Of a stretch of DNA of 58,177 nt, positions 1 through 58,177 are shown piece by piece. The notes under the pieces are model-generated. The model made no database searches. It saw only the letters and a program-made list of their open reading frames with translations, and was not told where the DNA came from. The position numbers and the translations under genes were made by a program. The stretch comes from Clostridia bacterium (lineage in GTDB: Bacteria; Bacillota; Clostridia; Oscillospirales; Acutalibacteraceae). The first letter of the stretch is position 1. Every line of letters begins with the position of its first letter. The stretch covers positions 1-58,177 of the forward strand of contig JAFQWE010000004.1 of the NCBI GenBank assembly GCA_017407645.1, written 5' to 3'.

Positions 1-69
1 AACGGTGTTGCAGGTTCTACCACTCAGACCTTCGCAGAGAATAAGGGCTTCACCTTCGTTGCTCTGTAA
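1..69 (+). CDS. C-terminal tail of a surface protein (partial)
   Basis: The open frame enters from the left edge and stops with TAA at 67-69, leaving 22 residues that end in GFTFVAL. This ending closely resembles the last residues of the leucine-rich-repeat protein at 21.6-23.8 kb (FTFVAK), and the preceding Gly-Ser-Thr-Thr-Gln-Thr-Phe-Ala string resembles the final repeat of BspA-like and related clostridial surface proteins. Inference: it is the end of a BspA-like or similar exported protein. Only the tail is visible, so the family call is tentative. Confidence 0.55.
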   Translation, partial: NGVAGSTTQTFAENKGFTFVAL

Positions 70-101
70 GGTTTGTCTAAGATAGACTAAGCTAAATTAA
101 C

Positions 102-134
102 AAACCCCTTGGCACTTCGGTGCCAAGGGGTTTT
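102..134. terminator. Bidirectional intrinsic terminator with TTCG loop
   Basis: A 14-bp perfect stem, AAACCCCTTGGCAC paired with its complement, is closed by a TTCG tetraloop and has A and T runs on its flanks. It lies between the stop of the left-edge gene and the stop of dinB, which are convergent, and can serve both. Confidence 0.9.
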
Positions 135-139
135 GTGTG

Positions 140-1375
140 TTAAAGCTCATTACCGCTTCGTATTCCAAAGGGATTAAACTTGTACCCATACTCAAAAGCC
201 ACAAGGTCGCGGTCCACAAGCATGGTGGCGGGCACCACTATGCCGTTGCCGTACTTGGATTTGAGCTTGTCAAGCTGGGACTGCAGTTGGTCCATCTGCT
301 GAAGCTTTTTTTGGTCGGTAAACAGGTCGGTTTGCCCGCCTGCACTGCCGTTTGACAGCATAGATGCGCTGACACCCACCGACCGCAAGGGTATGCGCCA
401 GTTATGCTCACTGTCCACAATACTCATTGCGGCGCGAAGAAGGTCGCTATCCCGATTGGTGTAGTCGGGGAGGGTTACCTGACGGGTGGAGTGAACAAGC
501 TCGTTTGTTCGCAAAAAAACCGTCACTCGACGGCTCTTAATATTGTTGGTGCGCATACGGCTGCCTACCGACTGACAAAGTGCCATAACTACTCTGAAGG
601 CGTCGTCGCGGCAGACTAAATCCCGCACCGTTGTAATGGAGTTGCTGACCGATTTGACGGGTGGCGTTTCACCGAAAATAGCCACGGGAGAGCAGTCCTG
701 CCCATTAGCAAAGCGGTGCAGCATTTCACCGTTTTTGCCAAGTCTGTTGCGCAAAAACGGAATGGGAAACTGCGCCAATTCACCAATGGTACGAAGCCCC
801 ATTCGGTGCAGTTTTTCTTCGGTGGCTCTGCCTACGTAGAGCAAGTCCGCCACCGGCAAAGGCCAGACAATCTGCTTAAAATTGTCGCGGCTGATATGGG
901 TGATGGCGTCAGGCTTTTTGTAGTCACTGCCAAGCTTTGCAAAAACCTTGTTAAAACTGACCCCCACGCTGACGGTGATGCCAAGTTCACGCTTGATGCG
1001 GTTGCTTATGCGTTTTGCTGCCTCAACGCCGTCCTCACCCGTAACGTCAAGCCAAGCCTCGTCAAGACCGAAAGGCTCCACCTGATAGGTGTTGTCGTTA
1101 TAAATTTGGCGGGTAGCCTCGGATATTTTTACGTATTCTTCATAGTGGGGGGGAACAATTATCAAATCGGGGCATTTAAGTCGGGCTTGCCACAAGGTTT
1201 CCCCCGTTTTGACACCTTGCTTTTTGGCAACCTCGTTTTTAGCTAAAATGATGCCGTGCCGTTCCTCTTCATTACCGCCGACAGCCACTGCCTTGCCTCG
1301 CAGAGAGGGGTTGAGCATACACTCCACCGAAGCATAAAAATTGTTACAGTCACTGTGCAAGATGACCCTGTCCAC
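140..1375 (-). CDS. dinB: DNA polymerase IV (Y-family translesion polymerase)
   Basis: 411 residues, usual for clostridial DinB. Catalytic carboxylates are visible: Asp9 in the N-terminal HSDCNNFYASVE motif and Asp105-Glu106 in GLDEAWLD. Then come the thumb helix-hairpin-helix region (about residues 170-230) and a little-finger domain. It copies past damaged template bases with low fidelity. The start is GTG at 1373-1375, chosen because AGAGGTG lies about 8 bases upstream. Its promoter carries a LexA box, so SOS induction is expected. The gene is monocistronic and ends against a shared terminator. It stands alone, not next to other SOS genes; recA lies 28 kb away. Confidence 0.95.
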   Translation of the reverse strand: MDRVILHSDCNNFYASVECMLNPSLRGKAVAVGGNEEERHGIILAKNEVAKKQGVKTGETLWQARLKCPDLIIVPPHYEEYVKISEATRQIYNDNTYQVEPFGLDEAWLDVTGEDGVEAAKRISNRIKRELGITVSVGVSFNKVFAKLGSDYKKPDAITHISRDNFKQIVWPLPVADLLYVGRATEEKLHRMGLRTIGELAQFPIPFLRNRLGKNGEMLHRFANGQDCSPVAIFGETPPVKSVSNSITTVRDLVCRDDAFRVVMALCQSVGSRMRTNNIKSRRVTVFLRTNELVHSTRQVTLPDYTNRDSDLLRAAMSIVDSEHNWRIPLRSVGVSASMLSNGSAGGQTDLFTDQKKLQQMDQLQSQLDKLKSKYGNGIVVPATMLVDRDLVAFEYGYKFNPFGIRSGNEL

Positions 1376-1394
1376 CCACTTTTCACCTCTTAAC

Positions 1395-1409
1395 CGAACA
1401 TTTGTTCTG
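1395..1409 (-). promoter_or_regulatory. LexA (SOS) box of dinB
   Basis: CGAACATTTGTTCTG contains GAAC-N4-GTTC, the core of the Gram-positive LexA/DinR box. It lies just downstream of the dinB -10 and covers the expected transcription start, the usual position for LexA repression. Confidence 0.85.
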
Positions 1410-1411
1410 TA

Positions 1412-1440
1412 ATTATAGCACCCCTTTTCATATTTGTCAA
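1412..1440 (-). promoter_or_regulatory. SigA-type promoter of dinB
   Basis: On the minus strand TTGACA (1435-1440) and TATAAT (1412-1417) are both perfect consensus with a 17-bp spacer, followed immediately by the LexA box. Confidence 0.9.
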
Positions 1441-1488
1441 CGGGTGATTTTTATTTGGCAAAAGATGGATTGAATTTTCAAAAATCTA

Positions 1489-1516
1489 TTGCAATTTGTT
1501 GGGATTTGTGGATAAT
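1489..1516 (+). promoter_or_regulatory. Possible promoter for the SDR-alr-lacZ run
   Basis: TTGCAA (1489-1494), a 16-bp spacer and GATAAT (1511-1516) precede the SDR start at 1564. The match is moderate, but the region lacks a better candidate. Confidence 0.45.
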
Positions 1517-1563
1517 AAAAGAGAGTGGAGTAGTATATACTTTTAGATATATGGAGGTGCGGT

Positions 1564-2280
1564 ATGTCGGTTGCATTTGTAACAGGCGGAAGTCGAGGAA
1601 TAGGTGCCGAGACGGTTAAACTGCTGTCCCAAGAGGGATGGACGGTTGCCTTTTGCTATTATAGTGACGACGCCGCCGCCGAACAGGTGGCACAGATGAC
1701 GGGCGCCCTTAAAATTAAGGCAGACGTTGCCGACGAAGTGGCTATTGACAGTGCTATAAAGCAGGCTCAAAGTCAGCTTGGTGACGTTGACTTGCTTGTT
1801 AACAATGCCGCCCTTTCTTTTGCAGGGCTTTTTACCGATATATCCTCTGAAAACTGGCAACGGATGTTAAATGTGAATGTTAACGGGGTGCTTAACGCCA
1901 CAAAAAGTGTACTTCCCCAGATGATAAACAACAAGCGTGGCAAAATCATCAATATTTCGTCGGTTTGGGGTCAGTTGGGTGCATCTTGTGAGGTGCACTA
2001 TTCCACCACCAAAGCGGCAATAATCGGATTTACCAAGGCTCTTGCCAAAGAGGTGGGGCCGTCGGGCATTACAGTCAACTGCATTGCTCCCGGTGTGATT
2101 GCCACCGATATGAACAACCGCCTTACAAAAGAGGATTTGACCGCTCTTGCAGACGAAACTCCCTTGTGTCGCATCGGCAGTGTTACCGACGTGGCTCAGG
2201 CAGTGGTCTATCTTGCATCAAGTGGCGCAGATTTTATCACCGGTCAAGTGCTTGGTGTTGACGGCGGATTTGGAGTGTGA
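1564..2280 (+). CDS. Short-chain dehydrogenase/reductase, FabG-like
   Basis: 238 residues, a typical classical SDR. Visible are the NAD(P)-binding TGGSRGIG motif (residues 7-14), NNAA (80-83), the catalytic Ser around 133 and the Tyr146-x3-Lys150 pair, and a C-terminal DGGFGV like FabG. It may reduce 3-oxoacyl-ACP or another keto substrate. It is not in a fatty-acid cluster; alanine racemase follows 3 bases later, so I do not name it fabG. GGAGGTG just upstream supports the ATG start. First gene of an apparent four-gene run. Confidence 0.85.
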   Translation: MSVAFVTGGSRGIGAETVKLLSQEGWTVAFCYYSDDAAAEQVAQMTGALKIKADVADEVAIDSAIKQAQSQLGDVDLLVNNAALSFAGLFTDISSENWQRMLNVNVNGVLNATKSVLPQMINNKRGKIINISSVWGQLGASCEVHYSTTKAAIIGFTKALAKEVGPSGITVNCIAPGVIATDMNNRLTKEDLTALADETPLCRIGSVTDVAQAVVYLASSGADFITGQVLGVDGGFGV

Positions 2281-2283
2281 TTT

Positions 2284-6533
<4,250 letters not shown>

Positions 6534-6535
6534 CG

Positions 6536-8296
6536 ATGAAGGATAACAAAAAAATGGGCACGATTGCCCTTATCAAGCGATTTTTACCCTATTTTAAAAG
6601 GCACCGCGCAACTGTGGTTTTTGACCTTTTTTGCGCGGCGCTGACTACCGTTTGCGAGTTGGTATTGCCTCTTATGGTAAGATTTATTACCGACTCTGCA
6701 ATGAATGACCCTGCAAAATTAACAGTGGGCATCGTGCTGATTATTGGCGGTGCCTATTTGCTGTTGCGCGTTATTGACACTGCCGCCAACTATTATATGG
6801 CGGCGGTGGGTCACATTATGGGCACACGGATAGAGACCGATATGCGCCGCGATTTGTTTGACCATTTACAGCGGTTGCAGTTTTCTTACTATGACGAAAC
6901 AAAGGTTGGCACCTTGATGTCACGAATCACTAACGATTTGTTTGACGTTACCGAGTTTGCCCATCACTGCCCCGAAGAATTTTTTATTGCCGGCATTAAA
7001 ATTACCGTTTCCTTTGCCATTCTCAGTACAATGAACCTTTGGCTTACTCTGATTGTTTTTGCCATAGTGCCTGTTATGATTTTGGTGTGCAATCCCTTCC
7101 GCCGCCGAATGAAAGAGGGCTTTCGCAAATCACGAGAGGTTATTGGTGAGATTAACTCTCAGGTTGAGGACAGTCTGCTTGGTATAAGGGTGGTAAAATC
7201 CTTTGCCAACGAGGATATGGAGCGGGAAAAATTCAAAAAGGGCAACCACTCCTTTTTGGATATAAAGAAAAAGATATATCACGCTATGGCAGGCTTTAGT
7301 TCAACCACACGGCTGTTTGACGGACTTATGTATATCACCGTTGTGGTAGCAGGCGCACTCTTTATGATTGGTGGCTATATTAACGCCGCCGATTTGATTG
7401 CCTATCTGCTTTACGTTACAACCTTGCTTACTTCGGTGCGCCGAATTATCGAGTTTACCGAGCAGTTTTACCGCGGTATGACGGGAATTGAGCGATTTTG
7501 CGAGATTATTGATACCCCCGTCACCATCACCGACAAGGAGGGGGCAGTTGCCCTTTCCGACGTAAAGGGTGAGGTTGTTTTTGACAGGGTGACCTTCCGC
7601 TATGATGAGGGTGGGCAGGACATTCTTTCTGATTTAAGTCTTACCGCCAAGGCAGGTCAGCGTATCGCACTTGTGGGCCCGTCGGGTGGCGGCAAAACTA
7701 CCCTTTGCGGACTTATTCCCCGTTTTTACGAGGTTTGCGGCGGTAAAATTACCATTGACGGCATTGACGTGCGCGACGTAACCCTTGATTCACTGCGTCA
7801 GAATATCGGCGTCGTGCAGCAAGACGTCTATCTGTTTTCAGGCAGTGTAAGGGAAAATATTGCCTACGGCTTGCCAAACGCTACCGATGAGCAAATCAAA
7901 GAGGCGGCAAAGCTTGCAGGAGCCCACGAGTTTATAGAGGCTTTGCCCGAGGGCTACGATACCTATGTGGGTGAGCGGGGCGTCAAGCTTTCAGGCGGAC
8001 AGAAGCAGCGCATTTCCATTGCCCGCGTTTTCCTTAAAAATCCCCCTATACTCATTCTTGACGAGGCAACCAGCGCTCTTGATAACGAGTCGGAATATAT
8101 CGTTCAGCAATCCCTTGACCGCTTGGCAAAGGGGCGCACCACCTTTATTGTTGCTCACCGCCTGACCACCGTCAAAAATGCAGATATGATTGCGGTGCTT
8201 ACCGATGACGGCATTGCCGAGCAGGGCACCCACACCCAGCTTATTGAAGCGGGCGGACTGTACGCTCAGATGTATGGAATGTATACGATAGAGTGA
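6536..8296 (+). CDS. ABC exporter, fused permease and ATPase
   Basis: About 586 residues: six transmembrane helices in roughly the first 310 residues, then a nucleotide-binding domain with Walker A GPSGGGKTT, signature LSGGQKQR, Walker B ILILDEATSALD and the H-loop in IVAHRLTT. This is the MsbA/LmrA/MdlB half-transporter architecture, working as a dimer. The substrate (lipid, drug or peptide) cannot be told. ATG at 6536 is preferred over a TTG inside the upstream stop. It starts 2 bases after lacZ. It has no second half-transporter beside it, so a homodimer is likely. Confidence 0.85.
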   Translation: MKDNKKMGTIALIKRFLPYFKRHRATVVFDLFCAALTTVCELVLPLMVRFITDSAMNDPAKLTVGIVLIIGGAYLLLRVIDTAANYYMAAVGHIMGTRIETDMRRDLFDHLQRLQFSYYDETKVGTLMSRITNDLFDVTEFAHHCPEEFFIAGIKITVSFAILSTMNLWLTLIVFAIVPVMILVCNPFRRRMKEGFRKSREVIGEINSQVEDSLLGIRVVKSFANEDMEREKFKKGNHSFLDIKKKIYHAMAGFSSTTRLFDGLMYITVVVAGALFMIGGYINAADLIAYLLYVTTLLTSVRRIIEFTEQFYRGMTGIERFCEIIDTPVTITDKEGAVALSDVKGEVVFDRVTFRYDEGGQDILSDLSLTAKAGQRIALVGPSGGGKTTLCGLIPRFYEVCGGKITIDGIDVRDVTLDSLRQNIGVVQQDVYLFSGSVRENIAYGLPNATDEQIKEAAKLAGAHEFIEALPEGYDTYVGERGVKLSGGQKQRISIARVFLKNPPILILDEATSALDNESEYIVQQSLDRLAKGRTTFIVAHRLTTVKNADMIAVLTDDGIAEQGTHTQLIEAGGLYAQMYGMYTIE

Positions 8297-8535
8297 AACG
8301 ATTAGCTACGAAGTAATTTAGCTCGCAAAAGGCGAATTTACCTGACCGCCAGGTCAATTTAGCTCTGAAAGAATTTAGCTAAATAATTGCTTGCGCAATA
8401 GCGAAATTATGCAAAGCATAGCTAAATAGTTTTTTCAAAACAGCTAAATTGAATTTGCAAAGCAAATTCAGCCAAGGGCAACTTCACTTGCCCGTAAGGG
8501 CAAACTTAGTTGGCGACTTCGTCGCCTGAAAGGTA
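8297..8535. repeat. Multi-hairpin array with AATTTAGCT linkers
   Basis: Directly after the ABC gene stop, about a dozen short hairpins follow each other, joined by AATTTAGCT or its complement AGCTAAATT. Examples: TGACC...GGTCA-like stem around 8340-8365, ATTGC-TTGC-GCAAT, TTATGC-AAA-GCATA, GAATTTGC-AAA-GCAAATTC, TTGCCC-GTAA-GGGCAA and GGCGAC-TTC-GTCGCC. Loops are 3-4 bases. No coding frame spans it. It resembles the array at 19367-19515. Confidence 0.85.
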
Positions 8536-8541
8536 CACACT

Positions 8542-9468
8542 ATGAACATAATGTATTTAAAATATGCGGTGGAGGTTGAAAAGACCCGTTCTATCAGCCG
8601 CGCCGCCCAAAAGCTTTATATTGCCCAGCCCAATCTGAGTCGAGCCATAAAGGAGCTTGAGGACGATTTGGGCATTACCATATTCAACCGAACTCCTCAC
8701 GGAATGCAGGTTACCGACGAGGGTGAGGAGTTTTTGGAGCGTGCAAAAAAGATTTTGCGCCGCATAGAAGAGCTTGAGGATATTTATAGCGGTGACAACG
8801 AGAAAAAGACTCAGTCCTTTTCGGTGTCGGTGCCGCGCTCAAGTTATATGTCCTATGCCTTTACCCGCTTTGTTGCAGGCATCGACAACAGCCGTCCTGC
8901 CGAGATTTTTTATAAAGAGACCAACTCATCCCGTGCTATAACCAACATTTTAGAGGCAGGCTACCGCCTTGGAATAATACGCTATGCCGAGGTTTTTGAC
9001 CGCTATTTTGAAGAGCGTCTTGACCGCAAAAAGTTGGCTCACGAAATGATAACTGAGTTTAGTTACGTGCTGGTTATGTCTAAAAATCACCCCTTGGCTG
9101 AAAAAGAGGACGTTACCTTTGAGGATTTGGAGCCCTATACCGAAATTGCTCACGCCGACCCATACGTGCCATCATTATCAATGTCGGCGGTGCGAAAAGA
9201 GGAATTGCCCGACAATATTGACCGCCGCATATTCCTTTTTGAACGTGCAAGCCAGATGGAGCTGCTAAGCCACAACCCCAACACGTTTATGTGGATTTCA
9301 CCTATGCCCAAAGAGGCTATGGAGCGCTACGGATTGGTGCAAAAGCGGTGCAGCTGCAACACCAAGGTGTATAAGGACGTGCTTATTTACCGCAAGGATT
9401 ACAAGTTGACCGAACTTGACAAACGCTTTATAGCCGAGGTTTATAAGGCTCGTGACGAGATTTTTTAA
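8542..9468 (+). CDS. LysR-family transcriptional regulator
   Basis: 308 residues. The N-terminal winged helix-turn-helix (about 1-60) contains the LysR signature ISRAAQKLYIAQPNLSRAIK, followed by a linker helix and a periplasmic-binding-like effector domain. Members sense a small molecule and usually control a neighbouring gene. The nearest candidate is adhE, 168 bases downstream on the same strand but separated by a terminator, so the target is uncertain. ATG at 8542 has AAAGG 8 bases upstream. It follows a hairpin array with no evident consensus promoter. Confidence 0.9.
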   Translation: MNIMYLKYAVEVEKTRSISRAAQKLYIAQPNLSRAIKELEDDLGITIFNRTPHGMQVTDEGEEFLERAKKILRRIEELEDIYSGDNEKKTQSFSVSVPRSSYMSYAFTRFVAGIDNSRPAEIFYKETNSSRAITNILEAGYRLGIIRYAEVFDRYFEERLDRKKLAHEMITEFSYVLVMSKNHPLAEKEDVTFEDLEPYTEIAHADPYVPSLSMSAVRKEELPDNIDRRIFLFERASQMELLSHNPNTFMWISPMPKEAMERYGLVQKRCSCNTKVYKDVLIYRKDYKLTELDKRFIAEVYKARDEIF

Positions 9469-9477
9469 TAGCCTGTT

Positions 9478-9514
9478 AAAATGATATAGCAGAGTTTTCT
9501 GTTATATCATTTTT
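9478..9514 (+). terminator. Intrinsic terminator after the LysR gene
   Basis: AAAATGATATAGCAGA pairs with TCTGTTATATCATTTT across a GTTT loop, with one G-T wobble, ending in a T run. Confidence 0.85.
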
Positions 9515-9561
9515 GATATAGCGATGTGACGAAAAGGGTATTTTACTTTTAAAAAGGGTTG

Positions 9562-9577
9562 TGTTAAAGTTTTAAGC
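9562..9577 (+). promoter_or_regulatory. Possible Rex operator upstream of adhE
   Basis: TGTTAA-AGTT-TTAAGC resembles the clostridial Rex site TTGTTAA-N4-TTAACAA, with one good and one partial half. adhE is a common Rex target, controlled by the NADH/NAD ratio. A possible -10 CATAAT lies at 9591-9596, but no clear -35 was found. The match is imperfect. Confidence 0.3.
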
Positions 9578-9636
9578 GTAAACGACAGGGCATAATTTTA
9601 AATATATGCCCAACTCTTAATAAAGGAGAAATACCT

Positions 9637-12249
9637 ATGAGCAACTACAAAATTGTGGACAGTGTGCAAGCCCTTGAAGAAGCCATTGTCCGTGTTCGCA
9701 AGGCGCAAATGAAATTTGCAACCTACACTCAAGAGCAGGTGGATAAGATTTTTCTTGCCGCCGCCTCTGCCGCCGACAAGGCTCGCATTCCTCTGGCAAA
9801 AATGGCTGTTGCCGAAACAGGAATGGGCATTGTTGAGGATAAGGTTATCAAAAATCATTATGCCGCCGAATATATTTATAACGCTTACAAGGATACAAAA
9901 ACTTGTGGCATAATTGAAGAAGATAAGCAGTACGGCATCAAAAAGATTGCCGAGCCTATCGGTGTAAGCGGCGCCGTTATTCCCACCACAACCCCCACCT
10001 CTACCGCAATATTTAAGTGCCTGCTTGCACTTAAAACCCGCAACGGCATTATCATCAGCCCTCACCCCAGAGCAAAGGGCTGCACCATAGAAGCGGCAAA
10101 GCTTGTGCTTGAAGCCGCAGTAGAGGCAGGTGCCCCCGAAGATATTATTGCTTGGATTGACGTGCCCAGTCTTGATATGACCAATACGGTTATGAAAGAG
10201 TCGGATATAATTTTGGCTACAGGCGGTCCCGGTATGGTTAAGGCTGCCTATTCAAGCGGCAAGCCCGCACTGGGCGTTGGCGCAGGTAATACTCCTGCTA
10301 TTATTGATGATACCGCCGATGTTATTTTGGCAGTTAACTCTATCATTCACTCTAAAACCTTTGATAACGGTATGATTTGCGCTTCCGAGCAGTCGGTTAT
10401 TGTGCTTGAAAGCCTTTATGACGAGGTTAAGGCAGAATTTGCCAACCGCGGTTGCTATTTTCTTACTCCCGATGAAACCGAAAAGGTGCGCAAGACCATT
10501 ATTATTAACGGCGCTCTTAATGCAAAAATCGTTGGTCAAAAGGCAGTAACCATTGCCGCTTTGGCAGGCGTAACAGTACCTGAAGAGACCAAAATTCTTA
10601 TCGGTGAGGTTGAAAGTGTAGATATTGCCGAGGAGTTTGCTCACGAAAAGCTGTCTCCCGTTCTTGCTATGTATAAGGCAAAGGATATTGAGGACGCCTT
10701 TGCAAAGGCAGAGCAGCTTGTTGCCGACGGCGGTTACGGTCACACCTCCTCAATTTATCTTAACGCCGTTACCCAGCAGGCAAAGATTGACGCCTTTGCC
10801 GCCCGTATGAAAACCTGCCGTATTCTTGTTAACACCCCCTCGTCTCACGGCGGTATAGGTGACCTTTACAACTTTAAGCTGGCGCCCTCGCTTACATTGG
10901 GTTGCGGCTCTTGGGGTGGCAACTCTGTTAGCGAAAACGTTGGCGTAAAGCACCTGCTTAACATCAAAACCGTTGCCGAGAGGAGAGAGAATATGCTTTG
11001 GTTCAGAGCCCCACAAAAGATTTATATTAAGGCAGGCTGTCTGCCCGTTGCCCTTGATGAGCTTCGCACCGTTATGGGCAAAAAACGCGCATTTATCGTA
11101 ACCGACAATTTCCTGTATCAAAACGGATATACCAAGGTTATCACCGATAAGCTTGACGAAATGGGTATTGCTCACACCACCTTCTTTGATGTTGAGCCCG
11201 ACCCAACCCTTGCCAGCGCAAAAGCAGGCGCCGCTCAGATGACTGCCTTTCAGCCTGATACTATCATCGCACTTGGCGGTGGCTCGGCTATGGATGCCGC
11301 CAAGATTATGTGGGTGCTTTATGAGCATCCCGAGGCAGACTTTATGGATATGGCAATGCGCTTTATTGACATCCGCAAGCGCGTATATACCTTCCCCAAA
11401 ATGGGTGAAAAGGCATATTTCATTGCCGTTCCAACCTCTGCAGGTACCGGCAGTGAGGTTACTCCCTTTGCCGTTATCACCGACGAAACAACAGGTGTAA
11501 AATATCCCCTTGCCGACTATGAGCTTCTTCCCAATATGGCAATCGTTGACACCAACTTGCATATGTCTGCCCCCAAGGGACTGACTGCCGCATCAGGTAT
11601 AGACGCCGTTACCCACGCTCTTGAAGCCTATGCATCAATTATGGCAACCGACTACACCGACGGACTTGCAATCAAGTCCTTGCAGACGGTATTTGAATAT
11701 TTGCCTCGCGCTTACGAAAACGGTCAGACTGATGTGCTTGCCCGTGAAAAGATGGCTAACGCCGCAACAAGCGCAGGTATGGCATTTGCCAATGCATTCC
11801 TTGGTGTATGTCACTCAATGGCTCACAAGTTGGGTGCCTTTCACCATCTGCCTCACGGCGTAGCAAACGCTCTTATGATTGAGCAGGTTATTCGCTTTAA
11901 CGCCAGCGAGAAGCCTACCAAAATGGGCACCTTCTCACAGTATGACCACCCCCACACCCTTGCAAGATATGCTGAAATTGCCACCGCTTTGGGACTTAAG
12001 GGTGAAACCGATGAAGAAAAGGTAGAGGCACTTATTAAGGCTATTAACGACCTTAAAGCTACGGTTGGCATCAAGGATTCTATTAAGGATTACGGCATTG
12101 ACGAGGCTGATTTTATTGCCCGTCTTGACGATATGGTTGAGCAAGCCTTTGACGACCAGTGCACAGGCGCTAACCCACGCTATCCCCTTATGAGTGAAAT
12201 TAAGCAGATGTATCTTAACGCATATTACGGCATTAAGGAGGGTGTATAA
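9637..12249 (+). CDS. adhE: Bifunctional acetaldehyde-CoA/alcohol dehydrogenase
   Basis: 870 residues, the normal AdhE length. The N-terminal aldehyde dehydrogenase half (about 1-440) holds catalytic Cys248 in NGMICASEQ; the C-terminal iron alcohol dehydrogenase half has GGGSAMDAAK and the metal-ligand histidines in CHSMAHKLGAFHHLPHG. It reduces acetyl-CoA to ethanol in two steps and re-oxidises NADH in fermentation; the enzyme usually forms spirosomes. AAAGGAG precedes the ATG. The APH-like kinase gene begins 1 base after its stop, so the two are co-transcribed. Confidence 0.97.
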   Translation: MSNYKIVDSVQALEEAIVRVRKAQMKFATYTQEQVDKIFLAAASAADKARIPLAKMAVAETGMGIVEDKVIKNHYAAEYIYNAYKDTKTCGIIEEDKQYGIKKIAEPIGVSGAVIPTTTPTSTAIFKCLLALKTRNGIIISPHPRAKGCTIEAAKLVLEAAVEAGAPEDIIAWIDVPSLDMTNTVMKESDIILATGGPGMVKAAYSSGKPALGVGAGNTPAIIDDTADVILAVNSIIHSKTFDNGMICASEQSVIVLESLYDEVKAEFANRGCYFLTPDETEKVRKTIIINGALNAKIVGQKAVTIAALAGVTVPEETKILIGEVESVDIAEEFAHEKLSPVLAMYKAKDIEDAFAKAEQLVADGGYGHTSSIYLNAVTQQAKIDAFAARMKTCRILVNTPSSHGGIGDLYNFKLAPSLTLGCGSWGGNSVSENVGVKHLLNIKTVAERRENMLWFRAPQKIYIKAGCLPVALDELRTVMGKKRAFIVTDNFLYQNGYTKVITDKLDEMGIAHTTFFDVEPDPTLASAKAGAAQMTAFQPDTIIALGGGSAMDAAKIMWVLYEHPEADFMDMAMRFIDIRKRVYTFPKMGEKAYFIAVPTSAGTGSEVTPFAVITDETTGVKYPLADYELLPNMAIVDTNLHMSAPKGLTAASGIDAVTHALEAYASIMATDYTDGLAIKSLQTVFEYLPRAYENGQTDVLAREKMANAATSAGMAFANAFLGVCHSMAHKLGAFHHLPHGVANALMIEQVIRFNASEKPTKMGTFSQYDHPHTLARYAEIATALGLKGETDEEKVEALIKAINDLKATVGIKDSIKDYGIDEADFIARLDDMVEQAFDDQCTGANPRYPLMSEIKQMYLNAYYGIKEGV

Positions 12250-12250
12250 T

Positions 12251-13000
12251 ATGAAACTTGATAATATCATTTACAACAACGACGGCAAAACTATTTACCG
12301 CGACGGTGACCTTTGCTACAAGGTTTTTGATGCCAGTTATTCAAAGGCAGACGTGCTTAACGAGGCTCTTAATCAGGCTCGTGTTGAAGAAACGGGGCTT
12401 AACACTCCCAAGCTTCAAGAGGTGCTTACCGTTGATGGCAAGTGGGCTATCGCTTATACCTATATTGAGGGCACTGACCTTGAAAAACTGATGGAAGAGA
12501 ATCCCGATAAAATGGATGAATATCTTGAGCTTTTCGTTGATTTGCAGATGAAGGCTCACGCCGCCGCATGCCCCAATCTTACCAAATTAAAGGATAAGAT
12601 GAACCGCAAAATCAGTGAGGCAGATTTGGATGCCACCACCCGTTATGAGCTTCACACCCGCCTTGAAGGTATGCCCAAGCACAAAAAGGTGTGCCACGGT
12701 GACTTTCGTCCTTCAAACGTAATCATTACTCCAAAGGGCGAGGCTTATATCATTGACTGGGCACACGCCACCCAAGGCAACGCCTCTGCCGACGTGGCTC
12801 GCACATATTTGCTTTTCTGCTTGAAGGGTGACGAGGCTTTTGCGAAGAAGTACCTTGACCTTTTCTGCAAAAAGAGTGATACTGCCCGTCAGTACGTTCA
12901 AAAGTGGATGCCTATCGTTGCTGCAAGTCAGTCGGTAAAGGGCAAACCCGAAGAGAGAGAGTTTTTGCTCAAGTGGGCAGACGTTGTTGAATATGAATAA
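12251..13000 (+). CDS. APH/choline-kinase-like phosphotransferase
   Basis: 249 residues. The kinase catalytic motif HGDFRPSNVI gives His149, Asp151 and Asn156, and IIDW places the metal-binding Asp at 169. This is the aminoglycoside phosphotransferase (APH) fold, which also includes choline, homoserine and fructosamine kinases. The substrate is not evident, and I do not infer antibiotic resistance. ATG at 12251 is chosen over an upstream in-frame ATG inside adhE. Coupling to adhE is odd; a housekeeping sugar- or aldehyde-derived substrate is possible but unproven. Confidence 0.8.
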   Translation: MKLDNIIYNNDGKTIYRDGDLCYKVFDASYSKADVLNEALNQARVEETGLNTPKLQEVLTVDGKWAIAYTYIEGTDLEKLMEENPDKMDEYLELFVDLQMKAHAAACPNLTKLKDKMNRKISEADLDATTRYELHTRLEGMPKHKKVCHGDFRPSNVIITPKGEAYIIDWAHATQGNASADVARTYLLFCLKGDEAFAKKYLDLFCKKSDTARQYVQKWMPIVAASQSVKGKPEEREFLLKWADVVEYE

Positions 13001-13005
13001 GATTG

Positions 13006-13039
13006 ACCGCAGTTTTCTTTGGTAAAACTGCGGTTTTTT
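13006..13039 (+). terminator. Intrinsic terminator of the adhE operon
   Basis: ACCGCAGTTTT pairs with AAAACTGCGGT across a short loop and is followed by TTTTT. Confidence 0.9.
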
Positions 13040-13051
13040 CAGTCCCAAATG

Positions 13052-13080
13052 TTGACAAGTCAAAAAAAGGGGAGTATTAT
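13052..13080 (+). promoter_or_regulatory. Promoter of the DAHP synthase gene
   Basis: TTGACA (13052-13057), a 17-bp spacer and TATTAT (13075-13080) lie 33 bases upstream of the start codon. Confidence 0.8.
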
Positions 13081-13113
13081 TTATCTATATTTATGCAAGG
13101 AAAGTGACCTTTA

Positions 13114-14121
13114 ATGATTATCATTCTTAAAAACGGCGCATCAAAAGAAAGCGTTGATAAACTTATAGCCTCTGTTCAGCACCACGGTGTTGAGGCTCAT
13201 ACCATCGTTGGTAGTGATACCACCGTTTTTGGTCTTGTTGGTGACACCAGCAAGGTGGATATTGAATTGCTTGAGCAAAATGAAATTGTTGAGGCAGTCC
13301 GCCGTGTCAGTGAGCCATATAAACTTGTTAACCGCAAATTCCACACTGCCGACAGTGAAATCGGCGTGGGTAATGCGCTTATGGGCGGCAAGCATTTCGG
13401 AGTTATAGCAGGTCCCTGCTCGGTTGAAAGTGAAGAGCAGATTATAGAGGTTGCCAAGCGTGTAAAGGCGGCAGGCGCTACCTTTTTGCGCGGCGGTGCA
13501 TTTAAGCCTCGCACCTCACCCTACGCCTTCAGAGGCCTTAAGGCAGAGGGACTTCGTTTGCTTCTTGAGGCAAAAAAAGAGACGGGTCTGCCTATCGTAA
13601 CTGAGCTTACCTCTCTTACAAATATCGACCTGTTTAACGACGTTGACGTTATTCAGGTGGGTGCAAGAAATATGCAAAATTTTGATATGCTTTGGGAGCT
13701 TGGCAAATGCAAAAAGCCCATTTTGTTAAAGCGGGGTGCATCCTGCACAGTTCAGGATTTGCTTATGAGTGCAGAGTATATTGCCGCAGGCGGTAATGAA
13801 GATATTATTTTGTGTGAGCGTGGTATCCGCACCTTTGAAAATGCTACCCGCAACACCCTTGATTTGTCTTGCGTGCCCGTTTTGAAGGCAAAAACACACC
13901 TGCCCGTTGTGGTTGACCCAAGTCACGCCACAGGTATGGCATCCTTGGTGGCTCCTATGGCAAAGGCGGCAGTAGTCAGCGGCGCCGACGGACTTATGTT
14001 AGAGGTGCACAACAATCCTGCCTGCGCCCTTTGTGACGGTATGCAGAGCATCACCCCTGACACCTTCGAAAGCCTTATGGCAGACGTAAAGCGCCTGTGC
14101 GAATTTGAGGGAAAGATATAA
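13114..14121 (+). CDS. aroF: 3-deoxy-7-phosphoheptulonate (DAHP) synthase
   Basis: 335 residues. An N-terminal ferredoxin-like domain (about 1-70) precedes a TIM barrel with GPCSVESEEQ, the RGGAFKPRTSPYAF phosphoenolpyruvate-binding segment and the HLPVVVDPSHATG segment. This is the type I-beta DAHP synthase plan, catalysing the first shikimate step from phosphoenolpyruvate and erythrose 4-phosphate; the N-terminal domain usually gives feedback control. It has its own promoter, and no other aro gene is adjacent. RBS AAGGAAAG precedes the ATG. Confidence 0.95.
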   Translation: MIIILKNGASKESVDKLIASVQHHGVEAHTIVGSDTTVFGLVGDTSKVDIELLEQNEIVEAVRRVSEPYKLVNRKFHTADSEIGVGNALMGGKHFGVIAGPCSVESEEQIIEVAKRVKAAGATFLRGGAFKPRTSPYAFRGLKAEGLRLLLEAKKETGLPIVTELTSLTNIDLFNDVDVIQVGARNMQNFDMLWELGKCKKPILLKRGASCTVQDLLMSAEYIAAGGNEDIILCERGIRTFENATRNTLDLSCVPVLKAKTHLPVVVDPSHATGMASLVAPMAKAAVVSGADGLMLEVHNNPACALCDGMQSITPDTFESLMADVKRLCEFEGKI

Positions 14122-14126
14122 GGAGT

Positions 14127-14167
14127 GATATGTTGCTTTGCAACGAGAAAAAAGCAAGGATTTGCCA
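14127..14167 (+). repeat. Left copy of a ~42-bp direct repeat bounding the ATPase cassette
   Basis: This 41-base segment matches 15979-16021 closely. Both begin GATATGTTG, contain a small hairpin (GTTGC-TTT-GCAAC here, GTTGT-TTATG-ACAAC there) and end AAAAAAGCAAGGATTTGCCA. The right copy continues into a complete terminator; this copy carries only the left arm. Confidence 0.8.
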
Positions 14168-14200
14168 AGGAAGACACTTCGTAAGGAAGTTGTCTTCCTT
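14167..14200 (+). terminator. Hairpin downstream of aroF, possible terminator
   Basis: AAGGAAGAC-A-CTTC pairs with GAAG-T-TGTCTTCCTT around a GTAAG loop. The trailing sequence TACTTTATAA is only moderately T-rich. Confidence 0.5.
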
Positions 14201-14232
14201 TACTTTATAAAACGGTAATTCCAAAAACTTAC

Positions 14233-14283
14233 ACTTCCCAAAAATGAAAATATGTTGATTTTGGGAAGTGAATGTGATATAAT
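14233..14283 (+). promoter_or_regulatory. Promoter with inverted-repeat operator for the ATPase gene
   Basis: TTGATT (14255-14260), a 17-bp spacer and TATAAT (14278-14283). An 11-bp perfect inverted repeat, ACTTCCCAAAA (14233-14243) and TTTTGGGAAGT (14259-14269), overlaps the -35 and spacer. It could be a repressor site or the end of the inserted cassette. Confidence 0.75.
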
Positions 14284-14304
14284 AACAATGCGAGGTGATT
14301 GTCT

Positions 14305-15498
14305 GTGAAACTGATTGAAAGAAAACCATATTTAGATAAAATGATAGGAGTTATTGGAACTCCGGATATTAAAGTTTTGACAGGTGTTCGCCGTTCCGGC
14401 AAATCAAAACTATTGGAAGCCTTCAAAGCCTATATAGAAAAGAACATTTCTAATGCTAATATTATTCATATTAACTTTAATCTTTCTAAATATGACAACC
14501 TTAAAGAAAACAAGACACTAAACGAGTATATTGAAAATAATTATGCAGAGGGCAAGGAGAATTTTGTTTTAATTGACGAGATTCAAATGTGTGATAACTT
14601 TGAGTTGTGCATAAACAACCTTCACGCAACCGAAATGTACGATATTTATATTACAGGTTCCAACGCATTTTTACTTAGTTCGGATTTAGCAACCTTGTTT
14701 ACCGGCAGAACGTTTGAAATCAAAGTGTATCCCTTTTCTTTTGCCGAATATGTGCATTACTTCGGATTAGCCGACAAGTATACCGCTTTTGATAATTATA
14801 TGCTTGAAGGTGGTATGGCAGGCTCTTATATGTATAAAGAGCAAGAGGACAAATACGACTATATTGAAAATGTTTTTGATACGTTAATTTTAAGAGATAT
14901 AAGTCAAAAATATAAAATCAAAAATCCTATTTTGATGGATAGAATATCTCAATTCTTAATGGACAATGTCTCCAATTTAATATCAGCAAGAAGCATTACA
15001 GACACACTCATATCAAACAAAGATACAATCAATCATAAGACAGTTGGTAAGTATCTAAATTATCTTTGCAATGCTTTTGCTTTCTATAAGTTCCGCAGAT
15101 ACGATATTAAAGGCAAAAAGTATCTTGCTTCTAACGACAAGTATTATTTAAGCGATCATTCTTTTCGATATGCAAAACTCGGCACGAAAAACTTAGATAA
15201 CGGCAGAGTGATTGAAAATATCGTTGCAATGGAGTTGCTCAGACGTGGATATGAAGTTTATGTGGGTGTTTTGTATAAAAAAGAAATCGACTTTGTGGCA
15301 CTAAAGAGAAACGAGAAAATTTATATTCAGGTTTCTGATAATATAACCCATCCCGACACCTTTACCAGAGAGGTTGAACCTCTGCTTAAAATTAAAGATG
15401 CCTATCCAAAAATGGTAATCGCGCGAACAAGAAATCCCGAATATCAATATGAGGGTGTCAAAATTGTGGATGTAGCGGATTGGTTGTTGAACAAATAA
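14305..15498 (+). CDS. AAA ATPase with DUF4143 (AAA_14 family)
   Basis: About 397 residues. The P-loop GVRRSGKSKLLEAF lies near residue 30, Walker B VLIDEIQMCD near 90, and TGSNAFLLS follows. The C-terminal half matches the DUF4143 plan, with an EIDFVALKRNEKIYIQV segment that resembles a PD-(D/E)XK nuclease-like fold. Function is unknown for most of the family. GTG at 14305 is preferred because GAGGTG sits 7 bases upstream; a TTG at 14299 is too close. It is more AT-rich than its neighbours, has its own promoter and is bounded by direct repeats, which suggests acquisition. Confidence 0.85.
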   Translation: MKLIERKPYLDKMIGVIGTPDIKVLTGVRRSGKSKLLEAFKAYIEKNISNANIIHINFNLSKYDNLKENKTLNEYIENNYAEGKENFVLIDEIQMCDNFELCINNLHATEMYDIYITGSNAFLLSSDLATLFTGRTFEIKVYPFSFAEYVHYFGLADKYTAFDNYMLEGGMAGSYMYKEQEDKYDYIENVFDTLILRDISQKYKIKNPILMDRISQFLMDNVSNLISARSITDTLISNKDTINHKTVGKYLNYLCNAFAFYKFRRYDIKGKKYLASNDKYYLSDHSFRYAKLGTKNLDNGRVIENIVAMELLRRGYEVYVGVLYKKEIDFVALKRNEKIYIQVSDNITHPDTFTREVEPLLKIKDAYPKMVIARTRNPEYQYEGVKIVDVADWLLNK

Positions 15499-15978
15499 GA
15501 TGTTTCCCAAAATATGAATCAACATCGTAGGGCGGGAGCTTGTCTCCCGCCGTCTTTGCCTCCACTTGTCAGGGGAGGTGGATTTTGCCGCAGGCAAAAG
15601 ACGGAGGGGTAGATACCCCTCGTTATCTCTCCCTCAGTTTCGCTAACGCTCAACAGCTCCCTCGTCAGAGGGAGCTAATTTTTTAAACATTTTCTTTTTG
15701 ACAATTTGTTGCTTTTTCGTATCCAAGTAATATTGTGAGCAAGGTTGTTAAGTTCTTGAGCGGTTTGTTTCATTTTTATTCTCCTTTATTTTTTATTACC
15801 TTGATTATAACTTCACAGAATTTGTTTTTTAACTTTTAAGGGAAATTCCCTTAAAGTGTTGGTTCTATACGGCGGGAGTAGAACCCCCGCCCTACAAAAG
15901 AGCCTCCCTTGCCTAAAGGGAGGTGGCAAAACCGTAGGTTTTGACGGAGGGATATAAAAAGCATTCTTACGAACGCGC
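15499..15978. repeat. Repeat-only intergenic region (REP and CTCCCTC families)
   Basis: No gene was found. It holds GTAG-headed hairpins at 15527-15551 and, inverted, at 15871-15895; CTCCCTC-family structured repeats at 15558-15609, 15627-15675 and 15902-15952; and a GAGGGGTA-GA-TACCCCTC hairpin near 15605. 15676-15870 is AT-rich with nothing recognisable. Confidence 0.8.
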
Positions 15979-16021
15979 GATATGTTGTTTATGACAACGC
16001 GAAAAAAGCAAGGATTTGCCA
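15979..16021 (+). repeat. Right copy of the ~42-bp direct repeat
   Basis: Matches 14127-14167 with compensatory changes in the small GTTG...CAAC hairpin. Its right half is one arm of the terminator at 16002-16042. Confidence 0.8.
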
Positions 16022-16042
16022 TCGGCAAATCCTTGCTTTTTT
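16002..16042. terminator. Strong bidirectional terminator
   Basis: A 19-bp perfect stem, AAAAAAGCAAGGATTTGCC and its complement, around an ATC loop. It lies 5 bases past the stop codon of the small minus-strand gene at 16048-16167 and gives that gene a proper end. Confidence 0.9.
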
Positions 16043-16047
16043 ATACT

Positions 16048-16167
16048 TTAATAATTGTTGTTGTCGTTCTTTTTATTCTGGCTATTATTATTTTTCTTAT
16101 TTTGGCTATTGTTCTGATTGTTTTTGTTCTGGCTGTTGTTCTGCTGATTGTTCTGTTTGTTATCCAT
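16048..16167 (-). CDS. 39-residue Asn/Gln-rich small protein
   Basis: On the minus strand ATG at 16165-16167 opens 39 codons ending in TAA at 16048-16050. The product has 19 Asn, 7 Gln and 6 Lys and ends Asn-Asn-Asn-Tyr, built on the repeated words NNSQNK and NKKN. An AAGGTGGTG ribosome binding site lies about 7 bases upstream and a strong terminator follows directly. The plus strand across it happens to be open and reads as an implausible all-hydrophobic peptide. Function is unknown. Small Asn/Gln-rich proteins in spore formers include gamma-type acid-soluble spore proteins, but I cannot assign this one. Confidence 0.7.
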   Translation of the reverse strand: MDNKQNNQQNNSQNKNNQNNSQNKKNNNSQNKKNDNNNY

Positions 16168-16217
16168 TTAATATCACCACCTTCTTGGTGATATTATTGT
16201 TTGCAAACAGGCCTTTT

Positions 16218-17126
16218 TTATTCAAACACAGTGGCGATTTGCTTGTGTGAACAGGTGGGTGAATATTGCCAGTTATCAATATGACTGCCTTCAAAGCAGT
16301 ACTCAACGGGAGGCTGCGCGTAATCGGCATCAAAAGAGTCAATAATTATCAATTTGATTTTCATTTTTTCGGGAATAATAGACTTAATATAAACGCTTGC
16401 CTGCTGACCGGGAGCGACTCCGTCACGCAATTCCGCAAGCCCTGCCAGATTAGGCGTCAGTTCAACAAAAACGCCGTAATCCTCTACCGTTCTTATGATG
16501 CCCGACACAGTCTGACCTTGTTTAAAGCGGTCGGCGTTTTCCTGCCAGGTGCCAAGCAGCTCCCTGTGGGAAAGGGAAATTCTGCCTTTTTCGTCAATGG
16601 CGCGAATGACGGCGTAAATATCGTCACCTGCTGAAAATCGGTCGGCAGGGTGAGATATGCGAGAGACCGAAATGGCGTCAATAGGCATCAAAGCCACAAT
16701 GCCGCAACCGATATCACAAAAGGCACCGAAGCTTTCAAGGTGAGTAACCCTTGCAGGTATAATATCCCCCGCCGACAGCTCCGATATGTATTCCTGCATA
16801 CAAATCTGCTGTGCTTCTCGGCGGGATAGCATGGCCGTCACCTTGCCGTCGGCGTGCACAATATCGGTGACGGTAAAGCATACCGGCTTGTTAACGCGGG
16901 ATATAAGAGCAATGTCTCTGACCTGACCTTCCGCAATGCCTATAGCACCCTCATCTCTTGGAATAATGCCTGTAACGTTGCATCCCAAATCAACAACAAG
17001 ATTGTGCTCGCTGTCGCACATAATTGCTTTTGCCTCTAAAATCTTGCATTTTTCAAGGGCGTCATTCAGCGCGGCAAGTGTTATCTGTGACTGAGAATTG
17101 TAGCCCTCGGGTAAAAATTTTGTCAT
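16218..17126 (-). CDS. S1-domain RNA-binding protein (RpsA-like)
   Basis: 302 residues with three S1-type beta-barrel segments: about 35-105 (degenerate), 115-185 (with ESFGAFCDIGCGIVALMP) and 195-265 (with VEDYGVFVELTPNLAGL). Short S1-like proteins in Clostridia are often annotated as ribosomal protein S1; they bind mRNA or modulate translation, and this one is shorter than E. coli S1, which has six domains. AAGGATG precedes the ATG. The gene stands alone; the small Asn/Gln-rich gene lies 50 bases downstream on the same strand. Confidence 0.8.
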   Translation of the reverse strand: MTKFLPEGYNSQSQITLAALNDALEKCKILEAKAIMCDSEHNLVVDLGCNVTGIIPRDEGAIGIAEGQVRDIALISRVNKPVCFTVTDIVHADGKVTAMLSRREAQQICMQEYISELSAGDIIPARVTHLESFGAFCDIGCGIVALMPIDAISVSRISHPADRFSAGDDIYAVIRAIDEKGRISLSHRELLGTWQENADRFKQGQTVSGIIRTVEDYGVFVELTPNLAGLAELRDGVAPGQQASVYIKSIIPEKMKIKLIIIDSFDADYAQPPVEYCFEGSHIDNWQYSPTCSHKQIATVFE

Positions 17127-17280
17127 TGTTTAATCATCCTTCCACCATAGTCGTCTTTTTGATTTATATGACCTTACAAATGGCAATATAACACGCGGAA
17201 AGTGATAATTTTGTCAAAAAGCGCGAAAATGTAAAAAAATGTAAATTGCATATTGAGGAGGGCTTGTCAATATTATTATA

Positions 17281-17554
17281 GGGTGAGCAGTTAAACCCGA
17301 ACCCGCCGCAAAGCGAAATATTTCGGTGCTTTTTGCTCCGTTCGTTCTCGTAAGGCGAGAGCATTGCTTCGCCCGAACGAAGCAAAAATCCCTCAAAATC
17401 TTCTCGCTATGCGGTCGCAGATTTTGTAAAGTGGGAATTTTCGTTCAGCCGCGGCACAAAACACAGCCAATACTGTTGTATTGGCGAGTATTTTAACAAA
17501 GGATGAGCGAAAATCCGCCTTTACAAAACGGTGTTCTGGTTTGACTGCTCACCC
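17281..17554. mobile_element. MITE with terminal inverted repeats and TA target duplication
   Basis: The ends are GGGTGAGCAGTTAAACC and its complement with one mismatch (GGTTTGACTGCTCACCC). TA lies directly outside both ends (17279-17280 and 17555-17556), the target-site pattern of IS630/mariner-type transposons. The 274-bp interior has no gene but folds strongly: TTTTTGCTCCGTTCG pairs with a near-complement about 30 bases on, and GGAATTTTCGTTCA pairs with TGAGCGAAAATCC. No matching transposase is in the window. Confidence 0.8.
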
Positions 17555-17570
17555 TAGGGAGGGATAAGGG

Positions 17571-17969
17571 ATGTTTATTACGTTTAAACTGACTTTAAAA
17601 AAGATGTTTGTTTTTACGGCGGCGATTATTATAGGGGTGATGTGTGTTGATGCGGTAAAAAATGCTACGTTACCCGAAATGCCAATCTGCCAAAGCCTGT
17701 CCGACTGCGCCGACTACCTTAAAAAGCAGGGCATAGAGGTGGAAAGGGAGCCTGTCTATTCCAACAAAACGGTAATTGACGGCGAGGGCAAATCGGGGTG
17801 GCAGGAGTATGCACGCCGACTAAAAAAGCAGGGCTTTAACATAACCGACTATTTCGGCAAAGAGGCAGATATATATTGCTTCAAATTAAAAGCCGACCCC
17901 GATAAAGCCGCCCGTATATTACTTTGCGAAAACAGAGTAATCGGTTACGAGGTGGTTGAGTGGTTTTAG
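17571..17969 (+). CDS. Membrane-anchored DUF4830-like protein
   Basis: 132 residues. A basic start and hydrophobic segment (about 12-27) form a signal anchor, followed by a small extracytoplasmic domain. The pattern YLKKQGIEVEREP, then YARRLKKQGFNITDYFGKEADIY, then a viable beta-strand with NRVIGYEVVEW, resembles DUF4830, a clostridial domain of unknown function; this assignment is from memory. The MITE ends 15 bases upstream of the start, and the GGGAGG site lies between them, so the MITE has replaced or separated whatever promoter it had. Confidence 0.6.
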   Translation: MFITFKLTLKKMFVFTAAIIIGVMCVDAVKNATLPEMPICQSLSDCADYLKKQGIEVEREPVYSNKTVIDGEGKSGWQEYARRLKKQGFNITDYFGKEADIYCFKLKADPDKAARILLCENRVIGYEVVEWF

Positions 17970-18063
17970 ACAAAAGTGTAAATTTCGGTTTGGGCAAAAT
18001 AACTTTGATTTGTCCAAAATGACTTTGTTAACCAAGCATTTTACCTGATTTTTGGGCAAGTTG

Positions 18064-18093
18064 TTGTAATCTTGAAAATCGGTTGGTTATAAT
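18064..18093 (+). promoter_or_regulatory. Promoter of msmX
   Basis: TTGTAA (18064-18069), an 18-bp spacer and TATAAT (18088-18093). A second TATAAT without a good -35 lies near 18156. Upstream, a near-direct repeat containing CAAAAT(A/G)ACTTTG occurs twice at about 17995-18028. Confidence 0.6.
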
Positions 18094-18217
18094 ACATAAA
18101 AAGGCATAAAAAATTTTGTAGGGTTGGTTAATAGTAAAGGATGGCCGTTTTTGGTATAATATTGTGGTAAAAACGGGGAGTAGTCGCCCCTTATAATAAT
18201 TAGGAGGTTTATTTAAT

Positions 18218-19366
18218 ATGGCAGAACTTCAACTTAAAGGTATTTACAAAAAATACGCCGGCAACGTTGTTGCCGTTTCTGACTTCAACCTTGACATTAA
18301 GGATAAGGAGTTTATCATCCTTGTTGGTCCTTCAGGTTGCGGTAAGTCAACCACCCTTCGTATGATTGCAGGTCTTGAAGAAATTTCTGACGGTGAGCTT
18401 TACATCGGCGGCAAATTGGTTAACGACGTTGCACCTAAAGACCGCGACATCGCAATGGTGTTCCAGAACTACGCTCTTTATCCCCATATGACCGTTTTCG
18501 AGAATATGGCATTCGGTCTTAAGCTCCGCAAGACCGCTAAGGACGAAATTAAGCGCCGCGTAGAAGAGGCTGCTCGCATCCTCGACATCGAGCATTTGCT
18601 TGACCGTAAGCCCAAGGCTTTGTCAGGTGGTCAGCGTCAGCGTGTTGCTCTCGGCCGTGCTATCGTTCGTGAGCCTAAGGTTTTCTTGCTTGACGAGCCT
18701 CTTTCAAACTTGGACGCTAAGCTTCGTGCACAGATGCGTACCGAGCTAGCTAAGCTTCATAAGAGAATCGGCACCACCTTCATCTACGTTACCCACGACC
18801 AGACAGAAGCTATGACCATGGGTGACCGCATCGTTGTTATGAAGGACGGTTTCATTCAGCAGGTTGATACTCCTACCAAGTTGTACGACAAGCCCTGCAA
18901 CAAGTTCGTTGCAGGCTTCATCGGTTCACCTCAGATGAACTTTATCGAGGGTATTGTGCTTAAAGATGGCGACAACTACTTCTTTGAGTACGGTACCGAA
19001 GATACCAAAACCCGCAAGGGCGTTAAGTATCGCATCCTTCTTCCTGAACAGAAGAATGCAAAGGGCTGCCTCGATCCTTACGTAGACAGCGAAGCTCCCG
19101 TTGTTATGGGTATCCGTCCTGAGCATATTTCTGATAACGACGCTTTCGTTGCCGCTCATCCCGAAGCAACCGTTAAGGCACACGTTGACGTTACCGAAAT
19201 GATGGGTGCCGAGACTTATCTCTATATGACCAGTGAGGGTTATATGATCAACGCTCGCGTTGAGCCTAAGACCTTGACCCGTGCAGGTGACGACATTTCT
19301 ATTGCATTCAAGACCGAGTTTATCCACCTCTTTGATGCAAAGACCGAAAAGACCATCACCAACTAA
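18218..19366 (+). CDS. msmX: Carbohydrate ABC transporter ATPase, MsmX/UgpC type
   Basis: 382 residues. Walker A GPSGCGKSTT, signature LSGGQRQRVALGRAI, Walker B VFLLDEPLSNLDAKLR, then a C-terminal TOBE/OB regulatory domain (about 240-380) with MGIRPEHI. MalK/MsmX-type ATPases power sugar uptake and in Bacillota are often shared between several permease pairs. No permease or binding protein is near, which fits a shared ATPase. AGGAGG precedes ATG. Its codon choice (CGC, CGT, CTC, AAG) looks more biased than its neighbours, as expected for high expression. Confidence 0.92.
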   Translation: MAELQLKGIYKKYAGNVVAVSDFNLDIKDKEFIILVGPSGCGKSTTLRMIAGLEEISDGELYIGGKLVNDVAPKDRDIAMVFQNYALYPHMTVFENMAFGLKLRKTAKDEIKRRVEEAARILDIEHLLDRKPKALSGGQRQRVALGRAIVREPKVFLLDEPLSNLDAKLRAQMRTELAKLHKRIGTTFIYVTHDQTEAMTMGDRIVVMKDGFIQQVDTPTKLYDKPCNKFVAGFIGSPQMNFIEGIVLKDGDNYFFEYGTEDTKTRKGVKYRILLPEQKNAKGCLDPYVDSEAPVVMGIRPEHISDNDAFVAAHPEATVKAHVDVTEMMGAETYLYMTSEGYMINARVEPKTLTRAGDDISIAFKTEFIHLFDAKTEKTITN

Positions 19367-19515
19367 TAAAGCTAAATTCGCCTAAGGCGAGCTAAATTGA
19401 CCTGACGGTCAGCTAAATTCCTTACGGAGCTAATTTGGGCGTTGCCCAGCTAAAGCGAATTTAATTTAGCTATACAAAGTATAATTTAGTTGTTGCGATA
19501 GCAACTATTTAGCTA
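19367..19515. repeat. Multi-hairpin array with AGCTAAATT linkers
   Basis: Begins within a few bases of the msmX stop. Units: TTCGCC-TAA-GGCGA, TGACC-TGAC-GGTCA, TCC-TTAC-GGA, TGGGC-GTT-GCCCA, TATAC-AAA-GTATA and GTTGC-GATA-GCAAC, each flanked by AGCTAAATT or ATTTAGCT. It has the same linker as 8297-8535 but different stems. Confidence 0.85.
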
Positions 19516-19547
19516 AGGGTTTGTGTTTTGTTTTAAATTAAATTACG

Positions 19548-19582
19548 AAAAGACACTTTCGGTTTTTGAAAGTGTCTTTTTC
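19548..19582 (+). terminator. Intrinsic terminator after msmX and the array
   Basis: AAAAGACACTTTC pairs with GAAAGTGTCTTTT across a GGTTTTT loop and ends in TTTTT. Confidence 0.9.
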
Positions 19583-19601
19583 ACTAAAAAGGAGGGGGAA
19601 A

Positions 19602-20327
19602 ATGAATCAGCAATTAAAACTGCAGCCTATTGGGGCAGGCATAGAAATCTATACAAACGGCGTGCACAAATTTGGCACAGATGCAGTTTTGCTTGCCCAT
19701 TTTGCCGCCCCAACCGAAAAGGATGCCGCCTGCGATTTGGGAACGGGTTGCGGTATAATTCCACTGCTATGGTGCCGCGACAAAAAGCCTAAAGTCTTGA
19801 CGGCGGTTGATATTCAGCCCGACGCCACAGAGCTTCTTAAAAGGTCGGCAGAGCATAATTCCATTGATGAAATCGAGATTGTTAACGCCGATTTGCGCGC
19901 GCTTCCCAAGGATATGCAGGGCAAATATACCCTTGTTACCATGAATCCCCCCTATAAAAAGGTGGAGGGCGGTCTTATCAGTCCAAACGAGGGCAAGGCT
20001 ATTGCCCGACACGAGATAAAATGCACCGTCACCGATATGACCAAGGCGGCGGCAGGGCTTCTTAAACCATCGGGCAGACTGTGTGTCTGCCACCGCCCCG
20101 AAAGGCTTGGTGACCTTATCTGCGCAATGCGTGAGTCGGGGATTGAGCCTAAGCGCCTGCAGCTTGTCTGTCAGCGTGTAGGGGATGCCCCAATGCTGAT
20201 TTTGTGCGAGGGCAGACGAGGGGGCAACAGCGGAATGACCCTTTTGCCACCCCTTATTGTTGAGGACGGTCAGGGTGGATATTCCCCCGAAATGAAAGAA
20301 ATTTACAAACTTATGGAGGGCTTATGA
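19602..20327 (+). CDS. trmN6: tRNA1(Val) adenine-37 N6-methyltransferase-like protein
   Basis: 241 residues. The SAM-binding motif CDLGTGCGIIPL and the catalytic MNPPY motif mark an amino-methyltransferase of the small MTS type. YabB/TrmN6 orthologues sit directly upstream of rsmI in Bacillota, as here: its TGA overlaps the rsmI ATG. It would methylate N6 of A37 in tRNA(Val). ATG at 19602 has AAAGGAGGGGG just upstream; a longer in-frame start at 19566 lies inside the terminator hairpin. Confidence 0.85.
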   Translation: MNQQLKLQPIGAGIEIYTNGVHKFGTDAVLLAHFAAPTEKDAACDLGTGCGIIPLLWCRDKKPKVLTAVDIQPDATELLKRSAEHNSIDEIEIVNADLRALPKDMQGKYTLVTMNPPYKKVEGGLISPNEGKAIARHEIKCTVTDMTKAAAGLLKPSGRLCVCHRPERLGDLICAMRESGIEPKRLQLVCQRVGDAPMLILCEGRRGGNSGMTLLPPLIVEDGQGGYSPEMKEIYKLMEGL

Positions 20328-21151
20328 GCGGTTGTTTATATGTTGTGGGCACCCCAATCGGCAACCTTGGGGATATGTCTCCCCGCGCCGTTGAAATGTT
20401 GAGCAGTGCCGATTTTATTGCCGCAGAGGATACTCGCGTTACCCTTAAACTACTTAACAAGTTTGAGATACATACCCCTCTTGTCAGCTATCACGAGCAC
20501 AACTTTTTGACAATGGGCCCAAAAATTGTGGAGCGGTTGCAGTCGGGGGAAAACTGCGCCCTTGTAACCGATGCAGGTATGCCTGCCATCTCTGATCCGG
20601 GTGAAGATTTGGTTCGTCTTTGCCGTGAAAACGGGGTGGAGGTTATGTCGGTGCCAGGTCCAAGTGCCCTTATTACCGCTCTTGCCATATCGGGTATGAG
20701 CAGTCGACGTTTTTGCTTTGAAGGCTTTTTGAGCGCCCAAAAAGGTGAGCGCAGGGCGGCTCTTAGTGAACTTGCCGCCGAAAAGCGCACCCTTATATTT
20801 TACGAGTCACCTCACCGCTTGCTTGCAACGTTATCTGATATGGCGGCGGCCTTCGGTGACCGCCCGATTGCAGTAGTCAAGGAGCTGACCAAACTCCACG
20901 AAAACGTGCTTCGCACCTCTTTGGTGGCGGCGGTGGACTATTTCACCGAAAATCAGCCTAAGGGTGAGTACGTGCTTATTGTTGAGGGCGCAGGGGAAAT
21001 TCAGCGTGAAGCCCTTGATTTTGACCAGGCGGTTGCCATTGCCAAGGGGTATATTGCCGACGGAATGCAGCCTACTGCTGCCGCAAAGCGTGCCGCCGCA
21101 GAAAGTGGCTTAAAAAGGGCAAATATTTACAAGGCAATTAGTCAAAAATAA
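20324..21151 (+). CDS. rsmI: 16S rRNA cytidine-1402 2'-O-methyltransferase
   Basis: 275 residues. The N-terminal VVGTPIGNLGDMSPRAVE and AEDTRVT motifs, then DAGMPAISDPGEDLVR and VPGPSALITALAISG, are diagnostic of RsmI, a tetrapyrrole-methylase-fold enzyme that methylates the decoding centre. Translationally coupled to trmN6. Its last 20 bases are duplicated at 23996-24015, marking an insertion directly behind the gene. Confidence 0.95.
   Translation: MSGCLYVVGTPIGNLGDMSPRAVEMLSSADFIAAEDTRVTLKLLNKFEIHTPLVSYHEHNFLTMGPKIVERLQSGENCALVTDAGMPAISDPGEDLVRLCRENGVEVMSVPGPSALITALAISGMSSRRFCFEGFLSAQKGERRAALSELAAEKRTLIFYESPHRLLATLSDMAAAFGDRPIAVVKELTKLHENVLRTSLVAAVDYFTENQPKGEYVLIVEGAGEIQREALDFDQAVAIAKGYIADGMQPTAAAKRAAAESGLKRANIYKAISQK
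21132..21151 (+). repeat. Left 20-bp direct repeat (rsmI 3' end)
   Basis: AGGCAATTAGTCAAAAATAA forms the last codons and stop of rsmI and recurs exactly at 23996-24015. The two copies bound the leucine-rich-repeat island. Confidence 0.9.
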
Positions 21152-21160
21152 GATTATGAC

Positions 21161-21192
21161 AAAATCCCGATTCGCACGAATCGGGATTTTTT
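21161..21192 (+). terminator. Intrinsic terminator after rsmI
   Basis: AAATCCCGATTCG pairs with CGAATCGGGATTT and ends in T6. The lead-in ATGACAAAATCCCG is shared with the terminator at 23801-23830, and both are followed directly by a GCGGG...CCCCTAC hairpin. Confidence 0.9.
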
Positions 21193-21194
21193 AT

Positions 21195-21540
21195 GCGGGC
21201 GATTCGTGAATCGCCCCTACGATGCTGATTAAAACCGTGCCCGTAGGGGTCGGCAATTTTTGACGACCCGTTTTATGCGGGATGCACCTTGGCTCCCTCT
21301 GATGAGGGAGCTGTCATTTTGCCAAAAATGACTGAGGGAGAGAAAATGCCTTCTTACGAAGGAGCGATATATTGCTACGCAATACGTTTTTCGGCGGGAG
21401 CAAGCCGCCCGCCCTACGACGTGGATTGAAATCGTACCCGTAGGGGTCGGCAATTTTTGACGCCCCGTTTTATGCGGGATGCACCTTGGCTCCCTCTGAT
21501 GAGGGAGCTGGCAAAACCGTAGGTTTTGTCTGAGGGAGAG
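21195..21540. repeat. Repeat cluster between rsmI and the LRR gene
   Basis: No gene. GTAG/CTAC hairpins lie at 21195-21220, 21244-21270, 21393-21417 and 21440-21466; CTCCCTC-family repeats at 21292-21343 and 21488-21540. A segment of about 75 bp (about 21236-21312 and 21433-21509) is a near-identical direct repeat. A GATATATTG-CTACG-CAATA hairpin near 21367-21383 resembles those at 14127 and 15979. Confidence 0.8.
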
Positions 21541-21553
21541 AAACTGTACGTTG

Positions 21554-21582
21554 TTGACAAATCACTATTATGGTGGTAAAAT
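21554..21582 (+). promoter_or_regulatory. Promoter of the LRR gene
   Basis: TTGACA (21554-21559), a 17-bp spacer and TAAAAT (21577-21582). Confidence 0.8.
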
Positions 21583-21612
21583 TTACACATATTTATTCGG
21601 GAGGCAAATGAA

Positions 21613-23793
21613 ATGAAAAAACTACTGTCCGTTGCACTTTGTTTAGTGCTTATATTCTCCGCCCTGCCTGTCTTTGCCATAACGGCAAGCGCGGCAACAA
21701 GCGGATATTATACCTACACCGTAACCGACGGCAAGGCTACCATTACCGATTGTAGCACAAGCATTAGCGGTAATGTTACTATCCCGTCAACATTAGGTGG
21801 CTACCCCGTAACAAGTATTGGAAACTCTGCTTTCTTTAATTGCGACTCTCTCACAAGCGTTACCATCCCAGACGGCGTAACAAGTATTGGTTACCATGCT
21901 TTCTATAATTGCACCTCCCTCACCAGCATCACCATCCCCGACAGCGTAACAAGTATTGGTGAGCGTGCTTTCTCTAATTGTGACTCCCTCACAAGCATCA
22001 CCATCGGCGACAGCGTAACATCTATTGGTAGTTCTGCTTTCTCCGGTTGTACCGCACTTGAAAGCATCGCCATCCCCGACAGCGTTGCATCTATTGGTAA
22101 TTCTGCTTTCTTTGGTTGCGACTCCCTCACAAATATCGTTATCCCCGACAGCGTTAAAACTATTGGTAGTTCAGCTTTCTATAATTGCACCTCCCTCACC
22201 AGCATCACCATCCCCGACAGCGTAACAAGTATTGGAAACTCTGCTTTCTTTAATTGCGACTCTCTCACAAGCGTTACCATCCCAGACGGCGTAACAAGTA
22301 TTGGTGACTCTGCTTTCTATGATTGCACCGCCCTCACCAGTATCACTATCCCCGACAGCGTAACATCTATTGGTGACTACGCTTTCTCGTATTGCACCTC
22401 CCTCACCAGCATCACCATCCCCGACAGCATAACAAGTATTGGTGACTCTGCTTTCTCTAGTTGCAAATCCCTCACAAGCATCACCATCCCCGACAGTGTT
22501 ACAACTATTGGTGACGGTGCTTTTAATGGTTGCACCTCCCTCACAAGCATCACTATCCCCGACAGCGTTAAAACTATTGGTGAGCGTGCTTTCTATGATT
22601 GTATCTCCCTCACCAGCATCACCATCCCCGACAGCGTAACCTCTATTGGTGACGATGCTTTCTCTGGTTGCACCTCCCTCAAAAATGTATATTACAGAGG
22701 TACAAAGGACGATAAAAGTAAAATCAGCATTGGCAGTTATAACACCAACCTAACCAATGCAACCTGGTATTATAACAGCTGTATCGGTTCGGCTAACCAT
22801 ACATATGACAATGTTTGTGACCCTGATTGTAACGAGTGTGGCTACACTCGCCAAGCGCCCCACCTTTATTACCACGATTGTGACTCCGATTGTAATGTGT
22901 GCGGTGCAATACGCAGTGTGCAGGGCCACGTTTACACCGATGAGGCTGACCCCGATTGTAACGAGTGCGGTTTTATCCGCGATGAGTCAGCCTTCATCTT
23001 CGGCACCTGCGGTGATAATATTCAGTGGCGAATTAACACTGTATCAAAAATTCTGACTCTTTCAGGCTCAGGTGCTACCTACAACTATGTAAACGTAGGA
23101 AATACCAATCCCTTCACACAGCATCGTTTTGACATTCAGTCAATCGTTATCGGCGATGGCATCACCCACCTTGGCAACCGTCTGTTTAAAGGTCTTAACC
23201 ACACCACTTCTGTTACATTCGGCAAAGATGTTAAGACTATGGGCTACGAAGTCTTTTTCGGTTGCACCAAGCTTGCCGATGTTGAACTGAACGAGGGCTT
23301 GACTGAGTTAGGCTCACTTACCTTCTACAACTGCACTAAACTTGTTCAGATTGATATTCCGGCATCCTTGTCAACCATCAACCACAGAGCATTCAAGCAA
23401 ACAGGTCTTACCTCAATCAACATCCCCGACACCGTAACCTATATGGGCTACGAAGTATTTATGAACTGCTACGATTTGGCAGAGGTAGGCTTTACCGAGG
23501 GTGTAGGCTTCCTAAACGCAAGAATGTTTGAGAATTGCACAAAACTGACTGAATTCTACTTCAGTGACAATATGTGCCGTATTCGTTCAAGAGCATTTTA
23601 CGGTTGCACTGCACTCGAGAGCATCACCTTTGAAGATGCAAACAGAATGTGGGCATCCTCAGACGGACTAGAGTCAAGAATTCACTCTACCGCCTTTGAG
23701 GGCTGCAATTCATCCCTGCAAATGATTTCCGAAGATGGCACCCACGTAAAAGATTATGCTTATCGTCACAGTTTCACCTTTGTGGCAAAATAA
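21613..23793 (+). CDS. BspA-like leucine-rich-repeat surface protein
   Basis: 726 residues. A signal peptide (about 1-28, ending TASAA) is followed by roughly 14 LRR_5 repeats of 23 residues with consensus TSIGxxAFxxCxSLTSITIPDSV (about 60-360), a Cys-rich segment with three DxDCNxCGxxR units (about 400-460), and a second, more diverged LRR block to the C-terminus. Exported, probably surface-associated or secreted; BspA-type proteins bind host or matrix proteins. No sortase motif or S-layer domain is seen. An 85-bp stretch is identical at 21807-21891 and 22221-22305, showing recent repeat shuffling. The gene lies on an island bounded by 20-bp direct repeats. Confidence 0.92.
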   Translation: MKKLLSVALCLVLIFSALPVFAITASAATSGYYTYTVTDGKATITDCSTSISGNVTIPSTLGGYPVTSIGNSAFFNCDSLTSVTIPDGVTSIGYHAFYNCTSLTSITIPDSVTSIGERAFSNCDSLTSITIGDSVTSIGSSAFSGCTALESIAIPDSVASIGNSAFFGCDSLTNIVIPDSVKTIGSSAFYNCTSLTSITIPDSVTSIGNSAFFNCDSLTSVTIPDGVTSIGDSAFYDCTALTSITIPDSVTSIGDYAFSYCTSLTSITIPDSITSIGDSAFSSCKSLTSITIPDSVTTIGDGAFNGCTSLTSITIPDSVKTIGERAFYDCISLTSITIPDSVTSIGDDAFSGCTSLKNVYYRGTKDDKSKISIGSYNTNLTNATWYYNSCIGSANHTYDNVCDPDCNECGYTRQAPHLYYHDCDSDCNVCGAIRSVQGHVYTDEADPDCNECGFIRDESAFIFGTCGDNIQWRINTVSKILTLSGSGATYNYVNVGNTNPFTQHRFDIQSIVIGDGITHLGNRLFKGLNHTTSVTFGKDVKTMGYEVFFGCTKLADVELNEGLTELGSLTFYNCTKLVQIDIPASLSTINHRAFKQTGLTSINIPDTVTYMGYEVFMNCYDLAEVGFTEGVGFLNARMFENCTKLTEFYFSDNMCRIRSRAFYGCTALESITFEDANRMWASSDGLESRIHSTAFEGCNSSLQMISEDGTHVKDYAYRHSFTFVAK

Positions 23794-23800
23794 ATATGAC

Positions 23801-23830
23801 AAAATCCCGTTCAAACGAACGGGATTTTTT
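23801..23830 (+). terminator. Intrinsic terminator after the LRR gene
   Basis: AAAATCCCGTTC pairs with GAACGGGATTTT across AAAC, followed by a T run. Homologous in design to 21161-21192. Confidence 0.9.
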
Positions 23831-23986
23831 GCGGGAGGGGAAACCCCTCCCCTACGAACCGCGAATAAACGATCTGCACTTAATGGCGTCTGTAGGAAAC
23901 GGATTTATCCGTTCCGTTTCGGAATGCATAAATGCATTCCCTACTGCGCCAATCTGTGTTTGTAGGGGTGGCAATTTTTACAGCCC
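23831..23986. repeat. REP-like hairpin cluster after the LRR gene
   Basis: Hairpins: GCGGGAGGGG...CCCCTCCCCTAC at 23831-23855; a head-to-head pair at 23892-23944, which begins GTAGGAAACGG and ends CATTCCCTAC; and GTAGGGGTGGCAATTTTT...CAGCCC at 23962-23986, a third copy of the type at 21244 and 21440. No gene was found between 23794 and 24109. Confidence 0.8.
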
Positions 23987-23995
23987 GTATTATTC

Positions 23996-24015
23996 AGGCA
24001 ATTAGTCAAAAATAA
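23996..24015 (+). repeat. Right 20-bp direct repeat (duplicated rsmI end)
   Basis: Exact copy of 21132-21151, out of any gene. It is followed by a separate terminator at 24036 that would have served rsmI before the island arrived. Confidence 0.9.
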
Positions 24016-24035
24016 CTGTACAAATTGCAAATTAT

Positions 24036-24088
24036 GTGGTATAATGCAAGGTGGTTAGGTATAGCCTTTGCATTATACCGCATTTTTG
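24036..24088 (+). terminator. Terminator, probably the original rsmI terminator
   Basis: GGTATAATGCAAGG pairs with CCTTTGCATTATACC, with one G-T pair, and is followed by TTTTTGTTTT. TGTACA with a 17-bp spacer to the TATAAT at 24040-24045 could also be a promoter for the next operon. Confidence 0.7.
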
Positions 24089-24109
24089 TTTTAAGGCAGG
24101 TGACAGCAA

Positions 24110-25432
24110 GTGCTTAAAAGAATAGCTTTGTGCCTATTGGCAGTGGTAACAGTGGCATTTTGCTGTACCGCTTGCGACAGTATCGGCTCGGTTGAGCAGT
24201 TGCTCACTCCACCCCGTTCAGGCGGTGAACTGTACGATATTCAACAGGCGCTTTACAACTTTGCAGGGCGGTCGGTCAAGCTTCACTATGCCCACACGGG
24301 TGATAACCGTTCTGCCTTTATCCGCAGTGACCTTGACAGTGACGGCGTTAACGAGGCGGTGGCATTTTATTCGGTTGCCAATGCCGACGGACTTGCCGAA
24401 ATCCACATAAATATTATAGATACGGTTGACGGCGGCTGGGTGTCGGTTTGCGATACCGCTACGGGTGCCAGCGGAATTGACAAGGTGGAAATTGCTCCCT
24501 TGTCCGAAAAGGGCGCGCCCGTTATTGCGGTGGGTGCCGAGCTTTTTTCCTCCACTGCCAACCAAATTAGTCTGTTCACCTATTCAAAGGGCCATCTGTA
24601 CACCCGAATGAAAGAAAATTACACCCGCTTTTTAATCTGCGATTTGGCAGGCGTGGGCTACGACCAGTTGGTATTGCTTAACCACAACAGTGCCGAGCGC
24701 TCTGCCGAGGCACAGGTTTACTCGGTGGGTGCCGATTATAATACCTTGCTTGGCGCCGTATCGGTTGACGGCAATATAAGCGGAGTTACCGCCTTTAACA
24801 TGGGCAAACTGACCGATGGCAGAGCCGCCCTTTTTATTGACAGTGCAAAAAGCACCTCTTCAATGATTACCGATTTGGTTTATTTTGAGGGCGAAAACCT
24901 TAAAAGTGAATTTTTCGACAAAACCGCAGGGCAGACAGAGGCAACCCTCCGTTACAACACCCTCCTTTGCGCCGATATAAACGGTGACGGCACAACCGAC
25001 ATACCCTTTGCGAAGCTTTTGCCCGGCTATGAAAATTTGTCGGCAGATGAGCGGATGTATCTTACAATATGGCGCAGCTTTGACGGCAAAAAATATGCCG
25101 ACGCCTTGGCGGGCGATTTTAATTACGACGATGGCTACTACTTTGAATTTCCGTCTGTTTGGTTGGACAAGGTGACCCTTGTGTATGACAAGTCAACCAA
25201 TATGCACAGTTACCGCTTGTGGAATGCCGAGCACAACTCGGCGCTGACCGAAATTGTCCGTTTGCGGTGCTACTCGGCGGCGGAATATGAGGATATTCAA
25301 AACGACCAACTGGTTGAGCTTATGCGTGACGACAGCAGAGTTTGGGCGGCACGGCTTATTATGACCGATGGGGAATATGCTCTTGACAAAGAAAAAGTTA
25401 CCGATTGCTTCGGCAAGGGGGAGATTAAATGA
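24110..25432 (+). CDS. Lipoprotein with FG-GAP-like region, partner of a two-component system
   Basis: 440 residues. A signal sequence ends in the lipobox-like CCTACDS (Cys about residue 22), so it is probably lipid-anchored. Segments such as DLDSDGVNEAVAFY and DINGDGTTDIPF look like Ca-binding DxDxDG loops of beta-propeller repeats. GTG start with AGGCAGGTG upstream. Its stop overlaps the response-regulator ATG, so it is translated with the two-component pair. Inference: it may modulate signal input or respond to it. No known family can be named. Confidence 0.75.
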   Translation: MLKRIALCLLAVVTVAFCCTACDSIGSVEQLLTPPRSGGELYDIQQALYNFAGRSVKLHYAHTGDNRSAFIRSDLDSDGVNEAVAFYSVANADGLAEIHINIIDTVDGGWVSVCDTATGASGIDKVEIAPLSEKGAPVIAVGAELFSSTANQISLFTYSKGHLYTRMKENYTRFLICDLAGVGYDQLVLLNHNSAERSAEAQVYSVGADYNTLLGAVSVDGNISGVTAFNMGKLTDGRAALFIDSAKSTSSMITDLVYFEGENLKSEFFDKTAGQTEATLRYNTLLCADINGDGTTDIPFAKLLPGYENLSADERMYLTIWRSFDGKKYADALAGDFNYDDGYYFEFPSVWLDKVTLVYDKSTNMHSYRLWNAEHNSALTEIVRLRCYSAAEYEDIQNDQLVELMRDDSRVWAARLIMTDGEYALDKEKVTDCFGKGEIK

Positions 25433-26139
25433 AAAGAATTTTAGTAGTTGAGGATGAGCAGGCAATCCGCGAGTTTGTGGTGATAAATCTTAACCGCGCA
25501 GGCTACGAAACGGTTGAAGCCGCAAGCGGTGAAGAGGCATTGCGGACCTTTAACAATATGGGTGGCAGGTTTGATATTGCCCTGCTTGATATTACTATGC
25601 CGGGTATGGACGGTCTTACCTTGTGTAAGGAGTTGCGCGCCCTTTCAGGCACCATGGGTATAATTATGCTTACCGCTCGCACACAGGAAATGGACAAAGT
25701 CAGCGGTCTTATGATGGGTGCCGACGACTACGTAACCAAGCCCTTTAGCCCCTCTGAATTGGTGGCAAGGGTTGACTCTCTTTACCGTCGGGTTGAAATT
25801 ATGGCAGGGGCAAGCCGCAATCAAAAGCCTGCAGAGGAAATTGTGCTTGGGGACTTTATCTTAAACACACGCCGCCGCTCGCTTATGCGTCAGGGCGAAA
25901 ATATTGAGCTTACACAGGTTGAGTTTCAGATTGTTGAATACTTTTTCACCAATCCCGACACCGCTCTTGACCGCACCGACATTTTAAAGCGTGTATGGGG
26001 TGACTCCTACGTGGGTGAAGAAAAGATTGTCGACGTTAACATACGCCGTCTGCGTATGAAGATTGAAAAGGAGCCAAGCAGTCCTGAGCATCTGGTTACA
26101 GTGTGGGGTATGGGCTACAAATGGCGCACCGGTATTTAA
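25429..26139 (+). CDS. Response regulator, OmpR/PhoB family
   Basis: 236 residues. The receiver domain has acidic Glu8-Asp9, phospho-acceptor Asp54 in LLDITMPGMDG and Lys104 in YVTKPFSP; a C-terminal winged helix (about 140-235) binds DNA. The start ATG overlaps the stop of the upstream lipoprotein gene. Paired with the histidine kinase 32 bases downstream. Targets are unknown. Confidence 0.93.
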   Translation: MKRILVVEDEQAIREFVVINLNRAGYETVEAASGEEALRTFNNMGGRFDIALLDITMPGMDGLTLCKELRALSGTMGIIMLTARTQEMDKVSGLMMGADDYVTKPFSPSELVARVDSLYRRVEIMAGASRNQKPAEEIVLGDFILNTRRRSLMRQGENIELTQVEFQIVEYFFTNPDTALDRTDILKRVWGDSYVGEEKIVDVNIRRLRMKIEKEPSSPEHLVTVWGMGYKWRTGI

Positions 26140-26171
26140 ATTCTTAAAAATCTAAAAAAGGGGGTATAGTT

Positions 26172-27617
26172 ATGTCACGTCGCGTAAAGCGTCATTCAAG
26201 TATAAGCGCCCGTCTTATGCTTAACGTTGTGCTTATTGTGGGCATCGTTATGTTTGCGCTTAACTTGACTGTGGCAGTAACTATGCGTACCACCTATTAC
26301 AACAAGGTTACCGATTATTTAGGCTCCATCGCCCTGTCTTATGACAGAGTGCAGGCAAGCAACTCTACCGAGTTTGACAGTCAGGTGCACCAGCTTGCCG
26401 AGGAGTTTCCCTTTAAATCTCAGGTTGAAGTGCAGTTTTGCGATAGCGAGGGCAAGGTAATCGTTTCCACAAGCGGATTTTTGCCTTTGGGTGAAAATTA
26501 CGGCAACAAAAAAGTTGGCGATAACGGCTTTGTCACTTGGACGGGTAACCTTTCAACAGGGGAGCGTGTTATGGCGGTTAGCTCTAATATAAGCGGCAAC
26601 TACGGTGAGCGGCTTGGAAGCGTGCGCTGTATTGCCTCTCTTGAGCGGGTTGACAGTCGATTGCTTGTGACCGCATTTGCAGTGGCGGCAGGCAGTCTGA
26701 TAGTTCTTGCCTTTACAATGCTGCTCAGCAAAATTTATGCCCAAAGCATCGTTAAGCCTATAAAAGAGGTTAGCAGTGTTGCTCACCGAATTGCAGGTGG
26801 CGACCTTAAAAGCCGAATTGACGTCCACGAGCTTAATGAAATTGGTGAACTGTGCCATTCCATTAACTATATGGCGGATGAATTGCAGTCTGCCGAAAAA
26901 ATGAAAAACGAATTTATATCCTCCGTCTCTCACGAATTGCGTACCCCTCTTACTGCCATCAGGGGATGGGGGGAAACGGTTAAAGGCTCGGTTGACAGTG
27001 ACAAGGAACTGGTTGAAAAGGGTATAAACGTTATTTTAAGCGAAACCGAGCGTTTGTCCTCACTGGTTGAGGAGCTGCTTGACTTTTCCCGTATGCAGTC
27101 GGGCAGAATGACCTATAAAACCGAGCGTGTTGACCTGCTTGCCGAGTTGGGCGAGGCGGTCTGTATATATGAGGAGGCGGCTCGCAGAGCGGGTCTCACC
27201 CTTATCTATTCAGAGCCAAACGAGATATTTTACGTTATCGGTGACGCTCACCGACTTATGCAGGTTTTTGTTAACGTGCTTGACAACGCCGTTAAGTATA
27301 ACAAAGAGGGAGGCACAATAACCGTAACCGTTGTGGCAGAAAGCAACGCCGTAACAGTCAGTGTGACTGATACGGGGGTAGGCATTGCGTCACAAGACGT
27401 TGACAAGGTTAAAGAAAAGTTTTACAAAGCCAATCAAACAGTTCACGGCTCAGGCATAGGCTTGGCGGTGGCTGATGAGATAATACGTTATCACAACGGC
27501 ATATTAAACGTTCAGTCGGTTGAGGGCGAGGGCACCACCGTTACGGTAACTCTGCCCGTTGCCACCGATTTGACGGAAGAAGTTTCACCTTTCACTAAGG
27601 AGGATAACCATGAGTGA
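26172..27617 (+). CDS. Sensor histidine kinase
   Basis: 481 residues. TM1 about 15-38, an extracytoplasmic sensor region of about 125 residues, TM2 about 164-188, HAMP, then HisKA with phospho-accepting His254 in SSVSHELRTPLTAI and a HATPase domain with DNAVKYN, DTGVGI and GSGIGLAV. The cognate regulator lies directly upstream. The stop overlaps the DUF1385 start by 8 bases, so this signalling module is physically joined to the recA operon. Confidence 0.93.
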   Translation: MSRRVKRHSSISARLMLNVVLIVGIVMFALNLTVAVTMRTTYYNKVTDYLGSIALSYDRVQASNSTEFDSQVHQLAEEFPFKSQVEVQFCDSEGKVIVSTSGFLPLGENYGNKKVGDNGFVTWTGNLSTGERVMAVSSNISGNYGERLGSVRCIASLERVDSRLLVTAFAVAAGSLIVLAFTMLLSKIYAQSIVKPIKEVSSVAHRIAGGDLKSRIDVHELNEIGELCHSINYMADELQSAEKMKNEFISSVSHELRTPLTAIRGWGETVKGSVDSDKELVEKGINVILSETERLSSLVEELLDFSRMQSGRMTYKTERVDLLAELGEAVCIYEEAARRAGLTLIYSEPNEIFYVIGDAHRLMQVFVNVLDNAVKYNKEGGTITVTVVAESNAVTVSVTDTGVGIASQDVDKVKEKFYKANQTVHGSGIGLAVADEIIRYHNGILNVQSVEGEGTTVTVTLPVATDLTEEVSPFTKEDNHE

Positions 27618-28686
27618 TAAATCTAAATGCTGTAAGTCAAAGTACACCGCTATCGGCGGTCAGGCACTTATAGAGGGAATTATGATGCGCGGTCCCGAAA
27701 AAACCGTTATGGCAGTCCGCTTGCCCGACGGCACCATCGGGTTGGAGGATGTTGAGTTCAACTCTTTGACCAAGCGCAACAAGTTTTTTGCACTGCCTGT
27801 AATTCGCGGCGCCGTTGCTCTTGTGGAGTCGTTAGTCCACGGCTACAAGGCGCTTATGCGGTCGGCAGAGATGTCGGGAATGATGGATTTGGAAGAGGAA
27901 GAAAAGGCTAAAAAGAAAAATGCCGACGAGATTGCTGAGGAATCAGTTGAGGAAGAATCTGCCCAGCAACCCGAGGTTGTAAAAGCAGAGGTAGAGGTGC
28001 TTGACGGCTCTGACAAAAAAGAGGGTATGCTTTCTGCTATAATCGGTGCTGTGGCAATGGTTCTTGGCGTCGGTCTTGCAATTCTTCTCTTTTTCGTGCT
28101 TCCCACCTATGCATTCAACCTGATTAACCGCCTTGAAAACGTTGATATTACCCAGTACAGAGCACTTTTTGAGGGCGGCATCAAAATTCTGATTTTTGTG
28201 GGCTATATGTTTGCCGTATCCTTTATGAAGGATATCCGCCGCGTGTTTATGTATCACGGTGCCGAGCATAAAACCATTTTCTGCTTTGAAAAAGGTTTAG
28301 ATTTAACTGTGGAAAACGTAAGGGAGCAAAAACGCTTTCATCCCCGTTGCGGCACGTCCTTTATGATTGTTATGCTTATTGTTTCGGTGCTTGTAAGCTT
28401 TTTGTTGCTTAGCTTTGTGCCGGGTGTTCAGTGGCTTGCAGAAAATTACGGACTTGTTTGGTCTCTTATAAGAATACTGCTTATGCCCATCATCTGCGGA
28501 ATGGGTTACGAGGTTATCCGTTTTTGCGGCAAGCACGACAATATATTTACAAAGATTATCTCTGCTCCGGGTGTATGGCTTCAGCACATATCCACCAAGG
28601 AGCCTGACGACAGTATGATTGAGATTGCCATTGCATCCTTGCAGGCGGTTTTACCTCAAAAGGAGGCAGAGGTTGAGACTGAGTAA
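27610..28686 (+). CDS. DUF1385 family membrane protein (YqhQ-like)
   Basis: 358 residues. The N-terminal GGQALIEGIMMRGP is the DUF1385 signature; an acidic insert (about 90-135) is followed by several membrane helices (about 140-165, 180-205, 245-270, 280-305) and a YHGAEHKTIFCFE motif. Family function is unknown, but in Bacillota it commonly lies next to prmC/prfA, as here. AGGAGG precedes the ATG. It overlaps prmC by 14 bases. Confidence 0.88.
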   Translation: MSDKSKCCKSKYTAIGGQALIEGIMMRGPEKTVMAVRLPDGTIGLEDVEFNSLTKRNKFFALPVIRGAVALVESLVHGYKALMRSAEMSGMMDLEEEEKAKKKNADEIAEESVEEESAQQPEVVKAEVEVLDGSDKKEGMLSAIIGAVAMVLGVGLAILLFFVLPTYAFNLINRLENVDITQYRALFEGGIKILIFVGYMFAVSFMKDIRRVFMYHGAEHKTIFCFEKGLDLTVENVREQKRFHPRCGTSFMIVMLIVSVLVSFLLLSFVPGVQWLAENYGLVWSLIRILLMPIICGMGYEVIRFCGKHDNIFTKIISAPGVWLQHISTKEPDDSMIEIAIASLQAVLPQKEAEVETE

Positions 28687-29515
28687 GCTGCGACGGGCAG
28701 TCAGTGAGCGGCTTAAATCGGTTTGCGGTGAGGATGCTCGGTTTGACACCGATTTGCTTATTGAAAAAGCCTACGGTATTCCCTTCGGCAAAATCGCTCT
28801 TGAGGGTGACAGAGAGGTTGACGAGAGCAACCTTGAGCCACTTGTGGCAAGGCGTCTTAAGGGTGAGCCTACTCAATATATTTTAGGTCAGTGGGAATTT
28901 TTCGGTCTGCCTTTTTACGTGGGTGATGGGGTGCTAATCCCAAGACCCGACACCGAGGTGCTTGTTGAAAAGGGGCTTGAACTGATAAAAGGTACCCAGT
29001 CTCCACGGGTGCTTGATTTGTGCTCAGGCAGTGGATGTATCGCCGTTGCAATAAAAAAGCACCGCCCCGATGCATCGGTGACGGCAGTTGAGCTTTACGA
29101 CCAAGCGGCAGAGTATCTTAGCCGCAACGTTGCCCTTAACAACGCAGAGGTTGAGGTAAGGCGCGCCGACGTGCTAAAGCCTGTAAAAGCAGAGGAGTGG
29201 GGCAAATTCGACCTGATTTTGTCCAACCCGCCCTACGTTGACGGCAAGGCTATGACCACTCTTTCTGCAGAGGTAAAGGCAGAGCCCCACACCGCTCTTT
29301 TCGGTGGTGAGGACGGACTTGATTTTTACCGCGCCATTGCAGAAAATTGGTTGGAATTATTGGGTGAAAAGGGTGCTGTGGCGGTAGAAATCGGCTTTGA
29401 CCAAGGAAAAAGCGTACCTGCTATTTTTAAAGAAAAAGGGCTTAATACCGCCGTGATTAAGGACTACGGCGGCAATGACAGGGTTATTATTGGTACACAA
29501 AGTGCTTTAATATAA
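28673..29515 (+). CDS. prmC: Release factor glutamine N5-methyltransferase
   Basis: About 280 residues: an N-terminal helical domain (about 1-85), then a Rossmann methyltransferase with VLDLCSGSGCIAVAI and the catalytic LSNPPYVDG motif. It methylates the GGQ glutamine of RF1/RF2. TTG at 28673 is chosen because AGGAGG ends 6 bases upstream and inside DUF1385; a further upstream ATG would be buried in that gene. prfA, the usual partner, is not present. Confidence 0.9.
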   Translation: MRLSKLRRAVSERLKSVCGEDARFDTDLLIEKAYGIPFGKIALEGDREVDESNLEPLVARRLKGEPTQYILGQWEFFGLPFYVGDGVLIPRPDTEVLVEKGLELIKGTQSPRVLDLCSGSGCIAVAIKKHRPDASVTAVELYDQAAEYLSRNVALNNAEVEVRRADVLKPVKAEEWGKFDLILSNPPYVDGKAMTTLSAEVKAEPHTALFGGEDGLDFYRAIAENWLELLGEKGAVAVEIGFDQGKSVPAIFKEKGLNTAVIKDYGGNDRVIIGTQSALI

Positions 29516-29545
29516 ACTTACAAATTAAAAGACGGAGTGATAAAT

Positions 29546-30673
29546 ATGGCAGAAAAAAAGGTTTTAACAGCAGACAAGGCAAAAAACGAGGCTTTGGCTA
29601 CCGCTTTGTCACAAATTGAAAAGAAATACGGCAAAGGCTCAGTTATGAAATTGGGCGAAAACACTGCAATGAACGTAGAGGCAATTTCAACCGGCTCTTT
29701 GGGTCTTGACGTTGCTCTTGGTATCGGCGGTGTGCCTAAGGGCAGAATTGTTGAAATTTACGGCCCTGAATCATCAGGTAAAACAACCATTGCCTTGCAC
29801 GTTGTTGCCGAGGCACAGAAAAAGGGCGGCGAGGCTGCTTACATAGACGTTGAGCACGCTCTTGACCCCGTATACGCTAAAAACTTGGGCGTAGATATTG
29901 ATTCCTTGCTTGTTTCTCAGCCTGATACAGGTGAGCAGGCTCTTGATATTGCCGAGGCTCTTGTGCGCTCGGGCGCTCTTGACGTTGTAGTTGTTGACTC
30001 GGTTGCCGCGCTTGTAACCCGCGCTGAAATTGAGGGTGAAATGGGTGACTCCCACGTGGGCGTTCAGGCACGTCTTATGTCGGGCGCACTGCGTAAGTTG
30101 ACCTCTGCCATTTCAAAGAGCAACTGCGTGGTTATCTTTATCAATCAGTTGCGCGAAAAGGTTGGCGTTATGTACGGCAACCCCGAGGTTACCCCCGGTG
30201 GACGCGCTCTTAAGTTCTACGCTTCTGTGCGTATTGACATCCGCAAGGCAGAGACTATCAAGTCAGGCAACGAAATGGTTGGCTCCCACACTCGCGCCAA
30301 GGTTGTAAAGAACAAGGTGGCTCCTCCTTTCAAGACCGCCGAGTTTGATATTATGTACGGCAAGGGTATTTCTAAGTCGGGCGAAATCGTTGATTTGGCA
30401 GTTGATTTTGGTATTATTAAAAAGAGCGGCGCTTGGTTTAGCTATAACGACGAGCGCTTGGCTCAAGGCAGAGATAACGCTAAAAAGGCTATCGAAACCA
30501 ACAAGGAATTGGCAGAGGAAATCGAGGCAAAGGTTATGGCAATGCTTAAATCAGGTGAAGAGACTGCATCTTCATCAGCCGATGCAGTAGAGGTGCTTCC
30601 TGCCGCCGATATGCCCGAGGCTCCCGTGCCAAAGGTAAAATCAAGAGTAAATCTTGACGTTGACGTTGACTGA
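29546..30673 (+). CDS. recA: Recombinase RecA
   Basis: 375 residues from ATG 29546 (ACGGAGTG upstream; a GTG at 29537 overlaps that site). Walker [10 protein letters not shown] (73-81), the L1/L2 loops, and [19 protein letters not shown] are diagnostic. It forms filaments on single-stranded DNA for strand exchange and LexA self-cleavage. The C-terminal tail is acidic and Ala/Pro-rich. It sits within an operon, 30 bases after prmC, with no LexA box in the gap. Its TGA overlaps the recX ATG. Confidence 0.98.
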
Positions 30674-31329
30674 TGCTGATTAAACGGATTGCTATCAGAC
30701 GCGGCAAGGTCAACGCCCTGTTTTTTGCAGATTACACCGCCGAATTTGGCGAGTTAACCGATGACGGCGGTCTGCTTTTGGACCGAAGCCTTTGCGAAAG
30801 CGAAGGACTGACGGCAGGGCAGAATATAACTGAAGACAGACTTTTAGAGTTGGTGCAAATTTCTGCTTGCAGGCGCGCCCGAAGTCGTGCGGCGTGGCTT
30901 CTTGAAAGCCGCGATTACACCCAAAAGGGTATGTATGACAAACTGCGCCGTCTTTTCGGGGACTACGCCGCAAGGGATGCCGCCCAATACTGCGCCCAAA
31001 TCGGACTGATTGACGATGCTCGATTTGCACAGCGCCTTGCTTTCAGTATGAGTGAGCGCGGCATCTCTGACAGAGAGGCGGTGCGCCGTCTTGTTGCCAA
31101 GGGGGTTGCCCGCGACGTTGCTCAGGATGCGGTAAGGGAGGCAGAGTCTGACCCCGCATCTCAGTTAAAACAGATTATTGAAAAGAAATATGCAGCAAAG
31201 CTTCTGACGGGTGACCGCAAGGAAGTTGAAAAGGTGGTTGCCGCTCTTGCCCGAAAGGGATTTGGTTTTGGCGATATTAGATGGGCAATTTCGGATTTTA
31301 CCGATGCCACCGATATTATTGAAGATTAA
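30673..31329 (+). CDS. recX: Regulatory protein RecX
   Basis: 218 residues with the RecX three-helix repeats: RSRAAWLLESRDYTQKGMYDKLRR, then a segment beginning LIDDARFAQRLAFSMSERG. RecX binds RecA filaments and limits recombinase activity. ATG overlaps the recA stop in TGATG, ensuring coupled translation. Confidence 0.9.
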   Translation: MLIKRIAIRRGKVNALFFADYTAEFGELTDDGGLLLDRSLCESEGLTAGQNITEDRLLELVQISACRRARSRAAWLLESRDYTQKGMYDKLRRLFGDYAARDAAQYCAQIGLIDDARFAQRLAFSMSERGISDREAVRRLVAKGVARDVAQDAVREAESDPASQLKQIIEKKYAAKLLTGDRKEVEKVVAALARKGFGFGDIRWAISDFTDATDIIED

Positions 31330-31340
31330 GAGGTAATAAA

Positions 31341-32678
31341 ATGTCCTGCAAGGTTGGAATGATAAGCTTGGGTTGCCCCAAAAATCAGGTGGATGCCGAG
31401 TTAATGCTTGCCCGTCTCCACCAGGGTGGCTACTACATAACAAATGACGAGTCAAGTGCCGACGTGGTGGTTATAAACACCTGCGGATTTATTGACGATG
31501 CAAAAAAAGAGGCAATTGAGAATATACTTGAAATGGGCGCCCTTAAAAACGAGGGCAGAATCAAGGGTATTGTTGTTACGGGCTGTCTTGCTCAGCGCTT
31601 CGGTGAGGAGGTTAAGGCAGAGCTGCCCGAAATCGACGTAGTCCTTGGCATAGGCGAAAACAGTGATATTTGCAACGCCGTTGCCGCCGCCTATAAGGGT
31701 GATGGCTACTGCAAAATCGGTGACAATATGAACCTTTGCTTCGAGGGTGAAAGGGTGCTTACCACCCCACGCTACACCGCCTATTTGCGTATTTCCGACG
31801 GATGCGACAACTGTTGCACCTACTGTACCATTCCAAAAATCAGGGGCCGCTTCCGCTCTCGCAAAATGGAAGATATTGTTGCCGAGGCAACCCGTCTTGC
31901 AAGCAGAGGGGTTAAGGAGCTTGTGATTGTAGCGCAGGACACTACCCGATACGGCGAGGATTTGTACGGTGAGTGCAAATTGTCCGAGCTTTTGGATGGT
32001 TTGTGTCAGGTTGATGGAGTTAAGTGGATAAGAATGCTCTACACCTATCCCGACCGCATTACCGACAAGCTGCTTGACACAATGGCAAGGCAAGAAAAGG
32101 TGCTAAACTACCTTGATATACCTCTGCAACACTGCAATGGGGATATTTTAAAGGCTATGAACCGCAAGGGTGACAGGGAGTCTCTTACTGCACTGATTGG
32201 CAAAATTCGTGCTAAATTGCCCGACGTAACCCTGCGTACCACCTTTATTACCGGCTTCCCAGGTGAAAGTGAAGAGCAGTTTACCGAGCTGTGCGAATTT
32301 GTGCGAGAGATTGGCTTTGACCGTCTTGGTTGCTTCCCATACTCTGCAGAGGAGGGCACCTTTGCCGCCGCAATGCCCAATCAGGTGGAGGATGAGGTCA
32401 AAATCCGCCGCGCCGAGATTATTATGGATATTCAGTCCCGCGTGGTTGCCGAGAATAACGAAAACAAGCTTGGCAGTGTGCAACAGGTAATTGTTGAGGG
32501 CTATGACGATTACATTAAGTGTTATTTCGGCAGAACTGTTGCCGATGCCCCCGAAATTGATGCAAAGGTTTTCTTCTGCACCGAGGGTGTGGGCCTTGCA
32601 GACGGGGATATAGTTAAGGTTGAAATTAACGATACAATTGAGTATGACCTTTTGGGTGCGCTGAAAGTTGAGGAATAA
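31341..32678 (+). CDS. rimO: Ribosomal protein S12 methylthiotransferase
   Basis: 445 residues: an N-terminal UPF0004 domain with ISLGCPKNQVDAE, the radical-SAM motif CDNCCTYC, and a C-terminal TRAM domain. RimO adds a methylthio group to an aspartate of S12 and needs two 4Fe-4S clusters. AGAGG precedes the ATG. pgsA starts 3 bases after the stop. Confidence 0.95.
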   Translation: MSCKVGMISLGCPKNQVDAELMLARLHQGGYYITNDESSADVVVINTCGFIDDAKKEAIENILEMGALKNEGRIKGIVVTGCLAQRFGEEVKAELPEIDVVLGIGENSDICNAVAAAYKGDGYCKIGDNMNLCFEGERVLTTPRYTAYLRISDGCDNCCTYCTIPKIRGRFRSRKMEDIVAEATRLASRGVKELVIVAQDTTRYGEDLYGECKLSELLDGLCQVDGVKWIRMLYTYPDRITDKLLDTMARQEKVLNYLDIPLQHCNGDILKAMNRKGDRESLTALIGKIRAKLPDVTLRTTFITGFPGESEEQFTELCEFVREIGFDRLGCFPYSAEEGTFAAAMPNQVEDEVKIRRAEIIMDIQSRVVAENNENKLGSVQQVIVEGYDDYIKCYFGRTVADAPEIDAKVFFCTEGVGLADGDIVKVEINDTIEYDLLGALKVEE

Positions 32679-32680
32679 CT

Positions 32681-33289
32681 ATGAATTTACCAAACAAACT
32701 AACTGTGCTTCGTATAATTCTTGTGCCAATTTTTTTGGTGGCTTTAATGTGGGAATTTCCTCATCATTATTTGGTTGCCGATTTGATTTTTGTGGCGGCA
32801 TCTCTTACCGACCTGTTTGACGGCAAAATCGCCCGCAAGCATAAGCTTATTACCGACTTGGGCAAATTCCTTGACCCCTTGGCAGATAAGATGCTTACTA
32901 CCGCCGCGTTTTTAGGCTTTATGGCATGCTCTATCGGTAACCGATTTGGCGGTGCAATGACCGATATGCTGATGTGGGTTAACTTTATCGTCCTTACCCG
33001 TGAGTTTATGGTTACCTCTGTTCGTCTTATGGCGGCAGGCGGCGGCAAGGTGGTTGCCGCTAACATCTACGGCAAGCTTAAAACCGTATTTCAGATGACG
33101 GCTATTATTACCGCTATGGCTTTTGAGTGGTTTATCGAGTTGCTTTCAGCATTCATTACTCTGCCTCAAATCGTATGCGATGTTATGGTCATTACCTACA
33201 CTGCGCTTATTTGGATTTCTACCATTATGGCGGTAATTTCAGGCGTTATTTATGTCTTCCAAAACAAAGAGTATATTAAAACAAAATAA
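32681..33289 (+). CDS. pgsA: CDP-diacylglycerol-glycerol-3-phosphate phosphatidyltransferase
   Basis: 202 residues, a multi-pass membrane enzyme with the CDP-alcohol phosphotransferase signature spread over DLFDGKIARKHKLITDLG and FLDPLADK. It makes phosphatidylglycerol phosphate. Last gene of the recA operon. The rimO-pgsA order is common in Clostridia. Confidence 0.93.
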   Translation: MNLPNKLTVLRIILVPIFLVALMWEFPHHYLVADLIFVAASLTDLFDGKIARKHKLITDLGKFLDPLADKMLTTAAFLGFMACSIGNRFGGAMTDMLMWVNFIVLTREFMVTSVRLMAAGGGKVVAANIYGKLKTVFQMTAIITAMAFEWFIELLSAFITLPQIVCDVMVITYTALIWISTIMAVISGVIYVFQNKEYIKTK

Positions 33290-33293
33290 GGGG

Positions 33294-33322
33294 TTTACAT
33301 TTTGCCCCTTTGTGTATATAAT
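33294..33322 (+). promoter_or_regulatory. Promoter of the cysE-cysS T-box transcript
   Basis: TTTACA (33294-33299), a 17-bp spacer and TATAAT (33317-33322), starting 4 bases after the pgsA stop. Confidence 0.85.
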
Positions 33323-33329
33323 ATATGTG

Positions 33330-33580
33330 TAAATGCGTTTATCGGGATTAGTACCCAGTCACCAAACGGCAGAGAGTGGGCTTCATCGGCTGAAAGGGCT
33401 CATCGTAACTGGAATTGGGGAATGCACCCGTCAGCACGCGGCAGGAACTGCCTTTTGGCATAGTAAAAGCCGTGCGGATTGCCTCGTTATCGGCAGTATG
33501 AGTTATAAGTTCGGAGTGGAACCGCGGAAGAAGTAATTGCCGCCTCCGTCAAGTGTGTTTGCGCTTGACGGGGGCGTTTT
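33330..33580 (+). promoter_or_regulatory. T-box riboswitch, predicted cysteine-specific
   Basis: The leader contains a stem-I AGTA element (33352-33355), a GAGAG...GGCTGAAAGG region, a plausible specifier loop with TGC (Cys) at 33423-33425, and the T-box proper with GGAGTGGAACCGCGG at 33513-33527, which binds the uncharged tRNA acceptor end. A terminator follows. It reads cysteinyl-tRNA charging and controls cysE and cysS, matching the Cys specifier. Confidence 0.92.
33541..33580 (+). terminator. T-box regulated terminator
   Basis: CGCCTCCGTCAAG pairs with CTTGACGGGGGCG and is followed by TTTT. Its formation competes with the antiterminator that includes the T-box sequence. Confidence 0.9.
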
Positions 33581-33617
33581 ATAATAGGCGGAGTAAAATC
33601 CAAAAAAGGAGCATACT

Positions 33618-34244
33618 ATGTTCAAACGATTGAAAGAGGATATTCAAACCGTCCGTGACCGCGACCCTGCGGCACGCTCGGTTGTTGAAATATTGCTGTG
33701 CTATCCGGGTCTTAAAGCGGTGCGGATGCATCGTCGCGCTCACTGGTTTTACAAGCACGGCCACAAGCTGATTGCCCGAATTATATCCCAACGGGCATCG
33801 CGAAAATACGGCATTGAAATTCACCCCGGCGCCACCATTGGCAGACGGCTTTTCATTGACCACGGCACAGGCGTTGTGATTGGTGAAACGGCAGAAATCG
33901 GCGACGACGTTACCATCTATCAGGGTGTAACCCTTGGCGGTACGGGTAAGGATGTTGGCAAGCGCCACCCAACTATTGGCAACAACGTGCTTATCGGTTC
34001 GGGCGCAAAGGTGCTTGGCCCATTCAGAGTGGGAGACAACTCCCGTGTGGCTTCGGGTGCAGTGGTGCTTAGCGAGGTGCCTGACAACTGCACTGCGGTG
34101 GGTGTGCCTGCCCGAATTGTTAAAAAAGACGGTGTGAAAATCGGACTTTTGGACCAGATTCACTTTACCGACCCCGTCGCCCAAGAGCTTAACCGCTTGC
34201 AAAAAGAGGTTGACCAGCTTCGCAATATGATAAATCAAAAATGA
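33618..34244 (+). CDS. cysE: Serine O-acetyltransferase
   Basis: 208 residues. An N-terminal helical part precedes a left-handed beta-helix of hexapeptide repeats with HPGATIGRRLFIDHGTG and VIGETAEIGDDVTIYQGV, the CysE signature. It makes O-acetylserine for cysteine synthesis. The short form lacks the long N-terminal extension of E. coli CysE. GGAG lies upstream. cysS follows 10 bases after the stop, and both are under the T-box. cysK is absent here. Confidence 0.95.
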   Translation: MFKRLKEDIQTVRDRDPAARSVVEILLCYPGLKAVRMHRRAHWFYKHGHKLIARIISQRASRKYGIEIHPGATIGRRLFIDHGTGVVIGETAEIGDDVTIYQGVTLGGTGKDVGKRHPTIGNNVLIGSGAKVLGPFRVGDNSRVASGAVVLSEVPDNCTAVGVPARIVKKDGVKIGLLDQIHFTDPVAQELNRLQKEVDQLRNMINQK

Positions 34245-34254
34245 GGTATAGATT

Positions 34255-35634
34255 ATGAAAATTTTCAACACATTAACCCGTCAAAAAGAGGAATTTGTGC
34301 CTGTAAAAGAGGGCAAAGCAGGTATTTACGCCTGCGGTCCTACCGTTTACAACTTTATCCACATCGGCAACGCCCGTCCGCTGTGCGTTTTCGACGTGCT
34401 TCGCCGCTATCTTGAGTGGCGCGGTATGGAGGTTAACTTCGTTCAGAACTTCACCGACATTGACGACAAGCTTATTAAAAAGGCTAATGAAGAGGGCATC
34501 ACTGTTCCTCAGGTTGCCGAGCGTTATATTGAAGAGTTTTGGACCGACGTTAAGGGTATGAACATCCGTCCTGCTACCACACACCCCCGTGCAACCGAAA
34601 ATATTAACGAGATTATCGGTCTTATCAGCACCCTTATTGAAAAGGGCTATGCCTATGCATCAGGTGGCGACGTATATTTCCGCACCCTTAAGTTTGATGA
34701 GTATGGCAAGCTGTCCCATCAGCCTCTTGAGGATTTGGAGGCAGGCGCCCGTATTGACGTTACCGAGGTTAAGGAGCATCCTATGGACTTTGCTCTGTGG
34801 AAGGGTGTTAAGCCCGGTGAGCCCTTCTGGCCGTCACCTTGGGGCAACGGAAGACCCGGTTGGCATATTGAGTGCTCTGCAATGAGCCAAAAATACATTG
34901 GTGACACCCTTGACATTCACTGCGGTGGTCAGGATTTGATTTTCCCCCACCACGAAAACGAGATTGCTCAGTCGGAGTGCGCTTGCGGTAAGCCCTTTGC
35001 AAACTACTGGATGCACAACGGCTATATCAACGTTGACAACCGCAAAATGAGTAAGTCCTTGGGCAACTTCTTCACTGTGCGTGAGGTGGCTGAAAAGTAC
35101 GGATATGAGCCTATCAGATATCTGATGATTTCTTCTCACTATCGCAGTCCAATCAACTATTCTGTTGATATTCTTGAGCAAAGCCAAAACGCTCTTGACC
35201 GCCTTTACACCTGCCGTGAAAACCTTGTTTTCCGTCTTGAAAGTGCCCAAAGCGGTGAGCAGACTGCCAATTTTGATAAGTTTAAGGAAGAATTTATCAC
35301 CGCTATGGAGGATGACCTTAACACCGCCGATGCAATCGCCGCCATCTTCAATCTTGCCAAAGAGATTAACATTATGCTTGGCGGCACCCCCTCAAAAGAG
35401 GATTGCACCGCTGCTCTTAATATGTTTGACGAGCTTTGCGGCGTTCTTGGCCTTGTTTATAATATTGACAAGGCAGATAACCTTGATGCCGAGGTTGAGG
35501 AATTGATTGCGCAACGTACTGCCGCCCGTAAGGAGCGCGATTTTGCCAAGGCAGACCAAATCCGCGACCAACTTAAAGAGATGGGTATCGTCCTTGAAGA
35601 TACCCCCCAAGGCGTTAAGTGGAGCAGAGTATAA
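34255..35634 (+). CDS. cysS: Cysteinyl-tRNA synthetase
   Basis: 459 residues. Class I synthetase with the HIGH-type HIGN motif in YNFIHIGNARP, KMSKS in RKMSKSLGNFF, and Cys/His zinc ligands including YACGPTV and CSAMS...HCGGQD. It charges tRNA(Cys), directly lowering the signal read by the T-box upstream. A structured hairpin array begins 18 bases after the stop. Confidence 0.97.
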   Translation: MKIFNTLTRQKEEFVPVKEGKAGIYACGPTVYNFIHIGNARPLCVFDVLRRYLEWRGMEVNFVQNFTDIDDKLIKKANEEGITVPQVAERYIEEFWTDVKGMNIRPATTHPRATENINEIIGLISTLIEKGYAYASGGDVYFRTLKFDEYGKLSHQPLEDLEAGARIDVTEVKEHPMDFALWKGVKPGEPFWPSPWGNGRPGWHIECSAMSQKYIGDTLDIHCGGQDLIFPHHENEIAQSECACGKPFANYWMHNGYINVDNRKMSKSLGNFFTVREVAEKYGYEPIRYLMISSHYRSPINYSVDILEQSQNALDRLYTCRENLVFRLESAQSGEQTANFDKFKEEFITAMEDDLNTADAIAAIFNLAKEINIMLGGTPSKEDCTAALNMFDELCGVLGLVYNIDKADNLDAEVEELIAQRTAARKERDFAKADQIRDQLKEMGIVLEDTPQGVKWSRV

Positions 35635-35652
35635 AACATAAATCCCGACGAA

Positions 35653-35856
35653 GGCGTTGTACCCGTAAGGATACAACGCCAGTTTTATTCGCCTATCGGC
35701 GAGTTCTATTGCTACGCAGTGATATTTGGACTAAAGTCCAAGTGATATTGCCTGCGGCAGTTTATGGGCGAATAAAATAACACTGAAACCGCAAGGTTTC
35801 AATAACACTATTGTCGCAAGGCAATAATATCACTCCGACAAAGTCGGAATATAACT
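35653..35856 (+). repeat. Structured hairpin array E1 (AATAACACT/AATATCACT linkers)
   Basis: A first hairpin (35653-35680, GGCGTTGTA stem), then an outer helix TTTTATTCGCC (35683-35693) with GGCGAATAAAA (35767-35777) that encloses three to four small hairpins, then three linked hairpins each followed by AATAACACT or AATATCACT. It aligns end to end with E2 at 45315-45519. Most stems differ in sequence between copies but remain paired. Confidence 0.85.
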
Positions 35857-35884
35857 TGAAAGACTATCAGTTTTTATGTATAAT
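35856..35884 (+). promoter_or_regulatory. Promoter of the four-helix-bundle gene
   Basis: TTGAAA (35856-35861), a 17-bp spacer and TATAAT (35879-35884), immediately at the end of array E1. Confidence 0.75.
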
Positions 35885-35903
35885 AGATTTAGAGGTGATA
35901 ACT

Positions 35904-36254
35904 ATGGCTGATAGTATTTTAAGAGATAAAGCAAAAGAGTTTGCAAAGAAAATCGTTTTTCTTTGTCGTGATATGAAATCAACCCACAAAGAATCCGTTT
36001 TAATAAATCAGTTGCTCCGCTCAGCGACCTCTATCGGATCCAACCTGCACGAAGCACAATATGCTCAAGGAACAAAAGATTTTATTTCAAAACTCGAAAT
36101 AGCGCAAAAAGAATGTTATGAAACAGAATATTGGTTAGAACTTCTTTTTGAGACAAATTGTATGAATGAAGAAAATTATAAAGCATTGCAAAATGATTGT
36201 GGTGCTATTCGCAGAATGTTAATCTCGTCACTTAAAACTATAAAGTCTAAATGA
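35904..36254 (+). CDS. Four-helix-bundle protein (S23 / 23S rRNA IVS family)
   Basis: 116 residues. KAKEFAKKIVFLCRD, LINQLLRSATSIGSNLHEA and a helix with ECYETEYWLELL match the family first seen in intervening sequences of 23S rRNA genes and related to Avd of diversity-generating retroelements. No 23S gene or retroelement is nearby. ATG at 35904 is chosen because AGAGGTGAT lies 5 bases upstream; an upstream in-frame ATG would be within array E1. AT-rich relative to neighbours. Cellular role unknown. Confidence 0.85.
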   Translation: MADSILRDKAKEFAKKIVFLCRDMKSTHKESVLINQLLRSATSIGSNLHEAQYAQGTKDFISKLEIAQKECYETEYWLELLFETNCMNEENYKALQNDCGAIRRMLISSLKTIKSK

Positions 36255-36267
36255 AGAGGTACATATT

Positions 36268-36645
36268 ATGAGCAAAAGAAAAAGATTAGAATATTTGATA
36301 ATCACTTCTTGTGTATTATTATCAGGATTTGTCATTTATGGTTTTGTAGGAAGTATTCAGCCGCTAATTAACGATAGTAAAGTGGCTTCCTTTTTTGCTT
36401 TTGGTGCTTTGGGTGGCTTTGGATTTAGCCTTATCTTATCTACCATAATTTTAAGTTCAAGATTTTTTCAAAAAAGAAGTTTAACCTTTAAAATAGTTGC
36501 GGCTGTTCTTTGGCCTATTACTTTTGCTTGTTGTTTTTATGTTGGTGTTTTTATGTATATACCCTATGGAATATACAATGTTATAATGTTGATTAAAAAA
36601 GAGCCTCAAGTTGTAGAAAGTTCCATTGACAATTTAAATGAATAA
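36268..36645 (+). CDS. Small membrane protein of unknown function
   Basis: 125 residues with hydrophobic segments at about 10-30, 41-65 and 75-108 (the last probably two helices), a basic N-terminus and an acidic tail. AAGAGGT precedes the ATG. It lies 13 bases after the four-helix-bundle gene and is AT-rich like it, so the two are probably one acquired unit. I do not recognise the family. Confidence 0.65.
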   Translation: MSKRKRLEYLIITSCVLLSGFVIYGFVGSIQPLINDSKVASFFAFGALGGFGFSLILSTIILSSRFFQKRSLTFKIVAAVLWPITFACCFYVGVFMYIPYGIYNVIMLIKKEPQVVESSIDNLNE

Positions 36646-36753
36646 AGAATACACAAATTCTTTATTTGAGTTTGGTTAAGGGTTTTAGGTTCTCCTAAAG
36701 TGTGGAAAATTTGATATACATTTTCCCTGCTTGTTACGGTATAAGACAAAATT

Positions 36754-36787
36754 AAAAACTGTGTAGAAATTTTCTACACAGTTTTTT
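36754..36787 (+). terminator. Intrinsic terminator
   Basis: AAAACTGTGTAGAAA pairs with TTTCTACACAGTTTT and is followed by TT. It separates the plus-strand unit from the convergent sorE-like gene. Confidence 0.9.
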
Positions 36788-36856
36788 ACTGTCCTTTAGA
36801 GTACGGCTCAAAAGTCGGGATTTTTTAATGAATAATGGAAAAGGTTTGCTGTCTTT

Positions 36857-38095
36857 TTAAAAATTATTCAGCAAGTATTTTTCTGCTTCGGCAGACCACA
36901 AGCCGTTGTTTTGCTTAACCAATCGGTCAAGCTGGGCAAAGCGTTTGTCCTCATTTCCAAGTGCCTCAAAATCTGCAATAGCGGTAAGAGGCAGGTCGAT
37001 GTGGGTGTAAATCAGTTTTTTACCGCCCTCAATTTCAGGCAGGCGCAAGGTTGTATCAACGGCGGCGTCAATACCGCCAATATGGGTAATCATAACGGCA
37101 GGGTCGATTTTACCCTCGCCGATAAGACGCACAATATCAAGCATATCTTCGGTTGTGCTTCCGCTTGTGCCTGCAATATGATGCTGAGCGTAGTGAACGT
37201 TGTAAAAATTAAGGTTGGCGCTGAACTTTTTATCCAAGGGGCCTGCAAAGAAATTAAGGCAACCGTCAAAGCCCAAAATTTCGTCTGCCAACTCAACCAC
37301 CGAGGGAACGGGAGCATAGACAAAAACGTCGTCAAAACCGCCGTCAGACAAGGCAAGCAAGCCCTCTTTATCGGTGCAATCGGTGAAGATAAGTTTAATT
37401 CCGTCTTTTGCGGCTTTTTCGGGCGGAAAAATCTGCTTTGCCCTTTCAAGACGTTCCTTGCTCAAATCGGTTACTACCAACAAGGAGGGCTTTACGTCAC
37501 CGTGGAGAGCGATGTCAATGGCAACCAGTCCCATAGGCCCGCACCCTGCAAGGATGGCAGTCTTTCCGCTTGGTTTAACGTTGGTATAGGGCATAAGGTC
37601 ACCGTCAAGGTGCAGGTTTGCCTTGTACCCCCTGATAACGCAAGAGGCAGGCTCAATCAAAGAGCCCTTAAAAAAAGAGTCACTGTCAAGCTTAATCAGA
37701 TAGCCGTTTTCTACAATGTGGTCGTAAACTATGGAATAGGTTGACACGCCGCCGATTTCACCAAAGGTGTAACCAACCGTTTGCACACCGCCGGGAAGAT
37801 AGGCTAAAACGGGAGGCATAACCACCTTGTCACCAACCTGATATTTGTTCTGCCATTTTGGTGTAACTTCAACGATTTCGGCACAAAATTCGTGACCTAC
37901 TATAATCGGATTTTCGGCAACGTTGTCGGGTACGCGCAAATGCTTTGCGCCCTGTTTTGCCGTTTTGTAGGTGGACATACAAACGCTGTCGGATATAACC
38001 TTAATAAGTATTTCGCCATTTTTAAGTTGTGGCAACTCAAACTCCTCAAGCCTTAAATCGTTTTCGCCGTATAAACGGACTGCTTTTGTTTTCAT
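36857..38095 (-). CDS. Zinc-type dehydrogenase, SorE-like (L-sorbose-1-phosphate reductase family)
   Basis: 412 residues, longer than ordinary medium-chain alcohol dehydrogenases. The N-terminus MKTKAVRLYGENDLRLEEF, SVCMSTYK in place of the usual zinc motif, IIVGHEFCAEI, an EPASCVI segment and a Rossmann ILAGCGPMGLVAID fit the SorE group, which reduces sorbose 1-phosphate to glucitol 6-phosphate; assignment is from memory of the family. It lies 15 bases after the aldolase in one minus-strand operon, consistent with ketose- or alditol-phosphate catabolism. Confidence 0.75.
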   Translation of the reverse strand: MKTKAVRLYGENDLRLEEFELPQLKNGEILIKVISDSVCMSTYKTAKQGAKHLRVPDNVAENPIIVGHEFCAEIVEVTPKWQNKYQVGDKVVMPPVLAYLPGGVQTVGYTFGEIGGVSTYSIVYDHIVENGYLIKLDSDSFFKGSLIEPASCVIRGYKANLHLDGDLMPYTNVKPSGKTAILAGCGPMGLVAIDIALHGDVKPSLLVVTDLSKERLERAKQIFPPEKAAKDGIKLIFTDCTDKEGLLALSDGGFDDVFVYAPVPSVVELADEILGFDGCLNFFAGPLDKKFSANLNFYNVHYAQHHIAGTSGSTTEDMLDIVRLIGEGKIDPAVMITHIGGIDAAVDTTLRLPEIEGGKKLIYTHIDLPLTAIADFEALGNEDKRFAQLDRLVKQNNGLWSAEAEKYLLNNF

Positions 38096-38110
38096 ATCCT
38101 CACCGCCCTA

Positions 38111-38980
38111 TCAGATGCGACCTGCACTGCCGAATTTTCTTAATTTATCCTTTACAACCTCTTTCATCATAGCGCGAGCATCCTCCCACACAATGAAGGG
38201 CCAGGTTGACGGGTTTTCAACTCTGTTGAGCGTGTCTTTAAGACCTTTGTTCATAGCGCCAACGACGTCGGAATATATGTTGATTTTTGTTATGCCGTGT
38301 AAGATAGCGTTTTGCATTTGGTCATCGGGAGTACCGCTACCGCCGTGAAGAACTAAAGGACGGTCGCAGACAGCGGTAATTTCGTCAAGTCGGTCAATAC
38401 GAAGCTCGGGAGTTTTCTTATATACGCCGTGAGAGGTGCCTATTGCAACTGCAAGGGCGTCAACGTCGGTGATTTCAACAAATTTTGCTACCTCTTCGGG
38501 CAGGGTAAGACTTTCGCCGGGGTCGGTATCGGCACCCGTTTCACTAATACTGCCAACACTGGCGTTGCCAACGTGACCAAGCTCCGCCTCAACCGTTACA
38601 CCGTGAGCGTGAGCATACTTTGTAACTTGAGCAGTGTTTTTTGCATTGTTGTCAAAATCAAGCACCGAGCCGTCATACATAACAGAACTGAAGCCTGCAT
38701 CAATTGCCTGCTTAATCAGTTCAAAATCGGTAGCGTGGTCTAAATGAAAGCAAACGGGGACGCTGAAAAAGCGTGATGCTTCCTTTACCATAGAGGTGAT
38801 TAGAGGCAATCCTTTGCCCTCAAGGTCAACGCCAAGTCCCATAAGCAGCGCGGGTGATTTTTCTTCCTCGCAAGCCTCCAGAACAGCCTTCATCATTTCG
38901 TAATTGCTTACGTCAAATGCAGGGATAGCATAATGATTTTTTCTTGCATCGGCAAGCATTTCTTTCATTGTTACTAACAT
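38111..38980 (-). CDS. Class II fructose-bisphosphate/tagatose-type aldolase
   Basis: 289 residues. VCFHLDHATDFELI carries the zinc histidine and catalytic Asp, VEAELGHVG follows, and LVLHGGSGTPDDQMQNAI is the C-terminal phosphate-binding motif. The metal aldolase cleaves a ketose 1-phosphate or bisphosphate. ATG at 38980 has AAGGAGTG upstream; a longer frame begins in the promoter. First gene of the operon, followed by the SorE-like dehydrogenase. The exact sugar cannot be told from sequence alone. Confidence 0.88.
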   Translation of the reverse strand: MLVTMKEMLADARKNHYAIPAFDVSNYEMMKAVLEACEEEKSPALLMGLGVDLEGKGLPLITSMVKEASRFFSVPVCFHLDHATDFELIKQAIDAGFSSVMYDGSVLDFDNNAKNTAQVTKYAHAHGVTVEAELGHVGNASVGSISETGADTDPGESLTLPEEVAKFVEITDVDALAVAIGTSHGVYKKTPELRIDRLDEITAVCDRPLVLHGGSGTPDDQMQNAILHGITKINIYSDVVGAMNKGLKDTLNRVENPSTWPFIVWEDARAMMKEVVKDKLRKFGSAGRI

Positions 38981-39008
38981 ATTATCACTCCTTATAGTTG
39001 GTAATGGC

Positions 39009-39037
39009 ATTATATCAAACTCATTAACATTTGTCAA
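39009..39037 (-). promoter_or_regulatory. Promoter of the aldolase-sorE operon
   Basis: On the minus strand TTGACA (39032-39037), a 17-bp spacer and TATAAT (39009-39014), both perfect. The operator palindrome covers its -35 and spacer. Confidence 0.92.
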
Positions 39038-39055
39038 TAACAAATGTTAATGAGT
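39019..39055. promoter_or_regulatory. Operator palindrome between the aldolase and SorC genes
   Basis: ACTCATTAACATTTG (39019-39033) and its exact complement CAAATGTTAATGAGT (39041-39055) with a 7-base centre. It covers the minus-strand promoter and abuts the plus-strand -35 at 39057. Inference: site for the adjacent SorC regulator. Confidence 0.88.
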
Positions 39056-39056
39056 A

Positions 39057-39085
39057 TTGACTTTGACGGGGGATGGTGCTAAAAT
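39057..39085 (+). promoter_or_regulatory. Promoter of the SorC-PHP operon
   Basis: TTGACT (39057-39062), a 17-bp spacer and TAAAAT (39080-39085). Confidence 0.8.
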
Positions 39086-39100
39086 AACTTAGGTGATTTT

Positions 39101-40027
39101 ATGAAGTGTAATAATGAAAAGGTTTTGATGAGTGAGGTTGCAGTGCTTTATTATGAAAAAAAGCAAACCCAACAGGAAATTGCAGACCTTATGAATTTGT
39201 CGCGGCAGACGGTATCAAAATTGCTTAACGATGCTATAAGAGAAAATATTGTAGAAATAAAAATTCACAATCCCAAAAAGGATTGTGAAGAATTGCAGCG
39301 TCAGCTTACAAAAAGGTTTGGCATAAATAATTGCGTTGTAACGGGAGTCAGTTCTAAAAACGAGGCGTTGCGCCAAACAATGACCGTTAAAGCGGCAGCG
39401 GAATATATCACCGATATAATAAAAAAGGGCAACAAAAAAATCGGGCTCTCCTGGGGCAGAACGGTGAAAGATTTAGTAGCCGCTATCCCTGAAACCGCCA
39501 CAAACGGCAATATGGTTTTTCCCCTTTTTGGTGCCACCGATAATGAAAATTTGTATTTTTCATCAAACGAGTTGGCGCGCAGTATGGCAGATAAAATCGG
39601 TGCTGACGTGAAATATGCTTGGTTCCCATACTTGACCGACAGCAAAGAGGATTGCTTGATGCTTAAAAACCTGTCTTATTACAAAAAAATGCAAAATTTA
39701 TGGCAGACTGCCGATTTGGCTATAGTAGGCATAGGTAATACCGAAATTCTTGATGTTTTTGGCAAAAACTTTGGGTACAGCAAATCTCATTATCAGGCAA
39801 TCGGTGACGTGGCAACCCACTTTTTTAATGAAAAAGGCGAGCTTGTAAATCTGTATGAAAACACCCTTTGTGCATCTGCTGAAAATATCAAAACGGCAGG
39901 GCAGACCATTGCAGTTGCATGCGGAGATAACAAAGCAATAGCTATTCACGGTGCCCTGCGCACAAAGCTTTTTGACACCATTATAACCGATGAACATACT
40001 GCAAGAAAAGTTTTAGAAATCAAATGA
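39101..40027 (+). CDS. SorC-family sugar-responsive transcriptional regulator
   Basis: 308 residues. The N-terminal helix-turn-helix (about 8-50) has KKQTQQEIADLMNLSRQTV; the remainder is the SorC sugar-phosphate-binding domain with IGLSWGRTV and LAIVGIGNT. These regulators bind sugar phosphates and act on divergent catabolic operons. Its position opposite aldolase and SorE-like genes, with a perfect palindrome between, makes those its likely targets. Its TGA overlaps an ATG near the start of the PHP gene. Confidence 0.9.
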   Translation: MKCNNEKVLMSEVAVLYYEKKQTQQEIADLMNLSRQTVSKLLNDAIRENIVEIKIHNPKKDCEELQRQLTKRFGINNCVVTGVSSKNEALRQTMTVKAAAEYITDIIKKGNKKIGLSWGRTVKDLVAAIPETATNGNMVFPLFGATDNENLYFSSNELARSMADKIGADVKYAWFPYLTDSKEDCLMLKNLSYYKKMQNLWQTADLAIVGIGNTEILDVFGKNFGYSKSHYQAIGDVATHFFNEKGELVNLYENTLCASAENIKTAGQTIAVACGDNKAIAIHGALRTKLFDTIITDEHTARKVLEIK

Positions 40028-40038
40028 CGGAGGGCACT

Positions 40039-41049
40039 ATGAAATATTTAATTTCACCTGAGGCAAAGCAATACAAGGCAAATTTGCATTGCCACAGCGT
40101 TATTTCCGATGGAAAAAAGACACCCCAAGAGCTTAAAGAGATGTATAAATCAAAGGGTTACTCTATCCTGTCCATAACCGACCACGAGGTTCCTAAAAGC
40201 CACTCCTATCTTAACGACCAAGATTTTATTACCATTACAGGCTACGAGGCATATATCCGCGTGCGCCCCGTTTACGACGTTTATGAAAGGGAACTGCACA
40301 TAAATTTGTTTGCCAGAGATCCCGAAAACCTTTCTTACGTTTGTTACAATCCTAATTTTTGCAAATATATAGATAAATCCCAGCATGATAAACTGCAAAA
40401 GGTGGGTTCACAAAGACCCCGCAAGCTAACGGTACGCTACGTTAACAAATTCATAAAAACCGCTAAAAAGCACGGTTACATTGTTGCTTATAATCACCCG
40501 TGGTGGTCTATGGAAAAGGAAGAGGTTATACTTAAGTATGACGGCTTCTTCAGTATGGAAATGTGCAACTACGGCAGCTACAAGTCCAGTCTGCTTGAGT
40601 ATAACGGTGCTTTTTATGATAAGCTGCTTTTGTCGGGCAAGCGCCTGTTCTGTCATAGCGCAGACGATAATCACAACGTGTATGAGGAGGGGCATCCTGA
40701 GTTTGACTGCTTCGGCGGATTTACAATGATTATGCCCACCGAGTTTACCTATGACGCTATTTTTAAGGCGATGGAAACGGGCGAGATGTATTCCTCAATG
40801 GGTCCCACCTTTAAAGAGGTGTCGGTTAACGGCAACTCAATACATATTGAATGCTCAGACGTTAAGCGGATTATGGTTTTCACAGGCAGCAAAACTCCGT
40901 TAATAAAGGTTGCCAACGAGGGTGAAACAATAAACTCTGCCGATTTTGAGGTTGATAATCGCGCAAGGTATGTGCGAGTATCCGTTGCCGACGAAAAGAG
41001 CCGCTTTGCAGATACCCGCGCATTTTTCAGGGACGAACTGGAATTTTGA
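40039..41049 (+). CDS. PHP-domain metal-dependent phosphoesterase-like protein
   Basis: About 336 residues. Metal ligands appear in order: NLHCHSVISDGKKTP, LSITDHEVP, AYNHPWWS and FCHSADDNHNV, the PHP pattern shared with histidinol phosphatase and PolX/PolC PHP domains. ATG at 40039 has GGAGGG 5 bases upstream and is preferred to ATG 40024. A C-terminal beta domain (about 260-336) is unassigned. Co-transcribed with the SorC gene, so it may act on a related phosphorylated sugar. Confidence 0.8.
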   Translation: MKYLISPEAKQYKANLHCHSVISDGKKTPQELKEMYKSKGYSILSITDHEVPKSHSYLNDQDFITITGYEAYIRVRPVYDVYERELHINLFARDPENLSYVCYNPNFCKYIDKSQHDKLQKVGSQRPRKLTVRYVNKFIKTAKKHGYIVAYNHPWWSMEKEEVILKYDGFFSMEMCNYGSYKSSLLEYNGAFYDKLLLSGKRLFCHSADDNHNVYEEGHPEFDCFGGFTMIMPTEFTYDAIFKAMETGEMYSSMGPTFKEVSVNGNSIHIECSDVKRIMVFTGSKTPLIKVANEGETINSADFEVDNRARYVRVSVADEKSRFADTRAFFRDELEF

Positions 41050-41093
41050 TTGAATGAAGGATATGTTATGGTTGTGCTACAATAGAGACAAAA

Positions 41094-41350
41094 GCAGAAA
41101 ATTAAACTTGTGGAAATGACTTCCACAAGTTGCACTCGTAGCCTCCCTCTGACGAGGGAGGTGGCAAAACTTTAGTTTTGACGGAGGGAGAGAATATGAA
41201 AGAATATAATAGAACCAATATCCCTCTTGCAAAAGCTTTAAGAATTTTAGCGGTGTATGTGAATATATAGATTTAGCTGTTAAAAAGTCTCTCCCTCAGT
41301 CAGCTTCGCTGACAGCTCCCTCGTCAGAGGGAGCCAAGGGCTAATTTGTC
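41094..41350 (+). mobile_element. Internally deleted DUF559 element (non-autonomous copy)
   Basis: About 257 bp aligning with both ends of the full element at 57667-58177 but lacking about 253 bp of the interior. It keeps the AACTTGTGGAA hairpin, the left CTCCCTC repeat (41141-41192), the gene start (ATG 41196, 18 codons matching the full gene then a shifted frame ending at TAG) and the right repeat (41289-41335). The junction TTAAGAA-TTTTAGCGG joins positions equivalent to about 57817 and 58070. No functional gene remains in 41050-41424. Confidence 0.85.
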
Positions 41351-41377
41351 ACCAATTTAACACAAGCATATAATACA

Positions 41378-41414
41378 AAAAGGATGTGCAGTTTTTGTAC
41401 TGTACATCCTTTTT
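41378..41414. terminator. Terminator at the 3' end of the Ldh2 gene
   Basis: AAAAGGATGT-G-CAG pairs with CTG-T-ACATCCTTTT around TTTTTGTA. It can end minus-strand transcription from 42543 and any plus-strand read-through. Confidence 0.8.
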
Positions 41415-41424
41415 ACGTCTAAGC

Positions 41425-42543
41425 TTATTTATAGGAGCTTTGGGTTGCGTTTGAGAAGTCAACGTCACCAAGATATTCAACGCTGTCCATACCCAAGTAG
41501 TCGCACAAATCCTTCATTTCGGCAACGGTGTTAATGTTAACCTCAATGCCGTTCTTCATACGGTCGGCAGATGCAAAGATTTCCTTTTCACCGTGGGTGT
41601 AAATACGCTCCTGACCCTCTGCCTTGGGAGCGTCGCGAAGTTCCTGAAGGAATAAGGAGAAGCGCTCCTTAAGAGCATCGGCATCGCCGAAGACCTTGGG
41701 GTCGATAACCATAAAGCCGTGGCAGGTACCACCCTTACCGCCTATATGAGTGTGGTTAGAGGTAAGACCGCCTGAGAAAATAGAGCAGAAAATTTCGCAC
41801 AGCATACCGTAGCCGTAGCCCTTATGACCGCCAAGAGGCTCGGTATCGCCGCCAAGAGGCACGATGCCGCCGCCGTTTTTGCCAACGATATTTTTAAGCA
41901 CGCGGGCAGCATCACTGCAGGGCTTGCCGTTTTCGTCAAGAGCCCAACCCTCAGGCAGAGGCTTTGAAAGCTTGTTGTAAATTTCAAGCTTACCGCGGGT
42001 AACAACGGTGGTTGATGAATCAAAGAAGAAGGGATATGGTTCGGCAGGCATTGAAATTGCAATGGGGTTAGAGCCAAGCATAGCCTTGCGAGCATATGTA
42101 GGAACCATTATTGCCTCGGAATTGGTCATGGCAAAACCTACAAGACCCTGATCGCAAGCCATTTTTGCATAGTAGCCTGCAATACCGAAGTGGTTAGAAT
42201 TTTTAACGGTAACAACAGCCATACCGGTCTTTTTAGCCTTTTCAATGGCAATATTCATAGCCTCGATAGAGATAAGCTGACCCATACCGTCGTGGCCGTC
42301 GATAACTGCGGAAACAGGAGTTTCAAAAACGATTTCAGGCTTTGCATCAACGTGAATGAGCCCCTTTTCAATACCCTTATGGTAGCGCACAAGTCTTTGC
42401 ATACCGTGAGATTCAATTCCGTAAACGTCTGACAACAGCAAAACGTCGGTAATTTTCTTTGCCTCGTCTTCGGTAAAGCCGAATTTTGTAAATGCGTCGC
42501 AGCAGAATTTGTTAAGCTGCTCAAAAGAATATTTAATATACAT
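41425..42543 (-). CDS. Malate/L-lactate/ureidoglycolate dehydrogenase family (Ldh2)
   Basis: 372 residues. DVYGIESHGMQRLVRY, VVTVKNSNHFGIAGYYA, AMTNSEAIMVPTYARKAMLGSNP and GGHKGYGYGMLCEIFCS are the Ldh_2 family blocks. These NAD(P)-dependent oxidoreductases act on malate, lactate, 2,3-diketogulonate, ureidoglycolate or similar 2-hydroxy acids; the substrate here is open. AAAGGAGC precedes the ATG. It has its own promoter and terminator and no obvious partner. Confidence 0.88.
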   Translation of the reverse strand: MYIKYSFEQLNKFCCDAFTKFGFTEDEAKKITDVLLLSDVYGIESHGMQRLVRYHKGIEKGLIHVDAKPEIVFETPVSAVIDGHDGMGQLISIEAMNIAIEKAKKTGMAVVTVKNSNHFGIAGYYAKMACDQGLVGFAMTNSEAIMVPTYARKAMLGSNPIAISMPAEPYPFFFDSSTTVVTRGKLEIYNKLSKPLPEGWALDENGKPCSDAARVLKNIVGKNGGGIVPLGGDTEPLGGHKGYGYGMLCEIFCSIFSGGLTSNHTHIGGKGGTCHGFMVIDPKVFGDADALKERFSLFLQELRDAPKAEGQERIYTHGEKEIFASADRMKNGIEVNINTVAEMKDLCDYLGMDSVEYLGDVDFSNATQSSYK

Positions 42544-42569
42544 ATTTTCGCTCCTTTTTATTCAACCTA

Positions 42570-42606
42570 CTATATTAAAAATATAGTAAATTTATGCTTT
42601 TGTCAA
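42570..42606 (-). promoter_or_regulatory. Promoter of the Ldh2 gene with small palindrome
   Basis: On the minus strand TTGACA (42601-42606), a 17-bp spacer and TATTTT (42578-42583). CTATATT-TTT-AATATAG (42570-42586) is palindromic over the -10 and could be an operator. Confidence 0.6.
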
Positions 42607-42649
42607 GCAAATAGCAAATAAACCTGAGCAGATTTATCGAAAAATCAAT

Positions 42650-42692
42650 AAAAATGCCCAAGCGTGTGGATTTACACTTGGGCAAAATTTTA
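42650..42692 (-). terminator. Terminator after the DegV gene
   Basis: TGCCCAAGTGT pairs with ACACGCTTGGGCA (one mismatch region at the loop side) and is followed on the minus strand by TTTTTATTG. Confidence 0.85.
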
Positions 42693-42696
42693 TTTT

Positions 42697-43584
42697 TTAA
42701 TTTTCTCTTTTCGGTCCCCAGAAAAATACGGCAACGGTACCCGGTCCCGTGTGGCATCCGATGGTGGAGCCGATGTTATAAATCTGCACGCCATCCTTGA
42801 TGTTGGGACATGCCTCTTCAATCATATCGGCAAGAGCGCGAGCATCCTCGAAACACTCCGAATGACTGATGTAGCACTTGTCGGCATAGTCTGCACCGCC
42901 GTTAATATTTTCTGCAACACGGTTGGCAAGCTCCATAATGGCGCGCTTTTTAGTGCGCACCTTTGCTCTTGGAATAAGTCTGCCCAAATTATCCATATTC
43001 AAAACGGGGCAGATGTTAAGCATACCGCCAAAAAGTCCTGCTGCCTTTGAAATTCTGCCGCCGCGCACGTAGAAGGTAAGGTCAGATGAATAAAACCAGT
43101 GATGCATATTAAGGCGGTTTTCGGTGAGCCACTCGTTGAGAGCGTCAATATCCATTCCTTCGTCACGCAGGTCGGCAGCCTTGTCAACGATAAGTCCGTA
43201 GCCTGCAGATGCGCCAAGGCTATCCACAACGTAAAGCTTGCGGTCGGGGAAACGCTCCTTGGCAATCAAAGCGGCGCTGGAAGCAGAGTTGTAGTCACCT
43301 GAAATTCCTGATGAAATGGTAATGTGAATCAGATCGTTGCCCTGCTCTAATATAGAGGTAAAATAGTCAAGGTATTCACCCACACCAAGCTGGCTTGTTT
43401 TTGAATCGGCGCCGTCAATCATTCTTTTATAAAGCTCTGCATAGGGCAGGCTTGCGCCAAAGTCATCGGTAAAAAACTCTTCGCCCAACTGATATTTGAA
43501 GCACATATATCTAACGTTGCGCTTATCTAACTGCTCTTTATTAAGGTCAACGGGTGACGTGCAGCTTAAAACGTAATTACTCAT
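42697..43584 (-). CDS. DegV family fatty-acid-binding protein
   Basis: 295 residues. The N-terminal strand-loop, KTSQLGVGEYLDYF with the conserved TSQ-type motif, TISSGISGDYNSA and VDSLGASAGYGLIV are DegV hallmarks. DegV (FakB-like) proteins bind a fatty acid and present it to FakA kinase for phospholipid synthesis. No fakA is near. AGGAGG precedes the ATG. Confidence 0.92.
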   Translation of the reverse strand: MSNYVLSCTSPVDLNKEQLDKRNVRYMCFKYQLGEEFFTDDFGASLPYAELYKRMIDGADSKTSQLGVGEYLDYFTSILEQGNDLIHITISSGISGDYNSASSAALIAKERFPDRKLYVVDSLGASAGYGLIVDKAADLRDEGMDIDALNEWLTENRLNMHHWFYSSDLTFYVRGGRISKAAGLFGGMLNICPVLNMDNLGRLIPRAKVRTKKRAIMELANRVAENINGGADYADKCYISHSECFEDARALADMIEEACPNIKDGVQIYNIGSTIGCHTGPGTVAVFFWGPKREN

Positions 43585-43685
43585 GGTTTGCCTCCTGATT
43601 GGAAAAAAAGTATAGTTTGATTTTATAGCACTGCATAAAATAAATCAATCTACACTCACCGTAAAAATATCTACAAACAAATAAT

Positions 43686-43722
43686 CGGTCGGTAGAGCGG
43701 TTTTTATACGCTCTACCGACCG
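43686..43722 (-). terminator. Hairpin after the XRE-membrane gene
   Basis: CGGTCGGTAGAGCG pairs perfectly with CGCTCTACCGACCG. The minus-strand tail is ATTATTTG, only partly T-rich. Its GGTAGAG word is also found in the gene's own promoter region. Confidence 0.6.
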
Positions 43723-43733
43723 TAGAATTTAGA

Positions 43734-44324
43734 TTATGCGCCTTTTCTTTTTTTAACATGGAAGCTGAGCGCCACAATAAGCTCGGCAGGAATGGCAAGC
43801 AACAGCAACTGCCAAGGATTTTGACCTGCCTGTAAGAATCCGCAGTAAACGGCACCGATTATGCTGATTACCACGGCAGACACTATGTAAAAATTACCTT
43901 TGCCCTTATTCCACACGCTGTTTAAAATCAGTGCAGTCAGCAAAACAAGAGGTAAAGAGTAAATGAAAATCTGCCAATATATGCTTTCAAGCAACCAAAA
44001 TATTATGAAAAGCAGTGTTGCTACCGAAAAAATACTGATTGCCACAATAGAAATGACGGCATTTGGTCTGAAATGCAGCTCTTTGGTTTTGACGGGGGCT
44101 TGCTCCCACTCGTCGTGAGAGGTGATAAGGTAATCAACCGTTACGCCAAAAAGATCTGCAATTGTTTTAAGCACCGTTACGTCGGGCAAGGATTCGGCGC
44201 GCTCCCATTTAGAGACGGCTTTGTCGGTATAATTGATTTTTTGCCCCAACTCCATTTGAGTCATATTGGCGGCTGCCCTGAGCTTAAGCAAATTGCTGGC
44301 AACGTTAACTTTAATATCCTCCAT
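43734..44324 (-). CDS. XRE-family regulator with membrane C-terminus
   Basis: 196 residues. HTH_3 domain (about 10-65): MTQMELGQKINYTDKAVSKWERAESLPDV. Three to four transmembrane segments follow (about 88-110, 115-132, 143-160, 165-188). This HTH-plus-membrane plan is common in Bacillota; targets and signals are unknown, with membrane sensing possible. AAGGAGGTGC precedes the ATG. A palindrome lies in the 5' region. Confidence 0.85.
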   Translation of the reverse strand: MEDIKVNVASNLLKLRAAANMTQMELGQKINYTDKAVSKWERAESLPDVTVLKTIADLFGVTVDYLITSHDEWEQAPVKTKELHFRPNAVISIVAISIFSVATLLFIIFWLLESIYWQIFIYSLPLVLLTALILNSVWNKGKGNFYIVSAVVISIIGAVYCGFLQAGQNPWQLLLLAIPAELIVALSFHVKKRKGA

Positions 44325-44353
44325 AAAAGCGCACCTCCTTCGAAAAAATCAAC

Positions 44354-44368
44354 TCTACCAACAGTAGA
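44354..44368. promoter_or_regulatory. Candidate operator of the XRE gene
   Basis: TCTAC-CAACA-GTAGA is a 5-bp-arm palindrome just downstream of the -10. The half-word TCTAC also occurs at 44386-44390 over the -10 itself, consistent with autoregulation. Confidence 0.5.
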
Positions 44369-44383
44369 ATTGGCGTTTTTATT

Positions 44384-44412
44384 ATTCTACCACATAATTT
44401 TGCCTTTGACAA
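44384..44412 (-). promoter_or_regulatory. Promoter of the XRE-membrane gene
   Basis: On the minus strand TTGTCA (44407-44412), a 17-bp spacer and TAGAAT (44384-44389). Confidence 0.75.
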
Positions 44413-44439
44413 CCATATTTTGTCGTTTTGTGCAGGGGA

Positions 44440-45231
44440 TTATATTCCAAGCAGTTTTTTGGCGTTAAGATGGGTGATTTTGTCCATATCTTCTGCTGAA
44501 ATTTGCAAATTGTTAAGCAGGGTTAGTTCCATATCGGCAGTGTGCCAAGGGGTGTCGGTGCCAAAAAGAATTTTATCGGCGCCGTGGGTGTCCAGGATTT
44601 TTTGAGCAAAGAATTTGGGCATTTGTGAAAATCCAAATGAGGTGTCGAAATAGATGTTTTCTCCGCACAGCTGCTCCACCACCTGCTCATAGCAACCAAG
44701 TCCGCCCCAATGCGCCGCTACAACGGGTGTATCAAACCAGTCAAGCGCACGCCTTAAATTCTCGGGCATACAACAGTAGGGGGGAGCGAAGCCGTAATCC
44801 ACACCTGCGTGAAAGACGGTAATAAGCCCAAGTTCAGAAATTTTGCGGTAAATGGGCTTCATCATCTGGTCGTCCACCTTAAAGCCCTGATAATCGGGAT
44901 GGAGTTTAACACCTTTAAGCCCCATTTCTTTGATGCGCTCAAGCTCTTTAAAAACATCCTCACTGCGAGGAAAAACCGAGCCGAAACTGACTAAACAGTC
45001 CTCTTTGTCCAGGGTTGCGGCAAAATCGTTTACACTTTGTTGCTGATGAGCGTTGGTGGCAATATTAAGCACCACCGATATGTCTGCACCGCCCTGTTTC
45101 ATAGCGTTTTTTAATCCCTCTGCCGTGCCGTCGGTGTGGGGAACAAGCCCTCCCGATACAAAGGACAGTTTCTCTATGGCCTTTGAGGCAATATTTTGGG
45201 GAAAACAGTGGGTGTGAAAGTCGATAAGCAT
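44440..45231 (-). CDS. Amidohydrolase family metal-dependent hydrolase
   Basis: 263 residues. A short amidohydrolase-2 barrel: metal ligands in LIDFHTHCFPQ, VKLHPDYQGF, VVAAHWGG and a final FGTDTPWH Asp. Relatives are aminocarboxymuconate-semialdehyde decarboxylase-like hydrolases and decarboxylases. Substrate unknown. GGGAG precedes the ATG. The gene is upstream of, and divergent from, the LytTR gene, with array E2 in the interval. Confidence 0.85.
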   Translation of the reverse strand: MLIDFHTHCFPQNIASKAIEKLSFVSGGLVPHTDGTAEGLKNAMKQGGADISVVLNIATNAHQQQSVNDFAATLDKEDCLVSFGSVFPRSEDVFKELERIKEMGLKGVKLHPDYQGFKVDDQMMKPIYRKISELGLITVFHAGVDYGFAPPYCCMPENLRRALDWFDTPVVAAHWGGLGCYEQVVEQLCGENIYFDTSFGFSQMPKFFAQKILDTHGADKILFGTDTPWHTADMELTLLNNLQISAEDMDKITHLNAKKLLGI

Positions 45232-45314
45232 AAAAATCTCCCTAATTTTGCTTTTGGATAGTATGTGTAAGTTAACGGTTATTATTTTAGCACACTAAAA
45301 AGAAACGGTCAATA

Positions 45315-45519
45315 GGGGTTGTATCCATAAGGACACAACCCCAGTTTTATTCGCCTTTGGCGAGTTATATTGCTTCGCAGTTATATTATGCTTACGCATA
45401 GCGGTATTGTCCTACGGACAGTTTTTTGGGTGAATAAAATATAACTAAAACCGCAGGTTTTAATATCACTTTGCCGATAGGCGAAATAACACTGTGAGAC
45501 CCGTCTCACAATATCACTC
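45315..45519 (+). repeat. Structured hairpin array E2, homologue of E1
   Basis: First hairpin GGGGTTGTA stem (45315-45342), outer helix TTTTATTCGCC (45345-45355) with GGTGAATAAAA (45429-45439, one G-U), then hairpins TTTGCC-GATA-GGCGAA and GTGAGAC-CC-GTCTCAC separated by AATAACACT and AATATCACT. It matches E1 at 35653-35856 in order and linkers. 45232-45314 holds nothing recognisable. Confidence 0.85.
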
Positions 45520-45573
45520 TTTAAAATTATTTTTTTCGAGGCAGGTTAAAAGTCTTAGGTTTTTCTAACAAGT

Positions 45574-45595
45574 GACATTTAGGCACCTAAATGTC
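45574..45595. promoter_or_regulatory. Palindrome upstream of the LytTR gene
   Basis: GACATTTAGG-CA-CCTAAATGTC is a perfect 10-bp-arm inverted repeat about 85 bases upstream of the LytTR promoter. It may be an operator or a small hairpin; its role is unknown. Confidence 0.5.
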
Positions 45596-45679
45596 CTTAA
45601 CTATACGACCCACACTATTTGTTTTTTTACCGCATAAACGCCTCTTTTGACCGAATAATTAAAATGGCTTGAATTTAAA

Positions 45680-45708
45680 CTGACAAGGGTTTAATATATT
45701 GATATAAA
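45680..45708 (+). promoter_or_regulatory. Promoter of the LytTR-DUF3021 operon
   Basis: CTGACA (45680-45685), a 17-bp spacer and TATAAA (45703-45708), close to the start codon at 45723, leaving a very short leader. Confidence 0.6.
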
Positions 45709-45722
45709 GGTGGCGAAAGGTA

Positions 45723-46157
45723 TTGAAATGTAAGGTTATAATTGACCCGTCTTGCGACGAGCGGATTGAAATTTATGCAAAGCAAAACTTACCCCTTGTG
45801 GAAGATATAAAGAGGCTTGCAGAGGGGTATAAAACCGAACTTATTGGCTACAAAGACAAAGAGATTGTGCCGTTAGACTTGGCAGAGATAATTTGCATCG
45901 CTGTTATAAGCAATAAGGTGTATGCAATTTGCGAAAAGGAAAACTATTTGCTTAAAGAACGTCTTTATGTGGTTGAGGCGGGTTTGCCTGACGATTTTTT
46001 AAAAATCAATCAGTCCTGCCTTGCAAACGTCAAAAAAATAAAAAGCTTTGATGCCTCTATTTCAGGTACTCTAAAGGTGCATTTTCAAAACGGCTACACC
46101 GATTACGTGTCCCGTCGTCAGTTAAAGGCTATTAAAGAAAGGTTGGGTATCTTGTGA
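45723..46157 (+). CDS. LytTR DNA-binding domain regulator
   Basis: 144 residues. A short N-terminal part is followed by a LytTR domain (about 45-142) with LLKERLYVVEAGLPDDFLKINQS split around it, and SRRQLKAIKERLGIL at the end. There is no receiver domain. The TTG start has AAAGG upstream. Stand-alone LytTR proteins paired with DUF3021 membrane proteins are a known two-gene regulatory unit in Bacillota; the stop overlaps the next start here, fitting that pair. Confidence 0.88.
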   Translation: MKCKVIIDPSCDERIEIYAKQNLPLVEDIKRLAEGYKTELIGYKDKEIVPLDLAEIICIAVISNKVYAICEKENYLLKERLYVVEAGLPDDFLKINQSCLANVKKIKSFDASISGTLKVHFQNGYTDYVSRRQLKAIKERLGIL

Positions 46158-46570
46158 ATAAATATGTAAAAGAATTTTTTCACCGAGGATTGATTTTCGG
46201 CGGTTTTGGGCCTATAGTTTTGGGAATAATTTACGTCGTTATTGAGTCAACGGTGGCAGATTTCTATTTAAGCGGTAAGCAGGTGCTTGTGGCAATTCTG
46301 TCTATATATTTGTTGGCCTTCGTGCAGGCTGGTGCTACCGTATTTAATCAGATTGAGCATTGGAGTCTGCCAAAATCCTTGGCGTGCCATTTTGGCTCCC
46401 TTTATATTGTTTACGTGGGGTGCTATCTTTTGAACGATTGGATTCCCTTTAACGCAAACGTTTTGCTGATTTTCACCGCCGTTTTCGTTGCCGTTTATTT
46501 TGCGGTGTGGATTGCCGTGGTTGTGTCTATAAAAATCGTCAGCAAAAAATTAAACCGAAGGATATTGTAA
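46154..46570 (+). CDS. DUF3021 family membrane protein
   Basis: 138 residues with four predicted transmembrane helices (about 12-33, 42-65, 77-95, 100-128). GTG start overlaps the LytTR stop. DUF3021 proteins are thought to modulate their LytTR partner at the membrane. A terminator follows. Confidence 0.85.
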   Translation: MNKYVKEFFHRGLIFGGFGPIVLGIIYVVIESTVADFYLSGKQVLVAILSIYLLAFVQAGATVFNQIEHWSLPKSLACHFGSLYIVYVGCYLLNDWIPFNANVLLIFTAVFVAVYFAVWIAVVVSIKIVSKKLNRRIL

Positions 46571-46576
46571 CGTTGT

Positions 46577-46606
46577 AAAAGGCGGGGTTGTAACCCTGCC
46601 TTTTTT
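46577..46606 (+). terminator. Terminator of the LytTR-DUF3021 operon
   Basis: AAAAGGC-G-GGGTT pairs with AACCC-T-GCCTTTT and ends in T6. Confidence 0.85.
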
Positions 46607-46634
46607 GTGGTAAAATAACTTGGTGGTGATGTAA

Positions 46635-47144
46635 GTGGATAAAAAATTACCCCAAAGAAAGCATCCGCGTTTAGAAGATTTTGATTATGGTTCTGACGGT
46701 TATTACTTTGTTACAATTTGTACTCAAAAAAGACGATGTTTGTTATCTAACGTCGTAGGGCGGGGGCTTGCTCCCGCCGAAAAAGAGGTTGAATATACCA
46801 AATTAGGTAAAATCGCAGAACAGCAGTTACATCTGTTAGAAAAAAGATATTCGTGCATAAAAATTGATAGGTATGTGATTATGCCTAACCACATACACGC
46901 GGTTTTAGTTATATCAAACAATACGGCGGGAGCAAGCCCCCGCCCTACTTTAACTGATATAATTTGTACGTATAAATCGTTGACTACCAAAGAATGCAGA
47001 AAGATAGGATTTTCAGAACAACTATTCCAATCATCTTTCTATGAGCATATTATCAGGGGACAAGCCGATTACGATGAAATTATAAAATATATTTGCGATA
47101 ATCCGGCTCAATGGTGCCACGATAAATTATATTGTGAACAATAG
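46635..47144 (+). CDS. REP-associated tyrosine transposase (RAYT, Y1/IS200-like)
   Basis: 169 residues. The N-terminal YYFVTICTQKRR, the HUH metal motif in YVIMPNHIHAVLV and the catalytic tyrosine in IIKYICDNPAQW define the family. RAYTs act on GTAG-headed hairpins (REPs). Two such hairpins lie inside this gene, in frame and inverted to each other: 46755-46778, read as GRGLAPA, and 46925-46948, read as AGASPRP. They fall between conserved blocks, so the enzyme may still be active. GTG start. AT-rich, lone gene without IS ends. Confidence 0.88.
   Translation: MDKKLPQRKHPRLEDFDYGSDGYYFVTICTQKRRCLLSNVVGRGLAPAEKEVEYTKLGKIAEQQLHLLEKRYSCIKIDRYVIMPNHIHAVLVISNNTAGASPRPTLTDIICTYKSLTTKECRKIGFSEQLFQSSFYEHIIRGQADYDEIIKYICDNPAQWCHDKLYCEQ
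46755..46948. repeat. Inverted pair of REP hairpins inside the RAYT gene
   Basis: 46755-46778 starts GTAGGGCGGGGGCTTG and pairs with itself; 46925-46948 is essentially its reverse complement, ending CCGCCCTAC. They are 146 bases apart and match intergenic copies at 15527, 15871 and 21393. Confidence 0.85.
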
Positions 47145-47165
47145 ATTAAACATAGAGGTGACGAT

Positions 47166-48080
47166 ATGTATAAAATTGAATTAGGTAAAAGCGGAATGAG
47201 GGTGCCTACCGTTGCAGTGGGATGTATGCGCATCAGCAAAATGAGTGAAAAAGAGGCAAGTGCCTTTGTTAATACTGCTCTTGAAAAGGGAGCAAACTAC
47301 TTTGACCACGCTGATATTTACGGCGACGGCGAAAGTGAGCGTGTTTTTGGCAAGGCTGTGGCATCAATCAACCGCGAGGACTTGATTATACAGACTAAAT
47401 GCGGTATTGTGCGTGGCAAAATGTTTGATTTTTCCTATGACCATATAGTAAAATCGGCAGAGGGTAGTTTGAAAAGGTTGGGTACCGAGTATATAGACGT
47501 GCTTTTGCTCCACCGCCCTGATGCTCTTATGGAACCTGAAGAGGTGGCAAGGGCATTTGATGAGCTGAAAGCCTCAGGCAAGGTAAGGCATTTTGGCGTG
47601 TCTAACCAAAATCCTTATCAGATGCAGTTGCTTCAAAACAGCCTCACAATGACTCTTTGCGCCAATCAATTGCAGTTTGGCATAATGCATTCTTCAATGG
47701 TGCAGTCAGGCATTAACGTTAATATGTATAACGACTCTGCGGTAAACCGCGACGGCGGAGTGCTTGATTACTGCCGTCTTAACAATATCACTATTCAGCC
47801 TTGGTCACCTATGCAGTACGGATTTTTTGAGGGTTGCTTTGTTGATAACGAGAAATTCCCCCGGTTAAACGATACCCTTGCAAAATTAGGTGAAAAGTAC
47901 GGCGTCAGCAAAACCACCTTGGCGATTGCCTGGATTTTGCGCCATCCTGCCAAGATGCAACCCATCACAGGCACCACCAATTTAAGCAGATTGCAGGATT
48001 GCCTTGACGGCGCAAAGGTCTCCCTCACCCGCGAAGAGTGGTATGAAATTTACAAGGCGGCAGGCAACCTGCTGCCTTGA
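47166..48080 (+). CDS. Aldo/keto reductase
   Basis: 304 residues. A TIM-barrel NADPH-dependent oxidoreductase: catalytic Asp-Tyr in FDHADIYGDGESERVFG, Lys in IIQTKCGI, His in VLLLHRPDALMEP, and a C-terminal cofactor segment PITGTTNLSRL. It resembles YdhF-type reductases. Substrate unknown. AGAGGTGACG precedes the ATG. Followed by the ABM monooxygenase gene in the same unit. Confidence 0.92.
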   Translation: MYKIELGKSGMRVPTVAVGCMRISKMSEKEASAFVNTALEKGANYFDHADIYGDGESERVFGKAVASINREDLIIQTKCGIVRGKMFDFSYDHIVKSAEGSLKRLGTEYIDVLLLHRPDALMEPEEVARAFDELKASGKVRHFGVSNQNPYQMQLLQNSLTMTLCANQLQFGIMHSSMVQSGINVNMYNDSAVNRDGGVLDYCRLNNITIQPWSPMQYGFFEGCFVDNEKFPRLNDTLAKLGEKYGVSKTTLAIAWILRHPAKMQPITGTTNLSRLQDCLDGAKVSLTREEWYEIYKAAGNLLP

Positions 48081-48097
48081 CGAAAAGGAGAAAAAAC

Positions 48098-48385
48098 ATG
48101 TATACAATCTACGTAAAATTTGACTGCTTACCCAATAAGCGCCAGGCATTTATTGAAAAGGTAAAAAGTAGCGGTGTCCTTGATGCTATCAGAGCAGAGG
48201 ATGGATGCATCCGCTACGATTACTATTTGTCTGAAAAAGACGAAAACGAGCTTCTTTTAATCGAGCAGTGGGAGTCTAAAGACCATCAGCAAATTCACCT
48301 TACTCAGCCTCATATGGATACCCTTCGCAGCTTTAAGGAGGATTATATTACAAACACCCTTTTGGGAGAGGTTGAACTATTGTAA
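48098..48385 (+). CDS. Antibiotic-biosynthesis-monooxygenase-domain protein (YgiN-like)
   Basis: 95 residues. The ABM fold is suggested by IYVKFDCLPNKRQAF, EDGCIRYDYYLS, ELLLIEQWES and HLTQPHMDTL. Small dimeric ABM proteins act on quinones or heme-like substrates, or have unknown roles. ATG 48098 follows AAAGGAG; an in-frame ATG at 48077 overlaps the upstream stop. Read with the aldo/keto reductase as a redox pair. Confidence 0.85.
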   Translation: MYTIYVKFDCLPNKRQAFIEKVKSSGVLDAIRAEDGCIRYDYYLSEKDENELLLIEQWESKDHQQIHLTQPHMDTLRSFKEDYITNTLLGEVELL

Positions 48386-48405
48386 TTGGTTTTTTAACAA
48401 CGTAA

Positions 48406-48443
48406 AAAACGCCACAGATTCATTCTTGAATCCGTGGCGTTTT
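48406..48443. terminator. Bidirectional terminator
   Basis: AAAACGCCACAGATTCA pairs with TGAATCCGTGGCGTTTT (one mismatch) around TTCT, between two convergent genes. Confidence 0.9.
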
Positions 48444-48453
48444 CCTATGTTTT

Positions 48454-48520
48454 AGTGAAGTTTTGCCCCGCAAAGTGAAGTTAAGTTTGCCCACTACAAA
48501 GCAACTTCACTTGCAAAACA
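48454..48520. repeat. Short hairpin array with AGTGAAGTT linkers
   Basis: AGTGAAGTT occurs twice forward and once inverted (AACTTCAC), separated by TTGC/GCAA stems such as TTTTGC...GCAAAA. The same word occurs within the array at 8297-8535 (near 8480). Confidence 0.6.
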
Positions 48521-48534
48521 TCAAAGTCTTTAAC

Positions 48535-50790
48535 TTACTCCAAAACAATATTTATAGTATCACTCATCAATTGGGGGGCTAAATCAACGGTCAGGTTGCC
48601 CTCTGCTTTCACGTTCAGGGTGATTTTTTCACCATCTCGTTGCCATTTTACCGAGATTTTGCCATCCCTTGCCACATAACTTGCCTGAGCAAAATCCAGA
48701 GCAGTCACAAAATGTGGGTTTATAAGAATATGGTTAGGATTGTTATCGTTAGGGTTAACGTTGATACCTGCCACACAACTTAAATACCAGGCAGAAACAT
48801 CCCCCATAAAATGATGATTGTGGGAACCGATGCGCTTGCCCGGTTCCGCAAACCGCTCCCAAACCGTTGTTTCACCGCGGTAAATCATATTGGCATATGA
48901 TGGGTGGGTAGGCTTGGTAATCATACTGTATGCCAAGTCGGTATGTCCATATTGGCTAAGCACGTGGAAGATGGTGCGCAGTCCCAAAAATCCGCAGTCA
49001 AAGGAGCCGCCTTTTGCGTTAATGCAGTCAACAAGGCAGTCAACCGCTTTTTGCTTTTCACCCTCATCAAAAACCCCTGCATATAGCCCTAATGCCTGTG
49101 AAGTTTGGCAAACAGTGTAGGTAGGCTTGCGAAAGGCTTCGGTTTTGCCTGCGGTAATTATACCGTCCTTGTTATATTCTGCTCTTATAGCCTTTCGCAA
49201 AGCTTGACGGCAATTTTCAAACCACTGTGCATCGACCTTTCTGCCGATACGCTTCAGCATAACTGATGCCATTCGGCAACACTCCATAAGCACAGCAGAG
49301 CAAGTGTAACCTAAAGGAGAGGAATAGGTTGCCGCCTCTTTGTCAACGGGGAGCCAATCACCCATTCCGCTTTCAACAATGCCACGCTGGTCGCGGTTTT
49401 CCATATAATAAGCCATATTTTTAAGCATACTGTGGGCGTTTTCGGTTATAACCGACTCATCCCCCGTAAAACGATAGATGTAATATGGCACCTGATACAG
49501 CGCACTGTCCCACACGGGACTGTCTCCCATACCGCCTGCAGAGGGCACAACCAAGGGGATTCTGCCTGCCTCGTTTTGTGCTTGCCTTACGCAAAAAAGC
49601 CAATCTCTCATACAGTTTTCTGCGCCAAGATTATAAAGATAATGCTCGGCAGATATCGCAACGTCACCTGTCCATCCGTTTTTCTCGCGGTGGGGGCAAT
49701 CGGTGATAATATTGACCAGATTTGACTCGTCACTGCGGCGGCAGGCGTCAAAAATTTCGTTAGAAATTTGGTCAGAGCAGGTAAAGGTTGCCTTTTCGGT
49801 AACCAGGTTGTGCAGAACAACGTACTCAAGCAAATCGGGGGTTGCTTGCTCCTTTGTGATGCCGTAAACATAACAGTATCTGAATCCGTGATAGGTAAAA
49901 GGAGGAATGAAAATTTCTTCCTCATCACTGCCGCAAACGTAAACGTCACGCTGACAGCATCCGTCGGGGTAAACGTCAACGTTTATGTAGTCAACAAAGC
50001 CCTCAAAAAGCAATTCGGAAAATTGCATTTCTATTCGCTGACCTTTTTTACCTTTTATTTTCAGGCAGGGCACACCGCTGTTGTTTTCACCAAAATCATA
50101 GATATATCCGCCGCTTGTGGCACTTTTGCCCATTACGGTTTCACCGTTATACAGCCTTTTGGTAAAGGGGTCGCGCATACGGTAATCACGCAATGCACCC
50201 GGTCGAACAGACTTGGCTCTTATCCGACGGATTTCTTTTACAGGTTCGCAAGTGGTAAGTCGTCGCGCACCCTTGGGCTGCGGAGCCATTTGAGCCAAAT
50301 ACCAGTCGTTGCTTGGCGGATTGCTCATATCACAAAGAACACCCACCCGCAAATCATCAAAAAGAATTTGTGAGGGCTGCCACAGCATATCTTCTGCAGT
50401 GAATTTAAGGTTTCCGCATTCAAAGCCCAAAGCAAAGGATGGAGCGGCGCACCGATTGGTGTGACCCCATATTTTACCGCTTAAAGGATTGCTGAATCCG
50501 TTGCCAAGCATTACCTCAAGAGTGTTTTCGCCAACTTTAACAAGGTCAGTCAAATCATATTTATCAAAAAAGACGGCGTCGTCAGGGTTGGAAATATAAG
50601 GAGCAAGATAGCCCTTAGTTATCCTTTTACCGTTAAGATACAGCTCATAAAAACCTGTGGCACCAATTAAAACCGACACCGCTGAGTGATTGCCGTCTAT
50701 GGTAAATGTCTTGCGGAATATTGGAGCAGGCACCGCCTTTTCATAGGTAGCGCAATCTCCGTTTGCCCAAACGAAGTTTAGATTGTGCAT
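48535..50790 (-). CDS. Alpha-L-rhamnosidase, glycoside hydrolase family 78
   Basis: About 751 residues. An N-terminal beta-sandwich with ATGFYELYLNGKRIT, a middle linker domain and an (alpha/alpha)6 barrel with DCPHREKNGWTGDVAISAE, the GH78 acidic catalytic region, then a C-terminal beta-sandwich. It releases rhamnose from plant or bacterial glycans. No signal peptide, so it probably acts on imported oligosaccharides. ATG at 50790 has AGAGGTG 7 bases upstream. No rhamnose catabolic genes are adjacent. Confidence 0.9.
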   Translation of the reverse strand: MHNLNFVWANGDCATYEKAVPAPIFRKTFTIDGNHSAVSVLIGATGFYELYLNGKRITKGYLAPYISNPDDAVFFDKYDLTDLVKVGENTLEVMLGNGFSNPLSGKIWGHTNRCAAPSFALGFECGNLKFTAEDMLWQPSQILFDDLRVGVLCDMSNPPSNDWYLAQMAPQPKGARRLTTCEPVKEIRRIRAKSVRPGALRDYRMRDPFTKRLYNGETVMGKSATSGGYIYDFGENNSGVPCLKIKGKKGQRIEMQFSELLFEGFVDYINVDVYPDGCCQRDVYVCGSDEEEIFIPPFTYHGFRYCYVYGITKEQATPDLLEYVVLHNLVTEKATFTCSDQISNEIFDACRRSDESNLVNIITDCPHREKNGWTGDVAISAEHYLYNLGAENCMRDWLFCVRQAQNEAGRIPLVVPSAGGMGDSPVWDSALYQVPYYIYRFTGDESVITENAHSMLKNMAYYMENRDQRGIVESGMGDWLPVDKEAATYSSPLGYTCSAVLMECCRMASVMLKRIGRKVDAQWFENCRQALRKAIRAEYNKDGIITAGKTEAFRKPTYTVCQTSQALGLYAGVFDEGEKQKAVDCLVDCINAKGGSFDCGFLGLRTIFHVLSQYGHTDLAYSMITKPTHPSYANMIYRGETTVWERFAEPGKRIGSHNHHFMGDVSAWYLSCVAGINVNPNDNNPNHILINPHFVTALDFAQASYVARDGKISVKWQRDGEKITLNVKAEGNLTVDLAPQLMSDTINIVLE

Positions 50791-50812
50791 AGCAAACACC
50801 TCTTTTTATGCC

Positions 50813-50841
50813 AATATATCACCTGATTTTTGAAATGTCAA
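50813..50841 (-). promoter_or_regulatory. Promoter of the GH78 gene
   Basis: On the minus strand TTGACA (50836-50841), a 17-bp spacer and TATATT (50813-50818). Confidence 0.85.
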
Positions 50842-50920
50842 TCAGTTGTGTTACATTAGTGTTCAGGTTGCGACAAGTGGTAAGTTTTTTACAAAGGCAG
50901 GTTAAGTTTTTACAACAAAA

Positions 50921-50952
50921 AAAGACCTTGATGATTTCTCATCAAGGTCTTT
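50921..50952 (-). terminator. Terminator of the secDF operon
   Basis: AAAGACCTTGATGA pairs perfectly with TCATCAAGGTCTTT around a 4-base loop, with a T run on the minus strand. Confidence 0.92.
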
Positions 50953-50963
50953 AACTTTAACAA

Positions 50964-51911
50964 TTACTTCTTGCTTTTAGCAAGCTTCTTTGCATCAGAT
51001 GCTTCTTTCCACTTAACCCAAATGGCAGGAGCAAGGCAGATTGATGAATAAGCACCACTTGCCAAACCGAAGCAGAGAGGCACAGTCAGACTGCGCAAAG
51101 ATGCGATACCGTTAATTTCGCAAACGATAAGCACGATTACGATTGAAAGCACGGTTGAAAGGTTGGTCATAACGTTACGGCTGAGCACCTGATTGTTTGA
51201 CATATTAACCAAGTTGCCAAGTGCTTCCTTGTTGCCGTAAATACGCTTGTTTTCGCGAATACGGTCAAACACAACGATGGTACTGTTAAGTGAGTAACCA
51301 AGCAAGGTCATAACAACTGCAATAAAGTTTGCATCAATAGGCAAGCGGAAAATAACCGCTGCGGCAAATGCAATCAAAATATCGTGAAGCAGAGCAACCA
51401 TTGCAGAGGTACCTGCCAACCAACCGCCGATTTTACGGAAGCGGATGGCGGTGTAGATGATAACAAGCAATGCGGCAATTACAACTGCAACAAGGCACTT
51501 TGCAAAGAAGATAATACCAACGCTGGGAGATACGCTAAGAACCTCTTCCTGCTTGATTTTGTTATCTTTAAAATCCTTGCCGGTAAGCTTGTCGGTAAGC
51601 TTGTCAATAAGCTTGGTGTCAAGGGCATCCTTATCTGCCAAAGAAACAACCAGCTTTTGAGAGTCGTCGCTAACGCCTGAGGTGGTGGTAACGCTTACCT
51701 TTTTCTCGATGGTGTCGGCGGCAATCTGAGCGATTTTGTCGGTATCAATCTTGCCGTCGTATGAATAGGTGATTTTTGTACCGCCGCTAAAGGTAATGTC
51801 AAGAACGGGGCCAAGCACCAAAGCAACGATAAGTCCGATAAGAATGACTGCAAGAGAGCCAATTACAAACTTTTTAAGGTTGCCAACAAATTCAAACTTC
51901 TTATTCAGCAT
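50964..51911 (-). CDS. secF: Protein-export membrane protein SecF
   Basis: 315 residues with six transmembrane helices: one near 15-40, a periplasmic-side domain, then five from about 130 on. LGYSLNSTIVVFDRIRENKR is the SecF signature. With SecD it uses the proton gradient to assist late stages of Sec export. ATG at 51911 has GGAGGTG 6 bases upstream and overlaps the secD 3' end by 11 bases. Confidence 0.95.
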   Translation of the reverse strand: MLNKKFEFVGNLKKFVIGSLAVILIGLIVALVLGPVLDITFSGGTKITYSYDGKIDTDKIAQIAADTIEKKVSVTTTSGVSDDSQKLVVSLADKDALDTKLIDKLTDKLTGKDFKDNKIKQEEVLSVSPSVGIIFFAKCLVAVVIAALLVIIYTAIRFRKIGGWLAGTSAMVALLHDILIAFAAAVIFRLPIDANFIAVVMTLLGYSLNSTIVVFDRIRENKRIYGNKEALGNLVNMSNNQVLSRNVMTNLSTVLSIVIVLIVCEINGIASLRSLTVPLCFGLASGAYSSICLAPAIWVKWKEASDAKKLAKSKK

Positions 51912-53277
51912 TCTTAACACCTCCATAAAGCCAGGGCTTTCTCATACACTTGAACTTTGAGATGCTGCCCAGCATAATCTTGGATGCGAACACGCCCATG
52001 ATGAAGTTGAAGATAACACCCATAAGCAATGTGTATCCGAAGGAGTAAACGGTGCCTGAAACTGATGCACCGAACAAGCCGATGATGGGGCTGAAAATCT
52101 TTGCAAACAGGTTGTCGGAAGGACCGAAGCAGCCCATAAGAACGATAGCAACAAGAATGTTGGTTACGTTACCGTCAACGATTGCAGACAGTGAGTTTTT
52201 AGAGCCGATTTGGATTGCAGAGGTAACGGTGCGGCCTGCACGCATTTCTTCTGTAATACGCTCGGCAGTAATAACGTTAGCGTCAATACCCATACCGATT
52301 GAAAGAATCATACCTGCAATACCGGGGATGGTGAGGGTAAAGCCTTCGGTACCTGCAAACAGACCTGAAGCGCAAGCAATCATACCTGCAACCTGACCTG
52401 AAAGGGAAAGGGCTGCCACAACACCGGGCAAGCGGTATCTTACAATAACGATAAGGCAAACAACTGCAAAGGCGATAAGGCCTGCAATAAGCATTGCGTT
52501 AAGTGCCTCGGCGCCAAGGGTTGCACTGATAACCTGCAACTTAGAGTCGTCAACACCCATTGCAAAGGGAAGTGAACCTGCGTTAATGGTGTTTGCAAGG
52601 TCAACACAGCCGTCGTAGTCGGGGCCTGTAATGGTAGCCTCGCCGTTATTGATAACGTCGTTAACGGTGGGGGCAGAGATTACCTGACCGTCCATACAAA
52701 TGGCAATTTGCTGGTTAAGATAGGTTTTGGTGGCTGATGCAAACTTGCTTCTGCCCTCGCTTGTAAGCTTTAACAAAACGTAGGGTGAGCCTTCCATAAC
52801 CTCGGCAGAGGCAGAGGCAACGTGCTTGCCCTCAAGCACAACCTTGTTTTTATCGTATGTACTGCCGCCGCAGAATTCAAGCAGAGCGGTTTCGCCAAGC
52901 TCTTTGATAGCAGTTGTTGCATCAAAGCTTTCTTCACCTGCTTGCCAAGGGAAGCGGACGATGATCTGCTTATTGGCAGTGTCGATAGAAGTTTCGTAAT
53001 CGGTGATACCTTTATTTATAAGACGGGTATCAATAATCTTTTTAGCCGACTCAAGTTGGCTTTCTGTGATTTTGTCGGTGTTTTTATCGGTGGGGGCAAA
53101 AACGGCTTCAACACCGCCTTGGATATCGATACCCCAGCGAATATCACCGGCGCTTTTAAAATAGACAATTTCTTTGTCGCCGTAGTAATTCTTTACGCCG
53201 AAGAATGAAACGACTGTCAGCGCAACAATCAATATGGCAACAACGAAAAACCAGCATTTGCTAAGTTTCTTTTTCAT
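51901..53277 (-). CDS. secD: Protein translocase subunit SecD
   Basis: 458 residues. DIRWGIDIQGGVEAVF marks the P1 domain, and GIAGMILSIGMGIDANVITAERI plus VLMG-containing helices form the C-terminal membrane part; six transmembrane helices in total. RND-superfamily partner of SecF. ATG 53277 is preferred; AGGAGG lies 11 bases upstream, slightly far. A frame start at 53304 would place that site inside the gene. Confidence 0.95.
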   Translation of the reverse strand: MKKKLSKCWFFVVAILIVALTVVSFFGVKNYYGDKEIVYFKSAGDIRWGIDIQGGVEAVFAPTDKNTDKITESQLESAKKIIDTRLINKGITDYETSIDTANKQIIVRFPWQAGEESFDATTAIKELGETALLEFCGGSTYDKNKVVLEGKHVASASAEVMEGSPYVLLKLTSEGRSKFASATKTYLNQQIAICMDGQVISAPTVNDVINNGEATITGPDYDGCVDLANTINAGSLPFAMGVDDSKLQVISATLGAEALNAMLIAGLIAFAVVCLIVIVRYRLPGVVAALSLSGQVAGMIACASGLFAGTEGFTLTIPGIAGMILSIGMGIDANVITAERITEEMRAGRTVTSAIQIGSKNSLSAIVDGNVTNILVAIVLMGCFGPSDNLFAKIFSPIIGLFGASVSGTVYSFGYTLLMGVIFNFIMGVFASKIMLGSISKFKCMRKPWLYGGVKNAE

Positions 53278-53331
53278 TGACCTATTTTCCTCCTTACTTT
53301 GCATTTGCGGATTTACACCGCTAATAGACCT

Positions 53332-53360
53332 ATTATATTAGATTTTGACCTAAAAGTCAA
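53332..53360 (-). promoter_or_regulatory. Promoter of secDF
   Basis: On the minus strand TTGACT (53355-53360), a 17-bp spacer and TATAAT (53332-53337). Confidence 0.88.
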
Positions 53361-53403
53361 TTTCTTTAGTGCTTATTATACTGTAAAAATTTCTTAATAA
53401 AAT

Positions 53404-54684
53404 TTATACACCTTGTTCAATAAGCATTTCGCAGGTAGCAATCTTTACTGCGGTAGTAAAAATCTTCATAGCCTGTCTTAACTCGTCAACGGGCGGGAAA
53501 GAGGGAGCAATACGAATATTGCTGTCTAGAGGGTCGTTGCCGTAGGGGTAGGTAGCACCTGCGCTTGTAAGCACAACGCCTGCCTCTTTACAAAGCTCAA
53601 CAACACGCTTTGCACAGCCGGGCAGAGTGTCAACACTGATAAAGTAGCCGCCGTTGGGATGATTCCAAGCTAAAATATCAAGGCCGCCAAGACGGTCGTT
53701 TAACATATCAAGCACCATTCTGAACTTGGGCTCAAGAATTTCGGCGTGGTGGCGCATATGACTTTCCAACGACTTAAAGTCGGGGAACATACGGGCGTGG
53801 CGCAGCTGATTGATTTTATCGTTACAGATGGTCTGCACGCTCATACGCTTTCTTATAAGCTCACGGTTGACCTTGTTTGCGGCAACGCAAGCAATACCGC
53901 CGCCTGCAAAGGTAACCTTGGCAGTAGAGGCAAACTCAACAACCAAAGAGGGATTGCCTGCCTTTTTGCATTCTGCAAGTATGTCAATCAAATGGTCGTC
54001 TGCGCTGACAAGGTGAATGGAGTAGGCGTTATCCCACATAATTCTGAAATCCTTGGCGGCAGGCTTAAGATTGGCAATGCGGCGCACCATATCGTCGCTG
54101 TAGGTGATGCCTTGGGGGTTAGAATACTTGGGCACGCACCACATACCCTTAACAGAGGGGTCCTTTACAAGACGTTCAATTTCTTCAATATCGGGGCCGT
54201 CGGTATCCATAGCCACGGGAATCATTTTGATGCCAAAATGCTCGCAAATGGCAAAGTGGCGGTCATAACCGGGTGACGGGCACAAGAACTTAATCTCGCC
54301 CTGCTTGCACCAAGGCTCTTCACCAAGGCCTGAAATCATTGCCTGAGCAATAAAGTCAAACATCATATTAAGGGATGATGAGCCGCCGATTATTACCTTT
54401 TCTTCCTCGCAACCGAGAATTTGAGCAAAAAGACGCTTTGCTTCGGGGATTCCGTCGGGGCCGCCGTAGTTGCGGCAGTCAATGTTGCCCTCGGCAATAG
54501 GATTGTCGTGAGAGGTCACCTTGTCAAGCAGACCCATGCTAAGACTAAGCTGGTCCTTGCAGGGCTTACCTCGTGACATATCAAGACTTAATTCAAGTGC
54601 CTTAAAAGCCTCGTGCTCGGCAGTTGCCTCGCTAAGCAGTGCCTTAAGCTCTGCCTCGGAACAGTCAAGGTATCGTTTTTTCAT
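53404..54684 (-). CDS. Class I aminotransferase, MocR-like aspartate aminotransferase group
   Basis: 426 residues. LSLDMSRGKPCKDQLSLS near the start, IGGSSSLNMMFDF, CPSPGYDRHF, VPKYSNPQGITY, IMWDNAYSIH and the PLP lysine in STAKVTFAGGG fit the Aminotran_MocR (type Ic aspartate aminotransferase) family; it lacks a DNA-binding domain. It probably transfers an amino group between aspartate and 2-oxoglutarate. Own promoter; no pathway partner is adjacent. Confidence 0.88.
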   Translation of the reverse strand: MKKRYLDCSEAELKALLSEATAEHEAFKALELSLDMSRGKPCKDQLSLSMGLLDKVTSHDNPIAEGNIDCRNYGGPDGIPEAKRLFAQILGCEEEKVIIGGSSSLNMMFDFIAQAMISGLGEEPWCKQGEIKFLCPSPGYDRHFAICEHFGIKMIPVAMDTDGPDIEEIERLVKDPSVKGMWCVPKYSNPQGITYSDDMVRRIANLKPAAKDFRIMWDNAYSIHLVSADDHLIDILAECKKAGNPSLVVEFASTAKVTFAGGGIACVAANKVNRELIRKRMSVQTICNDKINQLRHARMFPDFKSLESHMRHHAEILEPKFRMVLDMLNDRLGGLDILAWNHPNGGYFISVDTLPGCAKRVVELCKEAGVVLTSAGATYPYGNDPLDSNIRIAPSFPPVDELRQAMKIFTTAVKIATCEMLIEQGV

Positions 54685-54722
54685 TTAATTCACCTCAGAG
54701 TTGGTTTAAGGATTATCTGTCT

Positions 54723-54751
54723 ATTTTAATATATTTTTATTATAAATACAA
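54723..54751 (-). promoter_or_regulatory. Promoter of the aminotransferase gene
   Basis: On the minus strand TTGTAT (54746-54751), a 17-bp spacer and TAAAAT (54723-54728). Confidence 0.65.
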
Positions 54752-54801
54752 TACCTAATTTTATCACTGTGCGATTATTATGAAAAAATGACATTTTCGC
54801 C

Positions 54802-54830
54802 TTGACATATTAGGCACAATGTAATAAAAT
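54802..54830 (+). promoter_or_regulatory. Promoter of rny
   Basis: TTGACA (54802-54807), a 17-bp spacer and TAAAAT (54825-54830). Confidence 0.85.
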
Positions 54831-54836
54831 GTAAAA

Positions 54837-54940
54837 TGATATGGTATTGGTGTAATTATGCCTATGGCGAGGCAAGCACACTACTACATATTGGGTGAAC
54901 CCGCAGCCCAACAAATCCATTAAATTGCGGTTTTTTATAA
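54837..54940 (+). ncRNA. Structured leader upstream of rny, possible attenuator or small RNA
   Basis: From the predicted start about 100 nucleotides precede the rny ribosome site. Hairpins: GCCT-ATGGCG-AGGC (54863-54876), TTGGG...CCCAA around 54892-54912, and CCGCA...TGCGG ending at 54930 followed by TTTTTT, a terminator-like end. The second and third stems overlap and exclude each other, as in attenuators. No Rfam family could be named by eye. Confidence 0.5.
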
Positions 54941-54957
54941 AGGAGGTGCACTTAAAA

Positions 54958-56520
54958 GTGCCAACAATTTCATTAACAATCGCTATTATTATTGCGGCTG
55001 CCGCCGCAATAGTTGCCGCAGTTATTGCCTTTTTAAGCGGTGTTTCTTACCGCAAGCGTAAGGCAGAGGCCACTATCGGCTCTGCTGAAGCAGAGGCAAA
55101 ACGCATCCTTAACGACGCCTACAAAGGCGCCGAGGCAAAGAAAAAAGAATCTATTTTAGAAGCAAAAGACGAAATCCACAAAATGCGCAGCGAAGCCGAC
55201 CAGGAAATTCGCGAGCGCCGCAACGAAGTAAAACAGCAAGAACGCCGCATTGTTCAAAAGGAAGAATCTCTTGACCGCAAAATTGAAAATATGGAAGCCA
55301 AGGAAGAAGCATTGGCTCAAAAATCCAAGGTCATTGACGAGCGTATGGCAGAGGTTGACCAGCTTAAAAAAGGTCAGCTGGATATGTTAGAGCGTATTTC
55401 AGGCTTTTCTATTGAACAGGCAAAGGATTATTTGCTTAAGTCTTTGGACGAGGAGCTTACTCACGAAAAGGCTTTGCGCATTATGAATCACGAACAAAAG
55501 CTTAAGGACGAGTCGGACAAGCTAGCTGCCAAGGTTATATCTCAGGCAATTCAGCGTTGTGCCGCCGACCATTCAAGCGAGGTTACAATCTCTGTTGTTG
55601 ACCTGCCCAACGACGAAATGAAGGGAAGAATCATCGGTCGCGAGGGCCGTAACATCCGCACCCTCGAAACCCTTACGGGCGTTGACCTTATTATTGACGA
55701 TACTCCCGAGGCAATCACCCTTTCAAGCTTTGACCCCATTCGTCGCGAGGTTGCCCGTCTGTCCCTTGAAAAACTTATTCAGGACGGCAGAATTCATCCT
55801 GCCCGCATTGAAGAAACGGTTGAAAAGGCTAAAAAAGAGGTTGAGCGCACCATTCGTCAGGAAGGCGAAAACGTTGTGCTTGAAACGGGCGTTCGCAATC
55901 TGCACCCCGACCTTGTTAATCTGCTTGGCCGTTTGCACTACCGCACAAGCTACGGTCAAAACGTGCTTAACCACGCTCGCGAGGTTGCCTTCCTTGCAGG
56001 ACTTATGGCTGCTGAATTGGGTGAGGACGTTTCTCTTGCCCGCCGCGCAGGCTTGCTCCACGATATAGGCAAGGCTCTTGACCACGAGCACGAGGGCACA
56101 CACATTCAGCTTGGCGTTGACGTTGCCAAGAAGTATAAAGAAAACGAGGCGGTTATCCACGCCATTCACGCCCACCACGGTGACGTTGAGGCTAAAACCG
56201 TTATCGCATGTCTCGTTCAGGCTGCCGATGCTATCTCTGCCGCCCGTCCCGGTGCTCGCAGAGAAAATATCGAAAGCTACGTTAAGCGACTTGAAAAACT
56301 TGAGGAAATCGCCAATTCCTTCAACGGTGTTGAAAAGTCCTTTGCAATTCAGGCAGGCCGCGAAATTCGTATTATGGTTAAGCCCGACGTTATCAGTGAT
56401 GACCAAATGATGCTCACCGCTCGCGAAATCGTTAAAAAGATTGAAAGCGACCTTGAATATCCCGGTCAGATTAAAGTCAGCCTTGTCCGCGAAAACCGCG
56501 CAGTTGACTACGCAAAATAA
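54958..56520 (+). CDS. rny: Ribonuclease Y
   Basis: 520 residues from GTG 54958, the usual RNase Y length. An N-terminal membrane anchor (about 5-28), a long charged coiled coil (about 30-200), a KH domain with [19 protein letters not shown] and an HD domain with [21 protein letters not shown] are in the expected order. It starts decay of many mRNAs at the membrane. AGGAGGTG lies 9 bases upstream of the GTG; an upstream ATG at 54895 lies within the leader hairpins. Confidence 0.96.
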
Positions 56521-56528
56521 AATGATAC

Positions 56529-56562
56529 AAAAAACCATTGTCCGTTGGGCAATGGTTTTTTT
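56529..56562 (+). terminator. Terminator of rny
   Basis: AAAAACCATTG pairs with CAATGGTTTTT and ends in a T run. Confidence 0.9.
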
Positions 56563-56650
56563 AATGAATTGATGCTTTGCATCACGAATTGGCTAACGCC
56601 GTGAATTCTCGCTAACCCTCCATAAATTGAATTGCAGTGTGCAATTCATT
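56563..56650. repeat. Short hairpin array with CGAATT/TGAATT linkers
   Basis: GATGC-TTT-GCATC, GGC-TAAC-GCC and GAATTGCA-GTG-TGCAATTC, separated by ACGAATT/TGAATT words, directly after the rny terminator. Same build as the other arrays with another linker. Confidence 0.65.
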
Positions 56651-56724
56651 TGGGTCAAATTTCGCATAAATCAAAATCTTTCTGTCAATAATAACCTTGA
56701 ATTAAAAACAGAAAGGTCAAAATT

Positions 56725-57435
56725 ATGAGCAATATGCGATTTACTCACGCTAAACCTACAAAATCAAAGGGACTTTATATAATTGCGGCGCTTTGCCTTG
56801 TAGCAGTGGGAGCCGCCGCCTTTGTTGGCATAGACAGAGGGATTGCACCCGATTCAACCGCGCAAAACTCTTCAGTGGCAAGCCAACCCTCCTACACCTT
56901 GCCCCACAAGGACTACGGCGCAATGGATGAGCAGGCACCCTCCTCAAAAGAGCCTGACAAAATCACCTCTACGCAACCCACTCCCACGCCACAGCAGGAG
57001 CAACAGGCGGTGGAAACGGTGACACAGGCGGCAGGCTTTTTCGTTTACCCTGTAACAGGTGAAATTATCAAAGATTTCAGTGACACCAAGCTGCAATATT
57101 CTCTTACCTACAAGGATTGGCGTATGCACAGGGCGGTTGACATCAAAGCCCCTAAGGGTGAGAGCATCAACGCCGCAGGTGACGGCACCGTTATTGATAT
57201 TTACGAGGACGCTCAGTACGGCAAAACGGTGGAAATCAATCACGGCAACGAAATTGTTGCCATTTACAGCGGACTTGACCAAGTAACCGTTGCCGTCGGT
57301 GACGTGATTGCCGTCAATATGCAAATCGGTACTTTGGGCAAAATCCCTTGCGAAAGTGTAGAGACGTCTCACCTCCATTTTGCCGTTAAAAAGGGAGAAG
57401 AATTTATATCACCTTTAAGCATAATCGGGGTGTAA
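56725..57435 (+). CDS. M23 peptidase-domain membrane protein, SpoIIQ-like
   Basis: 236 residues. One transmembrane segment (about 17-37), a Pro/Gln/Ser-rich linker (about 40-100) and an M23/LytM domain (about 105-235) with HRAVDIKAPKGESI and HLHFAVKKG, so the zinc ligands appear retained. SpoIIQ in spore formers lies in the forespore membrane and pairs with SpoIIIAH; a vegetative cell-wall hydrolase is the alternative. AGAAAGG precedes the ATG. It stands alone. Confidence 0.8.
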   Translation: MSNMRFTHAKPTKSKGLYIIAALCLVAVGAAAFVGIDRGIAPDSTAQNSSVASQPSYTLPHKDYGAMDEQAPSSKEPDKITSTQPTPTPQQEQQAVETVTQAAGFFVYPVTGEIIKDFSDTKLQYSLTYKDWRMHRAVDIKAPKGESINAAGDGTVIDIYEDAQYGKTVEINHGNEIVAIYSGLDQVTVAVGDVIAVNMQIGTLGKIPCESVETSHLHFAVKKGEEFISPLSIIGV

Positions 57436-57482
57436 AAGAGGCTGATTTTGGGTCTTTTTGTCTAAACTTTCCTTGTAAGGCA

Positions 57483-57521
57483 GAAGACTTTATATCTCCC
57501 CTTAGCATAATCGGAGTGTAA
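57483..57521 (+). pseudogene. Relic of a duplicated SpoIIQ-like C-terminus
   Basis: Reads Glu-Asp-Phe-Ile-Ser-Pro-Leu-Ser-Ile-Ile-Gly-Val-stop, nearly the same as the last 12 residues of the gene ending at 57435, with six or so base differences. It has no start or upstream frame. It looks like the remnant of a tandem second copy. Confidence 0.7.
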
Positions 57522-57573
57522 AAATAATATACTGTAAAACCGCCTGCGTGGCACATATCGGGGATAGGCGGTT

Positions 57574-57610
57574 AGAGGAGCAGGCGTATTTATACGTCGC
57601 TCCTCTTTTA
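57574..57610 (+). terminator. Terminator downstream of the SpoIIQ-like gene
   Basis: AGAGGAGC-AG-GCGTAT pairs with ATACG-TC-GCTCCTCT and is followed by TTTTA. A second inverted pair, CCGCCT and AGGCGG, lies just before it. Confidence 0.75.
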
Positions 57611-57666
57611 CTTTGTGTTGTAATGTGTGTTGGTGTGTGTTATAATAAGAAAAAGCTTGTTGTTAT

Positions 57667-58177
57667 GCAGAAAATTAAACTTGTGGAAACGACTTCCACA
57701 AGTTGCAGTCGTAGCCTCCCTCTGACGAGGGAGGTGGCAAAACTTTAGTTTTGACGGAGGGAGAGAATATGAAACAGTATAATAGAGCCAATATCCCTCT
57801 TGCAAAAGCTTTAAGAAAAAATATGACACCTTGGGAACGAAAACTTTGGTATGAGTTTTTAAGATATTACCCCATAAGATTTCAAAGGCAAAAAGCCATA
57901 GGAAATTATATAGCAGATTTTTATTGTGCAAAAGCAAGACTTGTAGTTGAACTTGACGGTGGCGGGCATTATACCAATGAGCAAACGGAAAGGGACAGAG
58001 TTCGCACAGAAGAGTTAGAAGAGATGAATTTAACGGTTTTAAGAATTTGCAATTTAGATATTGACCGTAATTTTAGCGGTGTATGTGAATATATAGATTT
58101 AGCTGTTAAAAAATCTCTCCCTCAGTCAGCTTCGCTGACAGCTCCCTCGTCAGAGGGAGCCAAGGGCTAATTTGTCT
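57667..58177 (+). mobile_element. Full-length DUF559 element with structured inverted ends
   Basis: Starts GCAGAAAATTAAAC, then hairpin AACTTGTGGAA-ACGA-CTTCCACAAGTT, the left CTCCCTC repeat (57714-57765), the DUF559 gene and the right repeat (58115-58161), and ends CAAGGGCTAATTTGTC at the window edge. The left and right repeats are imperfect inverted copies of each other. A miniature deleted copy with the same two borders is at 41094-41350. Confidence 0.8.
57769..58170 (+). CDS. DUF559 endonuclease-like protein
   Basis: 133 residues. MTPWERKLWYEFLR, FQRQKAIGNYIADFYCAKARL and VVELDGGGHY define DUF559, a PD-(D/E)XK fold related to Vsr endonuclease; Asp in IADF and Glu/Asp in VELD are candidate metal ligands. 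The last 20 or so codons read through the right CTCCCTC repeat, so the C-terminal tail is repeat-encoded. ATG 57769 has GGAGGGAG upstream, formed by the left repeat. It is enclosed by inverted repeats and appears to be mobile; whether the enzyme moves the element is untested. Confidence 0.88.
   Translation: MKQYNRANIPLAKALRKNMTPWERKLWYEFLRYYPIRFQRQKAIGNYIADFYCAKARLVVELDGGGHYTNEQTERDRVRTEELEEMNLTVLRICNLDIDRNFSGVCEYIDLAVKKSLPQSASLTAPSSEGAKG

Follow-up and report, generated by a model that had tools for sequence, protein, structure and literature searches.

An S23-bearing element with inverted linker arrays and its S23-less relative, probable members of a mobile family seated in terminators of gut Clostridia

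The window, by which we mean the whole analysed stretch of 58,177 nucleotides, carries two related hairpin arrays. The first, E1, lies behind cysS and is followed by a gene for an S23 protein and a cargo gene; this segment (about 35650-36813) is the S23-bearing form of a mobile element. The second, E2, is a copy that lacks S23. Their features are as follows.

35640-35649, + strand: 5' arm AAATCCCGAC of a split Rho-independent terminator behind cysS, pairing over 10 bp with 36814-36823
35653-35680, + strand: left-end hairpin of E1, quasi-palindromic, with the left terminal inverted repeat
35681-35856, + strand: hairpin array of E1, identified by linker positions, covariation and a match to Gut-1
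35681, 35702, 35718 and 35741: left (L) linkers of E1, followed by the centre
35776, 35801, 35826 and 35848: right (R) linkers of E1
35683-35693, + strand: 5' arm of the outer helix of E1, with its partner at 35767-35777
35856-35884, + strand: sigma-70-like promoter match (TTGAAA-17-TATAAT, 11/12), directly 3' of the last linker
35904-36254, + strand: gene of the S23 or 23S rRNA-intervening-sequence protein (PF05635, 116 aa, Pfam E 2.9e-28)
36268-36645, + strand: cargo gene (125 aa)
36674-36813, + strand: right end of E1 with the right inverted repeat, 84% identical to a copy in genome G054
36814-36823, + strand: 3' arm GTCGGGATTT of the cysS terminator, then a T-run; pairs with 35640-35649
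45315-45342, + strand: left-end hairpin of E2
45343-45519, + strand: hairpin array of E2
45535-45597, + strand: right-end piece adjoining E2, matching the right flank of copy L095 at 81.5% across 65 nt (E 1e-12)

The original prediction held that E1 (35653-35856) and E2 (45315-45519) are homologous from end to end, and they do align over their full length, with a mean column identity of 81%. Its account of the stems also stands: inner stems have been swapped between the two arrays and still pair, and a G-U retains pairing in the outer helix of E2. Compared with dinucleotide shuffles, folding gives z -8.6 for E1 and z -6.9 for E2, with 0/200 shuffles equally stable in either case. The window's own genome yields 12 array matches by blastn. 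When 34 distinct copies are aligned against the predicted structure (one outer helix and six hairpins), pairing is intact in 96.5% of 1128 cells, and 23 of the 34 pairs have changed on both sides; the variable pair of the outer helix is A-U in 17 copies, U-A in 10, C-G in five, G-U in one and unpaired in one. The covariation score, assessed by pair counts with shuffled and slid controls, is 0.573, as against 0.141 ± 0.011 in shuffles (0/500 reach 0.573) and at most 0.094 with the structure slid. These pair counts support the claim that selection acts on the structure of the array, for which absence of covariation had been named as counter-evidence.

The hairpins of both arrays are joined by near-constant 9-nt linkers; the left-half linkers read AGTKRTATT and the right-half linkers AATAYMACT, each the reverse complement of the other. 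Both kinds are present in 88 of 128 linker clusters, overlapping loci counted in, and L precedes R in 87 of these 88. There is only weak support for base pairing between left and right linkers, with a covariation of 0.044 versus 0.029 in shuffles (0/500 as high) that is still 0.040 after a two-column slide. Of 262 cells at the two variable positions, 96 are unpaired, with the largest number in L1/R4 (38/60) and the smallest in L4/R1 (10/68). As a general feature such pairing was set aside as weak and uneven; the innermost pair may still pair.

The S23 gene is under purifying selection across relatives, and its only match in the PDB at 0.01 is 2rld (E 1.1e-29). Across 60 genomes, an E1-type array with seven or eight exact linkers lies upstream of eight of 68 S23 genes, one per genome and always in the same orientation, the distance from the start of the last linker to the S23 domain match being 67-75 nt; a human-gut record has array and S23 in the same order as E1. 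Other S23 genes are accompanied by arrays of like build with another linker. Counting any linker, inverted linker arrays occur at 35 of the 65 S23 genes used (of 68), compared with 1/65 in shuffles and 10/358 at other genes, where S23 windows measure 500 nt and control windows for tRNA 430 nt, and where 42 of the 400 control genes sampled were left out because they carry E1-family linkers.

On a tree of 59 S23 genes, nine of the 68 being left out (four with a stop in the match, five short), 10 labels are distributed in 12 changes versus a shuffled mean of 30; the label 'none' stands on 28 of the 59 rows, and the patterns that define the labels were picked once the loci had been read. Counted by themselves, the nine linker types take eight changes, the fewest possible; S23 clades match linker types. 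This agreement could be explained by linked inheritance without binding. At the genome level, some S23 is present in 16/18 array-bearing but 11/42 array-less genomes (p 9e-6). Seven of the 18 array-bearing genomes have no S23 from E1's clade or from the sister clade, and five of these seven (G004, G005, G046, G051, G057) are 95-98% complete, which argues against a strict need for a cognate S23. The corresponding count of 11/18 versus 0/42 for that clade is partly circular because eight of the 11 genes adjoin an array. Among the titles listed in searches of open-licence papers, none joins S23 with hairpin arrays, Gut-1, or heptamers outside 23S rRNA.

The promoter match between array and S23 is the best of eight consensus matches in 35580-36880 (shuffle average 5.1). 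An array placed directly upstream of it, with stems that covary as in RNA, could suggest a regulatory-RNA or operator function for the arrays: S23 would regulate by binding the array upstream of its own gene and, elsewhere, those in terminators, thereby controlling read-through. We consider this unlikely. An array upstream of the promoter is absent from that promoter's mRNA, and G-U stand against A-C in the stems at 14 to 8 (7 to 4 in either half), which indicates no strong strand preference. Moreover, the copies are patchy, two or more pattern matches occurring in 18 of 60 genomes, and have moved between families, unlike a conserved regulon.

Evidence for such movement comes from G054, a genome of another family whose cysS is 61% identical. 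Its copy is 91% identical to E1 over 35648-36252, homology beginning at 35648, and its S23 shares 92 of 103 aa; a different 147-aa gene then stands in place of the 125-aa cargo gene, which has no Pfam match at 0.001, and identity resumes at 84% over 36674-36815. The flanks of the two copies are dissimilar, yet each forms a split terminator, with arms of 10 bp in E1 and 16 bp in G054. Among the 42 of 80 elements used for this comparison, which have a full end hairpin and flanks, matching terminator arms were found in 12/31 hairpin-end copies versus 26/930 mismatched left/right pairings, and in 0/11 copies behind tRNA terminators; those of E2 are weak. Since the arms differ between copies, we take them as target DNA. 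No direct repeat marking a target duplication was noticed by eye in the flanks, which are the arms of one hairpin.

The ends themselves are common to copies with S23 and without it; the right end of E1 is 76% identical to the right flank of the S23-less copy L003 (E 4e-21), and contains a terminator-like hairpin (36754-36786) that the scan placed on the - strand. The right end is also present in the S23 copies of G054 and G052, and was not found in that of G059. Terminal inverted repeats, as in a MITE or transposon, are present: that of the E1 left end matches the right end, and the mean score over 17 elements, five with arms chosen by eye, is 18.5 versus 10.9 ± 2.5, with 11 of the 17 above the shuffles' 95th percentile. 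In the 29 relatives examined, out of 59 matched, the 150 nt downstream of cysS contain no recognisable empty site, and for the locus of copy L111 no orthologue was found among 78 other genomes. Shared ends, split terminators and the G054 copy bear out the suggestion of a mobile element; 'non-coding', as the original prediction had it, fits E2, whereas E1 is the front of a protein-coding element.

A gene common to the neighbourhoods of 84 named loci did not emerge: the top ORF cluster, with 21 loci, and a number of lesser ones are reading frames of the arrays, and the remaining clusters, of nine loci at most, are seemingly scattered housekeeping genes. S23 was inconspicuous in this clustering and was recognised by reading array flanks. 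Most matches on viral contigs were likewise rejected, a palindromic spacer being found in six of 59 stretches and three judged real; the count of 97/118 takes in low-complexity cases, at a minimum L057 and L093.

The most serious alternative is a conventional non-autonomous transposon that some transposase mobilises, with S23 as mere cargo and the array as a structured passenger. The inverted repeats, the existence of S23-less copies, the varying genes next after S23, and arrays in near-complete genomes that lack an S23 of the clade are all in its favour, as is the fact that we know of no catalytic role for S23. No transposase was seen for the element. However, G000 and G054 share S23 and differ in cargo, and the G052 copy runs from S23 to a right-end piece with no cargo between them. 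Nine linker types tracking S23 clades, and S23 genes on plasmids of other phyla with period-7 repeats of their own, also speak against it. We regard this alternative as a possibility to be taken seriously, though we would not bet on it.

The arrangement recalls REPIN/RAYT systems, in which one gene-bearing copy is accompanied by many gene-less inverted palindromic copies; the E1 family likewise has single gene-bearing and many gene-less copies, by analogy. Its partner, though, is S23, with no Y1/RAYT. Y1 is found in 7/18 array genomes versus 19/42 others, the three Y1 matches in the window's genome are all on other contigs, and an ORF near E2 (46635-47144), which we take to be RAYT-like, has no Pfam match at 0.001. 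A RAYT/Y1 partner was rejected on these grounds, and the missing Y1 link also speaks against the transposon alternative.

The statement that the array belongs to no named RNA family holds in part. No family reached its cut-off in an Rfam scan of the window; nevertheless, the left half of E1 (35680-35753, + strand) matches Gut-1 (RF01706) at 44.8 bits (E 3e-7), below the cut-off of 50, and the right half (35772-35857) does so on the - strand at 31.5 bits. In 20 chosen related loci, eight matches in seven loci reach the cut-off; they include L004, in the same genome as E1 (56.7 bits), and do not include E2's locus L005. Three arrays with linkers of other families (L263, L264, L256) reach it as well. 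Fold and sequence of Gut-1 thus agree with the array over its left half. The Gut-1 model, which has no known function, spans only 77 nt, and lacks the inverted right half, S23, cargo, ends and link to terminators.

A parallel in gene content is the intervening sequence (IVS) of 23S rRNA, in which an S23 gene, of the PF05635 family as in E1, also lies within an element seated in an RNA hairpin, with short repeats upstream. In Coxiella this repeat is the heptamer GACAGAT, according to PMC4990558. An IVS lies in helix 25 or 45 of 23S rRNA and is cut out of the RNA by RNase III, while E1 sits in the terminator behind cysS and its family at terminators or tRNA 3' flanks. E1 in addition has the hairpin array, the promoter match and cargo, and its S23 is under purifying selection.

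The targets are RNA hairpins, as for the IVS (PMC4990558), and PF05635 resembles Avd of diversity-generating retroelements, which is essential to retrohoming (PMC10053308). These points raise the question of whether the array moves as RNA with a reverse transcriptase supplied in trans, S23 taking the part of its homologue Avd. This seems to us very improbable, and a reverse transcriptase as helper was rejected: reverse transcriptase (PF00078) is rarer in array genomes (3/18 versus 12/42 others), and neither the window's genome (71% complete) nor G054, which is 100% complete and carries the element, has a match to it.

Short repeats also accompany S23 outside the Clostridia. Period-7 repeats flank the S23 gene in 19 plasmid loci (14 cyanobacterial, five from four other phyla), drawn from 25 records. 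All 38 flanks have 7 as the best autocorrelation lag between 4 and 12, as against 75 of 537 control segments. The cyanobacterial heptamers flanking these genes are presumably the published STRRs, and differ from the E1 array in having no hairpins between repeats. PMC2670836 describes STRRs as 7-bp tandem repeats of unknown function. Because of the lag of 7 in all plasmid flanks, we tentatively raise a wider reading, to which we give somewhat less than even chances: S23 proteins (PF05635) may be bacteria-wide, sequence-specific binders of short, mostly 7-nt repeats that drive elements into RNA-hairpin genes (terminators, tRNA 3' flanks, 23S rRNA helices), each S23 lineage with its own repeat, and Gut-1, 23S rRNA intervening sequences and cyanobacterial heptamers may be traces of one system.

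For the window itself, we favour as probable that E1 and E2 are copies of one gut-Clostridia mobile-element family lying inside Rho-independent terminator hairpins, with S23 binding its cognate linkers and acting in trans; the likelihoods that we attach to the various readings overlap and need not sum to one. Observed directly are the ends shared with and without S23, the split terminators, the near-identical copy with other cargo in another family, the fixed array-S23 layout, and the correspondence of S23 clades with linker types. A complete element would run from an end hairpin with inverted repeat through the array, promoter, S23 and exchangeable cargo to a right end with the second inverted repeat, the whole seated within the hairpin of a host terminator. 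Its array would consist of near-identical 9-nt linkers, one way in the left half and inverted in the right, and may be the loading site for an S23 pentamer that would recognise its own cognate linkers and also act in trans on copies without S23, E2 among them.

Three open questions come together in this element: the role of S23, the nature of Gut-1 RNA, and the abundance of heptamer repeats in some bacterial genomes. The array offers a concrete candidate target for S23, and the nine naturally occurring linker types would serve as internal controls. If our explanation is true, a mobile element hidden in terminators would be exchanging cargo genes between families of gut bacteria.

The two arrays of the original prediction, E1 (35653-35856, the front of the S23-bearing element at ~35650-36813 behind cysS) and E2 (45315-45519, without S23), are present and homologous as described, and both are far more stable folds than shuffles. 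S23 denotes the protein family PF05635; L1-L4 and R1-R4 are the 9-nt linkers of the left and right halves. E1 is built as follows:

35653-35680: end hairpin
Left half: L1, CGCC hairpin, L2, GCNNNGC hairpin, L3, hairpin, L4, hairpin
After the left half: centre GGCGAATAAAA, then R1, hairpin, R2, hairpin, R3, hairpin, R4

The L linkers (AGTKRTATT) are the reverse complement of the R linkers (AATAYMACT), and the array centre pairs with L1 and CGCC. Over 34 distinct copies the structure is paired in 96.5%, with both sides changed in 23/34 pairs, and the variable outer pair is A-U, U-A, C-G or G-U in 33 of the 34 copies. Spacers with at least four pairs were counted against a control in which halves were swapped between copies: 58/74 versus 51% after L1, 15/71 versus 1% after L2 (short stems), 43/55 versus 20% after L3, and, for the right hairpins, 34/46 versus 24% in the third from the end, 54/60 versus 7% in the next to last and 58/68 versus 10% in the last. 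Covariation of the linkers with one another is weak; together with pairing above control, this indicates that the stems are kept as structure and the linkers chiefly as sequence. The selection on structure that had been proposed is thus upheld, as the stems vary yet pair.

The claim that no named RNA family has this build holds only in part. In a full-sensitivity Rfam search the left half of E1 matches Gut-1 RNA (RF01706) at 44.8 bits, below the cut-off of 50, and the right half gives a weaker match on the opposite strand; the cut-off is reached by 8 matches in 7 of 20 related loci searched. With matches in both halves on opposite strands, the array is a head-to-head pair of Gut-1-like halves.

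The window's own genome, 71% complete at 1.36 Mb and split over 41 contigs, yields 12 array matches by blastn. Out of 60 genomes from the order, 20, the window's own among them, contain a two-linker pattern, and it matches at least twice in 18 of these; a reversed control pattern gave 0 or 1 match per genome. A three-linker scan of named genomes found at least 118 stretches; among the matches listed, 97/118 have at least two palindromic spacers, a count that includes at least L057 and L093, low-complexity or identical-unit cases. Six odd hits that were opened (L042, L048, L057, L070, L093, L106) had repetitive or non-palindromic spacers. Low-complexity cases aside, the source titles of the listed stretches are Clostridia under Oscillospiraceae, Ruminococcus, Clostridiales or Bacillota labels, and most listed stretches come from MAGs of herbivore gut. 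Arrays sit at or near contig ends in the own genome (C30, C33, C12, C41) and in two other genomes (G011: C11, C31; G005: C9, C49); the copies therefore probably interrupt assembly, and their number is probably underestimated.

The window holds further repeats. A different linker, AGCTAAAT/ATTTAGCT, is used by two arrays of this build at 8316-8450 and 19370-19515; its pattern matches 31 times in the own genome, 19 times in G046 and 20 times in G056, and an S23 gene in G046 is flanked by such arrays. Near-identical blocks pair 41094-41244 with 57667-57817 (97%) and 41243-41350 with 58069-58176 (99%), a gap separating the second copies. A tandem array of 69-nt period (12 overlapping copies reported) spans 21738-22796, and a 42-nt palindromic repeat, AGGGAGGTGGCAAAACCGTAGGTTTTGACGGAGGGATATAAA, another interspersed repeat, recurs at 15917, 21502, 41154 and 57727 with 64-100% identity.

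S23 genes turned up after the last linker in the flanks of array copies that were read. Of the 68 PF05635 matches across 60 genomes, eight have an E-type array in which 7 or 8 linkers are exact, one per genome and all in different genera; the orientation is constant, and the last R linker begins 67-75 nt ahead of the domain match. The order tRNA, terminator, array, S23 recurs in the human faecal record MT835815.1 (labelled phage, unverified); the tRNA and its terminator, recognised by eye ahead of the array, make a bacterial origin probable. Other S23 genes often carry same-build arrays with different linkers, e.g. TGATGATAT, GATGAAATC, CAATTCATG and GCGATATAT. A linker-blind detector (at least three L copies, then at least three R copies) finds arrays at 35/65 S23 genes, versus 1/65 shuffles and 10/358 other genes, two of these ten being true arrays of another family inside the window. 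A same-strand tRNA gene lies within 500 nt upstream of 28/68 S23 genes, versus 3/400 control genes (11/400 on either strand). Purifying selection acts on S23 (medians over 45 pairs of ten genes: pS 0.80, pN 0.19). In 10/68 cases the stop of S23 and the start of the following ORF, which varies, overlap by 4 nt. By eye, an apical motif resembling TTTTGTCTACC-GACAAAA is frequent in the tRNA-type terminators before arrays L012, L020, L044, L050, L239, L263 and L264 and is common to different linker families.

A tree of 59 S23 domains, limited by few columns and many weak forks, accommodates ten labels (the nine linker types plus 'none') in 12 changes; the minimum is 9, the shuffled mean 30, and 12 or fewer occurred in 0/200 shuffles. 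The nine types alone need 8. Linkers of adjacent clades resemble each other (AGTTATATT with AGTTATGA; TGAAATC with TGAATTG), and within one array all linkers change together, the stems between them varying. A sober alternative is that this agreement reflects linked inheritance. We read the tracking of S23 clades by linker types as linker recognition, and S23 would likely be the binder of the linkers.

Any S23 is found in 16/18 array genomes versus 11/42 others (p 9e-6). Eight array genomes have an S23 of the E-array clade and three have one of its AGTTATGA sister, making 11/18 versus 0/42 (p 9e-8), a comparison that is partly circular because the eight genes were found next to arrays; five of the seven array genomes without either are 95-98% complete. 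Neither reverse transcriptase (3/18 versus 12/42) nor Y1 (HUH) transposases (7/18 versus 19/42) track arrays, and no transposase was seen for the array element; S23 is a candidate for its mover. An ORF at 46635-47144, 1.1 kb from E2 and without a Pfam match at 0.001, is RAYT-like.

E1 and its copy in G054, a genome of another family, share 91% identity over 35648-36252, then have different cargo genes (the exchangeable ORF after S23), then share 84% over 36674-36815, with no similarity beyond these blocks within the stretches compared. Both flanks of both copies are terminator arms, the terminators differing between the genomes. The two S23 proteins agree at 92/103 aa and the 270 nt before them at 93%, against 61% for cysS of the hosts, so the element was transferred. 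The S23-bearing copy in G052 has a right-end piece after S23 without a cargo gene; in that of G059 the right end was looked for and not found. The S23-less copies L003 (E 4e-21) and L095 (E 7e-18) have this right end too, and the element ends are inverted repeats. Terminators are split in 12/31 hairpin-end copies versus 26/930 mismatched pairings (16/51 versus 8/246 in a first version of the test); in tRNA-linked copies an intact tRNA terminator abuts L1, with split arms in 0/11. No empty site was recognisable in the 150 nt behind cysS in 29 relatives, nor was one found for the L111 locus, of which 78 other genomes have no orthologue, and no direct repeat indicating target duplication was noticed by eye, the flanks being arms of one hairpin. 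The suggestion of a structured RNA or mobile element agrees with stems that covary and copies that share ends across hosts, and the case that the array is structured, mobile and linked to S23 is strong.

S23 homologues also occur on 25 plasmid records; the 19 read comprise 14 Cyanobacteriota, 2 Chloroflexota and one each of Bacteroidota, Spirochaetota and Bacillota. Plasmid S23 genes lie between csx2 and cas1 in Pseudanabaena galeata and between cas2 and cas1 in Anabaena cylindrica (L384, L385), others in restriction-modification, DISARM or XisH/XisI loci. The strongest repeat period (range 4-12) is 7 in all 38 flanks of plasmid S23 (160 nt each side), against 75/537 random segments of the same loci, and strong tandem heptamers occupy 20/38 flanks (12/19 genes) versus 3/90 control gene flanks; across the gene they are inverted in 11 cases, direct in 5 and tied in 3. 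Upstream of clostridial S23, period 7 is favoured in 22/31 genes without a hairpin array and in 0/8 with an E array. Heptamers precede the S23 ORF of the Coxiella 23S rRNA intervening sequence (PMC4990558). Given heptamers or a period of 7 beside S23 in plasmids, at clostridial genes without a hairpin array and in Coxiella, a broader bond between S23 and repeats seems to exist, with the hairpin array as one of its forms.
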